Positions 1 to 64,000 of a stretch of 64,000 nucleotides of DNA are shown piece by piece. The notes beneath the pieces are model-generated. The model was given only the letters and a program-made list of their open reading frames with translations, did no database searches and was not told the origin of the DNA. Position 1 is the stretch's first letter. Each line of letters opens with the position of its first letter. The translations under genes and the position numbers were made by a program. This stretch comes from Kitasatospora atroaurantiaca (GTDB lineage: Bacteria > Actinomycetota > Actinomycetes > Streptomycetales > Streptomycetaceae): NCBI RefSeq assembly GCF_007828955.1, contig NZ_VIVR01000001.1, forward strand, positions 2,108,001-2,172,000, given 5' to 3'.

Positions 1-168
1 ATCTCCGGCTCGCTCCACCTGCAGCGACCTTGCGAACCAATCCGCCGACCAAGGGAATTTCATACCGAATGAGCCGCGGCCCCACCCCCGAAGGGATGAG
101 GCCGCGACAAGGAGCTTGTCGACCGATGATCCTACTGTCTAGTCGCCCGTCAGGTCACGCGTTGTCGG
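1..168. other. gene-free left edge of window
   Basis: I see no convincing gene here. The stretch lies downstream of the leftward hypothetical gene that follows. An attachment-site copy of the tRNA-Met 3' end, expected at the far end of the prophage, is not recognisable, which suggests that the prophage continues to the left. Confidence 0.4.
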
Positions 169-648
169 TCACTGGGCAGCTTCCCTCTTGGTGATGGTGC
201 GCTTCGTGGCGCGGGTGAGCTGAATTCGGGCGAGCGGTTCACCTTCGAGCCAATTGGGCCTGCTGGCGGCGCGCCGGGGCTTGACCGCAAGCACTCGGAG
301 GAGGTGCTTGGTGGCGAGCGTGGCCAGGGTCTTGTGCGGGTCCTTGGTCGACTTGAGGTGGAGGACGGCGTGCCAGGTACGGCCCGGCTGGAGCCGGGCG
401 TCGAGGGCGGTCTGGGCCTTGGCGGCCTCGGCGGGGGTGGTGCTGGCGGGCAGGTCGGGCAGCGGGCCTGCGGTGATCCATGTCTGGAGGCTGAGGCCGT
501 GGGGCTGGAGGCGCAGTCCGAGGCGGTGTCCGTCGGGGTGGGTGAGGTAGGTCGCGCCGGGCGGTCCGGCGTTCTCGGTGCTCCTGACCCAGTCGGGCAG
601 CTGGGTGGCGAGTTGTGCCGCGAATTCGTCGGCGGTGGTCGTGCTCAT
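169..648 (-). CDS. hypothetical phage protein, 159 aa
   Basis: I do not recognise the family. The protein starts MSTTTADEF, is moderately basic toward the C-terminus (TKRTITKREAAQ) and has no membrane segment or metal-binding motif. The ATG is preceded by AAAGGACC, a good ribosome binding site, and overlaps the end of the upstream methyltransferase-like gene by four bases, so the two are translationally coupled. A longer reading frame continues upstream but is only a shadow of the methyltransferase gene. It is the last visible gene of the leftward early operon. A role in DNA handling is guessed only from the neighbours. Confidence 0.75.
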   Translation of the reverse strand: MSTTTADEFAAQLATQLPDWVRSTENAGPPGATYLTHPDGHRLGLRLQPHGLSLQTWITAGPLPDLPASTTPAEAAKAQTALDARLQPGRTWHAVLHLKSTKDPHKTLATLATKHLLRVLAVKPRRAASRPNWLEGEPLARIQLTRATKRTITKREAAQ

Positions 649-1667
649 GCGGTCCTTTCCAGGGGTTGGGTGAGGGTGTCGAGGAGGCGGGCAGCACGGC
701 GCCAGGCGGCTTCGGTGGCGGCCCGTTCGACAGTGCGGTTGCGGTGGGCGATGATCTCGGCGCGTTCGGCGCGGGCTCGGGAGGGCCAGTTGGGCTCGGC
801 GAGGGAGTCGGCCTTGGCGATGACGACATTGGGTCCGAGGTCCCACACGATGGCGTTGACCGCACAGCAGGCGACGGCGATGGGGTCGATGTCGTTGGCA
901 AACCAGTGGAAGTCGGCTGGCTGGTGGCCGGCGTCGCGGATGTGCTGAGCTGCGGCGCGGAGCATGCTGCCGCTGCCAGCAGCAGGGTCGTGGATGCTCA
1001 GACCGGGGCGGAGGTCTTCCGGGGAGCCGAGCAGGATGCGGGCCATGAAGTCGCATACGGCGTTGGGTGTGTGGAACTCGCCGCTCCCGGATCTCTGCGC
1101 CTTGGATCGCATTTCCATGACGAGGCGGGACAGAACGTCGGCGTCGGACCGGAGACTGGGGTCCTTGTGCCCGGTGATGTCGAGCAGTCCGCTGTTGATC
1201 GCGGCGTGCGCGGTCTTGTGGGCGGCGTACAGGAGATCGCTGTCGGCTTCCCCGTGGTTGAGCCAGTCGTGGAGCGGTAGTGCGCGTTCGATGAGGTCGG
1301 GGCGGCGCAGCCAGTAGGAGCGCCAAATGTGGCGCAGCAGGTCCGTGAGTTCTGCCGGGTTGAGTGCGAGGACCTGGTCCCCGAGGTCGGGGCCGTGTTC
1401 GTCTGCCGGGGCCATCATGGCGAGGGCTCCGACGATGCCAATGGGTATGCCGATGTCGGAACCGCCGCGGGCACTGAACCAGGCGGAGGTGACGTGCTCC
1501 CCGACTTGGGAGGCGGCGCGTCGGTGGTCGGCGAACGGGGCGCGGCGGTGCTGGCCGGTTCGAATCTTGGGCTTGGGTGGTGCGGCGGCGGCTTCCTGCG
1601 CCGCCTCGACCCATGCGGGCAGAGGGCGGGGAACGACGACCGGTGCACTGCCGGGCAGGAGGCTCAT
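645..1667 (-). CDS. N-6 adenine DNA methyltransferase-like protein (HsdM-type fold)
   Basis: This 340-residue protein has the SAM-binding motif I as DPAAGSGSML near residue 230. Just before it is FHTPNAVCDFMARILL, the pattern that precedes motif I in type I HsdM-like enzymes. ANDIDPIAVACC follows, as expected for motifs II/III. A clear catalytic (N/D)PP(Y/F) motif IV is missing, so the enzyme may be divergent, may need a partner, or may not methylate. The start ATG (MSLLPG) has AAAGGA eight bases upstream. It sits in the early operon with a C5 methyltransferase, which suggests protection of phage DNA from host restriction. The fold assignment is firm, the activity is not. Confidence 0.75.
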   Translation of the reverse strand: MSLLPGSAPVVVPRPLPAWVEAAQEAAAAPPKPKIRTGQHRRAPFADHRRAASQVGEHVTSAWFSARGGSDIGIPIGIVGALAMMAPADEHGPDLGDQVLALNPAELTDLLRHIWRSYWLRRPDLIERALPLHDWLNHGEADSDLLYAAHKTAHAAINSGLLDITGHKDPSLRSDADVLSRLVMEMRSKAQRSGSGEFHTPNAVCDFMARILLGSPEDLRPGLSIHDPAAGSGSMLRAAAQHIRDAGHQPADFHWFANDIDPIAVACCAVNAIVWDLGPNVVIAKADSLAEPNWPSRARAERAEIIAHRNRTVERAATEAAWRRAARLLDTLTQPLERTA

Positions 1668-1757
1668 CGTGGGTCCTTTCTGGCGTTCAGGCATGGCGGC
1701 CGGCCGGGGGGCTGCGAGCGCGCAGTCCCCCGGCTGCCGGGGTGGCGGTGCGGTGGA

Positions 1758-2396
1758 TCACGCGGGGCGGTGCTGGTCCTCGTTGCGGGCGTCCAGTGCG
1801 GCCTGGATGTGCTCTGGTGGGCAGGCGCCGAGGAGGCCCGTGTCCGGCTCGGGCCGCGTGAACCATCCGGCGAAACGCAGGACCCGCTCGTAGCCGTCGG
1901 CGCCGCCAGCGAAGCCAGTCCGTGCTGCGTGCTCTTGGTCGCGGGCGATGAAGACCCAGCGGGGCAGCTCGGGCCCTGCGGGGACGACCTGGAAGCCGCC
2001 TGCGCGCGGTGCCTCGATCGCGGGCAGCCCGGCAGCGGTGAGGATGGCGATTGCGGTCCGGACCTCGAGGTAGTTGGCGTCCTGGGGGGCGCACCCCGCA
2101 GACGGCGCGACGTGCGGGGCGCCGGGCTTCGGGTGCGCGGCGCGGTGGATGGCTTCCACGATTTCGGCGTCGGTGTCGCGGCGCAGGAGCCGGAAGGATG
2201 CGGCGGCGATGAGGTTGACGGCGTAGCCGTCGGCGAAGGCCAGGCGCAGGTAGGCCTCGACGCTGAGGCTGGGGTGGTGGTGCTGGCGGTGAGCCTTGAG
2301 GGCTTCGCGAACCATTCGGTAGCCGATGGCGACGGCTTCGGCGGGGAGGTCGAGCTGTTCAGCGAGGCGCTGGACGGCGCTGATCCGGTCGATCAT
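1758..2396 (-). CDS. hypothetical phage protein, 212 aa
   Basis: I do not recognise this protein. It starts MIDRISAVQRLAEQLDLP with an AAGGAAG ribosome binding site. The first half is helical and resembles a small regulatory domain. The second half contains GPELPRWVFIARDQEH and ends with an acidic, Glu/Asp/His-rich tail. An upstream in-frame extension is Arg/Pro-rich shadow sequence across two hairpins and was rejected. It lies between the methyltransferase-like gene and the Cys-rich micro-gene. No function is proposed. Confidence 0.7.
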   Translation of the reverse strand: MIDRISAVQRLAEQLDLPAEAVAIGYRMVREALKAHRQHHHPSLSVEAYLRLAFADGYAVNLIAAASFRLLRRDTDAEIVEAIHRAAHPKPGAPHVAPSAGCAPQDANYLEVRTAIAILTAAGLPAIEAPRAGGFQVVPAGPELPRWVFIARDQEHAARTGFAGGADGYERVLRFAGWFTRPEPDTGLLGACPPEHIQAALDARNEDQHRPA

Positions 2397-2418
2397 GTTG
2401 TTCTTCCTTCGCTCATAG

Positions 2419-2448
2419 CTCCGCCCCGGCCGGTTGGCCGGGGCGGAG
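2419..2448. terminator. perfect GC-rich hairpin (13-bp stem)
   Basis: CTCCGCCCCGGCC and its exact reverse complement are separated by the four bases GGTT. This hairpin is the second of two in a row just upstream of the 212-aa gene. No T-tract follows on either strand, so it may be a processing or attenuation element rather than a simple intrinsic terminator. Confidence 0.5.
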
Positions 2449-2454
2449 GGAGGT

Positions 2455-2488
2455 GGGTGGTGGCCCGGCCGTGGCCGGGCCACCACCC
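2455..2488. terminator. perfect GC-rich hairpin (16-bp stem)
   Basis: A 16-bp perfect inverted repeat (GGGTGGTGGCCCGGCC, then GT, then the complement) begins six bases after the stop codon of the Cys-rich micro-gene. This position fits a terminator or mRNA-stabilising hairpin, which would make the small transcript from the upstream promoter partly independent. Confidence 0.55.
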
Positions 2489-2494
2489 GGTTGG

Positions 2495-2593
2495 TCAGCG
2501 GCGCTTGCGGGGGCGGGGACGCCGTCCGCCGCATCCGGCGTGGCCGCAGCCGCCGCAGAATCCGCCTCGGTTGCACTCGCACGGGCAGGCCAT
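2495..2593 (-). CDS. 32-aa cysteine-rich micro-protein
   Basis: The product starts MACPCECNRGGFC and contains CGGCGHAGC before a basic tail ending RPRPRKRR. It has seven cysteines and one histidine in about 20 residues, a good candidate for a tiny zinc-binding knuckle with a nucleic-acid-binding tail. GAAAGGAAAC lies just upstream of the ATG. A strong phage promoter-type element lies 45-75 bases upstream and a 16-bp hairpin follows the stop, so the gene looks like its own transcription unit. Function is unknown. It is easily missed because of its size. Confidence 0.7.
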   Translation of the reverse strand: MACPCECNRGGFCGGCGHAGCGGRRPRPRKRR

Positions 2594-2635
2594 TTCCGTT
2601 TCCTTTCGTCGATTTCTGAATCCTGTCGAATTCCT

Positions 2636-2670
2636 TACTTATATCTTAGTCGCAATTACCTCCAATTCAA
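2636..2670 (-). promoter_or_regulatory. phage promoter family A, copy 1
   Basis: Read on the minus strand, a TTGAAT -35 box is followed after 16 bases by TAAGAT. The -10 lies inside the 19-bp element TGCGACTAAGATATAAGTA, which is repeated exactly or nearly so at four places in the window, each time upstream of a leftward gene. This copy drives the Cys-rich micro-gene and probably the genes beyond it. The local DNA is markedly AT-rich. Confidence 0.75.
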
Positions 2671-2679
2671 GAAATGCCG

Positions 2680-2702
2680 AGAAATTTTATAACTGAATTT
2701 CT
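2680..2702. terminator. AT-rich hairpin after the WhiB-like gene
   Basis: AGAAATT pairs with AATTTCT across a nine-base loop directly after the stop codon of the WhiB-like gene. The stem is weak for a high-GC host. It may terminate the upstream transcript before the next promoter. Confidence 0.35.
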
Positions 2703-2704
2703 GG

Positions 2705-3139
2705 CTATTCCCCGCGCTGGGATTCCGCTGCTTCTCTTGCCAGGCGACGGCGGCGTCCACGCTGGTAGTCGCGCTGCGCCTGGCGGCAGGCGGTGCAGGC
2801 TCGCTCGCCGTACCGGGAGTGCGCGCGGGCCCCTGCGGGGAGACCGCACGAAGCCCGCATCGGGGGCTCGTCCGGCGCCGGGCCGACGCCGGCCGCAGAG
2901 GCAACAGCCCGGCCGTCATGCCACAGGTGACCGCCGCAGACCCCGTCGAATCCGCTCCGGCTCGGCTTGACCTCAGCTACGCACTCAGCGCGGAACGGGC
3001 AGTCCTGACAGAGGGCCAGCAGCTCGAAGACGCCAGAGAGCAGGGCGAATCGGCCGGTGGCTGGCCCATCTGCGGGTGCGAACCGCAGGTCGCCGAAGCA
3101 CGGGGCGCGTTCCGTCCGGCCGTTTCGGGCGGCGGTCAC
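2705..3139 (-). CDS. WhiB-like iron-sulfur transcription factor
   Basis: Four cysteines in Wbl spacing are visible: one in APCFGDL near residue 14, then CQDCPFRAEC, which gives C-x2-C-x5-C. They are followed by GVCGGHLW, the position of the G[VI]WGG turn of WhiB proteins, with Trp replaced by Cys. A second CTACR pair and an Arg-rich tail follow, a likely DNA-contacting extension. Wbl proteins bind a 4Fe-4S cluster and act with the principal sigma factor. Phage Wbl proteins are known in actinophages and can mimic or inhibit host Wbl regulators. The start is GTG, four bases from the end of the methyltransferase reading frame, with a weak GAG upstream; the two are probably coupled. Confidence 0.82.
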   Translation of the reverse strand: MTAARNGRTERAPCFGDLRFAPADGPATGRFALLSGVFELLALCQDCPFRAECVAEVKPSRSGFDGVCGGHLWHDGRAVASAAGVGPAPDEPPMRASCGLPAGARAHSRYGERACTACRQAQRDYQRGRRRRLAREAAESQRGE

Positions 3140-3144
3140 CGATG

Positions 3145-4626
3145 TCAGCTCAGGACCTCCATCAGGCGGCTGCCGAGGAGGGCTGCGGCGTTGACGGACA
3201 CGGCGTTCCCGGCCTGCTTGGTGCGCTCACCCTTGGTGCCCTTGACGATGTACTCGCCGGGGAAGCGTTGTGCCCCGAGCTGCTCCTCCGGCTGGAGCAT
3301 CCGGAAGTAGCAGTCCTCTATCGCCTCCGCGAAGGAAGCGATCCCGACGGAGTCGCGGGTGGAGAGCGTGTGCACGGGCTCGGCAGCCGTCCTGACTGCG
3401 GCACGGCGGTAAGGAATCACCAGGGTGTGCCGGGCCCGCTCGCGGGCGATTCGCCGTGTAGCGCCGGGAACGGTCAGGCCGTGGTGACGGGCGGTGGCGA
3501 TCGTGGACAGCGGCTCGGCCAGGGAGCGTGCCGACCCGTTGCGCCGCATGTCCACGACGAAAGGCGGTACCGTCACCAGTGCCTCGGTCTCGCGCGTCAT
3601 CCGGGTGCGCATGGGCGCCGTCGTACTCTCGGGACTGTCGGCCCAGGTGCCGCCGACGGGGACGAGCAAGCCCTCGCCCTGCTTGGCGCAGCGCACGGGC
3701 ATCGGGAGTTCGCCAGCGGCCATCGCCCGGCCGTCGTGACCGGCGTGGTTGAGGGTGAGCACCGAGGCCCGGTCCGGGAAGAGCTCCAGGCCCCGGCGGA
3801 TGCGCTCGATCGTCTTGTCGGCGAGCGGCTTGGGCCTGTCACCGATCCGCTGTCCGAGGTTGGACCAGTCGATGACGTCGGCGGCCGGACGGACGTACGG
3901 CTCCACCACCGCGTGGCGGCACGTGGTGTTCGGGCAGCGGTAGTCGTACTGGACGCGGTACTTGCCGATGGTCCGGCCGTTGCGCCAGGTCTGGACGGCG
4001 TCCACGTCGGTGCCGCAGTCGAAGCAGTGGGCGCGCGGAGTGATCCGGAGATTGGGCATGGGGATGCCCTTGCGGGTGAAGCAAATGTACAGCCGGTCGC
4101 GCCACTGCGGCGCCGGCATGTTGCCCGGCCCGCCGAGGTGCGCCGAACTCGCCGAGACGATCTGGTGGTTGTAGCCGAGCAGCGTCATGCCGTCCAGCCA
4201 CCAGGCGAACAGGCTCCAGTCAGTGGCGAACTCGACCACGTTCTCGACCAGGACTGCGTCGTACCGGTGGATCTCGACGGCGCGAATCACGTCGGTGGCC
4301 GTCACCCGCGTCCGGATGAACGCCTCGGGGTCCACGGGGCCATCCTCCAGAAGGGACAGCTGGCCTTCGGGAACCCGGCGGCGCCCGCCGGCGGGCGAAA
4401 TCTCGGTGCAGATCGGCGACGCCCACAGCACGTTGGTCTTCGGCAGACGCCGCATGTCGAAGCCGTCGAGGTTGGCGAGAAGGTGGTCAGCCTGGCGGTG
4501 GTTCGCGGCGTGGGTCTCCAGGGCGGTGCGCCAGTGGTTGACGGCGACGACGAGTTCGAATCCGGCCTCGACCAGGCCGGTACTGCTGCCGCCTGCTCCG
4601 CAGAACAGGTCGGTGAAGGTGATCAC
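3145..4626 (-). CDS. C5-cytosine DNA methyltransferase, phage type
   Basis: This 493-residue protein starts MITFTDLFCGAGGSS, motif I of C5 methyltransferases. Motif VI appears as VENVVEF, motif VIII as PQWRDRLY and motif X as QAGNAVSVNAA. The catalytic loop (motif IV) is not the usual GPPCQ but SPICTEISPAGG, so the nucleophile would be the Cys of that segment. Between motifs VIII and X is an insert with two Cys pairs (HCFDCGTD and RCPNTTCRH), a likely zinc ribbon in the target-recognition region. It has no restriction partner nearby, so self-protection or anti-restriction is likely. The GTG start follows TTGGAGCCC, one of several shared ribosome binding cassettes. An alternative TTG lies four codons upstream. 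Confidence 0.88.
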   Translation of the reverse strand: MITFTDLFCGAGGSSTGLVEAGFELVVAVNHWRTALETHAANHRQADHLLANLDGFDMRRLPKTNVLWASPICTEISPAGGRRRVPEGQLSLLEDGPVDPEAFIRTRVTATDVIRAVEIHRYDAVLVENVVEFATDWSLFAWWLDGMTLLGYNHQIVSASSAHLGGPGNMPAPQWRDRLYICFTRKGIPMPNLRITPRAHCFDCGTDVDAVQTWRNGRTIGKYRVQYDYRCPNTTCRHAVVEPYVRPAADVIDWSNLGQRIGDRPKPLADKTIERIRRGLELFPDRASVLTLNHAGHDGRAMAAGELPMPVRCAKQGEGLLVPVGGTWADSPESTTAPMRTRMTRETEALVTVPPFVVDMRRNGSARSLAEPLSTIATARHHGLTVPGATRRIARERARHTLVIPYRRAAVRTAAEPVHTLSTRDSVGIASFAEAIEDCYFRMLQPEEQLGAQRFPGEYIVKGTKGERTKQAGNAVSVNAAALLGSRLMEVLS

Positions 4627-4686
4627 AAAGGGCTCCAAGAGGCTGGACGGGCCCGCCGGTTGAAGGCGGCCTGCCGTGAAGGGTGG

Positions 4687-5058
4687 TCAGCGCAGCGACG
4701 GGCAGCCGTCGGCGCGGGCGAGCAGCAGGAGTTGCCTGTGCAGTCCGCTCTTCCCGAGGCACTGCGCCTCGCTGATGGCGGCGGCGAGGTCATTCCGGGC
4801 CTCGCGGGTGTCGGGGTGCGGGAAGGCGCAGGGGCATCCCTGCGACGCGGGGCCGGGCTCGGCTGCGCCGCGCTCGCGGCTGATGGCGCCGGCCAGCGCC
4901 TGCTGTGCGGCCTGCATGTGGCGGGCGAGCGGCGTGGCTGCTGCGGGGCTGGCCGGAGTCTTCGTGCCGAGTCGGCGGCGCACGAGCCGGGGGTTCGCGG
5001 CAGGGGTCGGGGTCGGCCGGATCAGGTCCAGCGCCCAGGATGGGGTGCTGTTGGTCAT
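4687..5058 (-). CDS. hypothetical phage protein, 123 aa
   Basis: I do not recognise this protein. It starts MTNSTPSWALDLIRPTPTPAANP, has a helical Ala/Gln-rich middle, a C-P-C pair (GCPCAFPHP) and a Leu-rich C-terminus (LHRQLLLLARADGCPSLR). GGAGACA precedes the ATG. It is co-directional with the C5 methyltransferase (60 bases downstream) and the small membrane protein upstream. No function is proposed. Confidence 0.65.
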   Translation of the reverse strand: MTNSTPSWALDLIRPTPTPAANPRLVRRRLGTKTPASPAAATPLARHMQAAQQALAGAISRERGAAEPGPASQGCPCAFPHPDTREARNDLAAAISEAQCLGKSGLHRQLLLLARADGCPSLR

Positions 5059-5110
5059 GGTCTGTCTCCGAGGTCGGCCCCGGCCCGCCGTGTGGCGGGC
5101 CGGGGACTGT

Positions 5111-5236
5111 TCAGGGGCGGCGGCGGTGGGCGGCGGGTCGGGCGGTCCGGCGCTCCCATGCGAGCTGTTCGATGGCCGCTGCGGTGAGCAGGCCGAGCGC
5201 GACGACGCCAGCGGCGAGTAAGCCGAGGGAGATCAC
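5111..5236 (-). CDS. small single-span membrane protein, 41 aa
   Basis: The GTG start is preceded by GAGGTG and overlaps the end of the upstream gene by four bases (GTGA), a coupling typical of this operon. Residues 2-20 (ISLGLLAAGVVALGLLTAA) form one hydrophobic segment, followed by a short basic tail (WERRTARPAAHRRRP). Function is unknown. Micro-membrane proteins in early phage operons are often host-takeover or exclusion factors, but nothing here proves that. Confidence 0.6.
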   Translation of the reverse strand: MISLGLLAAGVVALGLLTAAAIEQLAWERRTARPAAHRRRP

Positions 5237-5925
5237 GGCGCCACCTCGGCCACGTCGTGGGCAGCCTGGGTGGCGGGCTCGGTGGGCCGTGGCCGGTTCA
5301 GCTCGGCCAAGTCGATCCAGGTGTGAAGGACCTTCGCGTTTCGGCTCCACAGGCTCCGGGGCCAGTCGGCGCTGGGGTGGGTCCACAGCCGGACCCATCC
5401 GGCGCGACTCAGGCTGTCCTGGTGCTGCTGGTGCGCGAGGACCGCGGCGCTGGAGTCCGCGTACTGGCCGAGGTGTTCGGTCGCGCCGAACCGCGCGTCG
5501 GCGGCCTCGCTGGTGAAGACCGAGACCGGGTGTCCGGCGGGCGGGGCTTCGGCGATGCCGGACCGGGCCAGGTACTCGTCCACCTCGATCAGCAGCGGCG
5601 ACAGGATGGACTGGGCCGCATGGGCCAGCCCGCTCGGCGTCGAGTCGTAGACCAGGACTGTGGCGAGCTCGCCCTTCGGTTCGTGCTGTACGAGCCAGCT
5701 GATGACGTTCTCGGCGCGGAGCGGAAGCCCGGTCCCGGCGGTGATGGTCAGTCGGCTGCGGTCGGGCAGGGCGGCTGTGATCCGGCGGCTGGCCTTTGCA
5801 GCGTTCTTGATGTCCACCACGTAGCCACGGGCGCGCAGTGGTGTGATCAGGCGGTCGTACCGGTCATGGACGAGCCGCCAGGTCGGGTCGTGGATCCGAC
5901 CGGTGGGGATGGGTGCGAGGTTCAT
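5233..5925 (-). CDS. hypothetical protein, paralogue A of a tandem pair (230 aa)
   Basis: The protein opens MNLAPIPTGRIHDPTW and shares with the next upstream gene the framework MNLAP.P...DP.W....Y...ITPLR.RG.V.D, as well as a VLYDSTP.G segment near residue 100. The pair therefore arose by duplication. This copy is longer, with a C-terminal part containing GWVRLWTHPSADWPR. The ATG follows CTCTTGGAGACCTG, the same ribosome binding cassette used by its paralogue and by the Sak4-like gene. The family and function are unknown to me; no catalytic motif is evident. Confidence 0.75.
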   Translation of the reverse strand: MNLAPIPTGRIHDPTWRLVHDRYDRLITPLRARGYVVDIKNAAKASRRITAALPDRSRLTITAGTGLPLRAENVISWLVQHEPKGELATVLVYDSTPSGLAHAAQSILSPLLIEVDEYLARSGIAEAPPAGHPVSVFTSEAADARFGATEHLGQYADSSAAVLAHQQHQDSLSRAGWVRLWTHPSADWPRSLWSRNAKVLHTWIDLAELNRPRPTEPATQAAHDVAEVAP

Positions 5926-5975
5926 CAGGTCTCCAAGAGGTGCGCCGGGCCGCGTGCGGCCCGGCGCGAGGTGTG

Positions 5976-6629
5976 TCAGCGGCGGGCGCTGGCGATCTGC
6001 AGGACGGTGATCTCCGGGCCGAGGGCCCACACGGTGAGGAGCTGCGTGGGCTGCGGCTTCGGCTCCGATGCCGGGGACCAAGTGGGCGACCACACGGGCG
6101 ACCAGAGCAGGGCGGACAGCTCTTCGGCTCGGGTGGTGAAGCGCGTGGTGGCAGCGGTCAGCGGCTCGCGCGGGCCGTGCTCGGTGCGGCTGCCGGTGGG
6201 CCCGATCTCGGTGGTGACGAGCTGGTACTCCTCGTCCACGGCGGGAGCGGCCTGCAGCCTGGTGACGCGCTCCAACATCGGCCGGACATGCCCACCGTGG
6301 TGACGGTGCGCGCCCTCGGGAGTGGAGTCGTACAGGACGGTGATCGGGCCGTTGTTGTCCTCGTTCTCGGGCTGACGGGTGACCAGCCACTCGTCGACGC
6401 GGCGGGGGTCGGTGGGCAGGGCGTCGGCGCTACCGATGTGCAGCTCGGTGCCGTCGCCGAGGGTGACGCGTATGAAGTAGGCCCCGCCGCACAGCTCCAC
6501 GTCGGTGACCCAGCCGCGCTGGCGCAGCGGGGTGATCACGTGGGCGTAGTTGGCGTAGAGGGTCTGCCACAGCGGATCGGTGACGCCGTTGTGGTCGGGT
6601 AGGGGGGCGAGGTTCATGGTGATCGCCAT
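5976..6629 (-). CDS. hypothetical protein, paralogue B of a tandem pair (217 aa)
   Basis: It starts MAITMNLAPLPDHNGV and aligns with the downstream gene over the first 110 residues, including YANYAHVITPLRQRG and VLYDSTPEG. The C-terminal part is different and contains a repeated WSPVWSPTWSP stretch. GGAGACCTT directly precedes the ATG; a second in-frame Met at codon 5 aligns with the paralogue's start and could also be used. A type B regulatory element lies about 30-50 bases upstream of the start. Function unknown. Confidence 0.75.
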   Translation of the reverse strand: MAITMNLAPLPDHNGVTDPLWQTLYANYAHVITPLRQRGWVTDVELCGGAYFIRVTLGDGTELHIGSADALPTDPRRVDEWLVTRQPENEDNNGPITVLYDSTPEGAHRHHGGHVRPMLERVTRLQAAPAVDEEYQLVTTEIGPTGSRTEHGPREPLTAATTRFTTRAEELSALLWSPVWSPTWSPASEPKPQPTQLLTVWALGPEITVLQIASARR

Positions 6630-6660
6630 AAGGTCTCCAAGAGTGTCAGAACGTCTTGAA

Positions 6661-6677
6661 CCGTGTCACCTATCTTT
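6661..6677 (-). promoter_or_regulatory. repeated element B, copy 1
   Basis: On the minus strand this reads AAAGATAGGTGACACGG. The core AAGATAGGT..CACG recurs at three other minus-strand places and once, with one change, on the plus strand. It lies 32 bases upstream of the paralogue B start. Either a promoter with -10 AAGATA or a repressor operator would fit. No good -35 box is visible. Confidence 0.55.
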
Positions 6678-6963
6678 AGAGCGAGGTAATCACGGCCCTG
6701 GAGGTGCGGACGGCCTCCAGCAAGCCGATTTCGATGACGTCCGCCCCGAGCGAGCAGGTCGCCACCGGCAGGCCCTCGCGGGTGGCGAGCGAGACGGTGT
6801 CGGTCGGCAGGGCAGCCAGAGAGTAGGCCGCTCGGGCGAGTTCGGCCGCCGCTTCGGCCAGGGGCAGCGACTTGGCCAGCAGGGCCGGTTTGCAGTCGCC
6901 GCACGGACAGCTGACCGTCTTCACCTCCACGCAGTATCGGGCGGCAGCTCGAATGGAACTCAT
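6676..6963 (-). CDS. hypothetical protein with CPCGDC motif, 95 aa
   Basis: The N-terminal third contains VSCPCGDCKP, a compact three-Cys cluster. The rest is a helical Ala/Leu-rich domain ending in EAVRTSRAVITSL. GGAGGAAG precedes the ATG, and a family A promoter lies immediately upstream, so this is the first gene of a transcript. The cluster could bind metal, but I recognise no family. Confidence 0.7.
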   Translation of the reverse strand: MSSIRAAARYCVEVKTVSCPCGDCKPALLAKSLPLAEAAAELARAAYSLAALPTDTVSLATREGLPVATCSLGADVIEIGLLEAVRTSRAVITSL

Positions 6964-7001
6964 ATCTTCCTCCTGCGAGTTGGGGATTCGGTTGAATCCG
7001 T

Positions 7002-7036
7002 TACTTATATCTTAGTCGCATAGCGACCTGGGTCAA
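7002..7036 (-). promoter_or_regulatory. phage promoter family A, copy 2
   Basis: The minus strand has TTGACC, 16 bases, then TAAGAT within TGCGACTAAGATATAAGTA. This copy has the best -35 box of the set. It sits between the replication initiator and the 95-aa gene and would fire leftward into the paralogue pair and the methyltransferase operon. Confidence 0.78.
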
Positions 7037-7046
7037 TGTTTGTGGA

Positions 7047-8036
7047 TCAAGGATTGGCTCGGGTTCGCGCGGCCCGAGCAACCCTCTTGGCCTCCTCCAG
7101 GGCCTCGGCCACCCGCGTCGGCTCGGACTCGATCCTCTGGCGACGATCCCTCTGGTCCCGCATGAACGCCCGCACCCACTCCTCGTCGTTGCGCCGGTCG
7201 GCGTCGGCCAGCGCACGGCGATTCCGCTCGCGTTCGGCCCGAGCGTTCGTCCCGCAGCCACGGCAGTTGGCGGCCGGGCTCGGGTGCTTCGGGCAGCCGG
7301 ACGCCTCCTGCTGCTCGGGCTGCGAAGCGGGCTCCCCTGCGGCGTCAGCTGCGGCGTCAGCTGCGGGGGTAGGGGGGTAAGGAAGAGAAAGGGAAGGAAC
7401 AGGAAGAACAGGGGTTTCCCTGGGGGAACCCCCGGGGTCTCCCTGTGGGAACCCCTCGGGTTCCCCGTCGGGAACCCGGCCCGAATCTCCAGGGTTCCCC
7501 TGCGGCAACCCGGCAGGTTGCCGCCGACGCCTCCCCGATCCGCCCGAAGCAGGGTTCCCTTCGGGCGACCCTGGCTCGCTACCCGGCTTCGGGGCAGCCG
7601 GAGCCACTCGGTTGGTCGCTCGCGCCTGGACGTCGAGGTGTGTCCGCGCTGGTACGGCCGGCCTGCTTCGGTTGCCCGACGCTCGGGCAAGCCGGGGGTT
7701 CCTCGGCGCGTTCGCTGCCTCTTCCCGCCACTGCTCCAGCTCCTCCGTGCTCGGGATCGGCGGAACGCCGAGCGGGAAGATCCGGTACTCGGCGCGCTGG
7801 CCCGCCCTGCCGATCTTGACGCGCTCGACCAGGCCGAGGCCGACCAGCTCGGTGATGACGGACACCACCGTCTTCTCGCCGACGCCGGACCACGCCATCA
7901 GACGGACCAGGCCCGGCGCGGCAATGCGGGTCTGGTCGTCCGCCGAGTCGGCCAGCTTCATGAGGATCAGCTTCTGTGTCTGGTTCACCACTTCCTTCGG
8001 CAGGTATCCGGCAACGACAAGCAGGTGGATGCTCAC
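7047..8036 (-). CDS. phage replication initiator-like winged-helix protein
   Basis: Residues 1-110 form a winged-helix DNA-binding domain: LPKEVVNQTQKLILMKLADSA, then a recognition-helix region MAWSGVGEKTVVSVITELVGLGLVERV. A long Gly/Pro/Glu-rich low-complexity linker follows, and the C-terminal helical part carries CPKHPSPAANCRGCG and charged helices. This plan (N-terminal HTH, C-terminal partner-loading domain) matches phage O-like initiators. The linker DNA is packed with GGGAACCC repeats, as when an origin is embedded in its initiator gene. Neighbours are a Cas4-like nuclease and a Sak4-like ATPase. No helicase or polymerase is present, so host proteins would be recruited. The start is GTG with AGGAA upstream. 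Confidence 0.72.
   Translation of the reverse strand: MSIHLLVVAGYLPKEVVNQTQKLILMKLADSADDQTRIAAPGLVRLMAWSGVGEKTVVSVITELVGLGLVERVKIGRAGQRAEYRIFPLGVPPIPSTEELEQWREEAANAPRNPRLARASGNRSRPAVPARTHLDVQARATNRVAPAAPKPGSEPGSPEGNPASGGSGRRRRQPAGLPQGNPGDSGRVPDGEPEGFPQGDPGGSPRETPVLPVPSLSLPYPPTPAADAAADAAGEPASQPEQQEASGCPKHPSPAANCRGCGTNARAERERNRRALADADRRNDEEWVRAFMRDQRDRRQRIESEPTRVAEALEEAKRVARAARTRANP
7411..7559. repeat. GGGAACCC/GGGTTCCC repeat cluster, candidate replication origin
   Basis: Within the linker part of the initiator gene there are three exact GGGAACCC (at 7424, 7447 and 7470) and three exact GGGTTCCC (at 7458, 7492 and 7552), plus degenerate copies such as GGTTTCCC and GGTCTCCC. The spacing of the central four is 11-12 bases or twice that. 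The repeats encode a periodic Gly-Asn/Glu-Pro stretch. They may be iterons bound by the initiator, or only a DNA reflection of a repetitive linker. Confidence 0.55.
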
Positions 8037-8113
8037 AGGTTCCTCTCGGATGGCATCCAGGGCAGCCCTGGGGCCCGCACGGCGCGGGCCCCAGAGTCAT
8101 GCGCTGGGTCAGG

Positions 8114-9241
8114 TCAGGTGCGGGCGGGACGGACGTTGATGGACCTGGCGGTCAGGGCGCCCGTCGCCTTCATCGGGATGCCGATCCCCTCTTGCTTGAG
8201 GAAGGCGATCATCTGGTCCACGTCGGGCACCATCGGCACGGGCACACGGGCGTCGTCGTACAGGTCGACCATGGCCTGCACGTCGGGCTTCTTGACCGGG
8301 TTCTTTCCGCTCCACGACAACGAGTTGGGACCGTAGGTGCCGGCCGCTGTCTGGTCGAGCTTGGCCCGCGCGAACTTCTTCACCTTCGCGCCCGCACTCT
8401 CCTGCGCGTGCCCGCTCACGTACTCGGCCAGCGCCTGGGCCCGATCGTCATCGTCCCTGACCAGCAGAGTCTGGACCGGGACGCCCGGCGCGGCCTGTCC
8501 CCAGCACGCGGTGAGCCACGAGCAGTAGTCGCACACCGCCGACAGGCCGGGCCCGTCGTGGTCGCGCGACAGTTCGTCCGGGTCTCCGACCTCGAGGACG
8601 CGATCCACCCACCACAGTGCCGCACTCGCCTCCAGCTCGTCGAAGGCGAACTCCTGCACGTGCTCCTCGCCGTTGTCCCGGCAGATGAACCGGAACCGGA
8701 TGCGCTGGACGTCGATCGGCCCGAGCCTGGCCAGGGCCTTCTGCCCCTGCACGTCCGCGAAACCGTGCGCGCGCAGGATGCTGGCGTACAGGTAGACCTG
8801 CCGGAGCTCGGCCTTGGAGGCGCCGTACCTCAGCACCTGGTCCCACTTGCGCACGGACTTCGTCTTCACGTCCTCGACCGTGACAACTTGTGCGGGAACG
8901 ATGGGGCGCATTGCCTTCGGCAGCCGGGCAGCGGTTGCCTGGTCCAACTGGACGACATCCACGTGGCCTCGCACGTTGTCGCCCACCACGGTCCGCTCCA
9001 CCTGCCAGCCAAACTCCTTCCGCGCGTCCTCCAGCAGCCCGGCGTGGATGTAGGTTCCGAGGATGGCGGCCTTGCCCTCGTGGGTGTCGGTGCGCGGCGT
9101 TCCGGTGACGATGTACGCCGCACGGCGGGAGCACACCGTGTCGGACGCCCCCAGCTCGGTCTGGCGCGACCGAGGCCGGCGCCGGTCGGCGCCGTGGGCC
9201 GCCTTCCAGATGGAGGGGGCTTCGATGTCCTGGACGCTCAT
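8114..9241 (-). CDS. Cas4/RecB-family PD-(D/E)XK exonuclease
   Basis: This 375-residue protein has GHVDVVQLD followed by VVTVEDVKTKS, the D...(D/E)xK arrangement of the RecB nuclease core. CDYCSWLTACW and an upstream Cys (TVCSRRAAY) give the four cysteines of the Fe-S cluster of Cas4-type enzymes. These enzymes resect DNA ends, and in actinophages they commonly lie next to recombination ATPases, as here. The ATG overlaps the end of the Sak4-like gene by four bases. No CRISPR array or other cas gene is present, so recombination or replication is the likely role. Confidence 0.82.
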   Translation of the reverse strand: MSVQDIEAPSIWKAAHGADRRRPRSRQTELGASDTVCSRRAAYIVTGTPRTDTHEGKAAILGTYIHAGLLEDARKEFGWQVERTVVGDNVRGHVDVVQLDQATAARLPKAMRPIVPAQVVTVEDVKTKSVRKWDQVLRYGASKAELRQVYLYASILRAHGFADVQGQKALARLGPIDVQRIRFRFICRDNGEEHVQEFAFDELEASAALWWVDRVLEVGDPDELSRDHDGPGLSAVCDYCSWLTACWGQAAPGVPVQTLLVRDDDDRAQALAEYVSGHAQESAGAKVKKFARAKLDQTAAGTYGPNSLSWSGKNPVKKPDVQAMVDLYDDARVPVPMVPDVDQMIAFLKQEGIGIPMKATGALTARSINVRPART

Positions 9242-10365
9242 CCGGACACCGCCTCGGAGAACGCGGCGTCTGCCCGCGCGTCGCGGTCGGCGTCCGCCGC
9301 CGACTTCCGGTCAGCGGCGGCGCGCAGCTTCTCCGCGTCGGTGCGCGGCGAACCGCCCATCTCTTCCTGCGGGTTCTCGATCTCGGCTGCTCGCCGCTCG
9401 ATCTCGGCCCGCACGGTCAGGACCTCGTCCCTCGACAGGTTCACATCCGACCCACCGATGTACCTCCACATGCCCGCGAGTTCGTCGCGGTCGGAGACGA
9501 TGGCGATCCTCTCCAGCCACGGCTGCACACGGTCGCCTGCGAGCGCGGGCATCACCCTGGGCTGGGAGTCCTGGGAGCAGCCGAGCATGTCGAAGACCAG
9601 GGTCTCGATGGCGAACTCCGGCAGGCGCAGCGGGCGCTTCTTCTCGACCCTCAGCCGCAGCGAGCGGGCCTTGATGATCTGCGGCTCTTCGTCCCGGCGC
9701 AGCCGGACCCAAACCGTGGAGTCGAACCCGAGGTCCTTGTGGCCCTGGACACGCCATTCCGTCTTCCCCTTGATCGGGGTGCCGTTATCGTCCAGCGCGC
9801 TGATCTGCTTCCCGCGGGCGAGGACGATGGCGATGCCCGGCAGTGTCCGCAGCAGCCACATCACCCGCGCCCAGCGTTCCACACTGTCGTTCCAGAGGTT
9901 CATGCCGATGTCGACCGCAGCGTCTGGGTCGGCCAGCAGCAGCGCCTTGTTCTTGCGGGTGCGCCGTGCCCGCTCATGGGTCCAGTTGGTCAGCATCCGC
10001 CACAGGGCGGACCCGCTGTCGATGGTCAGGACGACGGGCGGCTCCCCGGCGAGCGCCGCCCGCCGGGCCTCAGCGTGCACGGCCTCGATCTGCTCCAGGA
10101 TGTCCCGGTAGCTGCCGTCGTGCTCGATGATCAGGTAGTCGGCACCGGGGATCGCGGCGTACTCGTCCGCCGAGCCCTCATCGAGGTCGATCCAGTACAT
10201 CTGGCCGATCTTCTCGGATGCGCTGAACTCGGCGGCCGAGAACGTCTTGCCCGCCCCTTCCTCGCCCTCGATGAGGACGAGCGGCCAGGGGACGATGCCG
10301 GTTGGCTTTCGTGTTTTGAGCCTGGTGCCGGACTTGTCCGGCGTTTTGGGCGCAGCTGCGCTCAT
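9238..10365 (-). CDS. RecA-like (Sak4-type) P-loop ATPase
   Basis: The protein (375 aa) has a Walker A motif GEEGAGKTF at about residue 34, a WIDLDEGSADEY segment, Walker B in PPVVLTIDSGSALW and a sensor-type region GIAIVLARGKQ. This matches the AAA/RecA-like ATPases of actinophages that act in single-strand annealing or recombination. The C-terminal tail is acidic and Ala-rich. The start ATG follows CTTGGAGACC, the shared ribosome binding cassette; upstream in-frame sequence is shadow. It is paired with the nuclease through an ATGA overlap, which supports a joint recombination module. Confidence 0.8.
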   Translation of the reverse strand: MSAAAPKTPDKSGTRLKTRKPTGIVPWPLVLIEGEEGAGKTFSAAEFSASEKIGQMYWIDLDEGSADEYAAIPGADYLIIEHDGSYRDILEQIEAVHAEARRAALAGEPPVVLTIDSGSALWRMLTNWTHERARRTRKNKALLLADPDAAVDIGMNLWNDSVERWARVMWLLRTLPGIAIVLARGKQISALDDNGTPIKGKTEWRVQGHKDLGFDSTVWVRLRRDEEPQIIKARSLRLRVEKKRPLRLPEFAIETLVFDMLGCSQDSQPRVMPALAGDRVQPWLERIAIVSDRDELAGMWRYIGGSDVNLSRDEVLTVRAEIERRAAEIENPQEEMGGSPRTDAEKLRAAADRKSAADADRDARADAAFSEAVSG

Positions 10366-10390
10366 GAGTTGGTCTCCAAGAGTTTGGTGT

Positions 10391-10738
10391 TCAGGCGGCG
10401 CGCAGGGCGCGGACCTCGAACACGGAGATCCACTCCGGGTGCCTCTCGATGAGGAGGCGTGCATACCGGGAGCGGAAGTTGTTGTTGAGCTTGAAGGGGT
10501 CGCCATGGGTGTGCAGGCCATAGCGCCAGCGCAGGAGTTCGAAGAGCATCCCGATGCCGACGTGCGCGAAGCCGTTGTTCACGCAGTCGGCGGTCAACGC
10601 CTCCAGGGCATCCAGAACCCATGGATTCAGGCCATGGAAGGCCTCGAACTGCTGCTGGATTGACGCGTCGGACTGCTCCTCGGGCTGCTGGATCTCTTCG
10701 ATCCACAGACCCGGAATCTCGTCCTGGGCAACGCGCAC
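10391..10738 (-). CDS. conserved actinophage protein, 115 aa, unknown function
   Basis: The sequence contains GIGMLFELLRWRYGL and NNNFRSRYARLLIERHPEW, a pattern I know from small conserved actinophage early proteins of unknown function. The start is GTG behind a G-rich stretch (GAGGGGGTGGG). A type B element is 30 bases upstream. It lies directly upstream of the Sak4-like gene, so an accessory DNA-metabolism role is possible. Confidence 0.68.
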   Translation of the reverse strand: MRVAQDEIPGLWIEEIQQPEEQSDASIQQQFEAFHGLNPWVLDALEALTADCVNNGFAHVGIGMLFELLRWRYGLHTHGDPFKLNNNFRSRYARLLIERHPEWISVFEVRALRAA

Positions 10739-10767
10739 ACCCCACCCCCTCGATGGTCGCCATCAAA

Positions 10768-10782
10768 CGTGCAACCTATCTT
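10768..10782 (-). promoter_or_regulatory. repeated element B, copy 2
   Basis: The minus strand reads AAGATAGGTTGCACG. A possible -35, TTGATC, lies 18 bases before CAAGAT. The element is 30 bases upstream of the GTG of the 115-aa protein. Confidence 0.55.
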
Positions 10783-10813
10783 GAGGCCACAGTGTGCGTA
10801 AGATCAATCCCAA

Positions 10814-11029
10814 TCAGCAGGGGTCGGACAGGGGATGGAGATCCCCGCACAGGCAAGGCGCGACAGGCAGCGCGGCAGCAGCAAGCCCCATCTCCCCCGT
10901 CAGGCGCGCCAGGTGAGCATTCTCGCCAACTGCACACAGGAGGCTCTTGAGTGCATGGGCGATGGCGTCGAGCTCAAAGGCGCTCACCACCACCACCGCC
11001 TCGGCACCCTCGATCGCGATGTCGGCCAT
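10814..11029 (-). CDS. hypothetical protein, 71 aa
   Basis: A short acidic and hydrophobic protein: MADIAIEGAEAVVVVSAFELD, a helical middle and a C-terminal Cys group (VAPCLCGDLHPLSDPC). AGGAAG precedes the ATG. It is the first gene after family A promoter copy 3. I do not recognise it. Confidence 0.62.
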   Translation of the reverse strand: MADIAIEGAEAVVVVSAFELDAIAHALKSLLCAVGENAHLARLTGEMGLAAAALPVAPCLCGDLHPLSDPC

Positions 11030-11071
11030 TCAGCACTTCCTCTCGATTTGATCTAAATGCCCCGATTGGGA

Positions 11072-11090
11072 TACTTATATCTTAGTCGCA
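11072..11090 (-). promoter_or_regulatory. phage promoter family A, copy 3
   Basis: The 19-bp element TGCGACTAAGATATAAGTA is perfect here, but the sequence 16 bases upstream of TAAGAT is GTACTT, a poor -35. This copy may need an activator or may be a protein-binding site only. It precedes the 71-aa gene. Confidence 0.6.
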
Positions 11091-11124
11091 AAGAAGGCTT
11101 AAGTACACTAACGGCACTAATGTC

Positions 11125-11685
11125 CTACTTCTTGGCAGCCCGCCCTCGGGACAGTACGACCGACCCAGGGCCCTCGTAGCGCCCGGCACGGAGCGCCGCC
11201 ACAACGTCGGGGTTCGGCACCCAGGACAGCGTGCGCGCCGAGGCCTGCAAATCCGGCACAGTCTCCAGCACGGTGTCGAGCAGCCAGAGGCCGCCGGAGC
11301 CCCCAAGTCGCCAGTCTGCGGCGACGAATCTTCCCGTTTCGACCGCCATGACCAGGGTCGGCTGTGACGGCAGGTCGAACATAGCGACGATCTCTTGCTG
11401 TCCCACGATGGCCGGCAACTCTGCCTTGGTCTGCGGCATCCAACCGGGTTCCTGCTGCTCCACCAGCTCCTGCAGAGCCGCCTCGTTGAGGGTCTTCCGG
11501 CGGGGCGTGGTCTCGCCGTAGCCGGCGGCGAAACCAAGCGGCCAGTACAGCTGTCCTGACACCACGATCGCGGTCTCGGCGTCGAGCGCACCGCGGTGCA
11601 GCCACTGGCGGATCATCTGCGACTGAACGTCGTAGATGGCCGCGAACTCCTGCATGCCGACGATGTACGGCTTACCGCGCTCCAC
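11125..11685 (-). CDS. putative DNA-binding protein with two excisionase-like HTH units
   Basis: This 186-residue protein has an internal duplication. Near residues 8-50, IVGMQEFAAIYDVQSQMIRQWLHRG is followed by LYWPLGFA. Near residues 92-135, IVGQQEIVAMFDLPSQPTLVMAVETG is followed by LWLLDTV. Each unit resembles the MerR/AlpA-type winged helix of excisionases and small phage regulators. The C-terminus is basic. AGGAGG precedes the GTG start. It is the first leftward gene of the early region and diverges from the nuclease gene, so early control is plausible but unproven. Confidence 0.7.
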   Translation of the reverse strand: MERGKPYIVGMQEFAAIYDVQSQMIRQWLHRGALDAETAIVVSGQLYWPLGFAAGYGETTPRRKTLNEAALQELVEQQEPGWMPQTKAELPAIVGQQEIVAMFDLPSQPTLVMAVETGRFVAADWRLGGSGGLWLLDTVLETVPDLQASARTLSWVPNPDVVAALRAGRYEGPGSVVLSRGRAAKK

Positions 11686-11962
11686 CGCTGTCCTCCTGGG
11701 GTGCCAGACGAGATAGCCACCTTATGTGTCTGACATCGAAACTGAGTGGGGAGATTCAGCGAGCATCGCGCCTCGTGTCCAGGAAGTCGAAGTGGTACCC
11801 GGTCTCCGGGGAGACGACCGCCACCTGCTCTGCGGCCCGGGTGCGGCTGACTTCCCGGGCCGCGAGCTCGCCGCCGGCCTCCGCGCCGCTGAGGGCAAGC
11901 TTTCGGCCGGTCCGGAGAAACCGGGTGCCGGGCGGCCCGGCCAACCGGAAGAATCATCGGTT

Positions 11963-13462
11963 ATGCCGCAGTCTGTCCCCGCGTCCGGCGTCCCGGACTC
12001 CCAGTACATCCGGCGCATCCAACGCCACTCGCAGAGCTCGCTCGTGGAGCTCATCGCCTCTACCAGTACCCGCCTCCCGCACCCTCGTGACCTTCGCGAG
12101 TACGAGGGGCTCGGCGTATACGGCCCCTGGGCCCTCGCCGACGCCGCCTGGATCTCCCTCGCCCTCGGCCAAGAGATCAACCGGGCTCCGGCGCAGCCCC
12201 GCGACCTGGGGCAGATCCTCGGCTTCTACCTCGCCCTGGACGACCCCTACTACCAGGAGTCGCCGGAGGAGAAGCTGACGCGCCTGCTGCTGCGGGTGTC
12301 CGGACAGCAGTTCACCTGGCAGGTGGACGAGTACTCCGAGCTGAGCCGAACGGTCGCCATCTTCACCCAGACCGACACTCCGGAGCCCCTCAAGGCGATC
12401 GGCCCCGGCTGGGCGCAGGACGTGCTCGGGTGTTCGGTGGCCGACTACGTCGGCCTCGCCCGCTACGTCTGGGCGACCGTCACCGGTGTCCCCGCGCTCA
12501 ACGGCCGCTTCAACCCGGACCTGATGCTCACCTGGGCGGACTACTCGCCCTTCACCTCCCTTCAGTCATCCGCTGACGCGACCGCGATCCTGGAGCGCCA
12601 CTTTGTGACTGACACCGCCCGGCTCCGGGCAGCCCACCGCGCCGCCCCGGATCCGCTCCTGCGCCGCTACGGCCACAATCCCCTGCGGACGACCCCGCTG
12701 GTCGCCGGGTTCGGCAACGGCTACCTGGTCCCGGTGCCGGCCGCCGTCCTGTCCAAGGCGAGCATGCTCGGCATCTACTACACCGGCGGCGAAGGCGGGC
12801 GCACGCCGCGCGGCAAGCAGTTCACCGCCGACCTCGGACACCTCTTCGAGGCGTACGTCGGGCGCCAGCTGGGCCTGCTCGACAACGTGACGGTCCACCC
12901 CGAGATCAAGTGGGAGGGCGAGACGAAGGGAAGCGGCGGCAAGTCCGTCGACTGGATCGTGGTCTTCCCCGACCTGGTGCTGCTGGTGGAGGTCAAGTCC
13001 GCCCGACCCGACGCCGGCCTACGCCTCGGCGCGGAGAACTACGCCGAGAAGCTGGCCAAGACGCCCGGCGAGGCGTTCCCCCAGATCGAGAGGACCGACC
13101 AGCTCATCTCCGAGGGCAACCCCGCGTTCGAGCAGATCCCGGCTCACCTGCCGCGGCGGGGCATGGTGATCACGATGGAGCCGTTCCACCTGCTCAACAC
13201 TGCCGAGCTCCGCGCCGGGATCCAGCGCACCCCGAACCCGGTAACGGGCGAGTCGATCCCCATCACCACGGCCTCCATCTTCGAGCTGGAGCACGCCGTC
13301 ACCATCACCGACACCAGCTTGTCCCAGCTCCTGCTCAACAACCCGCCGAACGGCGCCCTGACGCTGCTCCAACTGCTCGCGCGGCACGAGTTTCTGGAGC
13401 ACAATCCGATCCTGGAGAAGGGCTGGAATGCCATCCCCTTCCCAGGTCATCCGCAGTCCTGA
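11963..13462 (+). CDS. PD-(D/E)XK (NERD-like) nuclease-domain protein, candidate moron
   Basis: The C-terminal half contains a nuclease core: GHLFEAYVGRQLG, then SVDWIVVFPDLVLLVEVKSARP, which supplies the D and the ExK of a restriction-endonuclease-like fold. The N-terminal 280 residues are an unrecognised domain (HPRDLREYEGLGVYGPWALADAAW and later). The product is 499 aa from this ATG (GGAAGA upstream). An in-frame GTG at 11726 would add 79 residues of unconvincing sequence. It is the only rightward gene between leftward early and late operons and is followed by a large inverted repeat, which is the setting of a moron. Anti-phage or anti-plasmid defence is an inference. Confidence 0.72.
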   Translation: MPQSVPASGVPDSQYIRRIQRHSQSSLVELIASTSTRLPHPRDLREYEGLGVYGPWALADAAWISLALGQEINRAPAQPRDLGQILGFYLALDDPYYQESPEEKLTRLLLRVSGQQFTWQVDEYSELSRTVAIFTQTDTPEPLKAIGPGWAQDVLGCSVADYVGLARYVWATVTGVPALNGRFNPDLMLTWADYSPFTSLQSSADATAILERHFVTDTARLRAAHRAAPDPLLRRYGHNPLRTTPLVAGFGNGYLVPVPAAVLSKASMLGIYYTGGEGGRTPRGKQFTADLGHLFEAYVGRQLGLLDNVTVHPEIKWEGETKGSGGKSVDWIVVFPDLVLLVEVKSARPDAGLRLGAENYAEKLAKTPGEAFPQIERTDQLISEGNPAFEQIPAHLPRRGMVITMEPFHLLNTAELRAGIQRTPNPVTGESIPITTASIFELEHAVTITDTSLSQLLLNNPPNGALTLLQLLARHEFLEHNPILEKGWNAIPFPGHPQS

Positions 13463-13564
13463 CGCGATGCGGCGAGCGGAGCGGTCATGGCCCGCCTCTG
13501 GGCGGCGGACCTCTGTATGAGTACGGCGGAGGGCCCGCGCCCTGGAGTGCGAACCCTCCGCCAA

Positions 13565-13616
13565 GGTCGTTCCGCCCAGTCCACCTCTTGGAGGTTCAGT
13601 GTGGGGCGGAACGACC
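13565..13616. terminator. 13-bp inverted repeat downstream of the nuclease gene
   Basis: GGTCGTTCCGCCC pairs perfectly with GGGCGGAACGACC across a 26-base spacer that itself can form a small CCTC/GAGG stem. It lies about 100 bases after the nuclease stop. It could be a terminator or a structured RNA or protein-binding site. Confidence 0.5.
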
Positions 13617-13846
13617 CTCCGTCGAGCCAGCGGCAGTGTGCGGGCCGCGCCGACCAGTCAAGAGCGTATGTAGCAGGCCGACTATCGGGCGCGGCCCCTC
13701 CCGAGCGGCGTTCGGCCGCAGCCCAGTGCGCTGCCGGTGGGGAATCGCGTGAGTAGGTCTGGGGAGCACCTGAGTGCGGGGTGGGGAAACCAAGGATCCT
13801 CATCAACAGCCGCTGCTAGTGTGAGCGGTGGTCTTCCAAGAGGCCC

Positions 13847-13883
13847 GTGAGGCCCCCGTCCAGTGCAGGATCGGGGGCCTCAC
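13847..13883. terminator. strong terminator at the end of the late operon
   Basis: GTGAGGCCCCCG and CGGGGGCCTCAC form a perfect 12-bp stem with a 13-base loop. TCTTTCC follows on the plus strand. It lies downstream of the holin-like gene, the last gene of the leftward late operon, and may work in both directions. Confidence 0.7.
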
Positions 13884-14032
13884 TCTTTCCAGGCGCCGAG
13901 GCCACGTGGGCTTACGACCCCTTTCGGCACGTCCTCGTGGAGGCCGGGTTACTCGTGGGCGATGAAGCCCTCGGTTCTGCCTGTGCCGAGCGGCGACCGT
14001 TCGAGCAGCAGCGACGGCGGCGCGAGCAGAGA

Positions 14033-14290
14033 TCAGCGGGCGGCGGGCAGCTGCGCCTTGGCGACCCCGTACTGCGGCGGCCGGGCGTAGCCGAGCAGCC
14101 AGCCGAACTGGGGGCTCACGTGCTCCTCGGCGAGGCGGAAGACGGCGTAGTAGGCGAAGCCGACGAGCGGGGTGAGGACGCCGGACAGGGCGGACGGATC
14201 GAGGTCGAGTCCGTGCTGCGCGGCGAGCGACACGAGCCAGCCGACCAGGGCCGGCAGGCCGGTGCGCAGCAGGGAGACGTACACGTTCAC
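14033..14290 (-). CDS. holin-like membrane protein, 85 aa
   Basis: The GTG start has AAGGAGA eight bases upstream. Two hydrophobic segments are visible: TGLPALVGWLVSLAAQHG (residues ~9-26) and VLTPLVGFAYYAVFRLAEE (~38-56), followed by a soluble tail. Size, two spans and position right after the endolysin genes fit a holin, which would let the endolysins reach the cell wall. The sequence resembles short membrane proteins next to actinophage lysins; the role is inferred from context. Confidence 0.65.
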   Translation of the reverse strand: MNVYVSLLRTGLPALVGWLVSLAAQHGLDLDPSALSGVLTPLVGFAYYAVFRLAEEHVSPQFGWLLGYARPPQYGVAKAQLPAAR

Positions 14291-14322
14291 GCGAGGGTTC
14301 TCCTTCTGGGTGTTGGTGGGGG

Positions 14323-15369
14323 TCAGGACCAGAGCCGGCGCCATGTCTCCGGGCCGGGGTAGCCGTCGGCGTCGCTGCCGCTCCAGCCCTGGGCGCGCTG
14401 GAAGTCCGCGACGTTCGCACGGTCGGCTTCGCCCCAGTCCGGGCCGGCGCCGACGCGGTAGTGCTGGCCGTATCCCCTGGCGACCAGCTGTCGGCCGAGC
14501 TGGGCGACGTAGTCGTTGTGGGCTCCGGGCTGGAACCACTGGCGGCCGGGGAAGGCAGGGACGCCGCCCGGCAGGTAACCGAGGAGCTGCCGCAGCGAGC
14601 TTTCTCCGGGCACACCGTCGGCGTCTTGGCCCTGGTAGCCGAGGCTGAGCTGGAAGTCGCGGTAGTTCAGGGTGTCGGCATCCGACCAGTCCGGGCTCGG
14701 CCCGACCTGGTAGTGGCTGCCGAAGCCCTGCGAGACGAGGGCCTGACCGACGGCGGTGACGTGGTCGCCGTGCGCCCCGTTCCCGTACTGGAGGCCGTTG
14801 ATGGTCACCTGGTAGCGGGCCGGGTGGTCGGCGGGCGGCTCGCTCGGCTGCGGCGTGCTGGTGCTGCCGGGGCGTGGTGCTCCTGCCTGCACCCACCGGT
14901 ACAGCGGCTCACCGGGGCAGTCCGTGGCGTACCCGTCGCGGTGACCCCTGATCTCACCGCCCGCACCATTCGCCTGGAGCAGGTCGATGCCGTCGCGGAT
15001 CGCGCTGAGCAGTTCGGGGGTCGGCTCGGTCAGGCCGTCGCTGCCGACGAGGCCGCAGATGGCGTAGTGCGCCCTGTTGAGGTCCTGGTTGCCGTTCGCG
15101 CCGGTGCGCTTGCCAATGCCACGGCCCTCAAAGAGCACGCCGTGGACGCACGCGAGGTAGTTGTAGGCGATGTCGGAGTAGTTCTCCTGCCGGTTGGCGA
15201 GGTGACTCTCCCGGATGTCCTTGACCTCCTGCACGCACTGGCTGTGGTCGGCCTGGAGATCGGTGGAGACGGGTGTGCCCTCGTAGTGCACTTTGACTCC
15301 GAGGGTGGTCGCCTGGTCAGGGGCGGCCGACGAGGGCCAGCCGAGCTGGTCCCGAGTAACGAGTTGCAT
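14323..15369 (-). CDS. endolysin: PGRP/amidase domain plus two peptidoglycan-binding repeats
   Basis: Residues 1-180 form an N-acetylmuramoyl-L-alanine amidase/PGRP-type domain: VKVHYEGTP with a likely zinc His, IAYNYLACVHG, and GHRDGYATDCPGEPLYRWV carrying the later His and Cys ligands. Two repeats of about 65 residues follow, each containing GxHYxVGxxPDWxxAD and DFQ; these are peptidoglycan-binding domains. It would cleave host peptidoglycan at lysis. A closely related second lysin lies just upstream. No signal peptide is seen, so export would use the holin. Confidence 0.85.
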   Translation of the reverse strand: MQLVTRDQLGWPSSAAPDQATTLGVKVHYEGTPVSTDLQADHSQCVQEVKDIRESHLANRQENYSDIAYNYLACVHGVLFEGRGIGKRTGANGNQDLNRAHYAICGLVGSDGLTEPTPELLSAIRDGIDLLQANGAGGEIRGHRDGYATDCPGEPLYRWVQAGAPRPGSTSTPQPSEPPADHPARYQVTINGLQYGNGAHGDHVTAVGQALVSQGFGSHYQVGPSPDWSDADTLNYRDFQLSLGYQGQDADGVPGESSLRQLLGYLPGGVPAFPGRQWFQPGAHNDYVAQLGRQLVARGYGQHYRVGAGPDWGEADRANVADFQRAQGWSGSDADGYPGPETWRRLWS

Positions 15370-15413
15370 TGGCGCTTCCTGCTTCTCCCCCGCGCCTGTT
15401 GCTGTCGGACGGT

Positions 15414-16202
15414 TCAGGTGATCGGGGTGGTCCAGGCGGCGGCCCAAGTGGCTGGCCCGACCACGCCGTCCTGGTCGAGCTGCTTGTCGGCCTGGAATGC
15501 CCGGCAGATGCGCTCCGACTGGGGGCCGTACTCGCCGTCCACGGTGATCCGCCAACCGCGCTCGGCCATGCGCTGCTGCCAGGTCCGCACGTCAGAGCCC
15601 TCGCAGTAGTTGCGCAGGTACCGGCCGGGCCAGGTCGGGTACCCCTGGACCGGCGAGGGGGCCGGGGCCGGAGTCGGATCGGTGCCGCCGGGGCGGGGCG
15701 CGCTGGCCTGCACCCACCGGTACAGCGGCTCGCCGGGGCACGACGTGGCGTACCCGTCGCGGTGGCCCCGGATCTCGACGCCGGCGTTTCCGGCGCTGCG
15801 CAGCCAGTCGATCGCGTCGCGGATACCGTTGAGCTGCGCGTCGGTTGGCTCGGTCAGGCCTTCGTCGCCGAGCATCGCGCACACCGAGTAGTGCTGGCGG
15901 TTCAGGCCGGGCCCGTTGGCGGCCTGGAGGTGGTGCGCGCCTCGGCCCTCGAACACCGTGCCGTGAGGGCAGACGACCGCGGAGTACGCGATGTCGATGT
16001 AGCCCTCGGTGGTGTTGGCCTGGTGGGACGCCTGGAGGTCCCGCATGCGGCCGGGGCAGCGGCCGTGCTGGTCCGGCGCGGCGAGGCCGGAGGGCACCTC
16101 GGTGCCCTCGTAGTGGACCTTCACTCCCTGGGTCGAGTCGATGTAGGTGAAGTCGGACTTCGGGGCGCGGGCGCCCCACTGTTCACGCGTTACGAACTGC
16201 AA
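15414..16202 (-). CDS. second endolysin: PGRP/amidase domain plus one peptidoglycan-binding domain
   Basis: The 262-residue protein starts MQFVTREQWGARAP and matches the downstream lysin across the amidase domain (VKVHYEGTE, IAYSAVVCPHG, GHRDGYATSCPGEPLYRWV), so the two are tandem paralogues. Its C-terminus is a different, single domain with VRTWQQRMAERGW and DGEYGPQSERICRAFQADKQ, a classical PGB_1 fold. The N-terminal REQWGARAP is more canonical for PGRP amidases than in the paralogue. Two catalytic lysins with different wall-binding modules may broaden substrate range or act at different steps. Confidence 0.85.
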   Translation of the reverse strand: MQFVTREQWGARAPKSDFTYIDSTQGVKVHYEGTEVPSGLAAPDQHGRCPGRMRDLQASHQANTTEGYIDIAYSAVVCPHGTVFEGRGAHHLQAANGPGLNRQHYSVCAMLGDEGLTEPTDAQLNGIRDAIDWLRSAGNAGVEIRGHRDGYATSCPGEPLYRWVQASAPRPGGTDPTPAPAPSPVQGYPTWPGRYLRNYCEGSDVRTWQQRMAERGWRITVDGEYGPQSERICRAFQADKQLDQDGVVGPATWAAAWTTPIT

Positions 16203-16265
16203 GGCTGCGCGTCCTGCTTCTCCCCCGCGCCTGCCTGTTGGTGAAACCTTGCTGCTGGTGGTGCG

Positions 16266-16625
16266 CTACGGCCCGTTGCCCCTGGACAAGAGCCACAGCT
16301 GGAGGGCTGCAACGACGATCGGCGCGACGAAGACACCGATCAGCCACCTTCGCGTTACCGCGGCCTTCGCTTCCGCGTCCGCGCGGGCCCGCGCTTCCGC
16401 TTCGAGGTCGCGCTCAACGACCTCGATGCGCTGGACCAGGAGCCGCTGGTCCGACTGGTAGACGTCCTTGGTGACGACCTGTTCGAGGCGGACAGCCAGT
16501 GCTTGAAGATCGGCCCGCAGATCGTCCTTGAGCTGGGCGATGCCGTCGCGCTGGTCCTCGCGGAGCTGAGTGAGCGCACGCTGGAGCTCCCACAGGGTGG
16601 GCTCGGCGGTCGGCGGGACGCTCAT
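16266..16625 (-). CDS. coiled-coil protein with C-terminal membrane anchor, 119 aa
   Basis: Residues ~10-90 are a strongly charged heptad-like helix (LWELQRALTQLREDQRDGIAQ onward). Residues ~95-115 (LIGVFVAPIVVAALQLWLLS) form one membrane span, with a short tail. GGAG lies seven bases upstream of the ATG (MSVPPTAEP); a GTG four codons earlier is less likely. Between the tail fibre and lysin genes, such proteins are usually assigned to lysis or to the tail tip. Either is possible. Confidence 0.65.
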   Translation of the reverse strand: MSVPPTAEPTLWELQRALTQLREDQRDGIAQLKDDLRADLQALAVRLEQVVTKDVYQSDQRLLVQRIEVVERDLEAEARARADAEAKAAVTRRWLIGVFVAPIVVAALQLWLLSRGNGP

Positions 16626-16689
16626 GGGCAGCTCCACGTAGGCGTCCCCGCGCCAGGGATCATCCTACGGCCCCCGCGCCGCAGGATGC

Positions 16690-19209
16690 TCAGTCGATGC
16701 ATGACCAGCGGGTGTGGGCGAGGGAGACCCAGTCTCCCAGCGCCCCTGTCGCGTTCCACAGTTCGATGTTGCCGTTGGGCTGGATGAACAGGTTCGCGCC
16801 CACGTTCCGGTCGGTGGCGGCAGGGAAGACCTCGCCGAGCTTGGGCCGGCAACTGGAGTCACCGATGGTGCCGATGACGCCGCTGGTGAAGGTGGACGGA
16901 ACCAAGACGATGCCGCGCAGCACCACGGTGCCGTCGGGCATGCGCCGATAGGAGACGTTCTGCCAGCCGAGCAGCTGCGAGCATCCGTTGAGGAAGTTGA
17001 TGTCCTGCCATCCCGATCCGGTGACCGAGATCGGCACGTCGGCGGTGATGCTGCTCTGGGAGACAGTCAGCTTCTGGTTCAGCTTGAGATCGGCCCACTG
17101 ATTCTTGTTGCAGGCGATGATCTCGGCGTTGCCGATCCGGATGTGGTCGTACTCGCTGCTGCCCGCGTACACGTTGCCGTTCGGCAGGTCCGGGCGCATC
17201 GGACCGCTGGTTCCGCGCGCGTACAGCGAGTTGGCGTCGACGGTGTACCGCACCGACAGCTGGCCGTTGACATTGGTCTCGCCGGCGTCGATGTCGACGA
17301 CCGCTTTGCCGGGGGTGGAGTACAGCTTGATGTCGGCCTGGGGCCACATGACCACGGACCGCGGCGCGATGAGGCCGGTCTTGGGCGGGTCGGTGAGCTT
17401 GGCGGACTGGAGAGTGAGCAGGCTGCTGTTCTGCGTGGGGTCGTAGATGCTGGAGATGGTGGCTGGGTTGAGTTCCTGGGCGGATCCGGAGTAGAGCCGG
17501 ACCATGCCCACGGCGCTGCCGCCTGTGGTCACCGAGGTGGTCTCGACTCGGTTGCCGGTGGCGGCGGTGGCCAGTGTCGCGCCGGAGATGTTGACGCCGG
17601 TGATCGTGGTGCCGGTGATGGTTCCGCCAGTGATGGTCTTGCCGGTGATGGCGTCGGCGGAGAGCTTGGCGGCGGTGATTGTGCCGTCGGCGATCTGTAC
17701 CTGTCCGAGGACGGGCCGGGCCTCGGCGTTGTCGAAGAGGATGCTGCCTGCGGTGGCCTGCCAGCTCTCGACGAAGAGGCGGCACGTGGTGGTGCCTGCG
17801 GGGGCGGTGACGGTGGCGGCGAGGGTCTGCCAGGTCGCGCCGAGGACCGGGGTGGTGCTCTGCGCGGCGCTGTAGCCCAGGGTGGCGCCACCGGCGTCCA
17901 TCCAGCGGGCGTACAGCTTCACCGCGCCGCCCTTCCAGTCACTGGACGCCTGGTAGTCGTAGCGCAGGAACAGCTGGTCGCCCGGCCGAGCGGGCACCGT
18001 GGCCAGGGCGAGGGACTTGGTGGTGGTGGTCGCGGCGGTGGCATCGACCTTGAGGGACTTCGCCGAGCCGCTACCGGTCGCGGCGATGGACCACGACGCT
18101 CCGCCGCCGGCGGCGAGGGCCGCACCGGCGGGGCCTTCGAAGCTCCCGTCAGGGATGTAGTTGTTCACGACGCCGACCGCGAGGGCATCGGCGGTGATCG
18201 CGCCCGCCGCGATCTGCCCGGCGGTGATCGTGTTCGCGGCGATCTTGTCCCCGGTGACCGAGAGGGCCTTGATCTCGCGGCCGGTGACAGCGTCTGCGGC
18301 GATTTTCCCCGCGACGACGGCGTTGGAGGCGATCCTGCTGGCGGTGATCGTGCTCGCGGTGAGCCGGTCGCCGGTGATGCTTCCGGCGGCGATCTCTCCG
18401 GCGGTCACCGCCCCAGCGGCGAGGCTGGCCGTTGTGACCGCGCCGACCGCGAGCTCGGCAGCGGTGATGGCTCCGGCGGCGATCTCCCGCGCGGTGATCG
18501 CGTCGGCGGCGATGGTTCCTGCGGTCACCGCGTTGCTGGCGAGCTTGCCTGCGACCACGGCGGCGGCGCCGATCTTGGTGGCGGTGATGGCCGCGTCGGC
18601 GATGGCCTTGCTGTTGATCGCCCCGACGGCGACCTTGGCGTCCGTCACGGCGTTGGTGGCGAGCTGGAGTTCGCCAATGATTCCGGCAATCACCTCCTCG
18701 GCTACCACCTTGGCCGGGCCTGCGGTGGCTGTACCGGACGGCGCGGACGCCTTGCCGGAGGTGGAACGGGCAACCAGCATGACCGTTACCGGCACGGTGG
18801 TGGGGACGAGGATCCGCCCGCCCTGCGGGGACTCGATCGTGCCGATCAGCGTCGTCGCGTCCGGGGCGACGTCGGCGGTCCGGGCGGCGTGGACCTCAAC
18901 GCGGGCGAAGTCGAGCGGACACACCCCCTGGTCGGCGAACGTGCCGTCCCACATGACGGAGACACCGCCCAGTGTGGAGATGGCGGCCGGGGTGGTGGGC
19001 GTCGGCGGCGGCGGGCCGTTGACCACGGTGACAGCGGTGGTGCCGTCCGGCTGCTGGCCGATGATGGCCCGCAGCTTGCCGTCAGCGGTGACGGTCAGCG
19101 CCCCGTCATCGATGCTCGAGTACGCGAGGCGGGAGCTGCGCGATGTGTCCTGGCTGAGGCGTTCGATGTCGGCGATTCGCTGGGCGAGCTGGTCGATCGG
19201 GTCGGGCAT
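16690..19209 (-). CDS. tail fibre protein with decapeptide-like repeats
   Basis: The 839-residue protein has an N-terminal coil ([16 protein letters not shown]), a beta-rich domain (~60-165) and then a long run of 10-11-residue repeats (~175-330) of the type [20 protein letters not shown], which predict a trimeric fibre shaft. A carbohydrate-binding-like domain (DGSFEGP... to FDNAEARP) follows, then a second shorter repeat block and a C-terminal receptor-binding region rich in Asn, Gly and Ser. GGAGGACACCT precedes the ATG. It lies directly after the tail tip genes, so host recognition is the likely job. Confidence 0.8.
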
Positions 19210-19223
19210 AGGTGTCCTCCAAG

Positions 19224-20294
19224 TCAGGTGGTGTAGGGGCGGGCCAGGCGCAGCGTGGCGGTTTCCTGGCCGCCGTCGCTGGCCGGGCGAAGGGTCCAGG
19301 AGGTGATGCGGCACCAGCCGTCCCAGTCGCCCCACTGGTCGTGGACGGTCACGCGGACGTCGTCGCCGATCTGCCAGGAGCCGATCGGCGCGGCCGGATG
19401 GTCCATGACGGTGATCTCGGTGACTTCGCCGAGGCGCTGGCGGCCGGCCCGCTCGGTGCGGACGCGGGCGGCGAGCCGGTCCGCCGACTTCTCGCCGGGG
19501 GCGTCGAGGACCTGTTCGAGGCGCAGCCTGCTGTTGCGGGCGGCATCGGTGGTGCGGACCTTCGCACTTCCCTCGCCCGCACCAAGGCCGACGACGACCT
19601 GGGCGTAGGTGTCGGCGTCGAACAGCACGGGCACCGCCGAGACCACGTTGACGCCGCTGGCGAAGGTGATGTCGCTGCGGCGGGTGCCGAGGCGGGGCCA
19701 GCCCACGGTCACGCGGCGCTGCGGCAACCCGTCCGCCCAGGCGACTCGCTCGGTGAACTCGGGGCCCTGGTCGAGCGCCGTCATGTCCCGCAGTACACCG
19801 GCCAGAGCGGGGGCTTCCCATGCCTTGGTGCTGTACGGCTGCTCGCTGGTGCCGACGCTGACCTGCGTCGCGACGGTGTCGACCTTGACACCGAGGTTGC
19901 CGTCCGGCTGCTCCTGGCAGTACGCCCACACATCGCGGATCACGTTGGACGGGTCCGCGCCGATGTACGGGCCGCGCCCGGCCAGGTCGCCGTGCAGGTC
20001 GCGGCGGCGGGTCAGGTACGAGCTGAATCCGGCGGCCTCGATCGGGTACCGGCTCCCGGCCGGTTCGGCCCGCCAGACGATGCCGCCCCACATCAGCTGG
20101 TCGTCCCGCTCGGCGAACAGCAGCGTGTTGCCGGCGTCCGGGGCGATCAGCTGGGTGAGGCGCGGTTCCAGGACACCTCGGAACGCGCCGGGTCCGTTCA
20201 GCTCGGGCCCGAACTCGACTCCGGTGACCGGCAGGTCCCAGGAGAGGATCTGGCCGGTCAGCGCGTGCTGAAGGATGTACCGGTAGGAAGGCAT
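19224..20294 (-). CDS. minor tail (tail tip) protein, 356 aa
   Basis: It starts [29 protein letters not shown] and includes [12 protein letters not shown] and [19 protein letters not shown], features of the tail-tip/hub proteins that follow Dit in actinophage siphoviruses. The start overlaps the end of the upstream tail gene (TGATG). It lies between Dit-region genes and the tail fibre, in the leftward late operon. It may contact the tail fibre or form part of the baseplate. Confidence 0.7.
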
Positions 20295-21223
20295 CAGACC
20301 ACGCCCTCGATGAACTCGACGTCGAAGATCAGCGCCGTCGAACCGGACACGTCACCGCCGCCGTTGGCGTTGTTGTAGCGGCCCGCCTGCAGGCGCAGCT
20401 CCTGGGTCTTGCCGCGGAACCACGGGGCGAGGTCTGGGGAATCGCTGGCCATGACGGAGGTCCGCGAGACGTAGGTGATCGTGTCGGTGTCGACCTGGTA
20501 CTCGGTACCGATCCAGCCGCCCCACACCAGGCGGACCCCGAAGAACGTCTCGCCGAACACCCGGATGCCCGTGAGGGTGGCGACGAGGTTTGCCTTGGTG
20601 GCCCATGCCGGAACGTCCGTGAGCACGCGGCCGCCCGGCGGCCAGTCGTCCTGCCACACCCCGGACTGCGACGGGAGCTGCGAGTACGGGAAGCCGTTGA
20701 TGGTGTAGAGCTTGCGGTCGCGCCGCGGGTTGGCGATCTGCCGCAGGTCCCTCACCATCGCGTCGGTGATCGTCGCGCAGTTCGGCGGGATGTCGATCCT
20801 GGCCAGGGGGATCGCGGTCATGCCGACCGGGGGCGTGGTCGTGCCGGCGCTGACGTTCGGGATGACGTGGACGTAGCCGATGTCCTGGGTCGCAGGGTTG
20901 CGGTTGCCCTCGTACTCGGGGTCTTCGACACGCAGCACCACCAGGTCGCTGCGTCCGACCCCGGCGGTGGAGGCGATCGGCACGACCTGGTCGCCGACGT
21001 TGTACTGCGTGTAGGAGCCCTGGCCCCAGGTGGCTCCGCGCACGATCGCCGAGCCGTCGCCGATCCGTACGGCTGCGCCCGGCGTCGATGTCTGCCGGAC
21101 CTTGAGGTCTCCGCCTTCGGTCACGCCCTGGCTGCCCCGAGCCAGGTCCCGCACCATCATTCGGAAGGCCCTGGCGGGGTGGGTGCCGCCGTTGACCATC
21201 ATGGGCGGCTGGATGAGCGTCAT
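20294..21223 (-). CDS. minor tail protein, 309 aa
   Basis: The protein starts [23 protein letters not shown] and contains a beta-rich domain: [20 protein letters not shown], then [14 protein letters not shown]. The C-terminal half resembles a carbohydrate-binding jelly roll. The order Dit, this protein, tail-tip protein, fibre matches siphovirus tail tips. GGAGAGAAGC precedes the ATG. The exact role is unknown. Confidence 0.65.
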
Positions 21224-21233
21224 GCTTCTCTCC

Positions 21234-22133
21234 TCACAGAGCGGTGTAGGCGTCTCGCCAAGTCACAGCGAGACGGGCGGTGTTGGTGTAGTCCGTGGCG
21301 GTCCAGCGCAGCTCCGAGCGGCCGGGCGGAATACGGAACCGGTCGAGCCGCGAGGTCGATGTGAGGGCGCCGGCAACGTTGCCCGTGCCGTTGCGCAGCA
21401 CGGTCCGGGTTCCCGGCCGGGTCTCGATCTGGACGTACTCGCCGTCGCCGAGGCTGAGGGCCAGCTCCAGGGCGCGGCCGGTCTCGACGATCCACAGGCG
21501 TGCGTTGGTGACCGGGCCGGTGATGCGGATGCTCGGCCACGCGGGCCGGTCGCCGGCGCTGATCAGCCATCCGGGCCGGGCGGACGGGTTGGCGACACCG
21601 GTGGTGATCGGTGCGACGAGGGGCGCCGAGAACCCGCCCTTCGCGCTGGACACGTCGAGGGGCAGGGTGACGCCGGAGACGGCGTCGGCCTGCCACAGCG
21701 GATCTGTCGCCTGAAACTCGATCTCGATCGGGATCCAACCGTGCACGGCGCGGGCGACTGTGGACGCCTCGACGCGGCGCACGCGCCCGAACAGGCAGCG
21801 CGCAGCCTGGCCGGGCCGCTTGGCCCGCAGCACGGCCAGGCGGCCTGCAGTCAGGCGAATCGCTTCGTCGGACCCTGCGCGCACGAGCGCACCAAGGCGG
21901 TCCAGCACGAGAGCCGGATTCGCGGCAGCCCGGATCCCGGCGAGGATCCGCACCGTGCGGGCCTCCTGGAGATCGACCCCGGCGAACACACCATCCTCTC
22001 CGGGGATCGGCACATCGCCGGTGCGCAGCGGTGCGGTTCCGAGGCCCTGAATGTCCTCGATCAGCACGTCGGTGCCGTGACCGATGACCACACCTGCCAC
22101 ATCGAGCTGCCAATCGGCCAGTACGGCGGCCAT
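21234..22133 (-). CDS. distal tail protein (Dit-like), 299 aa
   Basis: The gene starts right after the tape measure gene (TGATG overlap), the usual position of Dit. The N-terminal half has the beta-rich pattern WQLDVAGVVIGHGTDVLIEDIQG and HGWIPIEIEFQATDPLWQAD, close to the Dit/phage tail family. The C-terminal half (ITGPVTNARLWIVETG to LRWTATDYTNTARLAV) is the typical second domain. It would form the ring that joins the tail tube to the tip. Confidence 0.72.
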   Translation of the reverse strand: MAAVLADWQLDVAGVVIGHGTDVLIEDIQGLGTAPLRTGDVPIPGEDGVFAGVDLQEARTVRILAGIRAAANPALVLDRLGALVRAGSDEAIRLTAGRLAVLRAKRPGQAARCLFGRVRRVEASTVARAVHGWIPIEIEFQATDPLWQADAVSGVTLPLDVSSAKGGFSAPLVAPITTGVANPSARPGWLISAGDRPAWPSIRITGPVTNARLWIVETGRALELALSLGDGEYVQIETRPGTRTVLRNGTGNVAGALTSTSRLDRFRIPPGRSELRWTATDYTNTARLAVTWRDAYTAL

Positions 22134-25100
22134 CAGAGCTGCCCTCCTCGTTGAACGGCGCGAAGCCGTCGCATCACGGCGTCTGCGAACGCCTCGGGCC
22201 TGGCATCGGCGCCCGTCACGGTCACGGGCATGGAGCCGACCAGCGGCGGGCGGCCGGTCTCCTTGACGACCACGACGGCTGGCCCGGCCGGGCGCGCGGG
22301 AACGAGCTTGACCACGCCGCCGGTTGGGACGCTGCGCCGGACGGCATGCGTGTCGGCGGCCGGACGGATCACGCCACCGTCGGCGAAGGCCTGAGTCGTA
22401 CCAAGGCGGCCCTTGTCCGGCCCGTAGATGACCTGGCCGCCGAACCTGTGCGCGACCTCGGCCAAGACCGCCTTGGAGCGAGCCCGCTTTGAGGCGGCCA
22501 GGGGCACGTAGGCCTCGCCCTGAGTCTCCGGTTCGGCCCAGACCCGCCAGGTTCCGCCCGGAACGATCTCCGCGATGTGGCTCTCCGGAATCCGGGGCCC
22601 ACGGATGCCGCCGCTGGCGAAGAACTCCAGGATTCCTCCGTCCGCCTTGCGCGCCGCGAACGGACTGTCCGACTGGCCCCAGTTCGCTGCGCCCTGCGGA
22701 GTCAGCACCAGCGGGATATCCACGCGCTTGGGAGCGTCGATGTTCACCGAGATCGTCTTCGAACCGGGGATGGCCCGCACGGACGCGCCGATACTGTCCA
22801 GCGCGGCCTGGACTTTGCCCATGTCGCCACTCAAAAGCGCCTGAGTGAGTGCCTGGGCAGCGGCCGCACCCTTCTCCTTGCTGACCTGGGCGATCAGGCT
22901 CAACATCGCCGCCCACTGCTCGTTGGCGCTCGTGCCGGCCTGCTTGAACGCGCCGATGACCGCGCTGAGGTCCGGCGCGTTGATCGGCTGCTTGCTGCCC
23001 CAGATCGTCTGCAGGGTCGTCATCGCGCCCTCGATGTCACCCGCGAGCAGCGACCGGGCGAACCCCTGCGCGGCGTCCACGCCCTTGGCCTGCGCCACCT
23101 GCGTCACCAGGTCCAGGCCCGTCGCCATCTCTGTCTTCGACGCAGCGGTACCGTCCTGGACGGCCTTGGTCATGTCGGTGACCGCCATCTGCTGGAGGAT
23201 CTTCCCGAACGCTGCCACGTCGTTGGTCTGAGCGGCCGTTGCCCACGCGCGGGCGGTTGCCTCCCCGTACCTCGCGGCGATCCCTGGCAGCTGCTCCAGG
23301 CCGGCTTGGAAGGTGTTCTGGCTGCGGGCCGCGTCCTCCACCACGATCGACTGGAGTTCGTCCGCGACCTTCCTCTTGCCGTCCTTGAGCTGACGCACCA
23401 GCTCATCGAGCATCGGGGCGGCTGAGACTCCCAGCTCCGCGAAGTGGCTGGTCAGGTCGCCGTACCCGGCAAGGGCGAGCTCGGACAGGTTGTGCTGGAA
23501 GTCCCGCTGCGCCTGGAGCTGACGGCGCAGCTCGGCGAGGTAGTCATCCAGACCGGCGCGGGTGACATCGACCAGCCCAGTGAGCTGCTCGGCGGCGCCC
23601 TTCTTGCCGGCCTTCAGGTTGCCCACGAGGTCGTGCACCATGTCGGCCGAGGCATCCCCGAGCTTGGCGAAGTGCTCGGCGAGTGGCCCGTACCCGCGGG
23701 TGGCCAGCTCGTTCAGGTCCTGCTCGAAAGACTTGTGTGCCTTGGCCTGCTCGGCGAGCTTGTCGATGTACCCCGTGATGCTGGTCTTGGTCAGGTCGAT
23801 CTGAAGGGCTTCAGTGCGGCTGCTCGCCGCGACCCGATCCTGCGCCGCCTTCCATGCCTCGGTCGGCTGGACGATATCGCCGATCGCCTTGCCCAGCGCC
23901 TTCATGCTCTCGGAGTACTTCGGCGCACCGTCCTTGTCGGTCGGCAGCAGCTTCTCCAAGGACCACGGCCCCCCGGCACCCTGCACGGCACCGTCGACCT
24001 TCGCCTTCACGATGTTCATCGCGTCGGCGTACTCCGCTGCGGCCTTCACCGCGTCGGACCACGACTTCGAGCGGTCCTGGAGGACCTTCTTCGCCTGGTC
24101 GAAGTTGGTGTCGTACGCCCCCAGGTTCGGATCCCACGACTTGGCCTTGCCGATGTCCAGCTTCTCGTTGAGCGCGGCCAGCTTGTCGCCGCCGCTCACC
24201 AGCCCGTCAACGACCTCGTTGAGCTCAAGGCCGACCGACTTCAGCTTCTTCATGTCGTCCGAGTTGGCCAGGCTCTCGGCAAGGGCCCGCAGACCCGCGC
24301 CGGTGTCGTGCTCCTCCTTCTCGCGCCGCAGGGCCGCGACCAGGTCGTCCGTGACGGCCTTGGCCTTCTGCTTGCTGGCGGAGTAGGCGGCGTAGCCGAG
24401 CACGCCAATCGCGAGCAGCCCGGTCAGACCGGACACGGCCAGGCTCGTGCCGCGCAGCACGGCGGGAAGCACGGAGCCGCCAGCAGCTGCATCGGCGGAA
24501 GCAGCGCGGAACGCGGCCAGCTGAGAGGTGATCTGGGCGAGGCCGGCACGCCCGATCATGGCGGCAGCGGACAGCGCGATGAGGACTCCGGCGGCCTCCT
24601 TCACCGGGCCGGGCAGATCGCCGATCGCCCCGGCGACGATCCCGGCGTACTGCGCCAGTTCCTGGAGGACCGGCAGCAGGACGCGGGCGATGTCCATACC
24701 GAGCGCCGAAGCCTTGTTCTTGAACAGGTCCCACTGGCCGCTGGTGGTGTCCATCTGGATCGCGTAGGCCCGCTGTGTGGCTCCGGCGCGCTCGATCTCG
24801 AAGTTGATGGCCTGGTAGGTATCCGCATAGTTCTTGCCGTCGGCGGCGGCCAGCGCGAGCGCGGCCCTCACCGCCCGAATGTCCTTGAACAGAACGGCGG
24901 TCGCCTCGGCCTGGCCGTGCGTCACAGCGTTGATCCGGTTCATGACGACGTACAGGCCGTCCTGCTGGACGGCGCTGGCCGCCGACTCGTAGCCCAGCGA
25001 CTTGGTCAGGTCACTGAGCTCCTTTGTCGGCCGCATGAGCCTGGTCATCAACATGTTCAGCGCGGTCGCGGACTCCGCCGCGGGGATGCCCGCCAGGGTG

Positions 25101-26332
25101 ATCGCGGCAAGCGCCGACGACAGATCGGCGAAGCTCACACCGGCGGCAGCGGCCATAGGCACCACATCGCCGAGCTGCTGCGCGAGCTCCTCGAACGAGA
25201 CCACGCCCTTGTTGACCGTCTGGAACATGATGTCCATGACGTCCGCCGCCGCCGACGCCGGAAGGCCGTACGCCTTCAGGACACCGAGCAGGGCCCGAGC
25301 GGCGACCTCGGTAGTCGTGAGTCCGGCCGAAGCGCCCTGCGCGGCCACCCGCAGGATGGTCATCGCCTCAGCGCCATCGAAGCCCGTACTGACGATCTGG
25401 TACAGGCCCTCCGCCAACTGCCTTGCGCTCTGAGGCAGTTCAGTGGACAGGCGGATGATCTGGTCCGTGAACGCGCCGACGCTCCGGCCGTCGATCTGCC
25501 GCGAGATGGTCAGGACGTTGGCCATCTCCTTCTCCAAGGAGATGGAACCCGCGACGCCGGCGGCCAGGATCGCCCCGAGGACCAGGCCGCCCTTCAGGTA
25601 CCCGGAGATCCGCGCGGCCGTGGCGGCCTGCGCGGCGGCGGTCGCCTCGTTCTGCGCGCGGGTGACGGCGGCTGTGGCGGCGACCGTTCGCTGCGCTGCC
25701 TGCTCCTCGGCGGCGACCTGGCCAGCTCGGGCCTGGCTCGCAGCGACGGCGGCTGAAGCCGCGCTCACGTTGGTTCGTTCGGCGAGCACGGCGGCACGCG
25801 CGGCGGTCTCCTGTGCGGCGGCGGCCCGCGCCGCCTGTGCGGTCTGAGCTTCCGCCGCGCGGGTGGCGGAGGCGGCGGCCGCTTCGGCGGTCCGCTGGGC
25901 GGCTGCCGCTCCGGCTCCGGCGGTGGCCTGGGCACGAGCAGCCATGGTCTGGGCGATCTCCTGCGCGCGGGTAGCGCGTGTGGTGGCCTCCACGGCAGCG
26001 GTCTGCTCAGTCTGGGCGCGGGCGGCAGCCGATGCGGCGACAGCCTGCGCACGCCCTGCGCGCTCGGCCGCCGCTGTGGCGGTGGTCTGCGTAGCTGCCG
26101 ACCGTTCGACGGCTGCCTGCACCTCTGCTTGGGATCGCACGGCGGCCGCCGCTGCCGCGACCTGGGCCTGGCCGAGTCGCTCGGCAGCTGCCTCGACGCG
26201 CTGCAACTCGGCGCGGGTATTCGACAGTTGCCCGTCGAACTGGCGGAGCTGCTGGGCTCCGCCGCGCAGGCCCGTGGTCAGGCCCGACAATCCGGCCTGG
26301 AGCTGGACGTACAGGGTGTAGGCGCTGGCCAC
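22133..26332 (-). CDS. tail tape measure protein
   Basis: At 1399 residues this is the longest gene and sets tail length. The first 240 residues are an Ala-rich coiled coil (RAEQ/QAAEAAA type repeats). A hydrophobic span GGLVLGAILAAGVAGSISL is followed by the TP901-type core (MANVLTISRQIDGRSVGAF, then a segment rich in GLTTTEVAARALLGVLKAYGL). A second hydrophobic segment is LTGLLAIGVLGYAAYSA. The C-terminal third is helical and repetitive (a TRGYGPLAEHFAKLGDAS-type unit occurs twice). The start is GTG with GGAG upstream. A large antisense reading frame across it is a shadow. Confidence 0.88.
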   Translation of the reverse strand: MASAYTLYVQLQAGLSGLTTGLRGGAQQLRQFDGQLSNTRAELQRVEAAAERLGQAQVAAAAAAVRSQAEVQAAVERSAATQTTATAAAERAGRAQAVAASAAARAQTEQTAAVEATTRATRAQEIAQTMAARAQATAGAGAAAAQRTAEAAAASATRAAEAQTAQAARAAAAQETAARAAVLAERTNVSAASAAVAASQARAGQVAAEEQAAQRTVAATAAVTRAQNEATAAAQAATAARISGYLKGGLVLGAILAAGVAGSISLEKEMANVLTISRQIDGRSVGAFTDQIIRLSTELPQSARQLAEGLYQIVSTGFDGAEAMTILRVAAQGASAGLTTTEVAARALLGVLKAYGLPASAAADVMDIMFQTVNKGVVSFEELAQQLGDVVPMAAAAGVSFADLSSALAAITLAGIPAAESATALNMLMTRLMRPTKELSDLTKSLGYESAASAVQQDGLYVVMNRINAVTHGQAEATAVLFKDIRAVRAALALAAADGKNYADTYQAINFEIERAGATQRAYAIQMDTTSGQWDLFKNKASALGMDIARVLLPVLQELAQYAGIVAGAIGDLPGPVKEAAGVLIALSAAAMIGRAGLAQITSQLAAFRAASADAAAGGSVLPAVLRGTSLAVSGLTGLLAIGVLGYAAYSASKQKAKAVTDDLVAALRREKEEHDTGAGLRALAESLANSDDMKKLKSVGLELNEVVDGLVSGGDKLAALNEKLDIGKAKSWDPNLGAYDTNFDQAKKVLQDRSKSWSDAVKAAAEYADAMNIVKAKVDGAVQGAGGPWSLEKLLPTDKDGAPKYSESMKALGKAIGDIVQPTEAWKAAQDRVAASSRTEALQIDLTKTSITGYIDKLAEQAKAHKSFEQDLNELATRGYGPLAEHFAKLGDASADMVHDLVGNLKAGKKGAAEQLTGLVDVTRAGLDDYLAELRRQLQAQRDFQHNLSELALAGYGDLTSHFAELGVSAAPMLDELVRQLKDGKRKVADELQSIVVEDAARSQNTFQAGLEQLPGIAARYGEATARAWATAAQTNDVAAFGKILQQMAVTDMTKAVQDGTAASKTEMATGLDLVTQVAQAKGVDAAQGFARSLLAGDIEGAMTTLQTIWGSKQPINAPDLSAVIGAFKQAGTSANEQWAAMLSLIAQVSKEKGAAAAQALTQALLSGDMGKVQAALDSIGASVRAIPGSKTISVNIDAPKRVDIPLVLTPQGAANWGQSDSPFAARKADGGILEFFASGGIRGPRIPESHIAEIVPGGTWRVWAEPETQGEAYVPLAASKRARSKAVLAEVAHRFGGQVIYGPDKGRLGTTQAFADGGVIRPAADTHAVRRSVPTGGVVKLVPARPAGPAVVVVKETGRPPLVGSMPVTVTGADARPEAFADAVMRRLRAVQRGGQL

Positions 26333-26338
26333 GCCTGA

Positions 26339-27273
26339 TCACTCCGTTCTGGGCCGCAGCCCGATCTTCACCCCGCGCGCCTCAGGCCCCTGGGGGACCT
26401 GCTCCTGCTCCATCTCGATCAGCTCGCAGCCGGAGCAGCGATGCGACTCCGCCACGTACGCGAACCGGTCACCGCCCGCGGCCTCGTCCCACTCCGACGG
26501 CCGGGTGCCGCAGCCCTCGCATACCGCCCGTGTGAAGTGGAGGTACGCGAGGGCTTTCGCCCGGTCGAGTGCCGTCCAGCGGCCGGTTCCGGCACCCATT
26601 AGCTGGGAGTGCGGGATGCCGTAGGCCGCGCACAGTTCCATCTCCGACCTGAACTGCGGGTCGGCTACGAGCCTTTTCCCAGGTCGGCCCGAATCGTCTG
26701 GTTGGGCAGCAGAGCGGCGGTGAACAGGACCTTGGCGTCCGTGTCCGACCACTCGTCGAGCAGTTCCTGGGCGTCCTGCACGCTCATCCCGTCGACCTCG
26801 GCGCCGGTCTCGTCCCGCTCGACGTGGCACGCGGCGATCAGTGCGGCCGGGAAGGTGTTGACGTCGTACTCCATGCCCTTGTCGGCCTGGTCCTCGCTGG
26901 GCGCGTGCTCGCGCAGCAGCTGCTCCCAGGCCGGCCTGGGAAGGGCTCGGAACGTCAGGGTGAACGTGGCCTCGGCGAGAGCGTGTTCGGCCGTCGCGAG
27001 AAGGGACTGAGCGATGACGACCTGCGGCTGCGACTCCAGCCAGGCGTCCTGCTTCGTCTCCGGAATCCCGGCGACGGTCGCGGAGGTGCGGGCGTCGGAG
27101 CGAGCCTTCACCAGGCTGAGCGTCGCTTCCGACACGGCCCGCTTCGCGTCGTCGTTGTCGCAGAAGCTGACGGCGCGCTCCGGCAGGCGACGGGCCCGCA
27201 ACCGGTCCATCTTGGCCCGCCAGTGCGCGTCCCGCGCCACTGCGGCGGCCGGGGGTTCGTGCGTGGTCGTCAT
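26339..27273 (-). CDS. tail assembly chaperone GT (product of -1 frameshift)
   Basis: This 311-residue product reads the G gene for 200 codons, slips back one base at GGGAAAA and continues into the overlapping frame for about 111 residues. The T part begins RLVADPQFRSEM and has two Cys pairs (CEGCGTRP and CSGCEL), a likely zinc site. Long-tailed phages make G and GT chaperones in a fixed ratio by this mechanism to load the tape measure protein. The T frame has no start codon or ribosome binding site of its own, which supports frameshifting. Confidence 0.82.
26665..27273 (-). CDS. tail assembly chaperone G
   Basis: The 202-residue zero-frame product starts MTTTHEPPAAAVARDAHW and ends in LGKGS shortly after the slip site. 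It is helical and charged and contains VTRALP-like FRALPRPAWEQLLREHAPSE, typical of actinophage tail assembly chaperones. It lies between the major tail and tape measure genes, the invariant position. G alone and the GT fusion would bind the tape measure protein during tail assembly. Confidence 0.82.
   Translation of the reverse strand: MTTTHEPPAAAVARDAHWRAKMDRLRARRLPERAVSFCDNDDAKRAVSEATLSLVKARSDARTSATVAGIPETKQDAWLESQPQVVIAQSLLATAEHALAEATFTLTFRALPRPAWEQLLREHAPSEDQADKGMEYDVNTFPAALIAACHVERDETGAEVDGMSVQDAQELLDEWSDTDAKVLFTAALLPNQTIRADLGKGS
26674..26680 (-). promoter_or_regulatory. slippery heptamer GGGAAAA for -1 ribosomal frameshifting
   Basis: On the minus strand CTG GGA AAA GGC places G GGA AAA in register as a canonical X XXY YYZ site three codons before the zero-frame stop. 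Slipping back one base joins G to the T frame without a stop. Confidence 0.85.
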
Positions 27274-27284
27274 CGCTTCGCCCC

Positions 27285-27779
27285 TCAGCTCGCGGCCGGA
27301 ACGGCAGCGTCGAGAGTGGGTACGTCGGTGATCGCGAAGCTCACCTTGAACTTCGCGGGCTCGGTGCCGGTGCTGTAGCTCGGGGCTCGGGAGCCGACGC
27401 GCACGGGGAAGATGTCCATGCTCTTGCTGGCCGGGACGTCGCCCTTGCGCAGGATGACGACGTAGCCGGTGACGTCCTTGGACAGCAGGGTCTCGACGGC
27501 CTCGCTGACCAGGTCCTCGTAGAAGGTGAGGCTGGAGCTCGCGGCCTTGTCCTCGCCGGGGATGCTGGTGCTGAACTTCGAGCCGAGGTCTGGGGTTTCG
27601 ATCGGGGAGTTCTCCAGGCTCCAGCCTTCAACGTCGGAGACCTGCTTGGACAGATCGGTCGAGCCCGGTCCGGTGGTGAGCTCGGCGCGGGTCGGGACGT
27701 TGGTGGGCGCCGCGATGGTCTTGAGGAAGTAGATCCGGGTGATGCCCCGGCGCATGAACCGCTGCTGCGTGGATGCCAC
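27285..27779 (-). CDS. major tail (tube) protein
   Basis: This 164-residue protein starts MASTQQRFMRRGITRIYFLKTI and contains SPIETPDLGSKFSTSIPGE and FPVRVGSRAPSYSTGTEP, the beta-sandwich pattern of siphovirus tube proteins. It lies directly upstream of the chaperone genes, as expected. The start is GTG with GAGAG upstream. The 150 bases before it hold a small GC-rich hairpin and may carry extra transcription signals, since this is the most abundant tail protein. Confidence 0.8.
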   Translation of the reverse strand: MASTQQRFMRRGITRIYFLKTIAAPTNVPTRAELTTGPGSTDLSKQVSDVEGWSLENSPIETPDLGSKFSTSIPGEDKAASSSLTFYEDLVSEAVETLLSKDVTGYVVILRKGDVPASKSMDIFPVRVGSRAPSYSTGTEPAKFKVSFAITDVPTLDAAVPAAS

Positions 27780-27841
27780 GCTCGACTCTCAATCCGGGGA
27801 CGCAGACCACCCGGAATCACCGGAGACCCGTCCCCTGAGAC

Positions 27842-27859
27842 ACCGCCCGTCGGGGCGGT
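27842..27859. terminator. short GC hairpin upstream of the major tail gene
   Basis: ACCGCCC and GGGCGGT pair across a GTCG loop in the 150-base gap between the tail terminator and major tail genes. It is too short to be sure; it may modulate readthrough. Confidence 0.35.
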
Positions 27860-27929
27860 CAGGAGTCAGCCCGTGCCGGCGGCCGGGCGTCCGTGCTTGG
27901 GTCTCCACGGTGAGATGGTGAGCAGCAGA

Positions 27930-28367
27930 TCAGCTGTCTGGGGTAGTGACGTGCAGGATGATCCGCTGCACGTAACTGTATACGCCGCTGACGACTGTGA
28001 CGCCGTCCTCCTTGTCGACCTCGCGGCCGATGACAGTGTGTCCGGCTACCGGGATCGGGATGGCGAACGCTCCGCTCTTCGTCCGGGCGAGCAGCGCAGT
28101 GCGGACCTTGTCGCTCATCCACTCGGCCTGCTCGGCGGTCGTGCCGATGCTGGTCACCTGGTAGAGCATCCGCCCGTCACCGTCGCCATCGCCGAACGGC
28201 GGCCCCGAGCTGGTGCCGCCCAGCGGGTACAGGACGCAGTACGGGATCGTCACGCCGGTGGGCTTGTCGCTGGCTGTGGGTGCGGTGCCGTATCCGCAGC
28301 TCCGGCCGGTGGCTGCCGAGAGTGCGGCCTGAACGGCCAGAGAGACAACTCGTCCCTGCACAGGCAT
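27930..28367 (-). CDS. tail terminator/completion protein-like
   Basis: The 145-residue protein (MPVQGRVVSLAVQAAL) has TGVTIPYCVLYPLGG near its centre and YVQRIILHVTTPDS at the end, a pattern seen in small tail-completion proteins. Its position between the HK97 gp10-like protein and the major tail protein supports that role. The upstream gene's acidic end supplies the GAGGAGGA ribosome binding sequence. It would cap the head-proximal end of the tail tube. Confidence 0.65.
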   Translation of the reverse strand: MPVQGRVVSLAVQAALSAATGRSCGYGTAPTASDKPTGVTIPYCVLYPLGGTSSGPPFGDGDGDGRMLYQVTSIGTTAEQAEWMSDKVRTALLARTKSGAFAIPIPVAGHTVIGREVDKEDGVTVVSGVYSYVQRIILHVTTPDS

Positions 28368-28369
28368 GG

Positions 28370-28636
28370 TTACTCGTCCTCCTCTTCGACTTCGTCGCCC
28401 GTCGTCAGCCGGTCAGCGGTGATCCGGCTCGCCAGGTCCATGTCGGCGTAGCGGATCATGCCAGCCCGGTCCCAGAGAGGCATGTCGGCCGGCGATGCCT
28501 CCACGTAGAGGCCGAGCTGCCCGTCGTGCTCACCGAGGACTTCGATCACGAGCACCGCACGGGAGAGCAGGCCTGCGCCGTGTGCTTGGAGGACTCGGGC
28601 GACCGCCTCGTGGATGTCGTCCGTGAGCCGGCTCAT
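28370..28636 (-). CDS. small acidic head-tail region protein, 88 aa
   Basis: MSRLTDDIHEAVARVLQAHGAGLL is followed by a strand-rich segment (VLVIEVLGEHDGQLGLYVEAS) and an acidic tail (DEVEEEDE). It is coupled by a four-base overlap to the gp10-like gene upstream. I do not recognise the family. Its place among head-tail connectors suggests a structural or assembly role. Confidence 0.62.
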   Translation of the reverse strand: MSRLTDDIHEAVARVLQAHGAGLLSRAVLVIEVLGEHDGQLGLYVEASPADMPLWDRAGMIRYADMDLASRITADRLTTGDEVEEEDE

Positions 28637-29064
28637 CGACTTCCCTCCGCGATCTGCCCCATCGCGGCGACAAACAGCGACGTGATCCGCTCAACGGCCG
28701 GGCCCACGTGCGGGTACGGCGGCTGGTGGTAGATGCGGCCGAGGATGTCGGGCCCCACGAAGCCGTACTCGAGGCGGCGCGCCTGCGGCTTGTTCGTGCC
28801 GACGACCGCCTCGACCCCGGCAGCGGTGACACGCACGTCGTTGGTCCAGCTGCGCCGGTAGTCGCCCGTCGGTGCGTTCGGGCCCGGCCTGCCGGAAGCG
28901 TTGGCCTTGATGGCCGTCTCCAGCAGCATCGCATGGTGACGCACCACGGAGACGGCCGCAGGCAGCAGCGAGGCTGCTCGCCCTTCGAGCTGTGCGGCGA
29001 TCTCGGCACCGTTGCTGTACGCGCTGGCCGCAGGGTGTGCGTTGGGGTGCGGGTTGGTGGTCAT
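28633..29064 (-). CDS. HK97 gp10-like tail component, 143 aa
   Basis: The segment RHHAMLLETAIKANASGRPGP, then YRRSWT and ARRLEYGFVGPDILGR, matches the pattern of HK97 gp10-family proteins, which help join head and tail. The C-terminal PHVGPAVERITSLFVAAMGQ is also typical. The start overlaps the stop of the upstream gene. Confidence 0.75.
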   Translation of the reverse strand: MTTNPHPNAHPAASAYSNGAEIAAQLEGRAASLLPAAVSVVRHHAMLLETAIKANASGRPGPNAPTGDYRRSWTNDVRVTAAGVEAVVGTNKPQARRLEYGFVGPDILGRIYHQPPYPHVGPAVERITSLFVAAMGQIAEGSR

Positions 29065-29462
29065 CAGCCGACCTCATCCAGGGCCGCCCACTTGCCTGCC
29101 GCCCACTCCTGGAGCTGCACGAGCAGGGCACGCGTGTACTCGCTTGGCCCGCCGTCCATCAGGTCATGCCGGTTGAGGACCGCACGCTCCAACTCCGTCG
29201 CATCGATGGCGCTCAGGAAGGCGGCAGCCGCCGGACCTGGGTCCGGCGGCTCACCGATGCTGACGCGTGCCAGACCCGCCCACTCGTCGGAGGCGGTCGG
29301 CTTGAGCAGGAGGGCCAACTCCGGGAGCTGTCCGGCACGGTGGCTCAGGGTGTATGCCTGAACCTGCGACGCCAAGTCGCGGCCGTCGATCTCCAGGTGG
29401 GCGGTTGGTCCGTCGGCCACGATCCGGACGGGGCTCGGGTCATTGGAAAGGGTGGGGGTCAT
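29064..29462 (-). CDS. hypothetical head-tail region protein, 132 aa
   Basis: The N-terminal part contains VRIVADGPTAHLEIDGRDLASQVQAYTLSHRAG, a short beta-rich domain. The C-terminal half is helical (LMDGGPSEYTRALLVQLQEW). It is read in the same direction as the connectors and abuts the gp10-like gene. No function can be given beyond a probable structural role. Confidence 0.62.
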   Translation of the reverse strand: MTPTLSNDPSPVRIVADGPTAHLEIDGRDLASQVQAYTLSHRAGQLPELALLLKPTASDEWAGLARVSIGEPPDPGPAAAAFLSAIDATELERAVLNRHDLMDGGPSEYTRALLVQLQEWAAGKWAALDEVG

Positions 29463-29503
29463 GATCCGACCCTAGGAGCCGTGTCAGACAGGCCCGGCGC
29501 AGG

Positions 29504-29926
29504 TCAGGGCGGGGTGATCTCATCGAGCCTGGTGATGCGGGCAACCTCGACCGTGCTCGCCTCGGCAGGATCGAGGGCCTGCCACACGCGACCGGCCGTC
29601 CCGCCGGTACTGGATGACGACACTGCCACCTCCACACGGTCACCGCGCTGCGGGAGGGGAGCATGCAGCGGCGTGATGAGCCCGTACCAACTAGCCGTGT
29701 CATCAAGCCACTTGCCGCCAACCAGGTTCTCGACCGCAGCCAGTCCGTGAGCGGACAGCACCGCCCCGTTGCCCTCCCAGACCACGTCAGCCGGAATCGG
29801 CCCCAACAGTCCGGTCTCAACATCCAGCTGTGGAGTCCCGGTCGGGCGCGAGATCCGCACGCGGTCGACCATCACAGTGTTTTCCAGGTGCTGGCGGACG
29901 GCATCAAGGTCAACGGGAGTGGTCAT
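29504..29926 (-). CDS. head-tail connector-like protein, tandem copy 1 (140 aa)
   Basis: The pattern VRISRPTGTPQLDVETGLLGP, then WEGNGAV and LITPLHAPLPQRGDRVEV, then AGRVWQALDPAEASTVEVAR is shared with the next upstream gene, so the two are tandem paralogues. It resembles small head-tail connector proteins (DUF6093-like) of actinophages. It overlaps the upstream copy by four bases. Confidence 0.68.
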   Translation of the reverse strand: MTTPVDLDAVRQHLENTVMVDRVRISRPTGTPQLDVETGLLGPIPADVVWEGNGAVLSAHGLAAVENLVGGKWLDDTASWYGLITPLHAPLPQRGDRVEVAVSSSSTGGTAGRVWQALDPAEASTVEVARITRLDEITPP

Positions 29927-30369
29927 GCCGTCCCACCCGCCTTGTCGATACGCATCCAGGTCGCGCGCACGACTTCGACGGTGGCGGTCTCACCTGGGTC
30001 GAGGACCCTCCAGACGCGCCCAACGGCAGCCGTGTCCTCGCTGTGGACGACCGTCACTCGGTCGCCGATGGCTGCGACGGGCGCTGACAGCGGTGTGAAC
30101 AAGGTGTAGCGCGCGTCACCGTCGTCTCGGTATGGCTGTCCTTCCAGGCGCAGCACGATCCCTGGGCCGCTTGCGGGCCGGTGCGCCCCTGGGCCCTCGT
30201 ACACGATGACGTCCGGCCCAGGCACGTACTGGCCCGTTGTGGGGTCGAGGACCATGGGCCCCGGCCGGAAGATGCGCACGGTGTCGGTCAGGAGCTTGCG
30301 TTCAACAAGGGCTATCACGGAGTTGGGCAGGATGCCGCTCTGAGCGGAAGTGTCGGTGGGGGTGCTCAT
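29923..30369 (-). CDS. head-tail connector-like protein, tandem copy 2 (148 aa)
   Basis: It shares VRIFRP...G...DP.TG, VYEG.GA, TLFTPLSAPV..IGDRVTV and VGRVWRVLDPGETATVEV with the following gene. It is the last structural gene before the non-structural island. A single ancestral connector gene was probably duplicated. Confidence 0.68.
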   Translation of the reverse strand: MSTPTDTSAQSGILPNSVIALVERKLLTDTVRIFRPGPMVLDPTTGQYVPGPDVIVYEGPGAHRPASGPGIVLRLEGQPYRDDGDARYTLFTPLSAPVAAIGDRVTVVHSEDTAAVGRVWRVLDPGETATVEVVRATWMRIDKAGGTA

Positions 30370-30421
30370 GGTTCGAGCCTAGGCAGGGTGTCCGACACCC
30401 TTGCGGACAGCGGAGTCAGAC

Positions 30422-30453
30422 TCCCGTGGGCCGCGAGTAGACGGCCCACGGGA
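30422..30453 (-). terminator. terminator at the downstream end of the cargo island
   Basis: TCCCGTGGGCC and GGCCCACGGGA form a perfect 11-bp stem with a 10-base loop, 22 bases after the Nudix stop codon. It would end the leftward island transcript before the connector genes, so the island looks transcriptionally insulated from the late operon on this side. Confidence 0.68.
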
Positions 30454-30474
30454 ACTGCTGCCCACGGGGAGGCG

Positions 30475-30966
30475 CTACAGCGCAAGGCCGTCCTCGAGGT
30501 AGGCCCCGCCGTCCCCTGCCGCCCAAGCCTTATGACAGGCCAGGAGGTTGGCGGCGTTCGTCTCTTCCATCAGGCCAGGCGTGTTCGCCGCCTCCTGAGG
30601 GTCGTACCAGGTCCAGGCAAGGAGCTCATCGGCTGGCAGCTTGATCTGGTGCTCGTCGCCGGGATGAAGGCTGCCGAGAAAGGTGAAGATGTGGCACGGG
30701 TACGCGCCGGGGTTCATCTCAGCTCCCCGGTACAGGGGCTTGCGGCCGGTGACGTGGTGGACGGTGAGCAGGCGCGCGATTGCAACCGGGATGCCGAGTT
30801 CCTCTCGGGCCTCACGATCGGCACACTGCCAAGGTGTCTCCTTCTCGCCTTTCCCGCCAGGGACTACCCACGTGTTGGACCGGGCGTGGTGAACCAGGAG
30901 GACCTTGCCGTCGGTGCGAGGGATGTAGACGCCGGCGGCGGTGGAGGTGAGGACGCGATCGGCCAT
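30475..30966 (-). CDS. Nudix hydrolase
   Basis: The Nudix box is intact: GGKGEKETPWQCADREAREELG fits Gx5Ex7REUxEExG across residues ~34-56. The 163-residue protein is the size of a single-domain enzyme that cleaves nucleoside diphosphate-X compounds. It is the last gene of the island's leftward operon. The island also holds an NDK-like protein, a TS/hydroxymethylase-like protein and a glycosyltransferase-like protein, so a modified nucleotide or nucleotide sugar is a reasonable substrate class. That is inference. House-cleaning of oxidised nucleotides is the alternative. Confidence 0.88.
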   Translation of the reverse strand: MADRVLTSTAAGVYIPRTDGKVLLVHHARSNTWVVPGGKGEKETPWQCADREAREELGIPVAIARLLTVHHVTGRKPLYRGAEMNPGAYPCHIFTFLGSLHPGDEHQIKLPADELLAWTWYDPQEAANTPGLMEETNAANLLACHKAWAAGDGGAYLEDGLAL

Positions 30967-31039
30967 CAGGTGTCCGTTCTCGGGGTTGGAAGTGTGCGGC
31001 TCGGCGCTACAGGGTCGGGACTCGGTTGTGGTCGGCTGC

Positions 31040-32056
31040 TCAGAGTGCGGTCTCCAGGCAGTCGACCACTGTGGCCACCTGCTTGGAGGCGCGGTAGGGA
31101 TCGAGCCTGCGGATGCAGTCGTGAAGGAGCTCGGCCTTGTAGTCGAGCGAGGAGACCCGTAGATCGGCGACCCGCCGGGTGACGTCGTCCGAGGTGGAGA
31201 CCAGGAGCGCCGACGGGACGAATCGATCGATGGAGCGGATCTCCGTTGGGCCGAATGGGAGGCATCCGGCCAGCACAGCCTCGAAGAGGCGCTGGCTGAT
31301 GGCTCCGGTACGGGCGTATCGCTCTGGGGCCAGGAGCACGGTGGTGAGTGCTTGACGGTGGACCCGCTGAGACTCCGGGAAGCCCTTCCGTCCGGCGAAG
31401 TGGACGTGCGGCCATGCCTCCGTGTGAGTCCACTTCCCGACGACCTGGTGCAGGTGGATCCGTGCGGCGGGCGCGAAGTAGCGGTCGAACGCGGCGTCGC
31501 GGCCGTACTGGTTGCCGACGTAGACGAGTGGCCAAATGCGCTCCCCGGCCACGAGCTCGCGGGGATCGGCGCGGTCGAGTGCTTGATCGGCGACGGGTAC
31601 GAGAAGCGTTCGGGCACCGTCGGCCGGGTGTTGGGCTACGTCGAGGATCTGGACGGCGGGGTGTCGGCGCAGCGGGTCGTTCGGGGCGAGCGTGCGGTCC
31701 AGGTCCCAGATCAGGGTGGGGACGCCGAGCTTGTGGGTGTAGTGGTCGAGGAGTTCCTGTTGGCGGTGCAGGTCGCAGGTGTGTCCGGGGCTGCCGCAGG
31801 CGGTGGTATTGCGGCCGGGCAACGGCCATCGCCACTCCAGGAACAGCGCGTCGATGTTCGGGAGCCCGGCATCCCAGCTGAATTGCCCGGTCAGATCGTC
31901 GGCCGCTTCGGTCAGGTCCCGGTTCTCTTGGAGCAGTGTCAGCTGGAACTTGGTGGCAAGTCCGTTCAGGAGGGTCTTGCGCCAGGACCGGCCGCCGTCC
32001 GGGGTGTCGGTGATGCCGGGCCCGATGAACCCCCAGAAGCTGAACCCGAGCCGCAT
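31040..32056 (-). CDS. glycosyltransferase-like protein (GT-B type C-terminal motif)
   Basis: This 338-residue protein starts MRLGFSFWGFIGPG. Near the C-terminus, AISQRLFEAVLAGCLPFGPTEIRSIDRFVP followed by VSTSDDVTRRVADL resembles the nucleotide-sugar binding region of GT-B glycosyltransferases of the CgeB/group 1 type, where E-x7-E-like and (A/G)-G-C-x-P patterns occur. The N-terminal half (QFSWDAGLPNIDALFLEWRWPLPG) resembles an acceptor-binding Rossmann domain. The ATG overlaps the aldo/keto reductase stop (TGATG). The acceptor is unknown; a nucleoside-derived molecule or DNA base is a hypothesis. Confidence 0.65.
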   Translation of the reverse strand: MRLGFSFWGFIGPGITDTPDGGRSWRKTLLNGLATKFQLTLLQENRDLTEAADDLTGQFSWDAGLPNIDALFLEWRWPLPGRNTTACGSPGHTCDLHRQQELLDHYTHKLGVPTLIWDLDRTLAPNDPLRRHPAVQILDVAQHPADGARTLLVPVADQALDRADPRELVAGERIWPLVYVGNQYGRDAAFDRYFAPAARIHLHQVVGKWTHTEAWPHVHFAGRKGFPESQRVHRQALTTVLLAPERYARTGAISQRLFEAVLAGCLPFGPTEIRSIDRFVPSALLVSTSDDVTRRVADLRVSSLDYKAELLHDCIRRLDPYRASKQVATVVDCLETAL

Positions 32057-32847
32057 CACCGTTGCTCACTTTCGGGGTGATCAGCCGTGACTGCGGCGAC
32101 GAGAGCGGCCAGGTGTTCGGGGTTGCTGGTTCCTGGGATCGGGGCGACGTGCTCGCCGAGGTCGAGTAGCCAACGCAGGGCCTTGCCCGCGCTGTCCCCG
32201 GCATGCCGACCAGCGTTCAGGGGTCGGTAGGGGATGTAGGGGATGCCGTGCTGCGCGCAGTACGCCACGGCGGGGTCATCCGGCTCGTCGATGTTGAGGA
32301 CGTTCTGTACAGCGGCGATCGGGACGAAGGTGGAGGCTTCGGCAATCTGCCTTGGCGTGACCTTGGACAGGCCGATTGCTCCGATCTTGCCCTCCTCCCG
32401 GAGGGCGTCGAGTACGGCGACCTGGTCGGCGAGGGGAACGGTGGGGTCGATGCGGTGGAGGTAGCAGAGGTCGAGGCGTTCGGTCGCCAGCCGGCGCAGA
32501 GATCCCTCCACGGCTGCGCGTAGGTAGTCGGGTCGGCCTAGGGGGCTCCAGATGTTCGGAGCGGGCCGGACCATGCCGACCTTGGTGGCCAGCAGCAGGT
32601 CGTCGTCGTAGGGGTGCAGGGCCCATCGGATGAGCTCTTCGACGGTGTGGGGGCCGTAGGCGTCGGCGGTGTCGATGTGGTTGATGCCGAACTCGGCGAC
32701 GCAGGTACGCAGGAGGCGTAGCGCGGTGGTCTGGTCGGCGGGGGTTCCCCACGTTCCGGAGCCCGTGAGTCGCATGGTGCCGAAGCCAAGCCGGGCGACC
32801 TGCTTGCCCGCGATGGTGATGGTTCCGCCCGGGCGGTTGCCGCTCAT
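32056..32847 (-). CDS. aldo/keto reductase
   Basis: The 263-residue protein has the AKR signatures LGFGTMRL, then INHIDTADAYGPHTVEELI with the catalytic Asp and Tyr, LATKVGMVRP with the Lys, and LDLCYLHRIDP with the His position. GAIGLSKVTPRQIAEA and an NADPH-binding end (IPGTSNPEHLAAL) follow. It is slightly short for the family (usually 280-330). It would reduce a carbonyl with NAD(P)H. It sits between the glycosyltransferase-like and P-loop kinase genes with overlaps on both sides, so it works in the same pathway. Confidence 0.9.
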   Translation of the reverse strand: MSGNRPGGTITIAGKQVARLGFGTMRLTGSGTWGTPADQTTALRLLRTCVAEFGINHIDTADAYGPHTVEELIRWALHPYDDDLLLATKVGMVRPAPNIWSPLGRPDYLRAAVEGSLRRLATERLDLCYLHRIDPTVPLADQVAVLDALREEGKIGAIGLSKVTPRQIAEASTFVPIAAVQNVLNIDEPDDPAVAYCAQHGIPYIPYRPLNAGRHAGDSAGKALRWLLDLGEHVAPIPGTSNPEHLAALVAAVTADHPESEQR

Positions 32848-33446
32848 GCGTCGGCCGCCTGGAGGGCGGCGGTCACGGCGGCCTGGACTGCGGCGTCGTG
32901 GCCGGTGGAGGGCACGGGCATGTGGTGGAGCATCCTGTCGGCCAGGAGCTCGTGGAGGTGGCGGTCGACGGCGGCCCGGTAGTCGGTGTCGAGGTAGGCG
33001 GGGTCCTTGCGGGGGTGCTCACCGAGCGGGATCGACGGATCCAGAACCGTGGCGAGTAGCAGGGCGTGGTGGCGGGCGTGCAGGTCGGCCAGGCCCGCCA
33101 AGGGCTGGACCTCGTCGTCTTCGGGCTGCTCCCCGCGGTGGTGCTGGGCGGCGATGTAGTAGGCGAGGGCGTCGTGCGGAGTGCGGTCGACGAGGACCAC
33201 GTCGGCGGTGTGGCTGGCCTCCAGGGCGGCGGCCGCGCTGGCGGCAATGATCCACTCGGTGGAGTGGGCGGTGTGGCGCTGCATCTTGGGGAAGCCGAGT
33301 TCGGCCGCGCGCCGGGCCAGGCCACCGGTTCGGGTGACCGTGAGGCCGACAGCGCGCAGCTCCATCTCGACACGGCGGGCGATGGTCGTCTTGCCGGTGT
33401 GGTGGGTACCGGCGAAGCCGATCATGACGGGAGGTCGGTTCACCAT
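32844..33446 (-). CDS. P-loop kinase-like ATPase (AAA_28/NMP-kinase type), 200 aa
   Basis: VMIGFAGTHHTGKTTIARRVE is a Walker A loop at the very start, and DVVLVDRTPHDALAYYIAA resembles the DR(x) phosphate-binding segment of NMP or nucleoside kinases. The C-terminal part has a lid-like stretch and a basic helix. ATG has GAGGAG eight bases upstream and lies seven bases inside the exonuclease gene. With an NDK-like gene nearby, phosphorylation of a nucleotide intermediate is the simplest idea; NadR-type kinases share the motif. Confidence 0.72.
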   Translation of the reverse strand: MVNRPPVMIGFAGTHHTGKTTIARRVEMELRAVGLTVTRTGGLARRAAELGFPKMQRHTAHSTEWIIAASAAAALEASHTADVVLVDRTPHDALAYYIAAQHHRGEQPEDDEVQPLAGLADLHARHHALLLATVLDPSIPLGEHPRKDPAYLDTDYRAAVDRHLHELLADRMLHHMPVPSTGHDAAVQAAVTAALQAADA

Positions 33447-34054
33447 AGGGTTTGCTCCTCGTGGTCGGGAGCCGGGGCGGCGGGCGCTCCGGGCATCTTG
33501 GGCGGGACGGCGACCTGGATCAGGTCGTCCCAGGTGGCGTAGTGGTCTGCGAGGGTCATGAGGAGCAGGGCGGTCACGTGGGCGTCGTAGGCCGCGCGGT
33601 GGCGCTTGCCCTGCACGGTGCTGACGTCCAGGCCGGTGTGGAGGAGCAGCGCGTCCAGGCCGTAACCGGGGGCGTCTGACAGGGCCGCACGGGCCAGGCG
33701 CAGGGTGTCGATCACTCCGGCGGGCTGCCAGGTGGGCAGGTGCCGGGTGAGGACGCTGTACTCGACGCTGGCGTTGTGCGCCGCGATCCACACCCCGTCC
33801 AGGTCGGCCTGGACGGATGCCGCGATGCCGTCCCACGTGGGCGCGTTGGCCACGTCCTGGTTGGTGAGGTGATGGACGCCGGTGGCGAACCGGGTGATGG
33901 GCTGCGGCGGGCGGACCAGCGTCGCCCTGATCTGCTCGGGCCGGACGAGACCGCCGTCGATGGGGACGACGGCGATCTCGACCAGGTCGGGCGGGTTGGC
34001 ACCGTTGCCCTCAACGTCAACTACGAGCAGGCGGGGCCAGGTGCTGAGGTTCAC
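33440..34054 (-). CDS. DnaQ-like 3'-5' exonuclease (DEDDh type)
   Basis: The three exonuclease motifs are visible in 204 residues: Exo I LLVVDVEGNGANP (D and E), Exo II IAAHNASVEYSVL (D replaced by E or S, which is unusual), and Exo III HRAAYDAHVTALLLM with the H and D. The start is GTG with AGGAGA. Its role in an operon of nucleotide enzymes is unclear. It might remove unmodified or modified nucleotides, or act on RNA. Confidence 0.8.
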   Translation of the reverse strand: MNLSTWPRLLVVDVEGNGANPPDLVEIAVVPIDGGLVRPEQIRATLVRPPQPITRFATGVHHLTNQDVANAPTWDGIAASVQADLDGVWIAAHNASVEYSVLTRHLPTWQPAGVIDTLRLARAALSDAPGYGLDALLLHTGLDVSTVQGKRHRAAYDAHVTALLLMTLADHYATWDDLIQVAVPPKMPGAPAAPAPDHEEQTLW

Positions 34055-34061
34055 GGGTCTC

Positions 34062-35237
34062 CTAGGCGGCAGGGGCGGGCCACCCGAGGTCGGCCCGGCC
34101 GTGCCGGCGGTAGTGGTGCGGCTTGGTGCGGTCGTGGACCTGGTAGCCGAACGCGTGCTGGAGGGAGTAGCGCGGCGGTTCGTTCAGGCCCTCCACGATG
34201 ATGGCGCGATCGGTCACCTCAATGTCGCCGACGGCGCCGAGTGCACGAGCCTCGCGGGTGACGGTGGCCAAGTCCGGTGCCTGCCAGGCGTCCTTGCACA
34301 GCTTGAGTTGCGCGAGGGGGCAGATGTCGCACAGCTCGCGGATGCCGTAGTGGCCGTTGTAGTCCGCCTCTCCGTGGGCGTAGGCAACACCGCAGCTGGT
34401 CTTGCGGAAGAGCGGTCCCCAGGGCAGTTCGGCGTTCTCGGGCCGGTGGAACGCCCGGAGGATGCGCTGCTCGGACTCCTCCGGCATGATCTTGCGCCGG
34501 GCGGTGTCCTGGTAGGGCTCGGGCAGGCCGTTCTCGCGGTAGTACGCGGCGATCTCGTCGCGGAAGAACAGCCCGGTGAACACGGTGGCGTGGGCGTGCT
34601 GGGACAGCTCCAGCGCGCGTGCGATGTGGGCGTCCGAGTCGTTGAGACCGGGCACGATCGGCCGCCAGTACAGCACGGTCCGGTACGTCTTGGCGTGCTC
34701 GAACAGCGTCTTGAGGCTGGCGGCGGCGATCGCCGAGTCCACCGGCTCGATGCCGGGGTGGTCGATGCCGGAGTGGGTGACCAGCACGGTCAGCTTGATG
34801 TGGCGGTAGGAGTTGAGGACCGCGCAGTCCTCCGGTGTCACCCGCCACCTGGTGATCACCAAGACGTGGTTGGTCAGGCCCTGCTCGTCCAGGAGCCGCA
34901 GGACGTTGAAGGTGTGCGGCTTGACGACGGGCAGCATCGGGTCGGTGGCCCGGTTGAACAGCTGGATCGGCGTCTTGTGCGCCCGGAAGTAGTGGTGCCC
35001 GGTGAGGAGCTGCACGGCATCCTCGTCGCTCATGAGCGCCCGTGGCGTCTTGAGGCCGAAGTTGTCGAAGAGGTGCCGCACGCAGTAGCCGCATTCCAGC
35101 GGGCAGCCGATGATGTGGTTGAGCGACAGGCCGGACTTGCGGTACTCGATGACCTCGGCCAGCTCCGGCTTGAGCGTGGCGATCTGCTCGGTGGTCAGGA
35201 TGGGGAGCGGCCGGCGGGCCCTGATGACGGCGGTCAC
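34062..35237 (-). CDS. radical SAM enzyme, 391 aa
   Basis: HIIGCPLECGYCVRHLF near residue 40 holds the C-x3-C-x2-C motif that binds the radical SAM 4Fe-4S cluster. A C-terminal segment, ELCDICPLAQLKLCKDAW, has three further cysteines that may bind a second cluster or zinc. The barrel continues with LFNRATDPMLP and VITRWRVTPED. Enzymes of this kind make C-C or C-S bonds or open rings; the SplB-like N-terminal wording (IIGCPLECGYC) also occurs in DNA-lesion enzymes. The gene is eight bases upstream of the exonuclease gene. Substrate unknown. Confidence 0.9.
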   Translation of the reverse strand: MTAVIRARRPLPILTTEQIATLKPELAEVIEYRKSGLSLNHIIGCPLECGYCVRHLFDNFGLKTPRALMSDEDAVQLLTGHHYFRAHKTPIQLFNRATDPMLPVVKPHTFNVLRLLDEQGLTNHVLVITRWRVTPEDCAVLNSYRHIKLTVLVTHSGIDHPGIEPVDSAIAAASLKTLFEHAKTYRTVLYWRPIVPGLNDSDAHIARALELSQHAHATVFTGLFFRDEIAAYYRENGLPEPYQDTARRKIMPEESEQRILRAFHRPENAELPWGPLFRKTSCGVAYAHGEADYNGHYGIRELCDICPLAQLKLCKDAWQAPDLATVTREARALGAVGDIEVTDRAIIVEGLNEPPRYSLQHAFGYQVHDRTKPHHYRRHGRADLGWPAPAA

Positions 35238-35297
35238 GGTCTTCGGTCTCCTCTGGGTGGGGTCGTGAAGTGGTGCCAGCGCGTTGCGTGCTGTCGG

Positions 35298-35885
35298 TCA
35301 GGTCGGCTGGGAGGGCTGCGGCACGAGCGCGCGCCCGACTGCGCCCGTGTCATCGCGCGGGAACAGGCGCTCGAACTGGTCAGCGCCGAACCATGTTCCG
35401 AAGTCGCGGCACGTCGCAGCGCCGTCGTCCGAGGTGTGCACAAGGTTCTCGATCAGGCGGTGGTCTGCGCGGGCTGCCTCAAGGCTGTCCACGCCGAAGT
35501 CGGCGCGGATGGTGCCCTTGGCGGCCTGGGCCGGATCGAAGTGGCCGAGCAGGCCACGCAGCCGGGTTGGAGTATCGATTCCCTCCGGACCGCGGGCGAG
35601 TGCCACCATCACCGTCTGGCCCACATACGCGCGGCGCAGGCACGCCGGCACGTCAACGTCGAACCAATCCTGGTCCACAAGCATGTCCCAGTAGTGGACG
35701 AAGACCTGCCAGTCCTCGACGACTACGAGCTGCGTGTGGACGATCTCGGCGAACCTTCCGATGCGCTTGAGCACCGTGTCGGTCAGGTTCCGCCGCACGC
35801 AGTCGGGCTTGAGGAGGATCACGCTCCAGCGGGTCCAGTCGACGCCGTCGAGGACCTGGCCGGCCTGCGCAGGGCGCCGCTTCAC
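35298..35885 (-). CDS. nucleoside diphosphate kinase-like protein, 195 aa
   Basis: WSVILLKPDCVRRNL matches the NDK start (LxKPDxVxRxLxG). GHFDPAQAAKGTIRADFG matches TxPxxAxPGTIRxDF. The active-site histidine region is ENLVHTSDD, equivalent to NxxHxSDS. It is longer than bacterial NDK (about 140) because of a C-terminal extension (DFGTWFGADQFERLFP) and a middle insert. The GTG start overlaps the stop of the TS-like gene (GTGA) with GGAGGTGAGG just upstream. Coupling to the TS-like gene suggests that the product of one is the substrate of the other, or a later step. Confidence 0.85.
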   Translation of the reverse strand: MKRRPAQAGQVLDGVDWTRWSVILLKPDCVRRNLTDTVLKRIGRFAEIVHTQLVVVEDWQVFVHYWDMLVDQDWFDVDVPACLRRAYVGQTVMVALARGPEGIDTPTRLRGLLGHFDPAQAAKGTIRADFGVDSLEAARADHRLIENLVHTSDDGAATCRDFGTWFGADQFERLFPRDDTGAVGRALVPQPSQPT

Positions 35886-36883
35886 AGCCTCACCTCCACG
35901 GGCATGCGTCCCGGCCACCGGCGGGTGACCTGCCAGCGGAGCGCCGGGGAGAGCGCGGCGATCAGCGCCAGATCCACGGGATCGGCCGCACAGTGGACGA
36001 GCTGCCGCTGCACCTCGAACAGAAGGACCACCTGCTGCCAATACGGGGCGAGCCCCAGTACGGCAATGTCCTCGGGCGTGTACTGGATCCGGTTAAGACG
36101 CAGCGCCTCCTCGTGTTCCAGGACCTGGAGAATCTGCGGCCACCCGGTGTCCGTGGGCATCACCGGCGGGGCGAACCGCGGCAGCTCCGACCTCCGCCCA
36201 ATGCTTTCGGCGATGACCTGCTCGACGCGCGGCATGTCGGGCTCACCGATGTGCATCGACCCAACGTGGTGGGTGTAGGTGCCCAAGTCGACGCCGAGCA
36301 CGCAGGCGGTGAACTCCTGGATGAGCGTGAAGGAGAAAACGTCGGCGATCAGCCCACGGTCCGCGTCGTTGGCCCGCATATAGCAGACCATGTGCAGGCG
36401 GCCTTCGCGGAGCAGCAGATGTAGGGCGAGGAGGCACGGCACATCCGGGCTCTGCGGATCAGCCAGCTCTCCGGCGCGGAACACCGGGAGCACCGCGCGC
36501 TTAGAGTCCTTCTCTCCTTGCAGTAGCTCCACGGCTTGCTCGTAGGGCTGCTGAAAGATCCGGGCGCCGTACGCCGAGCCGTCGATGGTCACACCATCGT
36601 GGGAATCCCGGTGCCGGCGCGGTGCGTAGTAGCCGATCATGGCGAGGTCGCTGCGCCCGCCGAGATACCACAGCGCCTCAGCGAAGTGGTAGATCGGGTT
36701 GATCTTCCGCGAGTTGAGGAAGGGGGTCCGAGATCGGGGGTCCGACAGCTGGAAGCTGAGCCCCAGACTCTCCCTGCTCGTGTTGCCACGGGGGGCATTC
36801 CTGAACTCGTAGTCCTCACTGACGTGACGCAGGACCTCGATGTAGGCCCGTTCGAACGAAGGGAACATGGGTGGCGCAAGCAC
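35882..36883 (-). CDS. thymidylate synthase/(d)CMP hydroxymethylase superfamily protein
   Basis: The 333-residue protein carries the TS fold signatures in altered form: VPCLLALHLLLREGRLHMVCYMR with the putative nucleophilic Cys, then RANDADRGLIADVFSFTLIQEF, where TS has R-S-x-D-x-x-L-G-x-P-F-N. YTHHVGSMHIGEPDM takes the place of D-x-x-x-Y-x-N-H. The Asn-Asp pair and loss of LGxPFN set it apart from canonical ThyA and recall nucleotide hydroxymethylases of phage and nucleoside-antibiotic pathways. GTG start, with AAGGAGG upstream (an ATG five codons later is the alternative). As head of a seven-gene overlapping operon it may commit a pyrimidine nucleotide to the pathway. Confidence 0.8.
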   Translation of the reverse strand: MLAPPMFPSFERAYIEVLRHVSEDYEFRNAPRGNTSRESLGLSFQLSDPRSRTPFLNSRKINPIYHFAEALWYLGGRSDLAMIGYYAPRRHRDSHDGVTIDGSAYGARIFQQPYEQAVELLQGEKDSKRAVLPVFRAGELADPQSPDVPCLLALHLLLREGRLHMVCYMRANDADRGLIADVFSFTLIQEFTACVLGVDLGTYTHHVGSMHIGEPDMPRVEQVIAESIGRRSELPRFAPPVMPTDTGWPQILQVLEHEEALRLNRIQYTPEDIAVLGLAPYWQQVVLLFEVQRQLVHCAADPVDLALIAALSPALRWQVTRRWPGRMPVEVRL

Positions 36884-36934
36884 GATGCCTCCTTGGGCGT
36901 TCGAGCTGCTGGGATGGGTTGAGGTGGAAGGTGG

Positions 36935-36975
36935 GCCACCCCCGGCCGGTGTGCCTTTCACAGATCGGGGGTGGC
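36935..36975. terminator. 10-bp inverted repeat in the island's internal gap
   Basis: GCCACCCCCG and CGGGGGTGGC lie 21 bases apart in the 193-base gap between the 153-aa gene and the TS-like gene. A terminator, attenuator or operator for the biosynthetic operon would fit this position. Confidence 0.45.
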
Positions 36976-37076
36976 GTCTGGGTGAGGCCGACGGCCAGTG
37001 ACGGCCCCGCCTCAGACCCGCCAACGCGAGCGCCGAGCTTGCTGGTGAACGCATCGGGGCGGGGACATCTGATGGT

Positions 37077-37538
37077 CTACGGACCGGCCGGCGCAGCCGC
37101 GAGGCGGTTGGACAAGGTTTCCGGATTGGCATCCGTCAAAAGAAGCCGTGCAACGACCAGCCCGGCGCATGTTGCGCGAAGGTGCTGAAGCTGCACAGCC
37201 GGGAGAGCGCCGCGCAGTCGGCCCGCTGAATCCAGGAACGAGGCACATCGCGCGAGAAGCTGGCTGGCGGCAAGAGCCTCAGGACGGTGGCCGTGCCGAT
37301 CAGTCACCCTCTGCGCCATGGCATTGCACTCTCTGGCCAGCTCGCCGATGCCGGGATCCTCCTCCACCAGGGCGCCCCACCAGTCGAGTTCGGCCGCCAC
37401 GTACATCACGGCCCGCGCCCGGCAGAACCTCGGCAGGCCAGTCGTCGTGGTGGGAACGGGCCACTCGTACGCACCTGGCAGGGACTGGGCCCGTAGGCGG
37501 ACCTCGGCCGCAGCTTCGCGCCGAACTACATCGGCCAC
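37077..37538 (-). CDS. hypothetical island protein, 153 aa
   Basis: An all-helical protein: CRARAVMYVAAELDWWGALVEED, then ECNAMAQRVTDRHGHRPEAL and QHLRATCAGLVVARLLLTDANPE. There is no catalytic motif. The GTG start overlaps the upstream gene by 13 bases with GGGAG nearby. It belongs to the regulatory half of the island (with the HATPase). Function unknown. Confidence 0.62.
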   Translation of the reverse strand: MADVVRREAAAEVRLRAQSLPGAYEWPVPTTTTGLPRFCRARAVMYVAAELDWWGALVEEDPGIGELARECNAMAQRVTDRHGHRPEALAASQLLARCASFLDSAGRLRGALPAVQLQHLRATCAGLVVARLLLTDANPETLSNRLAAAPAGP

Positions 37539-38032
37539 GCTGACTCCCGTCCTGGGAGCACGGGCTCCGAACCCGTACCAGGCTGCACGGTGAACACGTA
37601 GACCGCCTGGTCGTCCGAGAAAGCCAACGAGTACGACTCCCCCCAGCGAAGCGCGTCCATCGCGATCTCCGGACCATCCTGATCAGTCAGCCAGAGGACC
37701 GGCGTGGCGGCGTGATCAGGGTCCAACTGCTCGGTGAGGTGCGTTACGCGCATCTGCATCCAGCGAACGGCCAGCCGAGCGTCAGCCATGGGCTGCGAAC
37801 CAAAGAGGGTCGGCCGACCAGCACCGTACCCGTAGGCGACCGCGTGGCACCAGAAGGCCGTCCGCGTCCGCTCTGGCGTCCGGAGTCTGGAGGAAGGAGG
37901 GCCGAGAGGCAGGCCGCCAGCGGGCGCACTCGCTGGCGGCTTGCTCGCTGGCCGACCTGGAGGTCGGGTTCCGGGCCGCGCCCGCCGACGCCCACCTCCC
38001 AGACCCAGCGCCTTCCTCACTAAGCCCTTCAC
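37526..38032 (-). CDS. hypothetical island protein, 168 aa
   Basis: The N-terminal 60 residues are an Arg/Gly/Pro-rich low-complexity stretch (MKGLVRKALGLGGGRRRARPG onward). The C-terminal domain has FWCHAVAYGYGAGRPTLF and VLWLTDQDGPEIAMDALRWGESYSLAF. The GTG overlaps the HATPase stop (GTGA). Its pairing with an ATP-binding anti-sigma-type protein suggests a partner or output role, but I do not recognise it. Confidence 0.62.
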   Translation of the reverse strand: MKGLVRKALGLGGGRRRARPGTRPPGRPASKPPASAPAGGLPLGPPSSRLRTPERTRTAFWCHAVAYGYGAGRPTLFGSQPMADARLAVRWMQMRVTHLTEQLDPDHAATPVLWLTDQDGPEIAMDALRWGESYSLAFSDDQAVYVFTVQPGTGSEPVLPGRESAWPM

Positions 38033-38472
38033 GCGGCCACCTCCGGCCTGCCGCTGCCCGCGGGCAGCAGCACCCTCGCCCACACCGTCTTGCGTCCCTT
38101 CGTCGTAGCCACGTCCATGTCGTCCGCCAGGCTCCGGACCAGTAGCAGGCCCCGGCCGTTCTCACCTCGCACGACGAGGTGCCTGGGAGGCAGCAGGTCC
38201 GGGCGCGGGTCGCTCACTTCGAGGCGGCAATCACCGTCGACCTCCTGTAGCCGAACCTGGACATCACCCCCCGGCTCGCTGGCGTGTTCGATCGCGTTCG
38301 TCACTAGCTCCGAGCAGATGATCAGCAGGTCATCTGCTCTGGAGCCCTGAAGTCCCCAATCGGCCAGCCGGGCCATCACCTGACGACGAGCAAGTCCGAC
38401 AGAGGCCGGCCACGCGGTAAACGTCATCTCCCAGACCCGAAGACACTGCCGCCTCTGTCTCACGGCCACCAT
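38029..38472 (-). CDS. HATPase_c anti-sigma-factor-like ATP-binding protein, 147 aa
   Basis: The GHKL boxes are visible: N-box SELVTNAIEHASEP, G1-like LEVSDPRPDLLPPR and G2 GENGRGLLLVRSLADDMDV. The length and lack of other domains match RsbW/SpoIIAB-like proteins that are abundant in Streptomyces as regulators. GGGAG precedes the chosen ATG (MVAVRQRR); an upstream ATG five codons earlier has no binding site. It diverges from the XRE-TPR regulator, and the two flank the island's control region. Confidence 0.82.
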   Translation of the reverse strand: MVAVRQRRQCLRVWEMTFTAWPASVGLARRQVMARLADWGLQGSRADDLLIICSELVTNAIEHASEPGGDVQVRLQEVDGDCRLEVSDPRPDLLPPRHLVVRGENGRGLLLVRSLADDMDVATTKGRKTVWARVLLPAGSGRPEVAA

Positions 38473-38699
38473 GCGCGTCGCTCCCATCGTCAGGAGCGGC
38501 GTGGCGCGCCCCGGCTGGTTCGCTTGCAGGGCCTAAGGGTTGCGGACCGGTGACGGCCGGGCGAGGACACGAAGCGGCCACTCAGCGGCCATTCAGTGGC
38601 CCAACGGCCCCCTGACGATGACGTTCCCACCGTGAACTGGCCACTTCCCGTCACGATCCCTCTACCGTGGGAGATCTCACGAGCCATCAGGGGGTCACG
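38473..38699. promoter_or_regulatory. divergent control region of the cargo island
   Basis: This 227-base gap lies between the leftward HATPase gene and the rightward XRE-TPR regulator and must hold promoters for both arms of the island. The near-repeat GGCCACTCAGCGGCCATTCAGTGGCC (about 38576-38601) is a candidate operator because it has two similar half-elements. No family A or B phage element is found here, so the island is probably controlled separately from the phage. Confidence 0.5.
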
Positions 38700-40010
38700 A
38701 TGAGAGCGCCCGGTAACGAGCACCTGTATGCGGCACGGGTGTCCCGGGGATGGTTTTCCCAAGAGAAGGCCGCAGAAGGCATCAGCCTGGCAGGTCAGGA
38801 CGCACTCAAGGACGAGAGCTTCACGGTCGGTGTCCGGACTTACCGGCGGTGGGAGACCCCCACACCCCCGTGGCCTCGCCCCGACTACGCCACGGCGCTA
38901 CGCGCCGCATTCAACCGCGGGCCAGAGCACCTGGGCTTCGTGCTTCCAGGAGGTTCCAGCGCCGAGCCGAGTGGACCAACACTCGACTCAGAAGTCATGA
39001 TCCCGCCTGTGAACCGTCGCGAAGCACTCGCCGCCGGCGCCGCCGCTCTCGGCCTGCCCTGGCTGTCCTCCACCAACTCCGCTCCGACCGGCCACCAAGA
39101 ATTACGGATCGGCCACGAGGAGATCAACGACCTCCGCGCCACAGCACTCGACCTCGACGCCATCGACCAGCGGTTCGGCGGCGATCGGCTGTGGCGGTCT
39201 GCCCGCTCGCACCTTTCGTGGGTTCACCACCTGATAGACCAAGGCTCATACACCGATGCGGTCGGACAGGAGCTCCAGGGTCTCGCTGGCGAACTGACAA
39301 CGTCTCTGGGCTGGTTCTGCTACGACGCGAACCAGCAGGCCGAGGCACGGGTCTACTTCTCCGAAGCCCTCAACACCGCGATGCTCGCAGGCAACGCGAC
39401 CCTTGCCACTCGGACGCTCTCGAACATGGCCAGACAAAGCGTCGACCTGGGCAAGCCACGTGAGGCCGTGCGATTCGCTCAGATCGCGCAGGGTCACGCC
39501 GCCGAGTGGCAGGCCCCGGCCCGGGTGTCAGCACTGCTGGCCATCCGCGAGGCCCAGGGCTACGCGCACATGGGCAACGAGGTGGCTTGCTCAACCGCCA
39601 TCAAGCGTGCCTGGAAGCACTTCGGCCGAGGCACCAGTGATCGCGACCCGGACTGGGTGGGTTTCCTCAACGAAGCCGAGCTGACGTGCCTTGAGGGAAT
39701 GTGCCGCCTGGACCTCGGGCAGCACAAACGGTCGGTACGCCTGCTCGAACGATCTTCCGCGCTCCAGGACATTGAGCACTCGCGGAACCGGGGCATGTGC
39801 CTGGCACGCCTGTCCTACGCAGCCGTGCAGGACCGGGATCTCGATCGGACAGTGGCAGCTGCTCAGGAGTCACTGCGCCTCATCCAGGGAGGCATGACTT
39901 CGACCAGGAACAGGCAACAACTCGTACTCGTCCGGGACAGCCTCGCCCCGTTCCACAAGAGCCCCGAGGTGCGGCACACCGCAGAACTTCTCACCGCGAA
40001 CATCGCCTGA
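38700..40010 (+). CDS. XRE-family regulator with C-terminal TPR-like domain
   Basis: The 436-residue protein starts MRAPGNEHLYAARVSRGWFSQ. Residues 1-70 resemble the HTH-like N-terminal of Streptomyces regulators that begin with ARxxRGWSQExxA and RTYRRWE. NRREALAAGAAALGLPWL near residue 105 is a Tat-like hydrophobic stretch often present as a linker in this family. The C-terminal 300 residues are TPR-type helical repeats (e.g. YDANQQAEARVYFSEALNTAMLAGN). AGGGGGTCACG precedes the ATG. The family often controls neighbouring accessory gene clusters, so it is the likely activator of this island. Confidence 0.82.
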   Translation: MRAPGNEHLYAARVSRGWFSQEKAAEGISLAGQDALKDESFTVGVRTYRRWETPTPPWPRPDYATALRAAFNRGPEHLGFVLPGGSSAEPSGPTLDSEVMIPPVNRREALAAGAAALGLPWLSSTNSAPTGHQELRIGHEEINDLRATALDLDAIDQRFGGDRLWRSARSHLSWVHHLIDQGSYTDAVGQELQGLAGELTTSLGWFCYDANQQAEARVYFSEALNTAMLAGNATLATRTLSNMARQSVDLGKPREAVRFAQIAQGHAAEWQAPARVSALLAIREAQGYAHMGNEVACSTAIKRAWKHFGRGTSDRDPDWVGFLNEAELTCLEGMCRLDLGQHKRSVRLLERSSALQDIEHSRNRGMCLARLSYAAVQDRDLDRTVAAAQESLRLIQGGMTSTRNRQQLVLVRDSLAPFHKSPEVRHTAELLTANIA

Positions 40011-40032
40011 CTCATGCGAAGGAGAGTTACCC

Positions 40033-40593
40033 GTGACCGATCTTGAACTGCACCACTACCGGGGTACCGCAGCTAAGGAGGTGCTCGATGAGCTCGTGGC
40101 GGTCTACACCGTGGTCTACGACGTTCCCCCATACATCGGCGACCCGTTCTTCTCCGTCGAGTCCTTCGCCGAGCGCCTCCAGGGCGCGCTGGAGATGAAC
40201 GGCTTCGAGACCGTCACCGCTCGGCTGGCCGGTGAGATGGTGGGCCTCGTGCACGGGGTCACCCTTCCCGCCGACCGGGCGTGGTGGACCAGCCTCGGCG
40301 AGGCCAGGCCGGCGGAGGTCCTCGCAGCGGCCGAGGCCGACCAGGTCTTCTGGCTCCGGGAGCTCATGGTCCTCCCCAAGTACACCGGCCAGGGGATCGG
40401 CCGACAGCTGCATGACGAGGTGGTCGCCGGCCGCGAAGAACCGTGGACTGCACTGACGTGCATCTTCGACAACGAGCCTGCCCGGAGTGCCTACCCCAGG
40501 TGGGGCTACGAGGTGATCGGCGGGCGCATCAAGCACGCTCCTGAATCCCCGGAGTACGACGCCATGATCCTGCGACCTACTCCGAGTCGATAG
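40033..40593 (+). CDS. GNAT N-acetyltransferase, 186 aa
   Basis: LRELMVLPKYTGQGIGRQLHDEV contains the acetyl-CoA-binding Q/RxxGxG/A motif (GQGIGRQLHDE), preceded by the beta-4 strand. LTCIFDNEPARSAYPRWGYEVIGG is the beta-7/alpha-4 region with the typical YxRxGF-like end. The GTG start has GGAGAG upstream and follows the regulator by 22 bases. The 3' end overlaps the convergent minor head gene by 17 bases, so the island was inserted or trimmed right at the phage gene's end. The substrate is unknown. Confidence 0.85.
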   Translation: MTDLELHHYRGTAAKEVLDELVAVYTVVYDVPPYIGDPFFSVESFAERLQGALEMNGFETVTARLAGEMVGLVHGVTLPADRAWWTSLGEARPAEVLAAAEADQVFWLRELMVLPKYTGQGIGRQLHDEVVAGREEPWTALTCIFDNEPARSAYPRWGYEVIGGRIKHAPESPEYDAMILRPTPSR

Positions 40594-41392
40594 CAGGCCT
40601 CGGCCCGAATGCCCGGCGGCACCGCGGATGAGAGATCGGCCACTCGGCCGCCTCGTCCACGGTGCGCAGCGTCCGGGCCGCCTTATCCGGGTCGGTGTGG
40701 GACGTCCAGCCGCAATCGGGCCCGTCGAAGACCTCGACGTACTTGACGCCGCTCTCCCGCGCCTGGTTGAGAGTGCCCGCGTTGTAGGCCACCGCGCTTT
40801 TCGCAAGCGTGGCGGCCTCGGCCCAAGCCCGGACCGGCACCCTGGCACCGTTGCGGTAGATGACGTACTCGAGGTGGCTGCTGGCGGCCAGCCGGTCGGC
40901 GAGCGCGCGGGCGGCCTGCCTCGCGGTCACGTTCCCGGCCGCGAGAAGGGGGACCTCGCGTCGGGCGGCCGCGCGGGCAGCACGGTATAAGGCATCGGCC
41001 ATCCGCCCAGTCTCCTGGCTTCGACGCAGGAAGTCGCCGTAGGAGTCGGCGGCCAGTGCCTGAAGGGCGTCACGGTGGATCAGTGTCCAGACAAAGCGGC
41101 TACCGGAGACTGAGGCAGCCGCCGTCGCGCCCTGCTCGTACAGGTGCGGCAGCTGGCGGCCGACGAACTGCACCGCTTCGTCGTCCACAGCCCTGTGGAA
41201 AGCCTCGATCGCCTGTTTGAACTCCTCCAGAGTTGCCAGGACGTGAGGCGTCCGCCAGTTGTCGGCGAAGGCGGCGATCACAGCGGCTTGGCGGGCGCTG
41301 AGGCGCTGCCAGGCGTCCTCCAGGACCGCGGCGACTCGGCGGGCCACCTGGTCAGCCTCGCCGGGCACCAGAGGCGGCCAGTCGTAGGGCAC
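40577..41392 (-). CDS. minor head protein (MuF-like C-terminal motif), 271 aa
   Basis: The C-terminal VEVFDGPDCGWTSHTDPDKA, then EWPISHPRCRRAFGPRP, matches the Cys/His pattern of SPP1 gp7/Mu F-type minor head proteins. The N-terminal 200 residues are helical. GTG start. It lies just downstream of the capsid block and just before the island. In related phages it often follows the portal gene, so the order here is rearranged. Confidence 0.75.
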   Translation of the reverse strand: MPYDWPPLVPGEADQVARRVAAVLEDAWQRLSARQAAVIAAFADNWRTPHVLATLEEFKQAIEAFHRAVDDEAVQFVGRQLPHLYEQGATAAASVSGSRFVWTLIHRDALQALAADSYGDFLRRSQETGRMADALYRAARAAARREVPLLAAGNVTARQAARALADRLAASSHLEYVIYRNGARVPVRAWAEAATLAKSAVAYNAGTLNQARESGVKYVEVFDGPDCGWTSHTDPDKAARTLRTVDEAAEWPISHPRCRRAFGPRPAIDSE

Positions 41393-41398
41393 GGCCGC

Positions 41399-41722
41399 CT
41401 ACCGAACGCGGCGAGTCGGCACAAGGGCGGCGACGGCCAGGTGCGGCGCTGTGTCACCGTTCACCGCATCGTCCGGGCCGGGGTTGGCCTGAATGCCGGC
41501 AAGCTGCCTCTCCAGGCCGGTCAGGTTGCCGGTCTGGTCCATGGTGACCACACCGTCAACCACCAGGCGCAGCGGCTCGGCGAGCAGCCTCGCGCGGCGC
41601 TCGGACAGCACCTCCAGGGCGACAGCGCGGGCGCTGCGCAGGCGCTCGTACCGGCCACTGAGTTCGGTCAGGTCGGTGGGGCCGAGCTGGGCGAGCAGCC
41701 AGGCCCGAACGGTGTCGTCCAC
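41399..41722 (-). CDS. hypothetical head protein, 107 aa
   Basis: MDDTVRAWLLAQLGPTDLTELSGRYERLRSARAV and a beta segment (ARLLAEPLRLVVDGVVTMDQ) are visible. GGAGACACCC precedes the GTG start. It sits between the minor head gene and small capsid-region genes, as head-completion proteins do. No family recognised. Confidence 0.65.
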   Translation of the reverse strand: MDDTVRAWLLAQLGPTDLTELSGRYERLRSARAVALEVLSERRARLLAEPLRLVVDGVVTMDQTGNLTGLERQLAGIQANPGPDDAVNGDTAPHLAVAALVPTRRVR

Positions 41723-41787
41723 GGGTGTCTCCTGTCGGGTGTGTCTGAAGCCCGGCACCGCAGGGTGCCGGGCCTCGTTGATTCGGG

Positions 41788-42000
41788 CTACTCGGGGTCG
41801 ACCCACCGGATAGTGGTGGCTCCGCCGTGCCCGTGGATGGACTCGGCCATTTCCAGGGACGGCCACACGACCGTGGACGGCCGGTCGCCGAGCCACTGCA
41901 CCACGGCGGTTCCGGCGCTGAAGAGCACGCCCTCGGCTACCAGCCCGGTGCCGGAGACACCGGATACGTCGACCGCTCGGTCCAGGACGAACCTACGCAT
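41788..42000 (-). CDS. conserved small phage protein, 70 aa
   Basis: MRRFVLDRAVDVSGVSGTGLVAEGVLF, then VVQWLGDRPSTVVW and ESIHGHGGATTIRWVDPE, is a pattern conserved in small head-region proteins of actinophages. Function is unknown. It overlaps the end of the 68-aa gene by eight bases. Confidence 0.72.
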   Translation of the reverse strand: MRRFVLDRAVDVSGVSGTGLVAEGVLFSAGTAVVQWLGDRPSTVVWPSLEMAESIHGHGGATTIRWVDPE

Positions 42001-42199
42001 CGGCGGCAGGCTCCTCATCCGCAGTGCCCGTGCTCTCCCCCTGCTCCTGCTCCCCCAGCGCGCCGCCAGGTTCCCAGGCGTCGGGGTGGGTGATCAGTGC
42101 GGCCACCTTGGGCTCGGGTTCATCTCCTGGCTGGAGGGTGATCCGCTCGTGGGTGACCGGGTGGTCGAGGTGGACCGCGGCGGCCAGGCGGGCGCCCAT
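41993..42199 (-). CDS. small head-region protein, 68 aa
   Basis: The ATG overlaps the major capsid stop (TGATG). MGARLAAAVHLDHPVTHERITLQPGDEPEPKVA is followed by an acidic tail (EQEQGESTGTADEEPAADA). The DNA-binding or connector role of such small proteins after the capsid gene is unproven. Confidence 0.65.
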   Translation of the reverse strand: MGARLAAAVHLDHPVTHERITLQPGDEPEPKVAALITHPDAWEPGGALGEQEQGESTGTADEEPAADA

Positions 42200-43248
42200 C
42201 ACAGGACCTTCGCGACGATGTGGGCGTCCGGGGTGTGCAGCACGGGCATGCCGACAGCCGACCCCTTGGTCCAGATCTGCACCGGGTCGTCCTGCACGCC
42301 TCGAGTGATGATCACGCCCGGTGCGTCCTCGCGGTCGATCTCCGGGTTGGTGCCGCGCGACAGAACGAGGGCTTCGGCCGTGATGCCGAACTGCATCTGG
42401 CCCCATTTCGTGCGGTCCGGCGGCAGGAGGATCCACCGGTCCTCGGGCAGAACCTTGGTCGGGGTTCCGTCGACCCGGACCTGCGCCTTGTAGAAGGTGA
42501 TCGGCGGGAGCCCGTAGTTGCCTCGGACGGTGTTGACCTGCTGGGGCGTCAGGGTCGCGGTGGGGGTGTTGGAGGGATTCACCGAGCCGTAGTAGGCGGC
42601 CCTGTAGCTGTTGTTCTTCGCGAGGAAGCTGAACGCCTTGCGGGAGGTCAGCACCATCTCCGGCTCGGGCGCGCCCAGGTCGTCCAGGTACTGGATCCAA
42701 GCGAGCTCGTCGGCGATCGGATCGCTGGTCGGATCGGACCACGGCTTCGGTGCGACCGGCATGTTGCCCGCCGGCACGCCGAAGTCGACCTCCAGCGTCA
42801 GTCCGTTCTCACCGGCCAGCGTGAACTTCCCGTCCAGGAGGACATCGCCAGCTGCGAGCTCCAGGCGGGAGCGGATCGCCTCGACGTGCCGCTCGACGTC
42901 GTCGTACAGCAGGTTGATCAGCCGGTCCTGGTCTGCGCCGTGAGACTGCTCCAGCAGGATCTGCTCCTGCTCGCCCACCACGAGCTTCTGGCCGAGGGGC
43001 GGAAGGAAGCCCTCGCGGGCGTTCTCCCACGCCTGGCGGTCGGCGAACGGCACGGACGCGTCGTAGGCGCGGTACTTCGCGGTGCTGACGTACCGGCCGG
43101 AGTTCTTGATCCGCCACTTCACCTCGCGGGAGACCAGCGTCGGGAACACCTGCTGGGTGAGGAGGAAGTCCTGCGGGCTGGGGATGGCGCGGGCGAAGGC
43201 GGTCAGGTCGTGAGCCGACACGTCCTTGATGAGGTCCTGGATGGTCAT
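42199..43248 (-). CDS. major capsid protein (gpE-like HK97 fold)
   Basis: At 349 residues with FARAIPSPQDFLLTQQVFPTL near the start, then WENAREGFLPPLGQKLVVGEQE and the C-terminal EDRWILLPPDRTKWGQMQFGITAEAL, this matches the lambda gpE-like capsid family. The decoration gene lies just upstream and the scaffold gene beyond it, the usual order. GAGGAG precedes the ATG. Confidence 0.85.
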   Translation of the reverse strand: MTIQDLIKDVSAHDLTAFARAIPSPQDFLLTQQVFPTLVSREVKWRIKNSGRYVSTAKYRAYDASVPFADRQAWENAREGFLPPLGQKLVVGEQEQILLEQSHGADQDRLINLLYDDVERHVEAIRSRLELAAGDVLLDGKFTLAGENGLTLEVDFGVPAGNMPVAPKPWSDPTSDPIADELAWIQYLDDLGAPEPEMVLTSRKAFSFLAKNNSYRAAYYGSVNPSNTPTATLTPQQVNTVRGNYGLPPITFYKAQVRVDGTPTKVLPEDRWILLPPDRTKWGQMQFGITAEALVLSRGTNPEIDREDAPGVIITRGVQDDPVQIWTKGSAVGMPVLHTPDAHIVAKVL

Positions 43249-43261
43249 CGGTCAACTCCTC

Positions 43262-43681
43262 TCAGATGAAGCGGATCTGCGGGCCGGTCACCGAGGCGGT
43301 GACCTTGGTGGTGTCGATGCCGCCGGGCACGCGGGCGGCCTTGACCACGCCGTGCCAGAGCAGCGCGGCGGGCACCCTCGGCTGGCCGGGGGCGAACAGG
43401 CTCTCGGCGAAGACGAGGCCGGCGAGGTTCTGGGTGCCGTCGGTGGCGGCCGGGTTGAACGGCCCGTACAGGCCGGACGCGGTGATCTTCCCGACGGGCA
43501 CGCCGGACAGGACGCGGCTGTACGGCTGCGTGGTGTCGGTGGACACCTGGTAGTGGGTGCCTGCGCTGAACTTCGACATATCGAGGGTGATCGTCTCGAT
43601 GCTGTCGGTGCCGTGCAGGCTCGCGAGCCAGCTGCGGTCAGCCGTGTAGCTGGCCGAGCTGCTGATCGGCTGGATGGTCAA
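43262..43681 (-). CDS. head decoration protein (gpD-like)
   Basis: The 139-residue product contains ASYTADRSWLASLHGTDSIETITL and SGVPVGKITASGLYGPFNPAATDGTQNLAG, which recall lambda gpD-type decoration proteins. The probable start is TTG directly behind GAGGAGGGGC; no ATG or GTG fits. It lies between scaffold and capsid genes. Confidence 0.75.
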   Translation of the reverse strand: MTIQPISSSASYTADRSWLASLHGTDSIETITLDMSKFSAGTHYQVSTDTTQPYSRVLSGVPVGKITASGLYGPFNPAATDGTQNLAGLVFAESLFAPGQPRVPAALLWHGVVKAARVPGGIDTTKVTASVTGPQIRFI

Positions 43682-43801
43682 AGCCCCTCCTCGGGACGGA
43701 AGACGGAATGGCACGTCTCGCACTCACCAGCCGGTGGTGCCGTCCACGAAGGAGGGGCGTGGTCCCGACGGTCCCGGTAACTGCCGGGTCAGGAGGACGA
43801 G

Positions 43802-44464
43802 TTACTCGGTGACGTAGCCGCGCCGCTTGGCCATGGCCAGTCCGACCGAGCCGGGCGTGGCCGCGCCAGCGCCCCGCGGGGGCGGGCCTCCGGCGGGTGC
43901 ACCGCCGGGGGCGGGCGGCGCTGCGGCTGGCTGGCCGAACAGCTCCTTGCGGCGCTCCTTCAGTACGGCGACCGCGTCCGACACGGCCTGGTCGTCGGCG
44001 TCGTCCGGCAGGCTGATCAGCCGCTCAGCGTCCGCCAGGTCGTCACCGGTGGCGCCCTGCCCGGCGAGGGCAGCGCGCAGCCGAGCAGAGCAAAGAGCGG
44101 CCTCGGCTGCCTGCTCGCGCGTCTTCGCGGCGGCAAGCGCCTGGTCGGCAGCCTGCTCCCGTCGCTGGACCTCAGTCAGCGCCGCGTCGTCGGCCGCACG
44201 CCGCTCGGAGATGTAGGCACTCAGGGCCTCCGTGTCCGCGAACCCGAGGTCGCCGGCCAGCTTCTTGAGGGCCGCCCTGCCGCCCTGCGACTTCTCGCGC
44301 GCGAGCAGCTTGCTCAGCGCCTCCTGCGTCACGGCCGGCGGCTGATCGGTCGGGTCCTGCTCGTTCGACGGGTCGTCAGGCGAGGCACCGAGGATGGGGA
44401 AGATCGGGCGTCCATCGCGGCGGTCGCCAACGGGCGCGACAGGCGGCAGGGGGTGGTGGGCCAT
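43802..44464 (-). CDS. scaffold protein
   Basis: A 220-residue protein with a long charged, Ala-rich coiled coil (ISERRAADDAALTEVQRREQAADQAL onward) and a Pro/Gly-rich C-terminus ending with SVGLAMAKRRGYVTE, a basic tail that would bind capsid subunits. GGAGGAC precedes the ATG. It is directly upstream of the decoration gene. The Pro-rich linker and basic end are typical of capsid assembly scaffolds. Confidence 0.8.
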   Translation of the reverse strand: MAHHPLPPVAPVGDRRDGRPIFPILGASPDDPSNEQDPTDQPPAVTQEALSKLLAREKSQGGRAALKKLAGDLGFADTEALSAYISERRAADDAALTEVQRREQAADQALAAAKTREQAAEAALCSARLRAALAGQGATGDDLADAERLISLPDDADDQAVSDAVAVLKERRKELFGQPAAAPPAPGGAPAGGPPPRGAGAATPGSVGLAMAKRRGYVTE

Positions 44465-44573
44465 GCGGACGTCCTCCGAAGCAGCGCCCCCGCGCCAATG
44501 GTCAGTGTAACCACGCCCTGCCTCGCCCCGTCTTCCTCTAGTCGAAGAGCTGACCCGGAGCCATGCCCAACAA

Positions 44574-46007
44574 TCACGTGTCGCTGATTGCCTCATACAA
44601 GAGCTCAACTAGCACCTCAGGCGTCAGCTGCTTCTGATCTAACCGCCAGACGTGCGGACCCGGATGAATCATGTGGACTCTCTGGGCTTCGAAGGTACCC
44701 GGCTCGAAACCGTGCGCACGATCAGTTGGGCCATACGCGTAGGGGGCCATCCCAGTCGCAGTGAAGCGAAGTAGCGACCATCGCAGCCTCTCCCCGATAA
44801 GTTCGCAGACGATATTTGCCGCTGGAAGCCGATTTCCGTGAAACGTGGGATATTGGCCTGACTGGGCGACATAGACAGTACCCATGAGAATGAGTGGATC
44901 ATCAGCCCGCACCTCCCGAGTTAGCGGCCACAGGGCCCCTACTACCAGAGCTCGGCCAAGGTGCAACTTCCACGTGCCCTCCGACATGCTGAACTCCACG
45001 TCGGGCACTGCTTCACGCGCCAGTTCTGCGGCATCTTCAAGAAGATGACGAAGATCAGACCGACCCTGTGCAACGTGCTCGTCCTGACGTGCTTGTGCGG
45101 CTGACCGCGCGGCACGAGCCGCATCCTCCTGTGAGAACTTCCGCTGCACGTCATACGCAGCCTCTCGCAGCCGCTCTTGTTCTGGAAGTAGCCGTCTCGC
45201 ACCAGCATCAATTGCCTCAATCACGGCACGCGCATCCTGCGGTCGACCTGTGGGCTCCTTCGAAAGCAGTCTCAAGACCAGCCGACCGATCGCAGCGGGA
45301 ACACTGTCAGGCAATGGTGGTGGCGCCTCCCGAAGGTGCTCGCGCTTCAGCGCCGCTTCATCCGCTCCACGGAACGGCTGATCACCGGTCAAGACTTCAA
45401 ATGCCAGAATACCTAACGCGTACAAATCACTTTTCACGGCGGCAGGTTCGCCCAGCCAAAGCTCTGGCGCCTTGTAGGGCGACGTCCCCACGCCAGCCCA
45501 CGTATACGTACCAGTCGACTCAAGGAGGTCACGAGCGATACCAAAGTCAGCCAGCTTCCATACGCCATCAACTTCCAGCACATTCGCAGGCTTCAAATCT
45601 CGATGCACTACCGAGGCTGCGGCCAACTCGACCAGCCCTTGCGCGACCTGGCGAATCGCCTCTATACGCTCCTCAAGATCAAGACTGTCGGCCCGAATCG
45701 CTGCGCGCAGGGAACGGGCCGCAAGAGGCATCACCAGGAGCAGGTCTTGATCTACCCTCCCGATGTCAAGCAGGTGAATCAAATGCTCCGAAGGGGTGAC
45801 GGCGAGCCGCTTGTCGATCTCAACCTCCCGCTCGCGGAGGCGCCGCTCTTCCTCGCTACCCAACACCAGCTTGACCCGCTTCACGGCTACCGCTAGACCA
45901 TCCGCGCTGGCACCGCAGAATACCTCCCCAAACCCGCCGGGATCCCCGATCTGCGCCCTTGGATCGTACGACCACTGCGCGCCGCTCAGACCTTGGAATG
46001 AGACCAT
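44574..46007 (-). CDS. Ser/Thr protein kinase, moron in the head region
   Basis: The 477-residue protein has a complete Hanks-type kinase: a glycine loop in GDPGGFGEVFCG, VAVKRVK (ATP lysine), VVHRDLKPANVL (catalytic loop), LADFGIARDL (DFG) and GTSPYKAPELW. The C-terminal 190 residues (KFSQEDAARAARSAAQARQDE onward) are a helical linker plus an unrecognised alpha/beta domain (WKLHLGRALVVGALWPLTREVR to LTPEVLVELL). Base composition is lower in GC than the flanking structural genes. There is no transmembrane segment. Prophage kinases can block infection by other phages; that role is inferred from position only. Confidence 0.88.
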   Translation of the reverse strand: MVSFQGLSGAQWSYDPRAQIGDPGGFGEVFCGASADGLAVAVKRVKLVLGSEEERRLREREVEIDKRLAVTPSEHLIHLLDIGRVDQDLLLVMPLAARSLRAAIRADSLDLEERIEAIRQVAQGLVELAAASVVHRDLKPANVLEVDGVWKLADFGIARDLLESTGTYTWAGVGTSPYKAPELWLGEPAAVKSDLYALGILAFEVLTGDQPFRGADEAALKREHLREAPPPLPDSVPAAIGRLVLRLLSKEPTGRPQDARAVIEAIDAGARRLLPEQERLREAAYDVQRKFSQEDAARAARSAAQARQDEHVAQGRSDLRHLLEDAAELAREAVPDVEFSMSEGTWKLHLGRALVVGALWPLTREVRADDPLILMGTVYVAQSGQYPTFHGNRLPAANIVCELIGERLRWSLLRFTATGMAPYAYGPTDRAHGFEPGTFEAQRVHMIHPGPHVWRLDQKQLTPEVLVELLYEAISDT

Positions 46008-46068
46008 GACTCAAGAGTCCCAAGATTTCCGACGGCTCGCGCCCTGGGCCCGTGATCACGGGAAGCCG

Positions 46069-46345
46069 CTACTCAGCCACCTCAGCATAGAGCGGCAGCC
46101 TTGGAATCTCCGGGCTAGGCTTGGGAAGCCCGAGGTAGTCCCGAACCAGGCCGTTGTCACCCGTAGCGTCAGCCAGCCTGGCCGCAGCGTCGAATGACCG
46201 GGCTTGGATGCGCCGCACCTCTTCGGCGGCATCCTCGATTGGGTACCCGGCGTCCATCAGCACCCGCACGCCGGTCTCCAGCGGGTGCACCCCGGCTGTG
46301 ATGCCTGCACCACCTTCTCCAGTGCGGCAGCGTGGTCTGTCACCG
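46069..46345 (-). pseudogene. duplicated, frameshifted 3' end of the portal gene
   Basis: The reading frame ETGVRVLMDAGYPIEDAAEEV, followed by ARSFDAAARLADATGDNG, copies the C-terminus of the intact portal protein nearly residue for residue, but with its own end (LGLPKPSPEIPRLPLYAEVAE). Upstream the match continues in another frame as GPHTVTDHAAALEKVVQA, so a frameshift and loss of the rest of the gene make this a remnant. It lies about 1.4 kb from the true portal end, in the same orientation, and the interval carries a foreign membrane protein gene. Confidence 0.85.
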
Positions 46346-46687
46346 TATGCGGTCCTATCTCACCCATGGCCCTACCAGTGCCGAGTTGCCGTCGACGCCA
46401 CAAAGAGGGCTACTGGAGAAGTCGGCGGTTTCGACAGAGAAGGATCCTCCCCCAGTGAATTTGACCTAGTCGCCAGAGGAGCTGATTTGGTGCCTGAGCA
46501 TTTCTTCCAGGTCGACACCGTCCATCCTGAGGAGCACCTGCCATTCTCAATCAAGCACCCCAGGGAATAACCTAGATGCTTCGAAGCCCCCAGAGGATTG
46601 CAGCAGCCCTCCTCCAATTTAGAAGCTCAGGCCGTGGACACACGACGCGTCGACCGCCCAGCCCAATGAATTAGGGAAGTGGCTGAG
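46346..46687. other. degenerate intergenic region
   Basis: About 340 bases between the portal remnant and the coiled-coil membrane protein gene. Reading frames here lack ribosome binding sites and have odd composition. It may include further decayed portal sequence at its left edge and the promoter of the rightward gene at its right edge. Confidence 0.5.
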
Positions 46688-47359
46688 ATGACGGACGATA
46701 TCGAAAAAAATGACCAACATGAGCCTCCTCCAGAGTCGCAACCTGACTCCCCAGCCATCCCGATGAGTTCCAGCCCGGATGGCACCACGGCCCCCGATGA
46801 GTCCCCAGGGGCGGGTCAGGTCGAAGAGGTCACTCCGTTGTCTACGATGGAAGAAGCCGGATTCCGCCAGCTACTTGCCGATACAGAATTCCGTGAATTT
46901 CTTGCCAGTCTCGCCGGCGCCGGCCGGGCCGCAAGCGACACTCTCCTCACTTGGAGCCAGCGCCGAGACGAGAGCAAGCAGGCTCGCGCCCTAATCGATC
47001 GAGGCAGACAGCAAGCCGAAACTGAGTTTGAGCTCAAGCGTCGGGAGCTCGAACAGAAGGCGGATATCGCCAAGGCGGATCAAGAGCGCCAGGCAAGTAT
47101 AGCTAGGGCAGATCAAGAACACCGGGAAATGATGTTCAATTTGGACCTGAAGCGGGCGGAGTTTGAGGCTAGGATCAAGTATACCGACAACCGAACACGT
47201 GGCATCGTGCTTTACTTGGTCGTCGCAGCCCTTGTCCTAATGCCGGTCTACGCCATGAGTACAGCTGGGGTATCTCCTCAGGAATTCGCTCAGTATATCG
47301 CACCCATAACCGGCATTGCGGGAACAGTACTTGGGTATTGGTTCGGCCGGCAAAGATGA
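46688..47359 (+). CDS. coiled-coil protein with two C-terminal membrane spans, 223 aa
   Basis: The N-terminus is acidic and Pro/Ser-rich (MTDDIEKNDQHEPPPESQPD). Residues ~95-165 are a long charged coiled coil (ELKRRELEQKADIAKADQER type). Residues ~172-190 (RGIVLYLVVAALVLMPVYAM) and ~200-220 (APITGIAGTVLGYWFGRQ) are membrane spans. AGGGAAG precedes the ATG. It runs against the late operon and is flanked by two copies of the portal 3' end, so it is acquired cargo. Function is unknown; superinfection exclusion or sensing at the membrane is a possibility. Confidence 0.75.
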   Translation: MTDDIEKNDQHEPPPESQPDSPAIPMSSSPDGTTAPDESPGAGQVEEVTPLSTMEEAGFRQLLADTEFREFLASLAGAGRAASDTLLTWSQRRDESKQARALIDRGRQQAETEFELKRRELEQKADIAKADQERQASIARADQEHREMMFNLDLKRAEFEARIKYTDNRTRGIVLYLVVAALVLMPVYAMSTAGVSPQEFAQYIAPITGIAGTVLGYWFGRQR

Positions 47360-47430
47360 TCGGACTAGTACTCCAGCGGTATGTCACCATCACCACTGGG
47401 TGCTAAGCCCGCCAACCCGGCAGGCAGAAT

Positions 47431-49281
47431 CTACGGCTCAGCCCTACCTGGGCCCGACACCATGGGGATCTCCGTCCCCGCGTCCGGCATGCCTAGGTAC
47501 CTCCGCACCGCGCCATTGTCGCCAGTAGCGTCGGCGAGCCGGGCCGCAGCGTCAAAGGAGCGGGCCTGGATGCGCGGTACTTCCTCCGCGGCGTCCTCGA
47601 TTGGGTAGCCGGCGTCCATGAGCATCCGGACGCCGGTCTCCAGGGAGAGCACTCCGGCCTCGGTAGCCTTGACCACCTCGTCCAGTACGGCCGCTCTGTC
47701 CGTCGGCGTGTGCGGGCCCCAGGCAATGCGGGCGACAGCAGTCTCGCCACCCGGCCAGCCCTCGGCCTGCCCCGCCTGGAACAGCCGCTGAACGAAGCGA
47801 AGCAGCAGCTTGTACTTGTGCTCGCGGGCGAGCCGCATCGACGCAACAAGGGAGTCCAGCGGACCAAGGGCAAGCTGGAGCGTGTAGCCCGACGGCACGT
47901 TGGACGGGTCGAGCGTGCCGAGGCCAGCGGCCGTAAGCCTGGACGATGACGCGATACGGTCCATCAAGTGCTCACTGCGTGCACGAAGTTCGGCCAGCTG
48001 GGGCGAGGTGTCGAGCGCATCCATCCGGCCGCTCTCGCCGAGCTGCCACACCGCACCGGCGCGCACCTCAACCGGTACTGGGAGGCCCGTCGTACGGTCC
48101 CGGGGCAGCTGCGCACCGGCCAGGCCGATGATCGGCGTGCCCGTCGTGGCGCTCGCCGACGCGGCATCTGAGTCCGTAGCCGCCAGCTCGTCCAGCCCCT
48201 GGAGAACCTTCCCAAGGATGGACTGACCCCAGCGGTCACCGGCGTGCGGGATGGAGTTGGTCAGGTGGATAACCGGGATGAAGTCGATCCGCAGGTCCAG
48301 CCGGTCGAGGACTTGCCCGTCGGGGCGGGTACGAAACCGAGCCTTGGCCCGAGGCAGGTTGTAGACGGACTGGCCGCGCCGCAGATCGTCCAGGTTCCAC
48401 TCGGCGTCGGTCAGGTAGCAGGTCACCGCCGACAGCCGCTCCTGATCCCACAGGTAGGCACGCACGAGCCGACCGCTCTGGTCGATCATGTCGCCAGCAG
48501 CCGGGACCAGATGGCCGCCCGTTCCAGGGTCGGCGGCCTCAATTGGACCGATCTCCCAGGTGATCCGTCGCACCCTGGCCTTCAGGCCCTGCTCTGGTAC
48601 CTCCGGGAGTTCCCATGCGAGGTGGACACGGGCCGGGAACTCGGTGTCCTCGTCGTCGTCCCACTGCGGGAAGTAGAAGCCTGGGTCGTAGCTGCGCAGC
48701 GTCGGCCGCCCCTTGGCAGGCTCCCACGCCAGCACGTACACCGCGTCGCCGCTAAGAACTGCTGTGCGTTCCGCTTGCTGCATGCGAAGGGCCAGTAGCT
48801 CGTCCTCCGCCCACTGCCTCAACCGGGCCTGCGCGGCGGCTGCCTCGGCTGCTCCCTGCGGCGGCTGATCGTCTTCCGCGTGCTCGGCGCCAGGTACGAC
48901 GATGTGCTGCTCGGAGCCAAGCAGGTAGCCAAGCGCGGTGTCCACCAACTTTGCCGCGTCGCCGAGCTCGCGCCGCTCCAGCGCGGAGTCGTCGCCAGCG
49001 GCTGCAGTGAGCTGGCCGGCCTGGTTCGAGTCGTAGGCTGCGAGCAGCTTGTATGCGGCGAGCCGACGGAGGTCATCCTCGGGCAGCCAGGCGGCAGCCA
49101 GCTCAGGGAAGGCGCCGACACCTGGGCGCCGGGGGTCGTTCATCGCGCCCTTGTAGTTCAGCCAGCTCCAGGCGTCGATCACGAGGGAGTGCAGGCCCAC
49201 AGTGCTCCTCCAGACAGTCGGCCCCACGCCGGCCAGTAGCTTACGGCTCGCAAGTGCCTCTGTCTGGGTGGAATTGCCCAC
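47431..49281 (-). CDS. portal protein
   Basis: The 616-residue protein contains YDSNQAGQLTAAAGDDS, then RTAVLSGDAVYVLAWEP, IDFIPVIHLTNSIPHAGDRWGQS and MRLAREHKYKLLLRFVQRLF, the pattern of large SPP1-type portals in actinophages. It lies in the terminase-portal-capsid order once the inserted cargo is ignored. The start is probably GTG with no strong ribosome binding site. The last 90 residues are duplicated in the pseudogene downstream. It forms the dodecameric DNA entry ring. Confidence 0.82.
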   Translation of the reverse strand: MGNSTQTEALASRKLLAGVGPTVWRSTVGLHSLVIDAWSWLNYKGAMNDPRRPGVGAFPELAAAWLPEDDLRRLAAYKLLAAYDSNQAGQLTAAAGDDSALERRELGDAAKLVDTALGYLLGSEQHIVVPGAEHAEDDQPPQGAAEAAAAQARLRQWAEDELLALRMQQAERTAVLSGDAVYVLAWEPAKGRPTLRSYDPGFYFPQWDDDEDTEFPARVHLAWELPEVPEQGLKARVRRITWEIGPIEAADPGTGGHLVPAAGDMIDQSGRLVRAYLWDQERLSAVTCYLTDAEWNLDDLRRGQSVYNLPRAKARFRTRPDGQVLDRLDLRIDFIPVIHLTNSIPHAGDRWGQSILGKVLQGLDELAATDSDAASASATTGTPIIGLAGAQLPRDRTTGLPVPVEVRAGAVWQLGESGRMDALDTSPQLAELRARSEHLMDRIASSSRLTAAGLGTLDPSNVPSGYTLQLALGPLDSLVASMRLAREHKYKLLLRFVQRLFQAGQAEGWPGGETAVARIAWGPHTPTDRAAVLDEVVKATEAGVLSLETGVRMLMDAGYPIEDAAEEVPRIQARSFDAAARLADATGDNGAVRRYLGMPDAGTEIPMVSGPGRAEP

Positions 49282-49452
49282 TCGCTAAGCCCATCGCGGT
49301 CCTCCAACGTGCGACTGGATGTGATGCGAGGTGAAGATGGAAATGGTGCGTTGCTGGCTCGCCACGCCGCGACGTGTGGCTCCGCGCTGCTACCGACGAG
49401 CAGCGATATCCCTTGGCGTGAGTGGCGGCTCAGCGGAAGGACTTACCCATAG

Positions 49453-49971
49453 ATGGGCACCAGCACCCGGTTCGCGGCGGATCAAGCTTCGAAGAAGGCG
49501 GGCACTACGGCTGTTGACATCCTGTCGCCCTCGGGCGACAAGGCCGGCAGCGTTACGCTGCCCGCTGAGATCTTCGACGCCAAGGTCAGCATCCCGCTGA
49601 TGCACCAGGTCGTCGTCGCTCAGCTCGCTGCCGCCCGCCAGGGCACCCACAAGACCAAGACCCGCAGCGAGGTCCGCGGCGGCGGCAAGAAGCCGTACCG
49701 CCAGAAGGGCACCGGCCGCGCCCGTCAGGGCTCGACCCGTGCGCCGCAGTTCGCCGGTGGTGGCGTCGTGCACGGTCCCGTGCCGCGCGACTACTCGCAG
49801 CGAACCCCGAAGAAGATGATCGCCGCCGCCCTGCGCGGTGCGCTCACCGACGTGCTCGTCTCCGACGACGTGGTCTTCACCCAGGCTGCTTTCGAGCGTT
49901 TCGTGGCGGGTCCCGCCGCGTCCGCCAAGGCTGTGGCCGCTGAGGGCGAGCTCGAAGGGAGCGCCGCCTGA
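49453..49971 (+). pseudogene. rplD: ribosomal protein L4 (uL4) with internal deletion
   Basis: From residue ~20 the sequence is unmistakably streptomycete L4: [21 protein letters not shown], the tunnel loop [19 protein letters not shown] and [21 protein letters not shown]. It then jumps in frame to [20 protein letters not shown], skipping about 60-70 residues of the globular domain. The N-terminal 19 residues ([11 protein letters not shown]...) are not L4. At 172 aa it is short for L4 (about 210-220). It cannot be a normal ribosome subunit, although the rRNA-binding loop is intact. It overlaps the L23 start (TGATG) as in the chromosomal S10 operon, but lies antisense to the phage late operon. 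Confidence 0.85.
49921..49961 (+). repeat. 41-bp direct repeat, copy 1 (L4 3' end)
   Basis: This copy encodes [13 protein letters not shown] at the end of L4. The second copy 383 bases downstream differs at three positions and is fused to the end of L23. The pair marks an old recombination between two ribosomal gene tails. Confidence 0.8.
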
Positions 49972-50915
49972 TGGCTGCAGAGATCACGAGCAAGACGTTC
50001 ATGGACCCCCGTGACGTCCTGATCAAGCCGGTCATCTCCGAGAAGAGCTACAGCCTTCTCGACGAGAACAAGTACACGTTCGTCGTGTCGCCGGGTGCCA
50101 ACAAGACCCAGATCAAGCAGGCCGTCGAGGCGGTCTTCTCGGTCAAGGTCGAGGCTGTCAACACGCTCAACCGTCGGGGCAAGCGCAAGCGGTCCAAGAC
50201 GGGCTTTGGCAAGCGCATGGACACCAAGCGCGCCATCGTGACGCTGGCCGAGGGTAACCGCATCGACATCTTCGGTGGTCCGGTCTCGGCCGGTCCGTCA
50301 CCATCCGCCAAGGCTGTTGCCGCTGTGGGCGAGCTCGAGGGGAGAATCGAGATCGAGGAGAGCACCATGCCCGCCACACTCAAGAAACAGTCACTTACTC
50401 CTCGAACTACCGCATATTCTTCAAAGAAATCCGACGGCGATTTCGTATCGGTTGGGAGATTTGAGGATTGCTATTCATTCCTATGGTCAACGAGCTACGG
50501 CACCGAACTGATCGCGCACATTATCGACCAAACAATTATTGGCGAAGCAAGAGTGCGCCCCAGCTCCGCCATTGTTTTACTTGTCGGGGCCGATGAACAC
50601 AGGCAGCTAAACCCCGAAACACTACTTGACCTCACCAAAAAGAACCCTGAATCTATCCTATTTGCCCGGCTCAATTTCCCCCGGCTGGCAATCACCTGGG
50701 AAACCTCAAGGCACCTAGAGGGCGGGGGCAGGATTCCGAGCCAACTGGGGATAATTGCAGAAGCATTTGATGCGTCGAGCCTAAAGAGCCTTTTATTTCG
50801 CACAGGCACCAAGGCAATTTCACAGTTTGCCGAGCTAATTACCGATGACGCCGCAAAACTGCTGCAACGATTCCCTCGCGTAAGACTGCTGAACACTGAG
50901 GGTTGGTTCACATGA
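49971..50915 (+). CDS. rplW: ribosomal protein L23 (uL23), stop lost, fused in frame to downstream gene
   Basis: Residues 1-106 are a complete streptomycete L23 ([19 protein letters not shown] to [11 protein letters not shown]), including [16 protein letters not shown]. The normal stop is absent. Residues 107-132 are an extension copied from the L4 tail ([13 protein letters not shown]) plus RIEIEEST, and the frame then runs on into the next gene for 182 more residues. A strong internal start probably yields the downstream protein separately, so the fusion may or may not be made. In chromosomes L23 is followed by rplB; here a phage-cargo gene takes that place and appears to use an rplB-type ribosome binding site. 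Confidence 0.75.
50304..50344 (+). repeat. 41-bp direct repeat, copy 2 (L23 tail)
   Basis: Nearly identical (38 of 41) to the end of the L4 gene. Here it is read in frame after L23 residue 106-112 and leads into a GAGGAG ribosome binding site. Confidence 0.8.
50367..50915 (+). CDS. unknown cassette protein 1 (182 aa), first gene of a three-gene low-GC cassette
   Basis: The ATG has GAGGAG six bases upstream. [19 protein letters not shown] is followed by [41 protein letters not shown] and [18 protein letters not shown]. No known motif is visible; the middle resembles an alpha/beta domain. AT-rich codons (tta, ata, ttt) are common, unlike the phage structural genes, so it was acquired recently. 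The stop overlaps the next start (ATGA). The same frame is open from L23, so a long fusion is formally possible. Confidence 0.72.
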
Positions 50916-51307
50916 CGGTAACTGCAAAGTCGTCGAAGCTCTATGAAGTTCAGACCGCAACCGAGATCGACTGCAGCGGAACGTCGATGAAAGCCGGGAA
51001 TACATGCCTGCATCATGTATTCTTGACAAACTACGCCGCAATCGAGGTGGGCGTGACGCTCAGTGCCCTATGTGACGGCGTTGGGCCACTTCACTTTACA
51101 GCCGGAAAGCAATGGGGCAAGGGATTGGACATCCCGCCATATGTGGGCAACCGTCCGCCGGTGCACGTTAAGGAGGAGATCAGCCACGGCGGAGCCCCGG
51201 CAGCCCCCTCCGGGTATCAAAAGGTCAAGGTTAAAGTTTCTACACCTGCGGCGCAGATATTTAGCGAAATTTATGCAGATCTTATCCTGCGAGTGGAATG
51301 TACATGA
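50912..51307 (+). CDS. unknown cassette protein 2 (131 aa)
   Basis: [23 protein letters not shown] opens a beta-rich protein with [25 protein letters not shown] and a [31 protein letters not shown]-terminus. It starts inside the previous stop (ATGA) and ends inside the next start, so all three genes are coupled. I do not recognise it. A soluble partner of the membrane protein is a reasonable guess. Confidence 0.7.
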
Positions 51308-51780
51308 GCCCGGAGGACACCTCATCATTAGCCGCAGCTGCATCTTTCGCAGCCGGTTTAGCCCTAAACATCAGCGGATCTGTTTGGTCGGGGATAGCAA
51401 GCACGCGGGCTTCTGGGTGGGAGCGGCAGCGACTTTCTCAGCTGTCTGACGATGACATCTCAAAACTTCCCGTTAGCCTTCAGCCGCCATCACTCAAGCA
51501 TCTAGTTGGCTGGGGCATCGATATGGCCACAGCCTTCGGGGTAGTAGTTTCCCCCATCATCGGATTCGCCGTCTCTGCCTTTACCTTCACGTGGCGCTCC
51601 GCCTTTGTTTGCAGCTTCTCGCTCATTATCGGCCTGCTGCTATTTCTTTGGGTTTACTTCCGGGGCAACCCCAGCCAATATGAAGCCCAAAAGCAGAAGC
51701 GCGGAAAGGATATTATCTTGGTTGTCGGATCTCTCGCTAATCTAGTCGGCGTTGTCTACTTCGCGATCCAGGGTATTTGA
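51304..51780 (+). CDS. unknown cassette protein 3, multi-span membrane protein (158 aa)
   Basis: Hydrophobic segments are visible at about residues 72-92 (TAFGVVVSPIIGFAVSAFTF), 96-116 (SAFVCSFSLIIGLLLFLWVYF) and 135-156 (DIILVVGSLANLVGVVYFAIQ), with a possible fourth near the N-terminus (LAAAASFAAGLALNISGS). The domain between them is basic and charged. ATGA coupling joins it to protein 2. A membrane effector after two soluble proteins is a common plan for abortive-infection or exclusion modules, but no known family is recognised. Confidence 0.72.
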   Translation: MSPEDTSSLAAAASFAAGLALNISGSVWSGIASTRASGWERQRLSQLSDDDISKLPVSLQPPSLKHLVGWGIDMATAFGVVVSPIIGFAVSAFTFTWRSAFVCSFSLIIGLLLFLWVYFRGNPSQYEAQKQKRGKDIILVVGSLANLVGVVYFAIQGI

Positions 51781-51787
51781 CCTCTGC

Positions 51788-53311
51788 TTAACGCCGGCCG
51801 GCGAGCCGCTTGTCATCCTGAGAGCGCGGCACCGGCATAGTCGGGTCGAGGAACAGGTCCCACAGCGCCCAGACCATCGAGTCGAGCTGGTCCGGCGAGT
51901 CCTCGGTCTCGCCTTGGCCGACGAACGTCGTCATCTGCTCCTCGAGTTCGGCGAACAGCCGGGCGGCACCGACATGGTGGACGCGGGACTGCTCGTAGAG
52001 CTGCGCCACCGGGGCGGCTCGGGCTCGCTTGCCTCGGGTGGCGTGAACGATCCGCCAGCTGACGCGCGGGTCGACTTCCTGTAGGAGGGCAGGGAGGTAG
52101 TCGCCGCCGTTGTTGGCCTCGATCACGACGCAGTCGGCCTGGTACTCGTGGTACAGCTCGGCGGCACGGCGCATCGCGGCGGTGGGCGTGAACCGGTCCT
52201 GCTCGGCGTGCAGGACGTACCCGCGGGGCCGGTTGTCGCCGTAGGCGGTGGTGAGCGGCCAGCCCCGGCCAGCCACGGTGAAGGCGGTGTGGTCGGCGTT
52301 CTCGTGGCTCTTGGTGGCCGGGTCCACGGCGACAACGACCCGTTCCATGTCGGGAAGGTTCTCCCTGTGCTGCCGGAACCCTTCGACCTCCAGCATCCAG
52401 CCCTGCCACAGCGCGCCTTCGACGTCTTCGAGCAGCTCGCCGGACAGCTCCTGTCGGCCGAGTCGCGTGCCGGCGTACTGCTCGTCCAGCTCTGCTCGGG
52501 CGGCCGGGGACAGGTTGGCGTCGTTGTCGCGCATGTGCCCTCGGGTGAGCACGACGCGCGGGGCGTCTCCGCCCTCCTGGTGGCGCTGCTCCTGGCGTCG
52601 GCCACGCTCGACCAGGCGCTTGATGTGCGGCAGCGGCTTGGGCGTGGTCGAGATCAGCATCTGCGGGGTGTCCGCCTCGCGCAGGCAGAACCACAGCATG
52701 TCGTAGACGTCCTGCGCGGTGTTCCGAGACCAGGCTGCGTACTCGTCGCACCATGCCTTGTCGAACGCCCAGCCGCGCAGGTTGTCCGGCGTCTCCGCGC
52801 CGAATCCCCTGATAACGGTGCCGTTGCGCAGTCGGATCGTGGTCTCGCCGAGGCTGGAGTTGTACCGGGCGATGTCCTCGGCCGGGATGATCGCCAGTAG
52901 GCCCGACTTCGGGGAGTCGAAGCAGATGTCCCTCACGAGCGTCGCGTTCTTGGCGACCACGGCGATCTGCAGTCCGGGGGTCTTGGCCCACTCCTTCACC
53001 GTCTCGGCGGCCGTGCGGGTCTTGCCCCAGCCTCGGCCGGTCAGCAGCATCCAGACCGTCCACGCCCACACCGGAACGCGCTGGGAGTCGCGGGCGTGGT
53101 TGTGGAGCCAACCGGCGTGGGGAAGACCATCGCAGTCGGGCCGGTCACATGCCCAGCGACGCCGCGACATGTCGTCGGCGCGAACCAGGGCTGCAACTTC
53201 GGCTTGCAACTGTTGGAGGCTCATCACCGACGGGTTGGCGAAGGCCTCGACTCCTCGACGACGGGACCAGCCGGTCCGCCCACCGGTGGGCTTCCGGGGG
53301 CGGGGGCTCAT
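51788..53311 (-). CDS. terL: terminase large subunit
   Basis: The 507-residue protein has a Walker A-type LLTGRGWGKTRTAAE, Walker B in FDKAWCDEYAAW and the RNase H-like nuclease acids in VVVAVDPATKSHENADH, DCVVIEANNGGDYLP and DQLDSMVWALWDL. It packages DNA through the portal. The ATG overlaps the small subunit stop (ATGA). The three-gene cassette ends only eight bases from this gene's stop, on the opposite strand. Confidence 0.92.
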   Translation of the reverse strand: MSPRPRKPTGGRTGWSRRRGVEAFANPSVMSLQQLQAEVAALVRADDMSRRRWACDRPDCDGLPHAGWLHNHARDSQRVPVWAWTVWMLLTGRGWGKTRTAAETVKEWAKTPGLQIAVVAKNATLVRDICFDSPKSGLLAIIPAEDIARYNSSLGETTIRLRNGTVIRGFGAETPDNLRGWAFDKAWCDEYAAWSRNTAQDVYDMLWFCLREADTPQMLISTTPKPLPHIKRLVERGRRQEQRHQEGGDAPRVVLTRGHMRDNDANLSPAARAELDEQYAGTRLGRQELSGELLEDVEGALWQGWMLEVEGFRQHRENLPDMERVVVAVDPATKSHENADHTAFTVAGRGWPLTTAYGDNRPRGYVLHAEQDRFTPTAAMRRAAELYHEYQADCVVIEANNGGDYLPALLQEVDPRVSWRIVHATRGKRARAAPVAQLYEQSRVHHVGAARLFAELEEQMTTFVGQGETEDSPDQLDSMVWALWDLFLDPTMPVPRSQDDKRLAGRR

Positions 53312-53847
53312 GGGGTGTCCTCCTCCGTGGTGATGCGGCGCTCGAGTTCGCGGCGCAGCTGGTCCATGCGGGCGCGGCGCTCCTCGTCGGTGAGCTCGGC
53401 GACATCGAGGGCTTCGGTGTCGGGGTCGTCCGGCAGCCAGGCTGGTTCCTCTCCGACGGCACGGCGTTCGATGTCGGCGGCCACCTGGAAGTAGCGCAGG
53501 AGGTCGCTGGGTGACAGCTCGCTGGGGCTGAGGGTCTGGAGGCGGGCGACGGCCTTGGAGAGGAACGCCTGCGCGAGGCGGGCGTGCCGGCGGGCCAGGT
53601 CGCGGCGAGCCTGGCGCTGCTCGGCGAGGAAGACGCGGTCCTGCTCGCGGTCCCATGAGGTGGCTCGGAGCACCCAGGCGTACGAGCGTGACCAGCGGTC
53701 CATGAGGCTGCCGGACTTACCCAACTCCCGCGCTACTTTCGCTGTACTCCGCGCGGGCCCCATGTCGCGATATTTGGCGAACGCCTCGAACGCCTGGGCC
53801 GACTCGCCTTCCTGCCGCTCCCAGGGCTCGGCCGTGTTCGCGGCCAC
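53308..53847 (-). CDS. terS: terminase small subunit
   Basis: The 179-residue protein has AFAKYRDMGPARSTAKVARELGKSGSLMDRWSRSYAWVLRA near the N-terminus, a helix-turn-helix that would recognise the packaging site, and a helical oligomerisation region (YFQVAADIERRAVG). AGGAGGTGAGC precedes the GTG start. It is coupled to the large subunit. Confidence 0.85.
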   Translation of the reverse strand: MAANTAEPWERQEGESAQAFEAFAKYRDMGPARSTAKVARELGKSGSLMDRWSRSYAWVLRATSWDREQDRVFLAEQRQARRDLARRHARLAQAFLSKAVARLQTLSPSELSPSDLLRYFQVAADIERRAVGEEPAWLPDDPDTEALDVAELTDEERRARMDQLRRELERRITTEEDTP

Positions 53848-53866
53848 CGCTCACCTCCTGGTCGCT

Positions 53867-54778
53867 CTACTGGGGTTCGGCTGCGCCGGGGTCGGCGGCG
53901 AGGATGTCGAGGGCTCGCCATGGCTCGGCTTCGGGCACGCTGCCGTCCTTGACGAGGCGGTTGATCGCGCGGCGTAGCGCGGCGGCGGTCTCCACCGGCA
54001 GGTCACGGACTCCGAGGACGCTCTCGACAGGTGCGGTGCCGCCCCGCGTCGGCTCCCCCGTGGTGGCGTCGAACCAGCCGTCGGCCAGCTCTGCCAGGTG
54101 GCGTTCGAACACGGCGAGGATGACGCCGAGGGCGGTCGCGCTGTTGCCGATCTTGTAGGCGGCGCGGGAGGTCTCCAGGGCGTCGAGCATCGGCTCGTAC
54201 TGGGTGAGGCCGGCCAGCCAGCGGGCGTCGGCGCTGGCTGTTGAGCGGGCCGCGTCGAAGGCGGCTTCGGCGCGCTCCAGCTCATCGGGCAGGAACATGA
54301 TCTGGACACTCGCGAAGTCCAGGTTCGCTTCGCCGAGCCCCGTGACGTCCACCTTCTCCAGGAGGTCGAGCGCCTTGTCGTCCAGGCCGGTGTACTGCCG
54401 CCACTCGACGGACTCCAGCTCGTCGTACAGCTCCTTGAGGATCGCCGGGTCGTCCTGGCCGGTGATCGCGTTGTGGGACAGCTGTAGGGCGATCTGGCGC
54501 TGCCTGGGCAACGGCTCGGTGATCTCCAACCAGCCGATCGTTCGCAGGTCGGCTTCGATGCTCGCGAGCGTGCGGTGGTTGCCGGACAGGACGATTCGTC
54601 GCCCGCTGGTGGCGTCGTTCCACACGAGCGGGGTGGAGGTGAGGCAGCCGTCCCTCTTGATGTTCTCGACCAGCTGCCGGAACTGCTCGTGCGGCATGAA
54701 GCGGGCGTTGATGTCGAGAAGGGTCAGCTCTCGGGGGTCGCCCTCGACGTAGGTGGGCGGGGTGAGATGGTCCGTCAC
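53867..54778 (-). CDS. ParB/Srx-type nuclease-domain protein, 303 aa
   Basis: RFMPHEQFRQLVENIKRDGCLTSTPLVW followed by IVLSGNHRTLASIEAD is the ParB N-terminal (ParB/sulfiredoxin) fold, with the G-N-H-R core. QLSHNAITGQDDPAILKELYDEL follows. The C-terminal half is helical. The GTG start overlaps the upstream methyltransferase-like gene (GTGA). ParB domains of this kind often accompany DNA methyltransferases in phages. It may load or target the partner onto DNA before packaging. Confidence 0.8.
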   Translation of the reverse strand: MTDHLTPPTYVEGDPRELTLLDINARFMPHEQFRQLVENIKRDGCLTSTPLVWNDATSGRRIVLSGNHRTLASIEADLRTIGWLEITEPLPRQRQIALQLSHNAITGQDDPAILKELYDELESVEWRQYTGLDDKALDLLEKVDVTGLGEANLDFASVQIMFLPDELERAEAAFDAARSTASADARWLAGLTQYEPMLDALETSRAAYKIGNSATALGVILAVFERHLAELADGWFDATTGEPTRGGTAPVESVLGVRDLPVETAAALRRAINRLVKDGSVPEAEPWRALDILAADPGAAEPQ

Positions 54779-56115
54779 GGCGCGGTCTCCGGGGTGTTGG
54801 TGGTGGGGGTGCCCCACTTCTTGGTCCAGGTGGCGAAGGCGGTGGCGAGGTCGTGGCCGCCCATCGGGCCCTGGTATTGGAGTTGGAACTTCCAGGCGTC
54901 GTCGGTCGCGGGGCTGCGCTTGGTGAGCTTGAGGAGACCGCGGTACTTCATAGACACGGGGTTGTTGCTGAACGCGGTGGTGGCGACGGCGCGGACCCGG
55001 CGGGAGAAGGCGCGCTGGCACAGGAGCTGTGCTTCCTGGCTGGTGGCGGCTAGGACGATCAGCTTGGACAGACGGGGGTAGCTGGTGGGTGCCACGGCAA
55101 AGTCCGAGAGAAGGTAGACCTCGTCGGGCGTGTAGCTGCTGGGCGACATCGCGAACACGCCGATGACTCGGCCGCCGGCCTTGACCGCGACCGCGAGGTT
55201 CGCGGCGCCTGGAGCGATGTGAGGGTTGAGGTACCGGGACCGGAGCGCGTTGAACTGACCCGGCTTGAGGAGTGAGAGGGTCAGGGGGCTTTCGATCTGC
55301 TCGCCCTGACGAAGGCGGGGGACTGTGACCGGCTCGATCGGCTGGCGGGGAGCGACGATCCGGGTCCGGGCCTTCGAGGCATAGACGTAGAACGGTGCAG
55401 CGCGAGGAGTCGCCTTGATGACTCCCCGCAGGTGTGGGCGCAGCTCCTCGACGTCGTGGTTGGACGCGGTGAGCCAGTACGGCCGGTCGGTGATGGCGCC
55501 GAGCACGCTCACCACGTCGTCGTCGGACAGGGGCGCGTACTCGGGGGCATCCCAGTCGAAGTGGGTGTTGAGCGGCTCGTACAGCTTTTCGTAGCCTCCG
55601 CCGTAGAAGGGAGGGAAGCTGCACACGGGGGCGTCGCTGGGGACCGTCTGGAGCCAGGACCGGACGTCTTCGGCCTGGTAGGAGGCAAGTTGGAGTTCGG
55701 TGCGAGACAGCTTCTCGATGGTCTCGGTGTGCTTGGTCTCCCATTGGTCGCGGTAGGAACGCACGACGCGCTGATGCCAGAGGCCGTCGCGGTCAACGGA
55801 CGCGAGGAAGCGTGTGCCGAGCATGAGGGTTGCGACGGTGCCCACGCCATCGTCCATGGACTCTGCGAGCCACCCGAGCTGGTCGTGGGACTCCTCGCGC
55901 AGTCGGATGCCGGCGGGCTGGCCGGTGAGCCATCGTCCGATCGCAGTGGTGTAGATGGACACGTCGGACGAGTGGAGCGCGAAGCCCATGCTCGCCAGCG
56001 ACCGTTCGATGGTGAAGTTGCCGCAGCAGGGGATGTAGACCGGCCCCTGCGGCCACTGCTGCGCGGTCTCGCGGACGATGGAGCGCATCGGGCCGGGGAT
56101 GGTGCCCTGGAACAT
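54775..56115 (-). CDS. adenine methyltransferase-like/Mom-like (GNAT) fusion, putative anti-restriction modifier
   Basis: In 446 residues the N-terminal half has VYIPCCGNFTIERSLASMGFAL (SAM-motif-like) and PVCSFPPFYGGGYEKLYEPLN, where FPPF stands for the (N/D)PPY catalytic loop. The C-terminal part (VAVKAGGRVIGVFAMSP, then SYPRLSKLIVLAATSQEAQLL and TTAFSNNPVSMKYRG) looks like a GNAT domain related to Mom-type base modifiers. AGGAGG precedes the ATG and a type B element lies 110 bases upstream. Phage Mu Mom modifies adenine to escape restriction; a similar role is inferred here. The methyltransferase-like half may instead be a DNA-targeting scaffold. Confidence 0.6.
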   Translation of the reverse strand: MFQGTIPGPMRSIVRETAQQWPQGPVYIPCCGNFTIERSLASMGFALHSSDVSIYTTAIGRWLTGQPAGIRLREESHDQLGWLAESMDDGVGTVATLMLGTRFLASVDRDGLWHQRVVRSYRDQWETKHTETIEKLSRTELQLASYQAEDVRSWLQTVPSDAPVCSFPPFYGGGYEKLYEPLNTHFDWDAPEYAPLSDDDVVSVLGAITDRPYWLTASNHDVEELRPHLRGVIKATPRAAPFYVYASKARTRIVAPRQPIEPVTVPRLRQGEQIESPLTLSLLKPGQFNALRSRYLNPHIAPGAANLAVAVKAGGRVIGVFAMSPSSYTPDEVYLLSDFAVAPTSYPRLSKLIVLAATSQEAQLLCQRAFSRRVRAVATTAFSNNPVSMKYRGLLKLTKRSPATDDAWKFQLQYQGPMGGHDLATAFATWTKKWGTPTTNTPETAP

Positions 56116-56222
56116 GCCGAGCCTCCTGGGTGGGTGGACGTGAAAGCGCCCGGTCCGGGAGGGCGGGTCCGGACCGGGCGCTGTGCTGGAACCTAGCACA
56201 CTTCATCGATTCAACATCGAAG

Positions 56223-56237
56223 CGTGCAACCTATCTT
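56223..56237 (-). promoter_or_regulatory. repeated element B, copy 3
   Basis: The minus strand reads AAGATAGGTTGCACG, exactly as in copy 2. It lies between the 50-aa gene and the methyltransferase/Mom-like gene and would control the entry to the packaging operon. Confidence 0.58.
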
Positions 56238-56389
56238 CAAGCAGCCTCAGGGGCTACTTCAGGGAGCGGCATGGTCCCGAACCGATCCACGTCGGAGGCG
56301 ACCAGGAACGACTCCTGCCGCGCCGCCACCTCGGGCTCGTAGCCGAAGTCCTCGGGCGTCATCCGCAGCCAGTTCGGCTGCTCGCTCAC
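56237..56389 (-). CDS. small conserved phage protein, 50 aa
   Basis: MSEQPNWLRMTPEDFGYEPEV is followed by DVDRFGTMPLPEVAPEAA, a short acidic protein of a type I have seen among actinophage early genes; its function is unknown. The GTG start overlaps the DUF488 stop (GTGA). Confidence 0.65.
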   Translation of the reverse strand: MSEQPNWLRMTPEDFGYEPEVAARQESFLVASDVDRFGTMPLPEVAPEAA

Positions 56390-56802
56390 AGGAGCGTCCC
56401 CTGCTCGTACGGGCTCGGCCCGGCCATCGGGCCCAGTTCCCTTACCGGGTCGCCGGTGGTCTCGCTCCACCAGTCGGCGAAGATCCGGCGGTGGCACCAC
56501 AGCTCCGGCTTGGCGAGGTCTTCGAAGCACAGGAGCACCAGGCGGTGATCGCCGGCCTGCTGGGCGATGCCCCCAAGGCGTTCGGCGATCTGGCCAGCAC
56601 CCAGCCTGGTGAGGTCCGCCCGGTAGGCCGCCGCGAACGCGGGCCGAGGGCTGTTGAAGTACGCCGCTGCCGGAGCCAGCTCCGGCACGGTGTGAGTGAG
56701 CTGGTAGGGGAGCTTGAACCTCGGCGCCCCCCTGGTGATCCGCACTGGAGTCCCCTGAACGGGGCGGAACATCTGGAACCGCGCGGTGAACAATGTCAGC
56801 AT
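56386..56802 (-). CDS. DUF488 family protein
   Basis: FRPVQGTPVRITRGAPRFKLPYQL, then QQAGDHRLVLLCFEDLAKPELWCHRRIFADW, is the DUF488 pattern, including the C-F-E and C-H-R pairs that may form a catalytic or metal site. Members occur in phages and bacteria with uncertain function. It lies between ParB and the DNA modification genes. Confidence 0.8.
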   Translation of the reverse strand: MLTLFTARFQMFRPVQGTPVRITRGAPRFKLPYQLTHTVPELAPAAAYFNSPRPAFAAAYRADLTRLGAGQIAERLGGIAQQAGDHRLVLLCFEDLAKPELWCHRRIFADWWSETTGDPVRELGPMAGPSPYEQGTLL

Positions 56803-56984
56803 CTCGCCGACCCTTCCTTTCTGGCCCGTGGGAGGTGGAGTCCCGCCGCCATATGGGCGGCCGACTCAATCAGCCATCCCACACATGCAATATTCGCCAG
56901 CGAGTCCTGCGGGAATTCCCTGGCATTTTCGAACCGTCACAGCCGGGGAGGGCGGGCGGCCAGCAGCCGCCCGCCCTCCCGATG

Positions 56985-58061
56985 TCACGCCTTGACCGGC
57001 TCAGCGGGCTTGGCGGGCGCCTTGGTGCCAGGCGCCTGCGGCTTCGGGGCCGGAGCTGCCAGCTTGCGGACCCGAGGCGCCACGGACTTGGGAGCGTTGG
57101 CCCTGGCCGCAGCCTGCGCGGGGGCCTCAGGCTCCTGCTTGGCGATGTCGGCCGCAGTGGCCTTACGGGCCGTCGCCGCCACCGTCTCCCTGGCTTCGGC
57201 GAGACCGTTCGCCTGGCGCAGGATCCGGCGCGCGAGGGTGGCCCGGTTGACCAGCCTGTCGATCTCGCGCACGTACCGGCCGAGCTCGGTCCCGAGGATC
57301 GTCGCCAGGTCCTCCGGCTTGTGCTTGGTCAGCTCCTCCAGGAGGGGCAGGATCGCCTCGACCCTGGTGAGCTTGTCCGCCGCCTTCGCCTTCTCCTTCT
57401 TCCTCTTCTCCTGATCCTCGACCGACGGGGCCTCCTCGGTGATCAGCGAGGTCTGCTGCTCGGCCATGCGCAGCCCCTGGGCAAAGTTGGCTGCGTCGGC
57501 CTCGCTGTCGAAGTCGCCGCGCACGTAACGGTTGGCGACGATGATCTGGTGCTGCGGGCTGCACTGGGCGATGTGCCACGCCAGGTTGGGCTTGATCTTC
57601 TTCTCGTCCACCATCGTGGCGACCTCGGGGCGCAGGGTGAGCAGGCCGAGCCGCCACTTGATGTGGGTCTCGCTCTTCCCGAACTTGTCCGCGATCTTCT
57701 TGGCGTCCCAGCCGAGGGCAGCCAGGTCGGCGTACGCACCGGCCTCCTCCAGGATGGTCATGTCCGCGCGCACCACGTTCTCGGTGATGGCGAGGATGTA
57801 CGCCTCCTGGTCGTCCATGTTCTCGATGACCCGCGCAGGAACGGAGGTCAGGCCCGCATCCTGGGCGGCGCGCCAGCGGCGCTCGCCCATGACGAGCATG
57901 TAGGGAGCCCCCTGCCCCTCGACCGGGCGGACGGCGACGGCCTGCAGAACGCCGACCTGCTTGATCGACTGGACCAGCTCCTGGTGCTTCTCCGCGTCGA
58001 AGAACTTGCGCGGCTGCTCGGGGTTCGCAGTGATCTGGTCGAGCTCGATCTGCTTGAACAT
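56985..58061 (-). CDS. parB: ParB-family DNA-binding protein
   Basis: MFKQIELDQITANPEQPRKFF and VQSIKQVGVLQAVAVRPVEG, then LVMGERRWRAAQDAGL, are the ParB N-terminal motifs, including the GERRWRA CTPase box. Further on, DMTILEEAGAYADLAALGWDAKKIADKFGKSETHIKWRL is the central helix-turn-helix. The Ala/Pro/Lys-rich C-terminus replaces the usual dimer domain. At 358 residues it is a full ParB, but no ParA is present in the window. It sits behind promoter family A copy 4. Confidence 0.85.
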   Translation of the reverse strand: MFKQIELDQITANPEQPRKFFDAEKHQELVQSIKQVGVLQAVAVRPVEGQGAPYMLVMGERRWRAAQDAGLTSVPARVIENMDDQEAYILAITENVVRADMTILEEAGAYADLAALGWDAKKIADKFGKSETHIKWRLGLLTLRPEVATMVDEKKIKPNLAWHIAQCSPQHQIIVANRYVRGDFDSEADAANFAQGLRMAEQQTSLITEEAPSVEDQEKRKKEKAKAADKLTRVEAILPLLEELTKHKPEDLATILGTELGRYVREIDRLVNRATLARRILRQANGLAEARETVAATARKATAADIAKQEPEAPAQAAARANAPKSVAPRVRKLAAPAPKPQAPGTKAPAKPAEPVKA

Positions 58062-58113
58062 TTTCTGCCCTTTCCGCCAGCCCCGGACTTTCCGGTGGCT
58101 TTCAATTTCTTGA

Positions 58114-58148
58114 TACTTATATCTTAATCGCATTCACCTCTAATGCAA
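58114..58148 (-). promoter_or_regulatory. phage promoter family A, copy 4
   Basis: The minus strand has TTGCAT, 16 bases, then TAAGAT inside the 19-bp element (one change: GATTAAG for GACTAAG). It lies 53 bases upstream of parB, in an AT-rich stretch. Confidence 0.75.
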
Positions 58149-58158
58149 ATAATTGCCT

Positions 58159-58170
58159 CGAATTAATTCG
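58159..58170. repeat. 12-bp perfect palindrome CGAATTAATTCG
   Basis: The palindrome lies just upstream of the parB promoter, at the end of the 57-aa gene, in an AT-rich stretch that also has AATTGCC/GGAATTC repeats. It does not match the classic parS sequence, but a site for the phage ParB or a repressor is possible. Confidence 0.4.
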
Positions 58171-58336
58171 GGAATTCAATTGCCGTAAATTCCGGCGGCT
58201 TTCGACATTCGCCAACCTCGGCGTGCCGGCGATACGCCTCAGCTGCGCCGACGACGACACAGCAGCAGGCCGGGCACACCCGGCTCCAGGGCTCGGGCGG
58301 CCGAGGAAAGGCCGGGCGGGGGTAGTCAGCGACCAC
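58163..58336 (-). CDS. small Cys-rich protein, 57 aa
   Basis: MVADYPRPAFPRPPEPWSRVCPACCCVVV followed by EAYRRHAEVGEC has a CPxC pair plus a His and Cys, like a small zinc finger. GGAGG lies seven bases upstream of the GTG start. The gene overlaps the next upstream gene by 11 bases. Function unknown. Confidence 0.6.
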   Translation of the reverse strand: MVADYPRPAFPRPPEPWSRVCPACCCVVVGAAEAYRRHAEVGECRKPPEFTAIEFPN

Positions 58337-58556
58337 CAGTCGACCTCCTTCGGCGGCAGAGTGCGGCATCCAGCGCAGCCCGGTGAGCCTCAGCGTCAGG
58401 GTCCGGACCCGGGAGGTCCGTCACTTGGGGACGGGATGCCGGCGGGGGGCCAGCAGGGTGCGCCTCGGCGAGCAGCCGGGACAGGGGGCCGTATCGCTCG
58501 GCGATCAGACGGGAGTACAAGTCAAAGTCGGCAGTTTCAGCCGGTGAAGCAACCAC
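58326..58556 (-). CDS. hypothetical protein, 76 aa
   Basis: MVASPAETADFDLYSRLIAERYGPLSRLLAEAH is helical and the C-terminus is basic (LCRRRRSTGGR). GAGGGG precedes the GTG start. It overlaps the 57-aa gene. No family recognised. Confidence 0.55.
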   Translation of the reverse strand: MVASPAETADFDLYSRLIAERYGPLSRLLAEAHPAGPPPASRPQVTDLPGPDPDAEAHRAALDAALCRRRRSTGGR

Positions 58557-58584
58557 GGCGCCCCTCGCGCGTCTACCTAGACGA

Positions 58585-58618
58585 AGGCCCGCCCCGCGAA
58601 CGAGTCGGGGGCGGGCCT
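58585..58618. terminator. 11-bp GC stem, terminator-like
   Basis: AGGCCCGCCCC pairs with GGGGCGGGCCT across 12 bases upstream of the 76-aa gene. It would separate this unit from the upstream 58-aa gene on the minus strand. Confidence 0.55.
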
Positions 58619-58804
58619 GGTTCGGACACAGCGGCAGATCTCAAGCCGACCCGCGATTTCGCGGTGACTCCTCGCGGGCGGGGCGCGGGGGGTCGACCGC
58701 CCGCGAGGAGAGCTTGGTGATGCTTGGCGCTGCACGTGCTGGGTGCGGGACTCCTGCGGCTGCAGTGCCCGATCAGCCCAATGAAGCTAACACAACGGGA
58801 TCAA

Positions 58805-58821
58805 CCGTGTCACCTATCTTT
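58805..58821 (-). promoter_or_regulatory. repeated element B, copy 4
   Basis: The minus strand reads AAAGATAGGTGACACGG, identical to copy 1 over 17 bases. It lies 18 bases after the stop of the 58-aa gene and about 250 bases before the 76-aa gene. Confidence 0.58.
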
Positions 58822-58838
58822 GTTGGCGCGGAAAGCGC

Positions 58839-59015
58839 CTACGGCGCCTCGACGCGCTCCTCACTGTCGACTTCGCCCACGACTGCGATCGCGAGCGCCG
58901 CCAGGACCTGCTCCGCCTGTTTGCGGACTCCCACGCCGCCACACCCCCCACGCCGAAGCACGTTCGGCGGCTCGGCTGCGAGCGCAGTGATGCGCCCGGC
59001 GTCCAACTCGACCAC
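58839..59015 (-). CDS. hypothetical protein, 58 aa
   Basis: MVVELDAGRITALAAEPPNVLRRGG followed by KQAEQVLAALAIAVVGEVDSEERVEAP is a short soluble protein with a helical C-terminus. GGAGG lies seven bases upstream of the GTG. It diverges from the XRE regulator gene. Function unknown. Confidence 0.55.
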   Translation of the reverse strand: MVELDAGRITALAAEPPNVLRRGGCGGVGVRKQAEQVLAALAIAVVGEVDSEERVEAP

Positions 59016-59247
59016 GAGACAACCTCCCCCTGATCGCCGGCGCCCCCGCACGGACACCGGCAGCATTCAGCGCGGCGCGGACCTCACGATCCCGCCACAC
59101 GTCCCTCCCGGAAGTAAGGATCTTGCGCCCCGCGTGATTTAAGTGTCAAGTAGATCCCATAAGGTTGTCGTACAGGGACGATCGGGCGCCAAAGGGGGAC
59201 AGAGGCGCGCCGCTCATGGGCAATGGGGCCAGTGTGGGGGACGGATC

Positions 59248-59787
59248 ATGACAGGTGCTCAAACGCCGGAGGGGGATGGGCCGACACTCGCCGGCAAGCT
59301 CCAACTGCTGCTGAGGCTTCGCCGGGAACCCGACGGCCACATCCCGAGCGCACGGGACATCTCGAACCGGTCGACCGCTCCCGGCTACCTGCGCCCCGCG
59401 ATCTCACACACGCAGGTCAACGACCTGATAAACGGCAAGAACACCAACCCCACGTCGGCTACGCTCACCGCACTTGCCAGGGCGTTCGAGGCTCCGGCTG
59501 CCTACCTGCTGCCCGGCTGCAAAGACCTGCCGGCGCTCGAGGTCTTCGAGAGCCAGCCCTTGGCACGGACCGCGGTCCGGTTGATGCAGGACCTCGAAGT
59601 AGAGGACATCACTGAAGTCATAGAAACGGTGAAGGCGATCCGGCGCAGGCGCGGCCTGGCCGACTCCGTAGCCGAGATCCCGGTACCGCCTGCCGGTGTC
59701 GATCAACCACGCCAAGGCCGGCCTCGGCGCCGGCTTAGCTTCGCTGAGGCCGCACAGAGGGCGGCCGAGGACCTGGAAGGATTGTGA
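59248..59787 (+). CDS. XRE-type HTH regulator, possible lysogeny repressor (179 aa)
   Basis: SHTQVNDLINGKNTNPTSATLTALARAFEAPAAYLLPG is a helix-turn-helix in the position used by Streptomyces XRE regulators of about this size. The N-terminus (TLAGKLQLLLRLRREPDGHIP) precedes it; the C-terminus has a basic linker. The ATG follows GGGGGACGG. The region to its left is a divergent promoter. It is next to a 7-TM protein and the integration module, so a role in lysogeny control is likely but not shown. Confidence 0.72.
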   Translation: MTGAQTPEGDGPTLAGKLQLLLRLRREPDGHIPSARDISNRSTAPGYLRPAISHTQVNDLINGKNTNPTSATLTALARAFEAPAAYLLPGCKDLPALEVFESQPLARTAVRLMQDLEVEDITEVIETVKAIRRRRGLADSVAEIPVPPAGVDQPRQGRPRRRLSFAEAAQRAAEDLEGL

Positions 59788-59793
59788 ACCCCC

Positions 59794-60549
59794 GTGGACG
59801 GGCTCATCTTCGGCGTCTGCTCCCTGGCGACAGCGATCGGGGCGGCGATCTGCTTTCGCTATGCCTACCGACTGCGTGACCAGCCCACCTACCGGGTGGC
59901 TCGGTGGTCGCGAGCCTTGGCGGTCGTCGTGTGCTTCATCGGATCGCTGACCGCCGTCCCTGTGGTTGCCGACGTCTTCAACAGGGCCACGGGGGTGGGA
60001 AACGGGGCAAAGTTGGTGGCGCACCTGTGCGCCGTCCTGTTCTGCGCATGCCTTCAAATCATGATCGTCGACTGGATGTACGAGAAGCCGTACGTCTCCA
60101 GCGGGGTGTGGGCTCGCGTCGTGCTCGTGGCCAGCGTCGTCACCGCGCTGACGTTCCAGTTCAGGACAGCGAACGATCCTGGCCTCCCGTTCACCACGGA
60201 CAGTGCTCACAACCTGCCCATCGTGGCGTACCTGCTGACCTACCTTGGCTTCCTTGCCATCGCGGGCCTGGAGATCTCCGTACTGTCAGCGGGGATGGCC
60301 GTCCACTCGTGGCGTGACCGCCAGATGGCGGCAGTCGGACTGACCCTGGTCGCACTCGGCGGAGCGTCCTGCGTCGCCTACAGCATCAGCAAGGGCGGAT
60401 ACCTGATCGCCGTTCAGGTATCTCACCCTTGGGCACTGGGGACTGAGCAGGCTGTCTCGTCGCCCCTGGCCGGCGTCGGTGTCCTCTTCGTCGTGATCGG
60501 ACTCTGCGTCACCATCGCGGGCAGCCGCCGAGCCGTCGTACGCCGCTGA
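59794..60549 (+). CDS. seven-span membrane protein, 251 aa
   Basis: GTG start, six bases after the regulator stop. About seven hydrophobic spans are visible (LIFGVCSLATAIGAAICF, ALAVVVCFIGSLTAVPVVA, LVAHLCAVLFCACLQIMIVD, VVLVASVVTALTFQF, LPIVAYLLTYLGFLAIAGLE and two more). Streptomyces often pairs such a protein with an adjacent XRE regulator; function is unclear. It may signal to the regulator or be an exclusion protein. Confidence 0.75.
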   Translation: MDGLIFGVCSLATAIGAAICFRYAYRLRDQPTYRVARWSRALAVVVCFIGSLTAVPVVADVFNRATGVGNGAKLVAHLCAVLFCACLQIMIVDWMYEKPYVSSGVWARVVLVASVVTALTFQFRTANDPGLPFTTDSAHNLPIVAYLLTYLGFLAIAGLEISVLSAGMAVHSWRDRQMAAVGLTLVALGGASCVAYSISKGGYLIAVQVSHPWALGTEQAVSSPLAGVGVLFVVIGLCVTIAGSRRAVVRR

Positions 60550-60559
60550 CACCGGAACT

Positions 60560-60586
60560 GCCCGGCGCTCACTCTGCGCGCCGGGC
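60560..60586. terminator. bidirectional terminator between convergent genes
   Basis: GCCCGGCGC and GCGCCGGGC form a 9-bp stem with a 9-base loop between the rightward membrane gene and the leftward recombinase remnant, overlapping the latter's last codons. Confidence 0.6.
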
Positions 60587-61612
60587 GGCTTCCTGGTCCC
60601 ATTGCCGCCACCTCAGGGCGACCCTGTCGCCGTCCACGGTCCGCGACCCCCTACCGGCGGGGTAGAGCGCCACCCTCTCCAACATCGCGCCAACCAGGGC
60701 CTTCTGCGACCGCAAGGGCGCGTGACCCCACCAGCGAATCAGGTCGGGCACCTCGGCCCGGGGCAGCAAGGCGAGCTGCTCGATGAAGGTCAGGCGGCTG
60801 GAGTCCCGCCGGATCTGTGCATCCAGCTCCTGTTCAGCAGCCCTCAACTGGCGCAGAAGCTCATTGTTGGCCGCCTCGACCTGGGCGACCGGCCCCTCGG
60901 CATCGGGAGCGGTTCTGCGTGCGACCTGCTCCGACTGCCCGTAGCGCGTCGAGAGCAGTCGACGGGCCTTCTTGTTCTCGGCGAGCCGCCTCCGCAAGGG
61001 CTTGGCCTCCGCCTCGATGCTTTCTCGGGCCGACTCAACTACGGCCCGCACCTCCGGCTTCATGAGCTCCGCGAGAACGTGCTCAGCCACGTACGCCTCA
61101 CCGAGGTCCGCGTTGAGCCGCACCTTGCCGCAACCTCCTGGGTGCTGCCGAGTGCTGGGCATGCAGCGATACCCGCGCGCCCCACTGTTGGACGGTGAGG
61201 CGCCAATCGGCATTCCGCACAGTCCGCAGACGGAATCGGCGGACAGTTCGCCGGTAAGGAGGTAGTCCCTGTCGTCGGAGCGTCCTTCGGCTGGCCGCTT
61301 CGAAGCGTTCAGCCGCTCCAGATCCTCGAACACCTCGCGCGTGATTGCGCCCAGACCGCCGGTCTCAACCAGCGTGCCGTCATCCTCCCGCACCAGTCCT
61401 GCGACGGCCGGGTTGGCCAAGATCTCCGCAAGACGTGCTGGCCGCCAGAGCTTCCCCATCGTCGTCAGGTGCCCTTCGGCGGCCATCCAGTCCGTGATGG
61501 CCGGGTAGGGCTGTTCTGCGAGGCGGCGACTGGCTGCAACGCGCAGCACAGCCGCCTCCTGCTCGACCAGGCGCGTCCGCGCCGCGTCGGCGAATCCGTA
61601 CATCCTCGGCAT
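60569..61612 (-). CDS. serine recombinase lacking its catalytic domain (truncated)
   Basis: The 347-residue frame starts MPRMYGFADAARTRLVEQEAAVL and has the recombinase domain (WRPARLAEILANPAVAGLV), a zinc ribbon (SVCGLCGMPIGAS, then RCMP and GGCGKVRL) and a long coiled coil (IEAEAKPLRRRLAENKKARRLL), as in large serine integrases. The N-terminal resolvase domain with the catalytic Ser is missing, and upstream DNA is non-coding with a different gene beyond. It may be a remnant of an older integrase, or it may persist as a DNA-binding protein. Confidence 0.8.
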   Translation of the reverse strand: MPRMYGFADAARTRLVEQEAAVLRVAASRRLAEQPYPAITDWMAAEGHLTTMGKLWRPARLAEILANPAVAGLVREDDGTLVETGGLGAITREVFEDLERLNASKRPAEGRSDDRDYLLTGELSADSVCGLCGMPIGASPSNSGARGYRCMPSTRQHPGGCGKVRLNADLGEAYVAEHVLAELMKPEVRAVVESARESIEAEAKPLRRRLAENKKARRLLSTRYGQSEQVARRTAPDAEGPVAQVEAANNELLRQLRAAEQELDAQIRRDSSRLTFIEQLALLPRAEVPDLIRWWGHAPLRSQKALVGAMLERVALYPAGRGSRTVDGDRVALRWRQWDQEAARRAE

Positions 61613-61663
61613 GTCTGCCCTTCCACGCCCCGTTGCCGACCCCGGCAGGACAACCCTTGCTAG

Positions 61664-61680
61664 ACAAAGTTAGGTGACAC
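61664..61680 (+). promoter_or_regulatory. element B-like site on the plus strand, copy 5
   Basis: ACAAAGTTAGGTGACAC differs from minus-strand copy 4 by one base over 17 (GTTAG for GATAG). It lies between the recombinase remnant and the excisionase gene, the likely control region of the integration module. Confidence 0.5.
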
Positions 61681-61733
61681 TATTGCAATGGGGCAAACGA
61701 AGGAAGAGGACAAACCGTGACGGTTCACGACGT

Positions 61734-62003
61734 TCAGGCCGGTGAATCTTGCGTGTGCACCTCAACACCGAGCACCCGCCGCAGCGAAGCTGTCGGCACC
61801 TTGTAGGTCTCTCCGAGGGTGAGCAGCCTCACCGGGAACTGCCCCAACTTGATCAACTCGTACGCCTTGTTGACGCCGATACCTAGTGCGCGCGCCGCCG
61901 TCGGCACGCTTACCGCCGTGGGCAAAGCGAGCAGTTCTTCCTCGCTCATGCCCTGCGATGTGGCCCTCGACTGTCCAGCGTTCGTCGCGCTGATGTCAGC
62001 CAT
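61734..62003 (-). CDS. excisionase-like HTH protein, 89 aa
   Basis: The C-terminal 65 residues contain VSVPTAARALGIGVNKAYELIKLGQFPVRLLTLGETYKVPTASLRRVLG, the winged HTH_17 pattern of excisionases. It overlaps neither neighbour and lies directly before the integrase gene on the opposite strand. The start could also be the ATG at 61949 (MSEEELLALP). It would bind attachment-site DNA and steer the integrase toward excision. Confidence 0.72.
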   Translation of the reverse strand: MADISATNAGQSRATSQGMSEEELLALPTAVSVPTAARALGIGVNKAYELIKLGQFPVRLLTLGETYKVPTASLRRVLGVEVHTQDSPA

Positions 62004-62159
62004 CACATACCGCCGTTGTCTCCCCCACGCCAGCGTCCTCGCAGCATACAGACGTGTCTTACAGCCCGCACAGCATTGTGAGGGTCAGTGATCAAGAGAC
62101 GCAACGCGGGCCATCTCAAGGGCTGGCGGGCGAACGGGTGACGTAAGGGGACACTGCGG

Positions 62160-63677
62160 GTGTTCGAGGAGAAGACCTACAAGCGATGCGCCTGCCGGGG
62201 GCCGATGGTGCACAAGAGCGGGCCCAACAAGGGCAAGCCGGTCCTCCTCCCAGACGGGACACAGAAGATCGGGTATCTGGAGACCAGCTGCCCACAGCTC
62301 AAGAAGCGGACGCACGGCAGCTGGACCTATGCCATCGAGCTACCTGCGAAACCGGGGGAAAAGCGGCAGCGCGCGAAGGAGGGCGGCTTCGCCACCCAGA
62401 AAGAGGCCGCCGACAAGTGCGCCGAAGTCTGGGCACAGGCCCAGGTCGGCGTCGACGTGCTGTCCAAGGAGACCTTCGGCGAGTACATGGACCGCTGGAT
62501 CGACGGCAAGTCAGACCTCGCGCGGAGCACTGTCGACCCGTACACACGGCACATTCGCCTCTACATCAAGCCCTCGATGGGACACGTGCTGCGGAAGGAC
62601 ATACGCAAGCATCACCTCGACGCCATGTTCGGCTGGATCAACGACGAGAACGAGCAGCGAGCCGTGCACCGAGCCCTCGTCGAGGCCCTCGCAGAGGACT
62701 GCGAAGCCAAGCGCCGTGCCTGGCACGCAGCACCGAAACACGAACGTGCCGAGGTCCGACAGGTGTGGCACGAAGCCAGGGACCAGTTGAAGACAGAACG
62801 GCGACAGCTCAAGCGGATCACCGACATCCCCACCCAGCACAAGATCAAGGCCACCCTGTCGTCCGCGATGAACGACGCGGTCGCCGCGCTCGAAATGACT
62901 CGCAACTGGGCCGCTCTTGTCACCCTCCCGAGCATCAAGCCGCCCCGACCCATCGTGTGGACGCCGCAGCGCGTCGCGCGCTGGCGCGAGACCGGAGAAG
63001 TCCCCAGCCCGGTAATGATCTGGACTCCCCAGCTCGCCGGCCAGTTCCTCGACAGGTACGTAGATGACGCCCTCTTCGATCTCTGGCACTTCAAGGCGTT
63101 CAGGGGACCTCGCCGCGGAGAGTGCTGCGCCCTACCCTGGAGCGAAGTCGACCTCGACAACCTGTCCGTGACGATTAGCCAGCAGGTCGTCTCCGTCGCT
63201 TACAAGGTCTACGGCGAAGACCCGAAGGCCGACAGCGAGCGGACCATCTCCATCGACCAGGAGAACGCAGCTCTGTTCCGGCTCCGCAAGCTTCGCCAAG
63301 CGGCCGACAAGGCTCGCTGCCTCGCCGCCGGGAAGGCGTGGATCGACAGTGGCCTCGTCTTCACGAAAGAGGACGGCGAGGGCTACCACCCGGACTACCT
63401 GACCGCGCGGTTCAAGCGGCTGGTGGAGAAGGCTGACCTGCCGCCGACCCGCCTGCATGACCTTCGTCACCTCGCGGCATCCCTGGCACGGCTTGCTGGC
63501 GTCGACATGAAGGGCATCCAGGTACAGCTCGGCCACTCGTCCTTCCAGATCACGGCCGACACTTACACCAGCGTCCTGCCCCAGCTGGAACAAGCCGCAG
63601 CAGAGGCCACCCTCGCAACCGTCCCGCGCACCACGCGGATCACCGAAGCCGCTGGGAACGAACTCGTCGCGGCGTAG
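62160..63677 (+). CDS. int: tyrosine-recombinase integrase
   Basis: The 505-residue protein has a Cys-rich N-terminus (KRCACRGPM), an arm-binding and core-binding region (FGEYMDRWIDGKSDLARSTVDPYTRHIRLYI) and the catalytic residues: Arg in FRGPRRGECCALPW, the H-x-x-R box HDLRHLAASLARL, His in QLGHSSFQITADTYT and Tyr in that stretch. An unusual insert (EDCEAKRRAWHAAPKHERAEV) makes it longer than most. GTG start. The gene ends 250 bases from tRNA-Met, where it presumably recombines. Confidence 0.88.
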   Translation: MFEEKTYKRCACRGPMVHKSGPNKGKPVLLPDGTQKIGYLETSCPQLKKRTHGSWTYAIELPAKPGEKRQRAKEGGFATQKEAADKCAEVWAQAQVGVDVLSKETFGEYMDRWIDGKSDLARSTVDPYTRHIRLYIKPSMGHVLRKDIRKHHLDAMFGWINDENEQRAVHRALVEALAEDCEAKRRAWHAAPKHERAEVRQVWHEARDQLKTERRQLKRITDIPTQHKIKATLSSAMNDAVAALEMTRNWAALVTLPSIKPPRPIVWTPQRVARWRETGEVPSPVMIWTPQLAGQFLDRYVDDALFDLWHFKAFRGPRRGECCALPWSEVDLDNLSVTISQQVVSVAYKVYGEDPKADSERTISIDQENAALFRLRKLRQAADKARCLAAGKAWIDSGLVFTKEDGEGYHPDYLTARFKRLVEKADLPPTRLHDLRHLAASLARLAGVDMKGIQVQLGHSSFQITADTYTSVLPQLEQAAAEATLATVPRTTRITEAAGNELVAA

Positions 63678-63802
63678 TACTTTGCGCAGACACGCCGAAG
63701 GGCCCGCAGGTAGCTACCTGCGGGCCCTCATCGTTCCCAGCACGCCTAGCACACTGGGCCACAGAGGCCTTCGTCAAAACGATGTTCCCAGCATGTTCCC
63801 AG
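63652..63802. repeat. GTTCCCAG repeats, candidate integrase arm sites
   Basis: GTTCCCAG occurs at 63733, 63784 and 63795, and its reverse complement CTGGGAAC at 63652 in the end of the integrase gene. This cluster between int and the tRNA target is where arm-type sites of a tyrosine integrase are expected. Confidence 0.5.
63700..63727. terminator. perfect 28-bp palindromic terminator after the integrase
   Basis: GGGCCCGCAGGTAG and its exact reverse complement make a 14-bp palindrome with no unpaired loop base beyond the centre. It lies 23 bases after the integrase stop. Confidence 0.75.
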
Positions 63803-63928
63803 ACGGGTGAAACCCGGCGTGGCGAAGAGGCTCCGCGTCGCCTTGTGGGCTACTGTTCTCGTCAGTAATGCAGGCGTTTCCGCAGGTCAGAGGCGATATA
63901 TCTGATGATCTGCTGAGACTTGCCGAGG

Positions 63929-64000
<72 letters not shown>

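Follow-up and report, generated by a model that had tools for sequence, protein, structure and literature searches.

A replaceable nucleotide-chemistry operon in a fixed prophage slot of Streptomycetaceae, tentatively read as an anti-phage cassette

The window analyzed here, a stretch of 64,000 nucleotides from Kitasatospora atroaurantiaca, contains a genuine prophage whose neck and head genes are separated by an island of 13 non-structural genes (30475-40593). Eleven of these run leftward (Nudix, GT-like, AKR, P-loop kinase, DnaQ, rSAM, NDK, TS, two small proteins, and HATPase) and two rightward (XRE-TPR and GNAT-like). The prophage flanks were identified with PHROGs and, together with the 13 genes between them, bear out the original prediction of a non-structural nucleotide-chemistry operon inside the prophage late operon. 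The features are as follows.

22133-26332, tape measure (PHROGs)
28633-29064, neck protein (PHROGs)
29504-30369, phrog_13779 pair (PHROGs)
30401-37120, exchangeable payload; 9.85 kb of different genes take its place in the G028 prophage
30423-30452, minus strand, 11-bp perfect hairpin (30452-30442 with 30433-30423), 3' of the Nudix gene, read by eye
30475-30966, minus strand, Nudix hydrolase (PF00293, 1.3e-17; complete Nudix box)
31040-32059, minus strand, GT-like protein with remote similarity to T4 DNA beta-glucosyltransferase (C-terminal half of the latter; profile E 0.0058)
32056-32847, minus strand, aldo/keto reductase, AKR (PF00248, Aldo_ket_red, 3e-50)
32844-33446, minus strand, P-loop nucleoside/nucleotide kinase-like protein, core (AAA_28, 0.0033, below cut-off)
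33440-34054, minus strand, DnaQ-like DEDDh 3'-5' exonuclease, core (PF00929, RNase_T, 4.1e-16)
34062-35237, minus strand, radical SAM enzyme, rSAM, core (C45/C49/C52 plus invariant Cys 282, 303, 306, 314)
35298-35885, minus strand, NDK-like protein (PF00334, 1.7e-15)
35882-36883, minus strand, putative MilA-like CMP 5-hydroxymethylase, TS (5jnh/5b6d CMP 5-hydroxymethylase, 7.4e-78)
37077-37538, minus strand, small protein of the regulatory block (71% identical in L108; retained upon payload swap)
37526-38032, minus strand, small protein of the regulatory block (61% identical in L108)
38029-38487, minus strand, HATPase, RsbW-like anti-sigma kinase type (phrog_12354, 2.2e-19; NF041045, 2.3e-14, below cut-off)
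38667-40010, plus strand, XRE-TPR regulator, NsdA family (NF053720, 8.6e-88; 295.7 bits versus cut-off 75)
40033-40593, plus strand, putative GNAT-like protein, regulatory block (labeled by eye; 95% identical in L108)
40577-41392, MuF-like minor head protein (PHROGs)
42199-43248, major capsid (PHROGs; decoration and scaffold listed between capsid and portal)
47431-49281, portal (PHROGs)
51788-53656, terminase (PHROGs)
60569 and 62160, integrases (PHROGs)

The payload occupies a slot whose contents are exchanged. When the window was compared with L108 by blastn, positions 26247-30400 aligned at 89% and positions 37121-43045 at 84.7%, with nothing between. In the near-identical G028 prophage, a preQ0-type payload stands cleanly in place of these 6.7 kb, and G001 carries a similar one. 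These alternative payloads encode FolE and QueC (G028) or QueC (G001), together with a small rSAM that we take to be QueE-like. Genes of the preQ0/7-deazaguanine sets (FolE, QueC, QueE) fill the same slot; unlike those sets, however, the slot payload adds a reverse transcriptase, a 5'-3' exonuclease, and glycosyltransferases. In S. xylophagus (L044/L075) the module of the window likewise adjoins the same phage genes, though on the neck side alone, and in S. filamentosus (L048) it does so in inverted orientation. Prophage cargo (moron) hot spots carry exchangeable defense systems, and the present site resembles them in its constant position between MuF and neck genes, its swapped payload, and its conserved flanks. 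It differs from them in that the payloads are biosynthetic nucleotide-chemistry operons with one common regulator block. A terminator had been placed after the Nudix gene; the hairpin is present there, but it has no T-run and was not reported by the terminator scan.

The TS gene starts, as read by eye, at a GTG behind AAGGAGG, with an alternative ATG at 36868; TS residue numbers count from the codon after that ATG. The protein matched Pfam Thymidylat_synt (1.1e-12), and its closest solved relative is MilA, the CMP 5-hydroxymethylase of mildiomycin biosynthesis. Catalytic C144 and E63 (equivalent to MilA Cys155 and Glu68) were present in 37/37 aligned rows, as was D175, the equivalent of MilA Asp186, which selects cytosine rather than uracil according to PMC5175136. 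The same paper states that dCMP is also a substrate of MilA, 5-fold poorer than CMP. At the positions favoring ribose over deoxyribose, K122 (MilA Lys133) was found in 37/37 rows and A165 (MilA Ala176) in 33/37, the other four having Gly and none Ser; T4 gp42 has Arg/Ser at these positions (dCMP-type), in contrast to the Lys/Ala of the window TS (CMP-type). At the position of MilA Tyr218, a ribose contact, none of the rows has Tyr (Asn 23, Gly 12, Ala 1, and Cys 1 of 37), and we therefore call the protein MilA-like rather than file it as MilA. With MilA/BcmA (mildiomycin and bacimethrin pathways) it has in common the Cys, the Glu, the cytosine-Asp, the Lys and Ala of ribose type, and the His; its active site is of the CMP type, predicted to convert CMP to hydroxymethyl-CMP. 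The likeness to those pathways ends with the replaced Tyr218 and with MilB, which was not recognized in the island. To our knowledge, the neighbors in the mildiomycin pathway differ from rSAM, DnaQ, kinase, and NDK.

The invariant CxxxCxxC and the predicted fold identify the core protein at 34062-35237 as a radical SAM enzyme. This motif and four further Cys were invariant in 52 aligned rows, and the folds nearest to the AF2 model (pLDDT 82.6) were spore photoproduct lyase (SPL) entries (Z 13.3-13.6), followed by lipoyl synthase (12.6), PFL-activase (12.5), and viperin (about 11). A Pfam scan gave no match, the sequence profile matched none of these, and no viperin name appeared among its NCBIfam or PADLOC matches. 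The exonuclease retained D13, E15, D116, H152, and D157 in every row (57/57). The third core protein appears kinase-like, judging from a P-loop in 48/50 rows and the sub-threshold AAA_28 match; a Nostoc member reached 6.4e-11 against the same model. Among the accessory enzymes, the AKR tetrad (D59, Y64, K89, and H131) was intact in 38/38 rows, and seven NDK residues including the catalytic His were found in 39/39.

The GT label reflects a weak sequence-profile match; Pfam gave none, and the AF2 model was too poor to use. T4 DNA beta-glucosyltransferase was the sole PDB molecule at E<=1 (weak; E 0.0058, ~87 columns), with an hhalign probability of 32.5% versus 0.3% for one GT4 control. Arg257 and Glu260 were invariant in 6/6 rows; in T4, the Arg and Glu of this C-terminal stretch bind UDP-sugar. 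Profile searches did not refute any of the families named in the original prediction and sharpened both TS and GT.

A HATPase and an XRE-TPR regulator had been placed at the other end of the island, and both labels hold up: the regulator matched the NsdA family, and the models nearest to the HATPase, below their cut-offs, were of RsbA/RsbW anti-sigma type. Neither small protein has a Pfam family above cut-off. The GNAT-like protein showed a 30% match to a GNAT-annotated protein beside the regulator in L085. The NsdA-family regulator, the HATPase, and DUF6415 in relatives (labeled "natural product biosynthesis protein") are kinds seen with specialized metabolism, which counts against a defense cassette, as do the lanthipeptide-type and further biosynthetic genes present at other loci that adjoin a MuF relative.

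A search for the same gene order recovered TS-NDK-rSAM-DnaQ-kinase-AKR in 33/54 actinobacterial loci. The core of rSAM, DnaQ, and kinase was found in order in 48/54 actinobacterial and 12/13 non-actinobacterial loci; two actinobacterial loci with an incomplete rSAM (L069 and L072) were without DnaQ and kinase. Because the same order recurs in independent genomes, a chance gathering of the island genes is excluded. TS was missing from 12/54 actinobacterial and 13/13 non-actinobacterial loci; hydroxymethyl-CMP therefore cannot serve as substrate in all loci. NDK was likewise missing from all 13 of the latter. Distribution is patchy (33/394 family genomes), and most copies found are chromosomal or plasmid-borne, with few in prophages. 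Among 50,697 phage records, rSAM (E 1e-5) and GT (E 0.1) were found in none, and TS-superfamily relatives in 447 (best 31.9%, a "pyrimidine hmase"). Viral contigs yielded rSAM in four, one being this prophage, and a two-pattern scan of them found GT only in this prophage. Given these counts, we rejected the module as a phage pathway. It was not described in the literature searched. A SAMHD1-like HD protein accompanies the core in 4/13 non-actinobacterial loci, and L132 adds MazG-like and four-Nudix proteins (the former below the Pfam cut-off). Such nucleotide hydrolases among the accessory genes, with Nudix in the island itself, count for a defense cassette.

Copies on non-actinobacterial plasmids lay within about 9 kb of named anti-phage genes on 4/8 distinct plasmids, a comparison that draws on product names in few records. 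The neighbors were a CBASS-like set, Shedu with ABC-3C, and an anti-phage dGTPase with a TIR protein. No named anti-phage gene occurred among the 211 features of six 40-kb control stretches, drawn from six of these plasmids. The other four plasmids showed nothing beyond toxin-antitoxin genes or an N-6 methylase. Of six Streptomyces plasmids with close rSAM, five were inspected, and these five carry the full set: none had a named anti-phage gene, and two had only MazE7/Doc pairs. In a Pseudomonas locus (L137), SIR2- and HerA-like genes precede the core. PADLOC, scanned without a control, gave matches around four gammaproteobacterial loci; no model matched rSAM, TS, NDK, AKR, GT, or kinase, and for DnaQ and Nudix the sole matches were to a CRISPR-associated DEDDh model or to candidate (PDC) models.

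The analysis establishes the families of the genes, the retention of their catalytic residues, their order, their mobility, the exchange of the payload, and, for part of the copies in other phyla, neighboring defense genes. We favor, with somewhat less than even confidence, a mobile cassette for nucleotide modification that rides as interchangeable cargo in one fixed slot of a Streptomycetaceae prophage and serves in anti-phage or superinfection conflict, probably by making an altered cytidine nucleotide. Beyond the CMP-type active site, we infer the chemistry, the product, and the defensive role as follows. The XRE-TPR/HATPase block would control the operon, and the MilA-like enzyme would supply 5-hydroxymethyl-CMP, which (or a product of which) the P-loop kinase and NDK would raise to the di- or triphosphate. 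The radical SAM enzyme with the AKR may alter base or sugar, and the GT-like protein possibly glycosylates the hydroxymethyl group. The resulting analogue would harm phage nucleic-acid synthesis, while the exonuclease and Nudix hydrolase would excise or destroy it, sparing the host.

The main rival, in our judgment unlikely, is a nucleoside-type specialized metabolite pathway (mildiomycin/bacimethrin-like, from hydroxymethyl-CMP) that happens to ride prophages, plasmids, and chromosomes, with any effect on phages incidental. The MilA-like TS with CMP-type residues is what such a pathway would use, AKR, GT, and Nudix suit tailoring, and the NsdA-type regulator, the DUF6415-type neighbors in relatives, and the RiPP-like genes of other loci adjoining a MuF relative agree with it. 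However, the 13 genes (two of them small proteins without family) include no recognizable transporter, resistance gene, or MilB-type N-glycosidase, and an invariant DEDDh exonuclease is odd for a small-molecule pathway. This idea, part of the original prediction, survives as a rival, although the core is without the hydroxymethylase in all non-actinobacterial loci, several of them (the four plasmids and the Pseudomonas) among defense genes. T4-like hypermodification, also proposed originally, is less likely and quite improbable: hydroxymethyl-dCMP would be phosphorylated, incorporated, and glucosylated, shielding the prophage virion DNA. Hydroxymethylase, kinases, and a possible hmC-type GT are present, GT directly precedes TS in L033, L034, L068, and L073 just as the two genes lie side by side in T4, TS relatives are common in phages, and MilA itself takes some dCMP. 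Yet the CMP-type Lys/Ala argues against DNA hypermodification, as do GT being optional (6/54 actinobacterial loci), the absence of rSAM and GT from the 50,697 phage records, and the closely related prophage that carries another payload instead. The rSAM, DnaQ, AKR, and kinase set also distinguishes the island from the T4 system. Very improbable is a nucleic-acid repair or RNA-processing module with an SPL-like lesion reverser, exonuclease, and end-kinase; the best rSAM fold matches and the core composition fit it, but other rSAM folds follow closely, nucleotides are the substrates of the TS, NDK, and Nudix families, and the distribution is that of a patchy accessory.

Prokaryotic viperins are linked with nucleotide kinases, and the proposed anti-phage cassette resembles them in logic, pairing a radical SAM enzyme with a nucleotide kinase and, in its actinobacterial form, cytidine chemistry. 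No library or PDB sequence search, however, recognized its rSAM as viperin; the enzyme has a fold closer to SPL (Z 13.6) than to viperin (about 11) and carries a second Cys set, with a DEDDh exonuclease in nearly all loci. It is possible, though doubtful, that the core represents an undescribed viperin-independent antiviral-nucleotide route, in which hydroxymethyl-CMP feeds the actinobacterial forms, a SAMHD1-like hydrolase pairs with some alphaproteobacterial forms, the exonuclease clears analogue from host nucleic acids, and prophages keep one slot and regulator block for swapping payloads (hydroxymethyl-cytidine type for preQ0 type). If true, this would be a second radical SAM route to bacterial small-molecule antiviral immunity, with its own exonuclease and not recognizable from sequence as viperin, and the hydroxymethyl-CMP step of nucleoside antibiotics would also serve mobile conflict cassettes. 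Prophages would then be trading complete nucleotide-chemistry operons through a single site that one common regulator governs, and LC-MS could look directly for the product, a modified cytidine nucleotide.

The window forms part of a 7.87-Mb single-contig Streptomycetaceae chromosome (G000:C1:2108001-2172000). PHROGs searches recovered integrases and, on the minus strand, late genes for terminase, portal, capsid, neck, tape measure and tail fibre, in that order; the prophage is therefore genuine. As the original prediction claimed, a nucleotide-chemistry island lies within this late operon: 13 non-structural genes separate a MuF-like gene (40577-41392) from a pair of phrog_13779 genes (29504-30369) adjoining the neck protein. 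In a search for att sites, the last 100 bases of the window, including the tRNA-Met end, had no 18-base direct repeat elsewhere in the window.

Comparison with the prophage of genome G028 (locus L108) indicated an exchangeable stretch, or payload, at 30401-37120. Positions 26247-30400 aligned at 89% and 37121-43045 at 84.7%, and the interval between them did not align. L108 keeps the XRE, GNAT-like and HATPase genes and two small genes and differs in payload (4154-14003; 10 of 11 ORFs scanned), which there encodes FolE, QueC, a small radical SAM protein, a reverse transcriptase, a 5'-3' exonuclease, two glycosyltransferases (GT2 and GT4-conflict), a second radical SAM protein, PIG-L and DUF6884. 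The prophage of genome G001 (L109:2317-18216, 10 ORFs scanned) carries a similar payload, with QueC, a small radical SAM protein, a reverse transcriptase, a second radical SAM protein, GT2 and a 5'-3' exonuclease. We take the small radical SAM proteins of both to be QueE-like; a literature search turned up no paper describing this combination of genes. Both payload types combine genes for making nucleotides or bases with radical SAM, exonuclease and glycosyltransferase genes. The window-type payload adjoins the same phage genes in Streptomyces xylophagus (L044/L075) on the neck side only, the other side lying beyond the sequence compared or having no MuF match, and in S. filamentosus (L048), where it is inverted and the MuF match is partial. 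Locus L087 has no cargo, since the ORF after MuF is already a neck-side relative, and a single ORF separates MuF from the neck-side genes in L115. Cargo beside MuF relatives in L110-L114 and L116 was scanned as one pool, and these loci were not counted as slots because several of their MuF copies are fragments. Features of both payload types are mixed on a Nocardia plasmid (L079:9947-18699), where a glycosyltransferase and two exonucleases (5'-3' and a second 3'-5') come after the genes for radical SAM (bearing an internal stop), DnaQ, kinase and aldo/keto reductase.

Among 69 further genomes of the genus, 10 contained relatives of the thymidylate synthase-family (TS) protein (35882-36883) at 57 to 65% identity, most of them keeping the order TS-NDK-radical SAM-DnaQ-kinase-aldo/keto reductase. 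The proposed search for this order further afield succeeded: all six genes recurred in order in 33 of 54 actinobacterial loci. Individually, DnaQ was found in 52 of these, the kinase in 48, the reductase in 43, TS in 42, NDK in 41 and the glycosyltransferase in 6; in 13 non-actinobacterial loci we found the kinase in 13, DnaQ in 12, the reductase in 5, a SAMHD1-like HD protein in 4, and TS and NDK in none, all absences being upper limits because L038, L052, L054 and L075 stop within 4 kb of the radical SAM gene. Therefore, the radical SAM enzyme, exonuclease and kinase are the steadiest part (the core), and among these 54 and 13 loci the hydroxymethyl-CMP front end was seen in actinobacteria only. 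The counts omit L023, L029, L030, L031, L044 and L131 (99.9 to 100% duplicates), L074 (the window's own prophage) and the refetched L136 and L137; they retain L068 and L073 (97.9% alike), the broken copies L026 and L027, and L069 and L072, whose radical SAM match is partial and which have no downstream core. In L042 and L060, two of the 12 actinobacterial loci without TS, no TS substitute was found upstream of the radical SAM gene; the proteins there match helix-turn-helix regulators only. Accessory nucleotide hydrolases included a Nudix protein, a four-Nudix protein, a weak MazG match and the HD protein. Many Streptomyces versions (L078, L084, L133 and others) have a long NDK gene (about 344 to 353 aa) with two NDK matches.

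A pattern scan reaching close relatives of the radical SAM enzyme (34062-35237) found 42 loci in named genomes of Streptomyces, other actinobacteria, Pseudomonas and Rhodanobacter. By tblastn, 37 plasmid records matched, part of them weakly or partially, with Rhizobiales, Gluconobacter and Nostoc among them. Four viral contigs also carried the gene, one being the window's prophage. Phage records yielded no radical SAM relative; distant TS relatives do exist in phages (447 records, best 31.9%). At E ≤ 1e-40, the enzyme was present in 33 of 394 family genomes (source genome counted), 1 of 296 in the phylum draw (the source genome itself), 1 of 398 in the Pseudomonadota draw (the centre genome itself) and 3 of 249 Pseudomonas genomes (centre genome counted); it is accessory and patchy. 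In L026, L027, L069 and L072 it is broken or partial and the rest of the cluster recognisable, which points to decay in part of the genomes. One genome carries two copies near opposite chromosome ends (G1068:C1:14525-15692 and 10131863-10133030), each matched as two pieces.

Pfam, NCBIfam and PDB comparisons supported most of the predicted enzyme families. Neither the radical SAM protein nor the glycosyltransferase-like protein had a Pfam match; the latter also had no significant PHROGs match. The best solved relatives of the TS protein were MilA CMP 5-hydroxymethylase entries (7.4e-78, versus 4.3e-9 for true thymidylate synthases). According to PMC5175136, MilA Lys133 and Ala176 favour CMP over dCMP, and Asp186 accompanies cytosine substrates. 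In our alignment the window protein holds equivalents of all three; across 37 rows, Lys and Asp were each present in 37, and the Ala position held Ala in 33, Gly in 4 and Ser in none. When T4 gp42 was added to the alignment, it showed Arg at the Lys position and Ser at the Ala position. The MilA Tyr218 contact is substituted in all 37 rows, and we therefore call the protein MilA-like. Catalytic residues were complete in NDK (39/39 rows), DnaQ (57/57) and the aldo/keto reductase (38/38), the kinase P-loop was present in 48 of 50, and the window's Nudix protein has a complete Nudix box. Against the PDB, the kinase profile matched nothing beyond generic P-loop proteins and chance hits (E 0.005 and worse). 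For TS and radical SAM, rows were matches covering at least 70% of the query. Those with internal stops were removed (TS, L038; radical SAM, L054, L066 and L079), as were duplicates (L023, L029, L030, L031, L044) and the copy in the window itself (L074).

In the radical SAM enzyme, CxxxCxxC and four further cysteines were invariant across 52 rows, and the latter four likely form a second iron-sulphur site. Sequence searches, including a profile search, found no PDB relative. For the AF2 model (pLDDT 82.6), the closest fold was that of spore photoproduct lyase (Z 13.6, rmsd 3.6, 245 aligned), and this predicted fold shows membership of the superfamily and says nothing on substrate. Chain termination by analogy with viperin was set aside, as viperin rows ranked below spore photoproduct lyase, lipoyl synthase, PFL-activase and RlmN.

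For the glycosyltransferase-like protein, a five-row profile returned T4 DNA beta-glucosyltransferase as the sole PDB molecule at E ≤ 1 (E 0.0058). hhalign gave this pair a probability of 32.5% (E 4.7e-4, a single comparison) and one GT4-family control 0.3%; the matched stretch includes Arg257 and Glu260, both invariant (6/6). Given that T4 glucosylates hydroxymethylcytosine, this apparent resemblance is suggestive, but weak. The AF2 model from five sequences reached a pLDDT of 49.5, too low for fold comparison.

On eight distinct non-actinobacterial plasmids (L131 left out), we inspected genes at distances of up to about 9 kb from the core.

Genes near the core on non-actinobacterial plasmids
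S. meliloti: CBASS-like set (patatin, DncV-like, ThiF)
Rhizobium: Shedu and ABC-3C
S. chiapasense: ABC-3C, Shedu and a QueC-like gene
A. vitis: anti-phage dGTPase and a TIR protein
Labrenzia: N-6 methylase
Mesorhizobium, Gluconobacter and Nostoc: toxin-antitoxin genes

Six 40-kb control stretches from six of these plasmids (all except Labrenzia and Nostoc; 211 features) contained no named anti-phage genes and one VapC. PADLOC, applied without a control to 50 proteins from three Pseudomonas loci and one Rhodanobacter locus, matched HerA (8.8e-161), SIR2, SngA/SngB, PD-Lambda-3_B, PDC-S65 and BrxD models. In L137, a SIR2-like protein and then the HerA protein lie directly upstream of the core; the Rhodanobacter flank also includes ordinary genes, urocanase for example. 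Speaking against an association with defence, no named anti-phage gene was seen in the five neighbourhoods inspected on Streptomyces plasmids.

The gene families give good support to a nucleotide-modifying function for the cassette, though not to the identity of its product. We give a little less than an even chance to its being a mobile anti-phage cassette, a reading based on its mobility, payload exchange in the prophage slot, hydrolase accessories, exonuclease and, for some of the distant copies, the defence genes nearby. The main rival is a nucleoside metabolite pathway, which the kinship with MilA and the types of regulator favour. A small probability goes to T4-like DNA hypermodification, on account of the match to beta-glucosyltransferase. 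No description of the module was found in the literature covered, most subscription journals lying outside it.

Elsewhere in the prophage, a Ser/Thr-kinase-like ORF (44574-46007; phrog_2361, 1.2e-29) lies among the head genes, with scaffold on one side and portal on the other, and 54775-56199 encodes a phrog_7858 protein with a weaker amidoligase-like match. GC content is low at 50001-52000 (0.564 versus 0.64 to 0.72 in most 2-kb steps), where three rightward ORFs adjoin the terminase gene.
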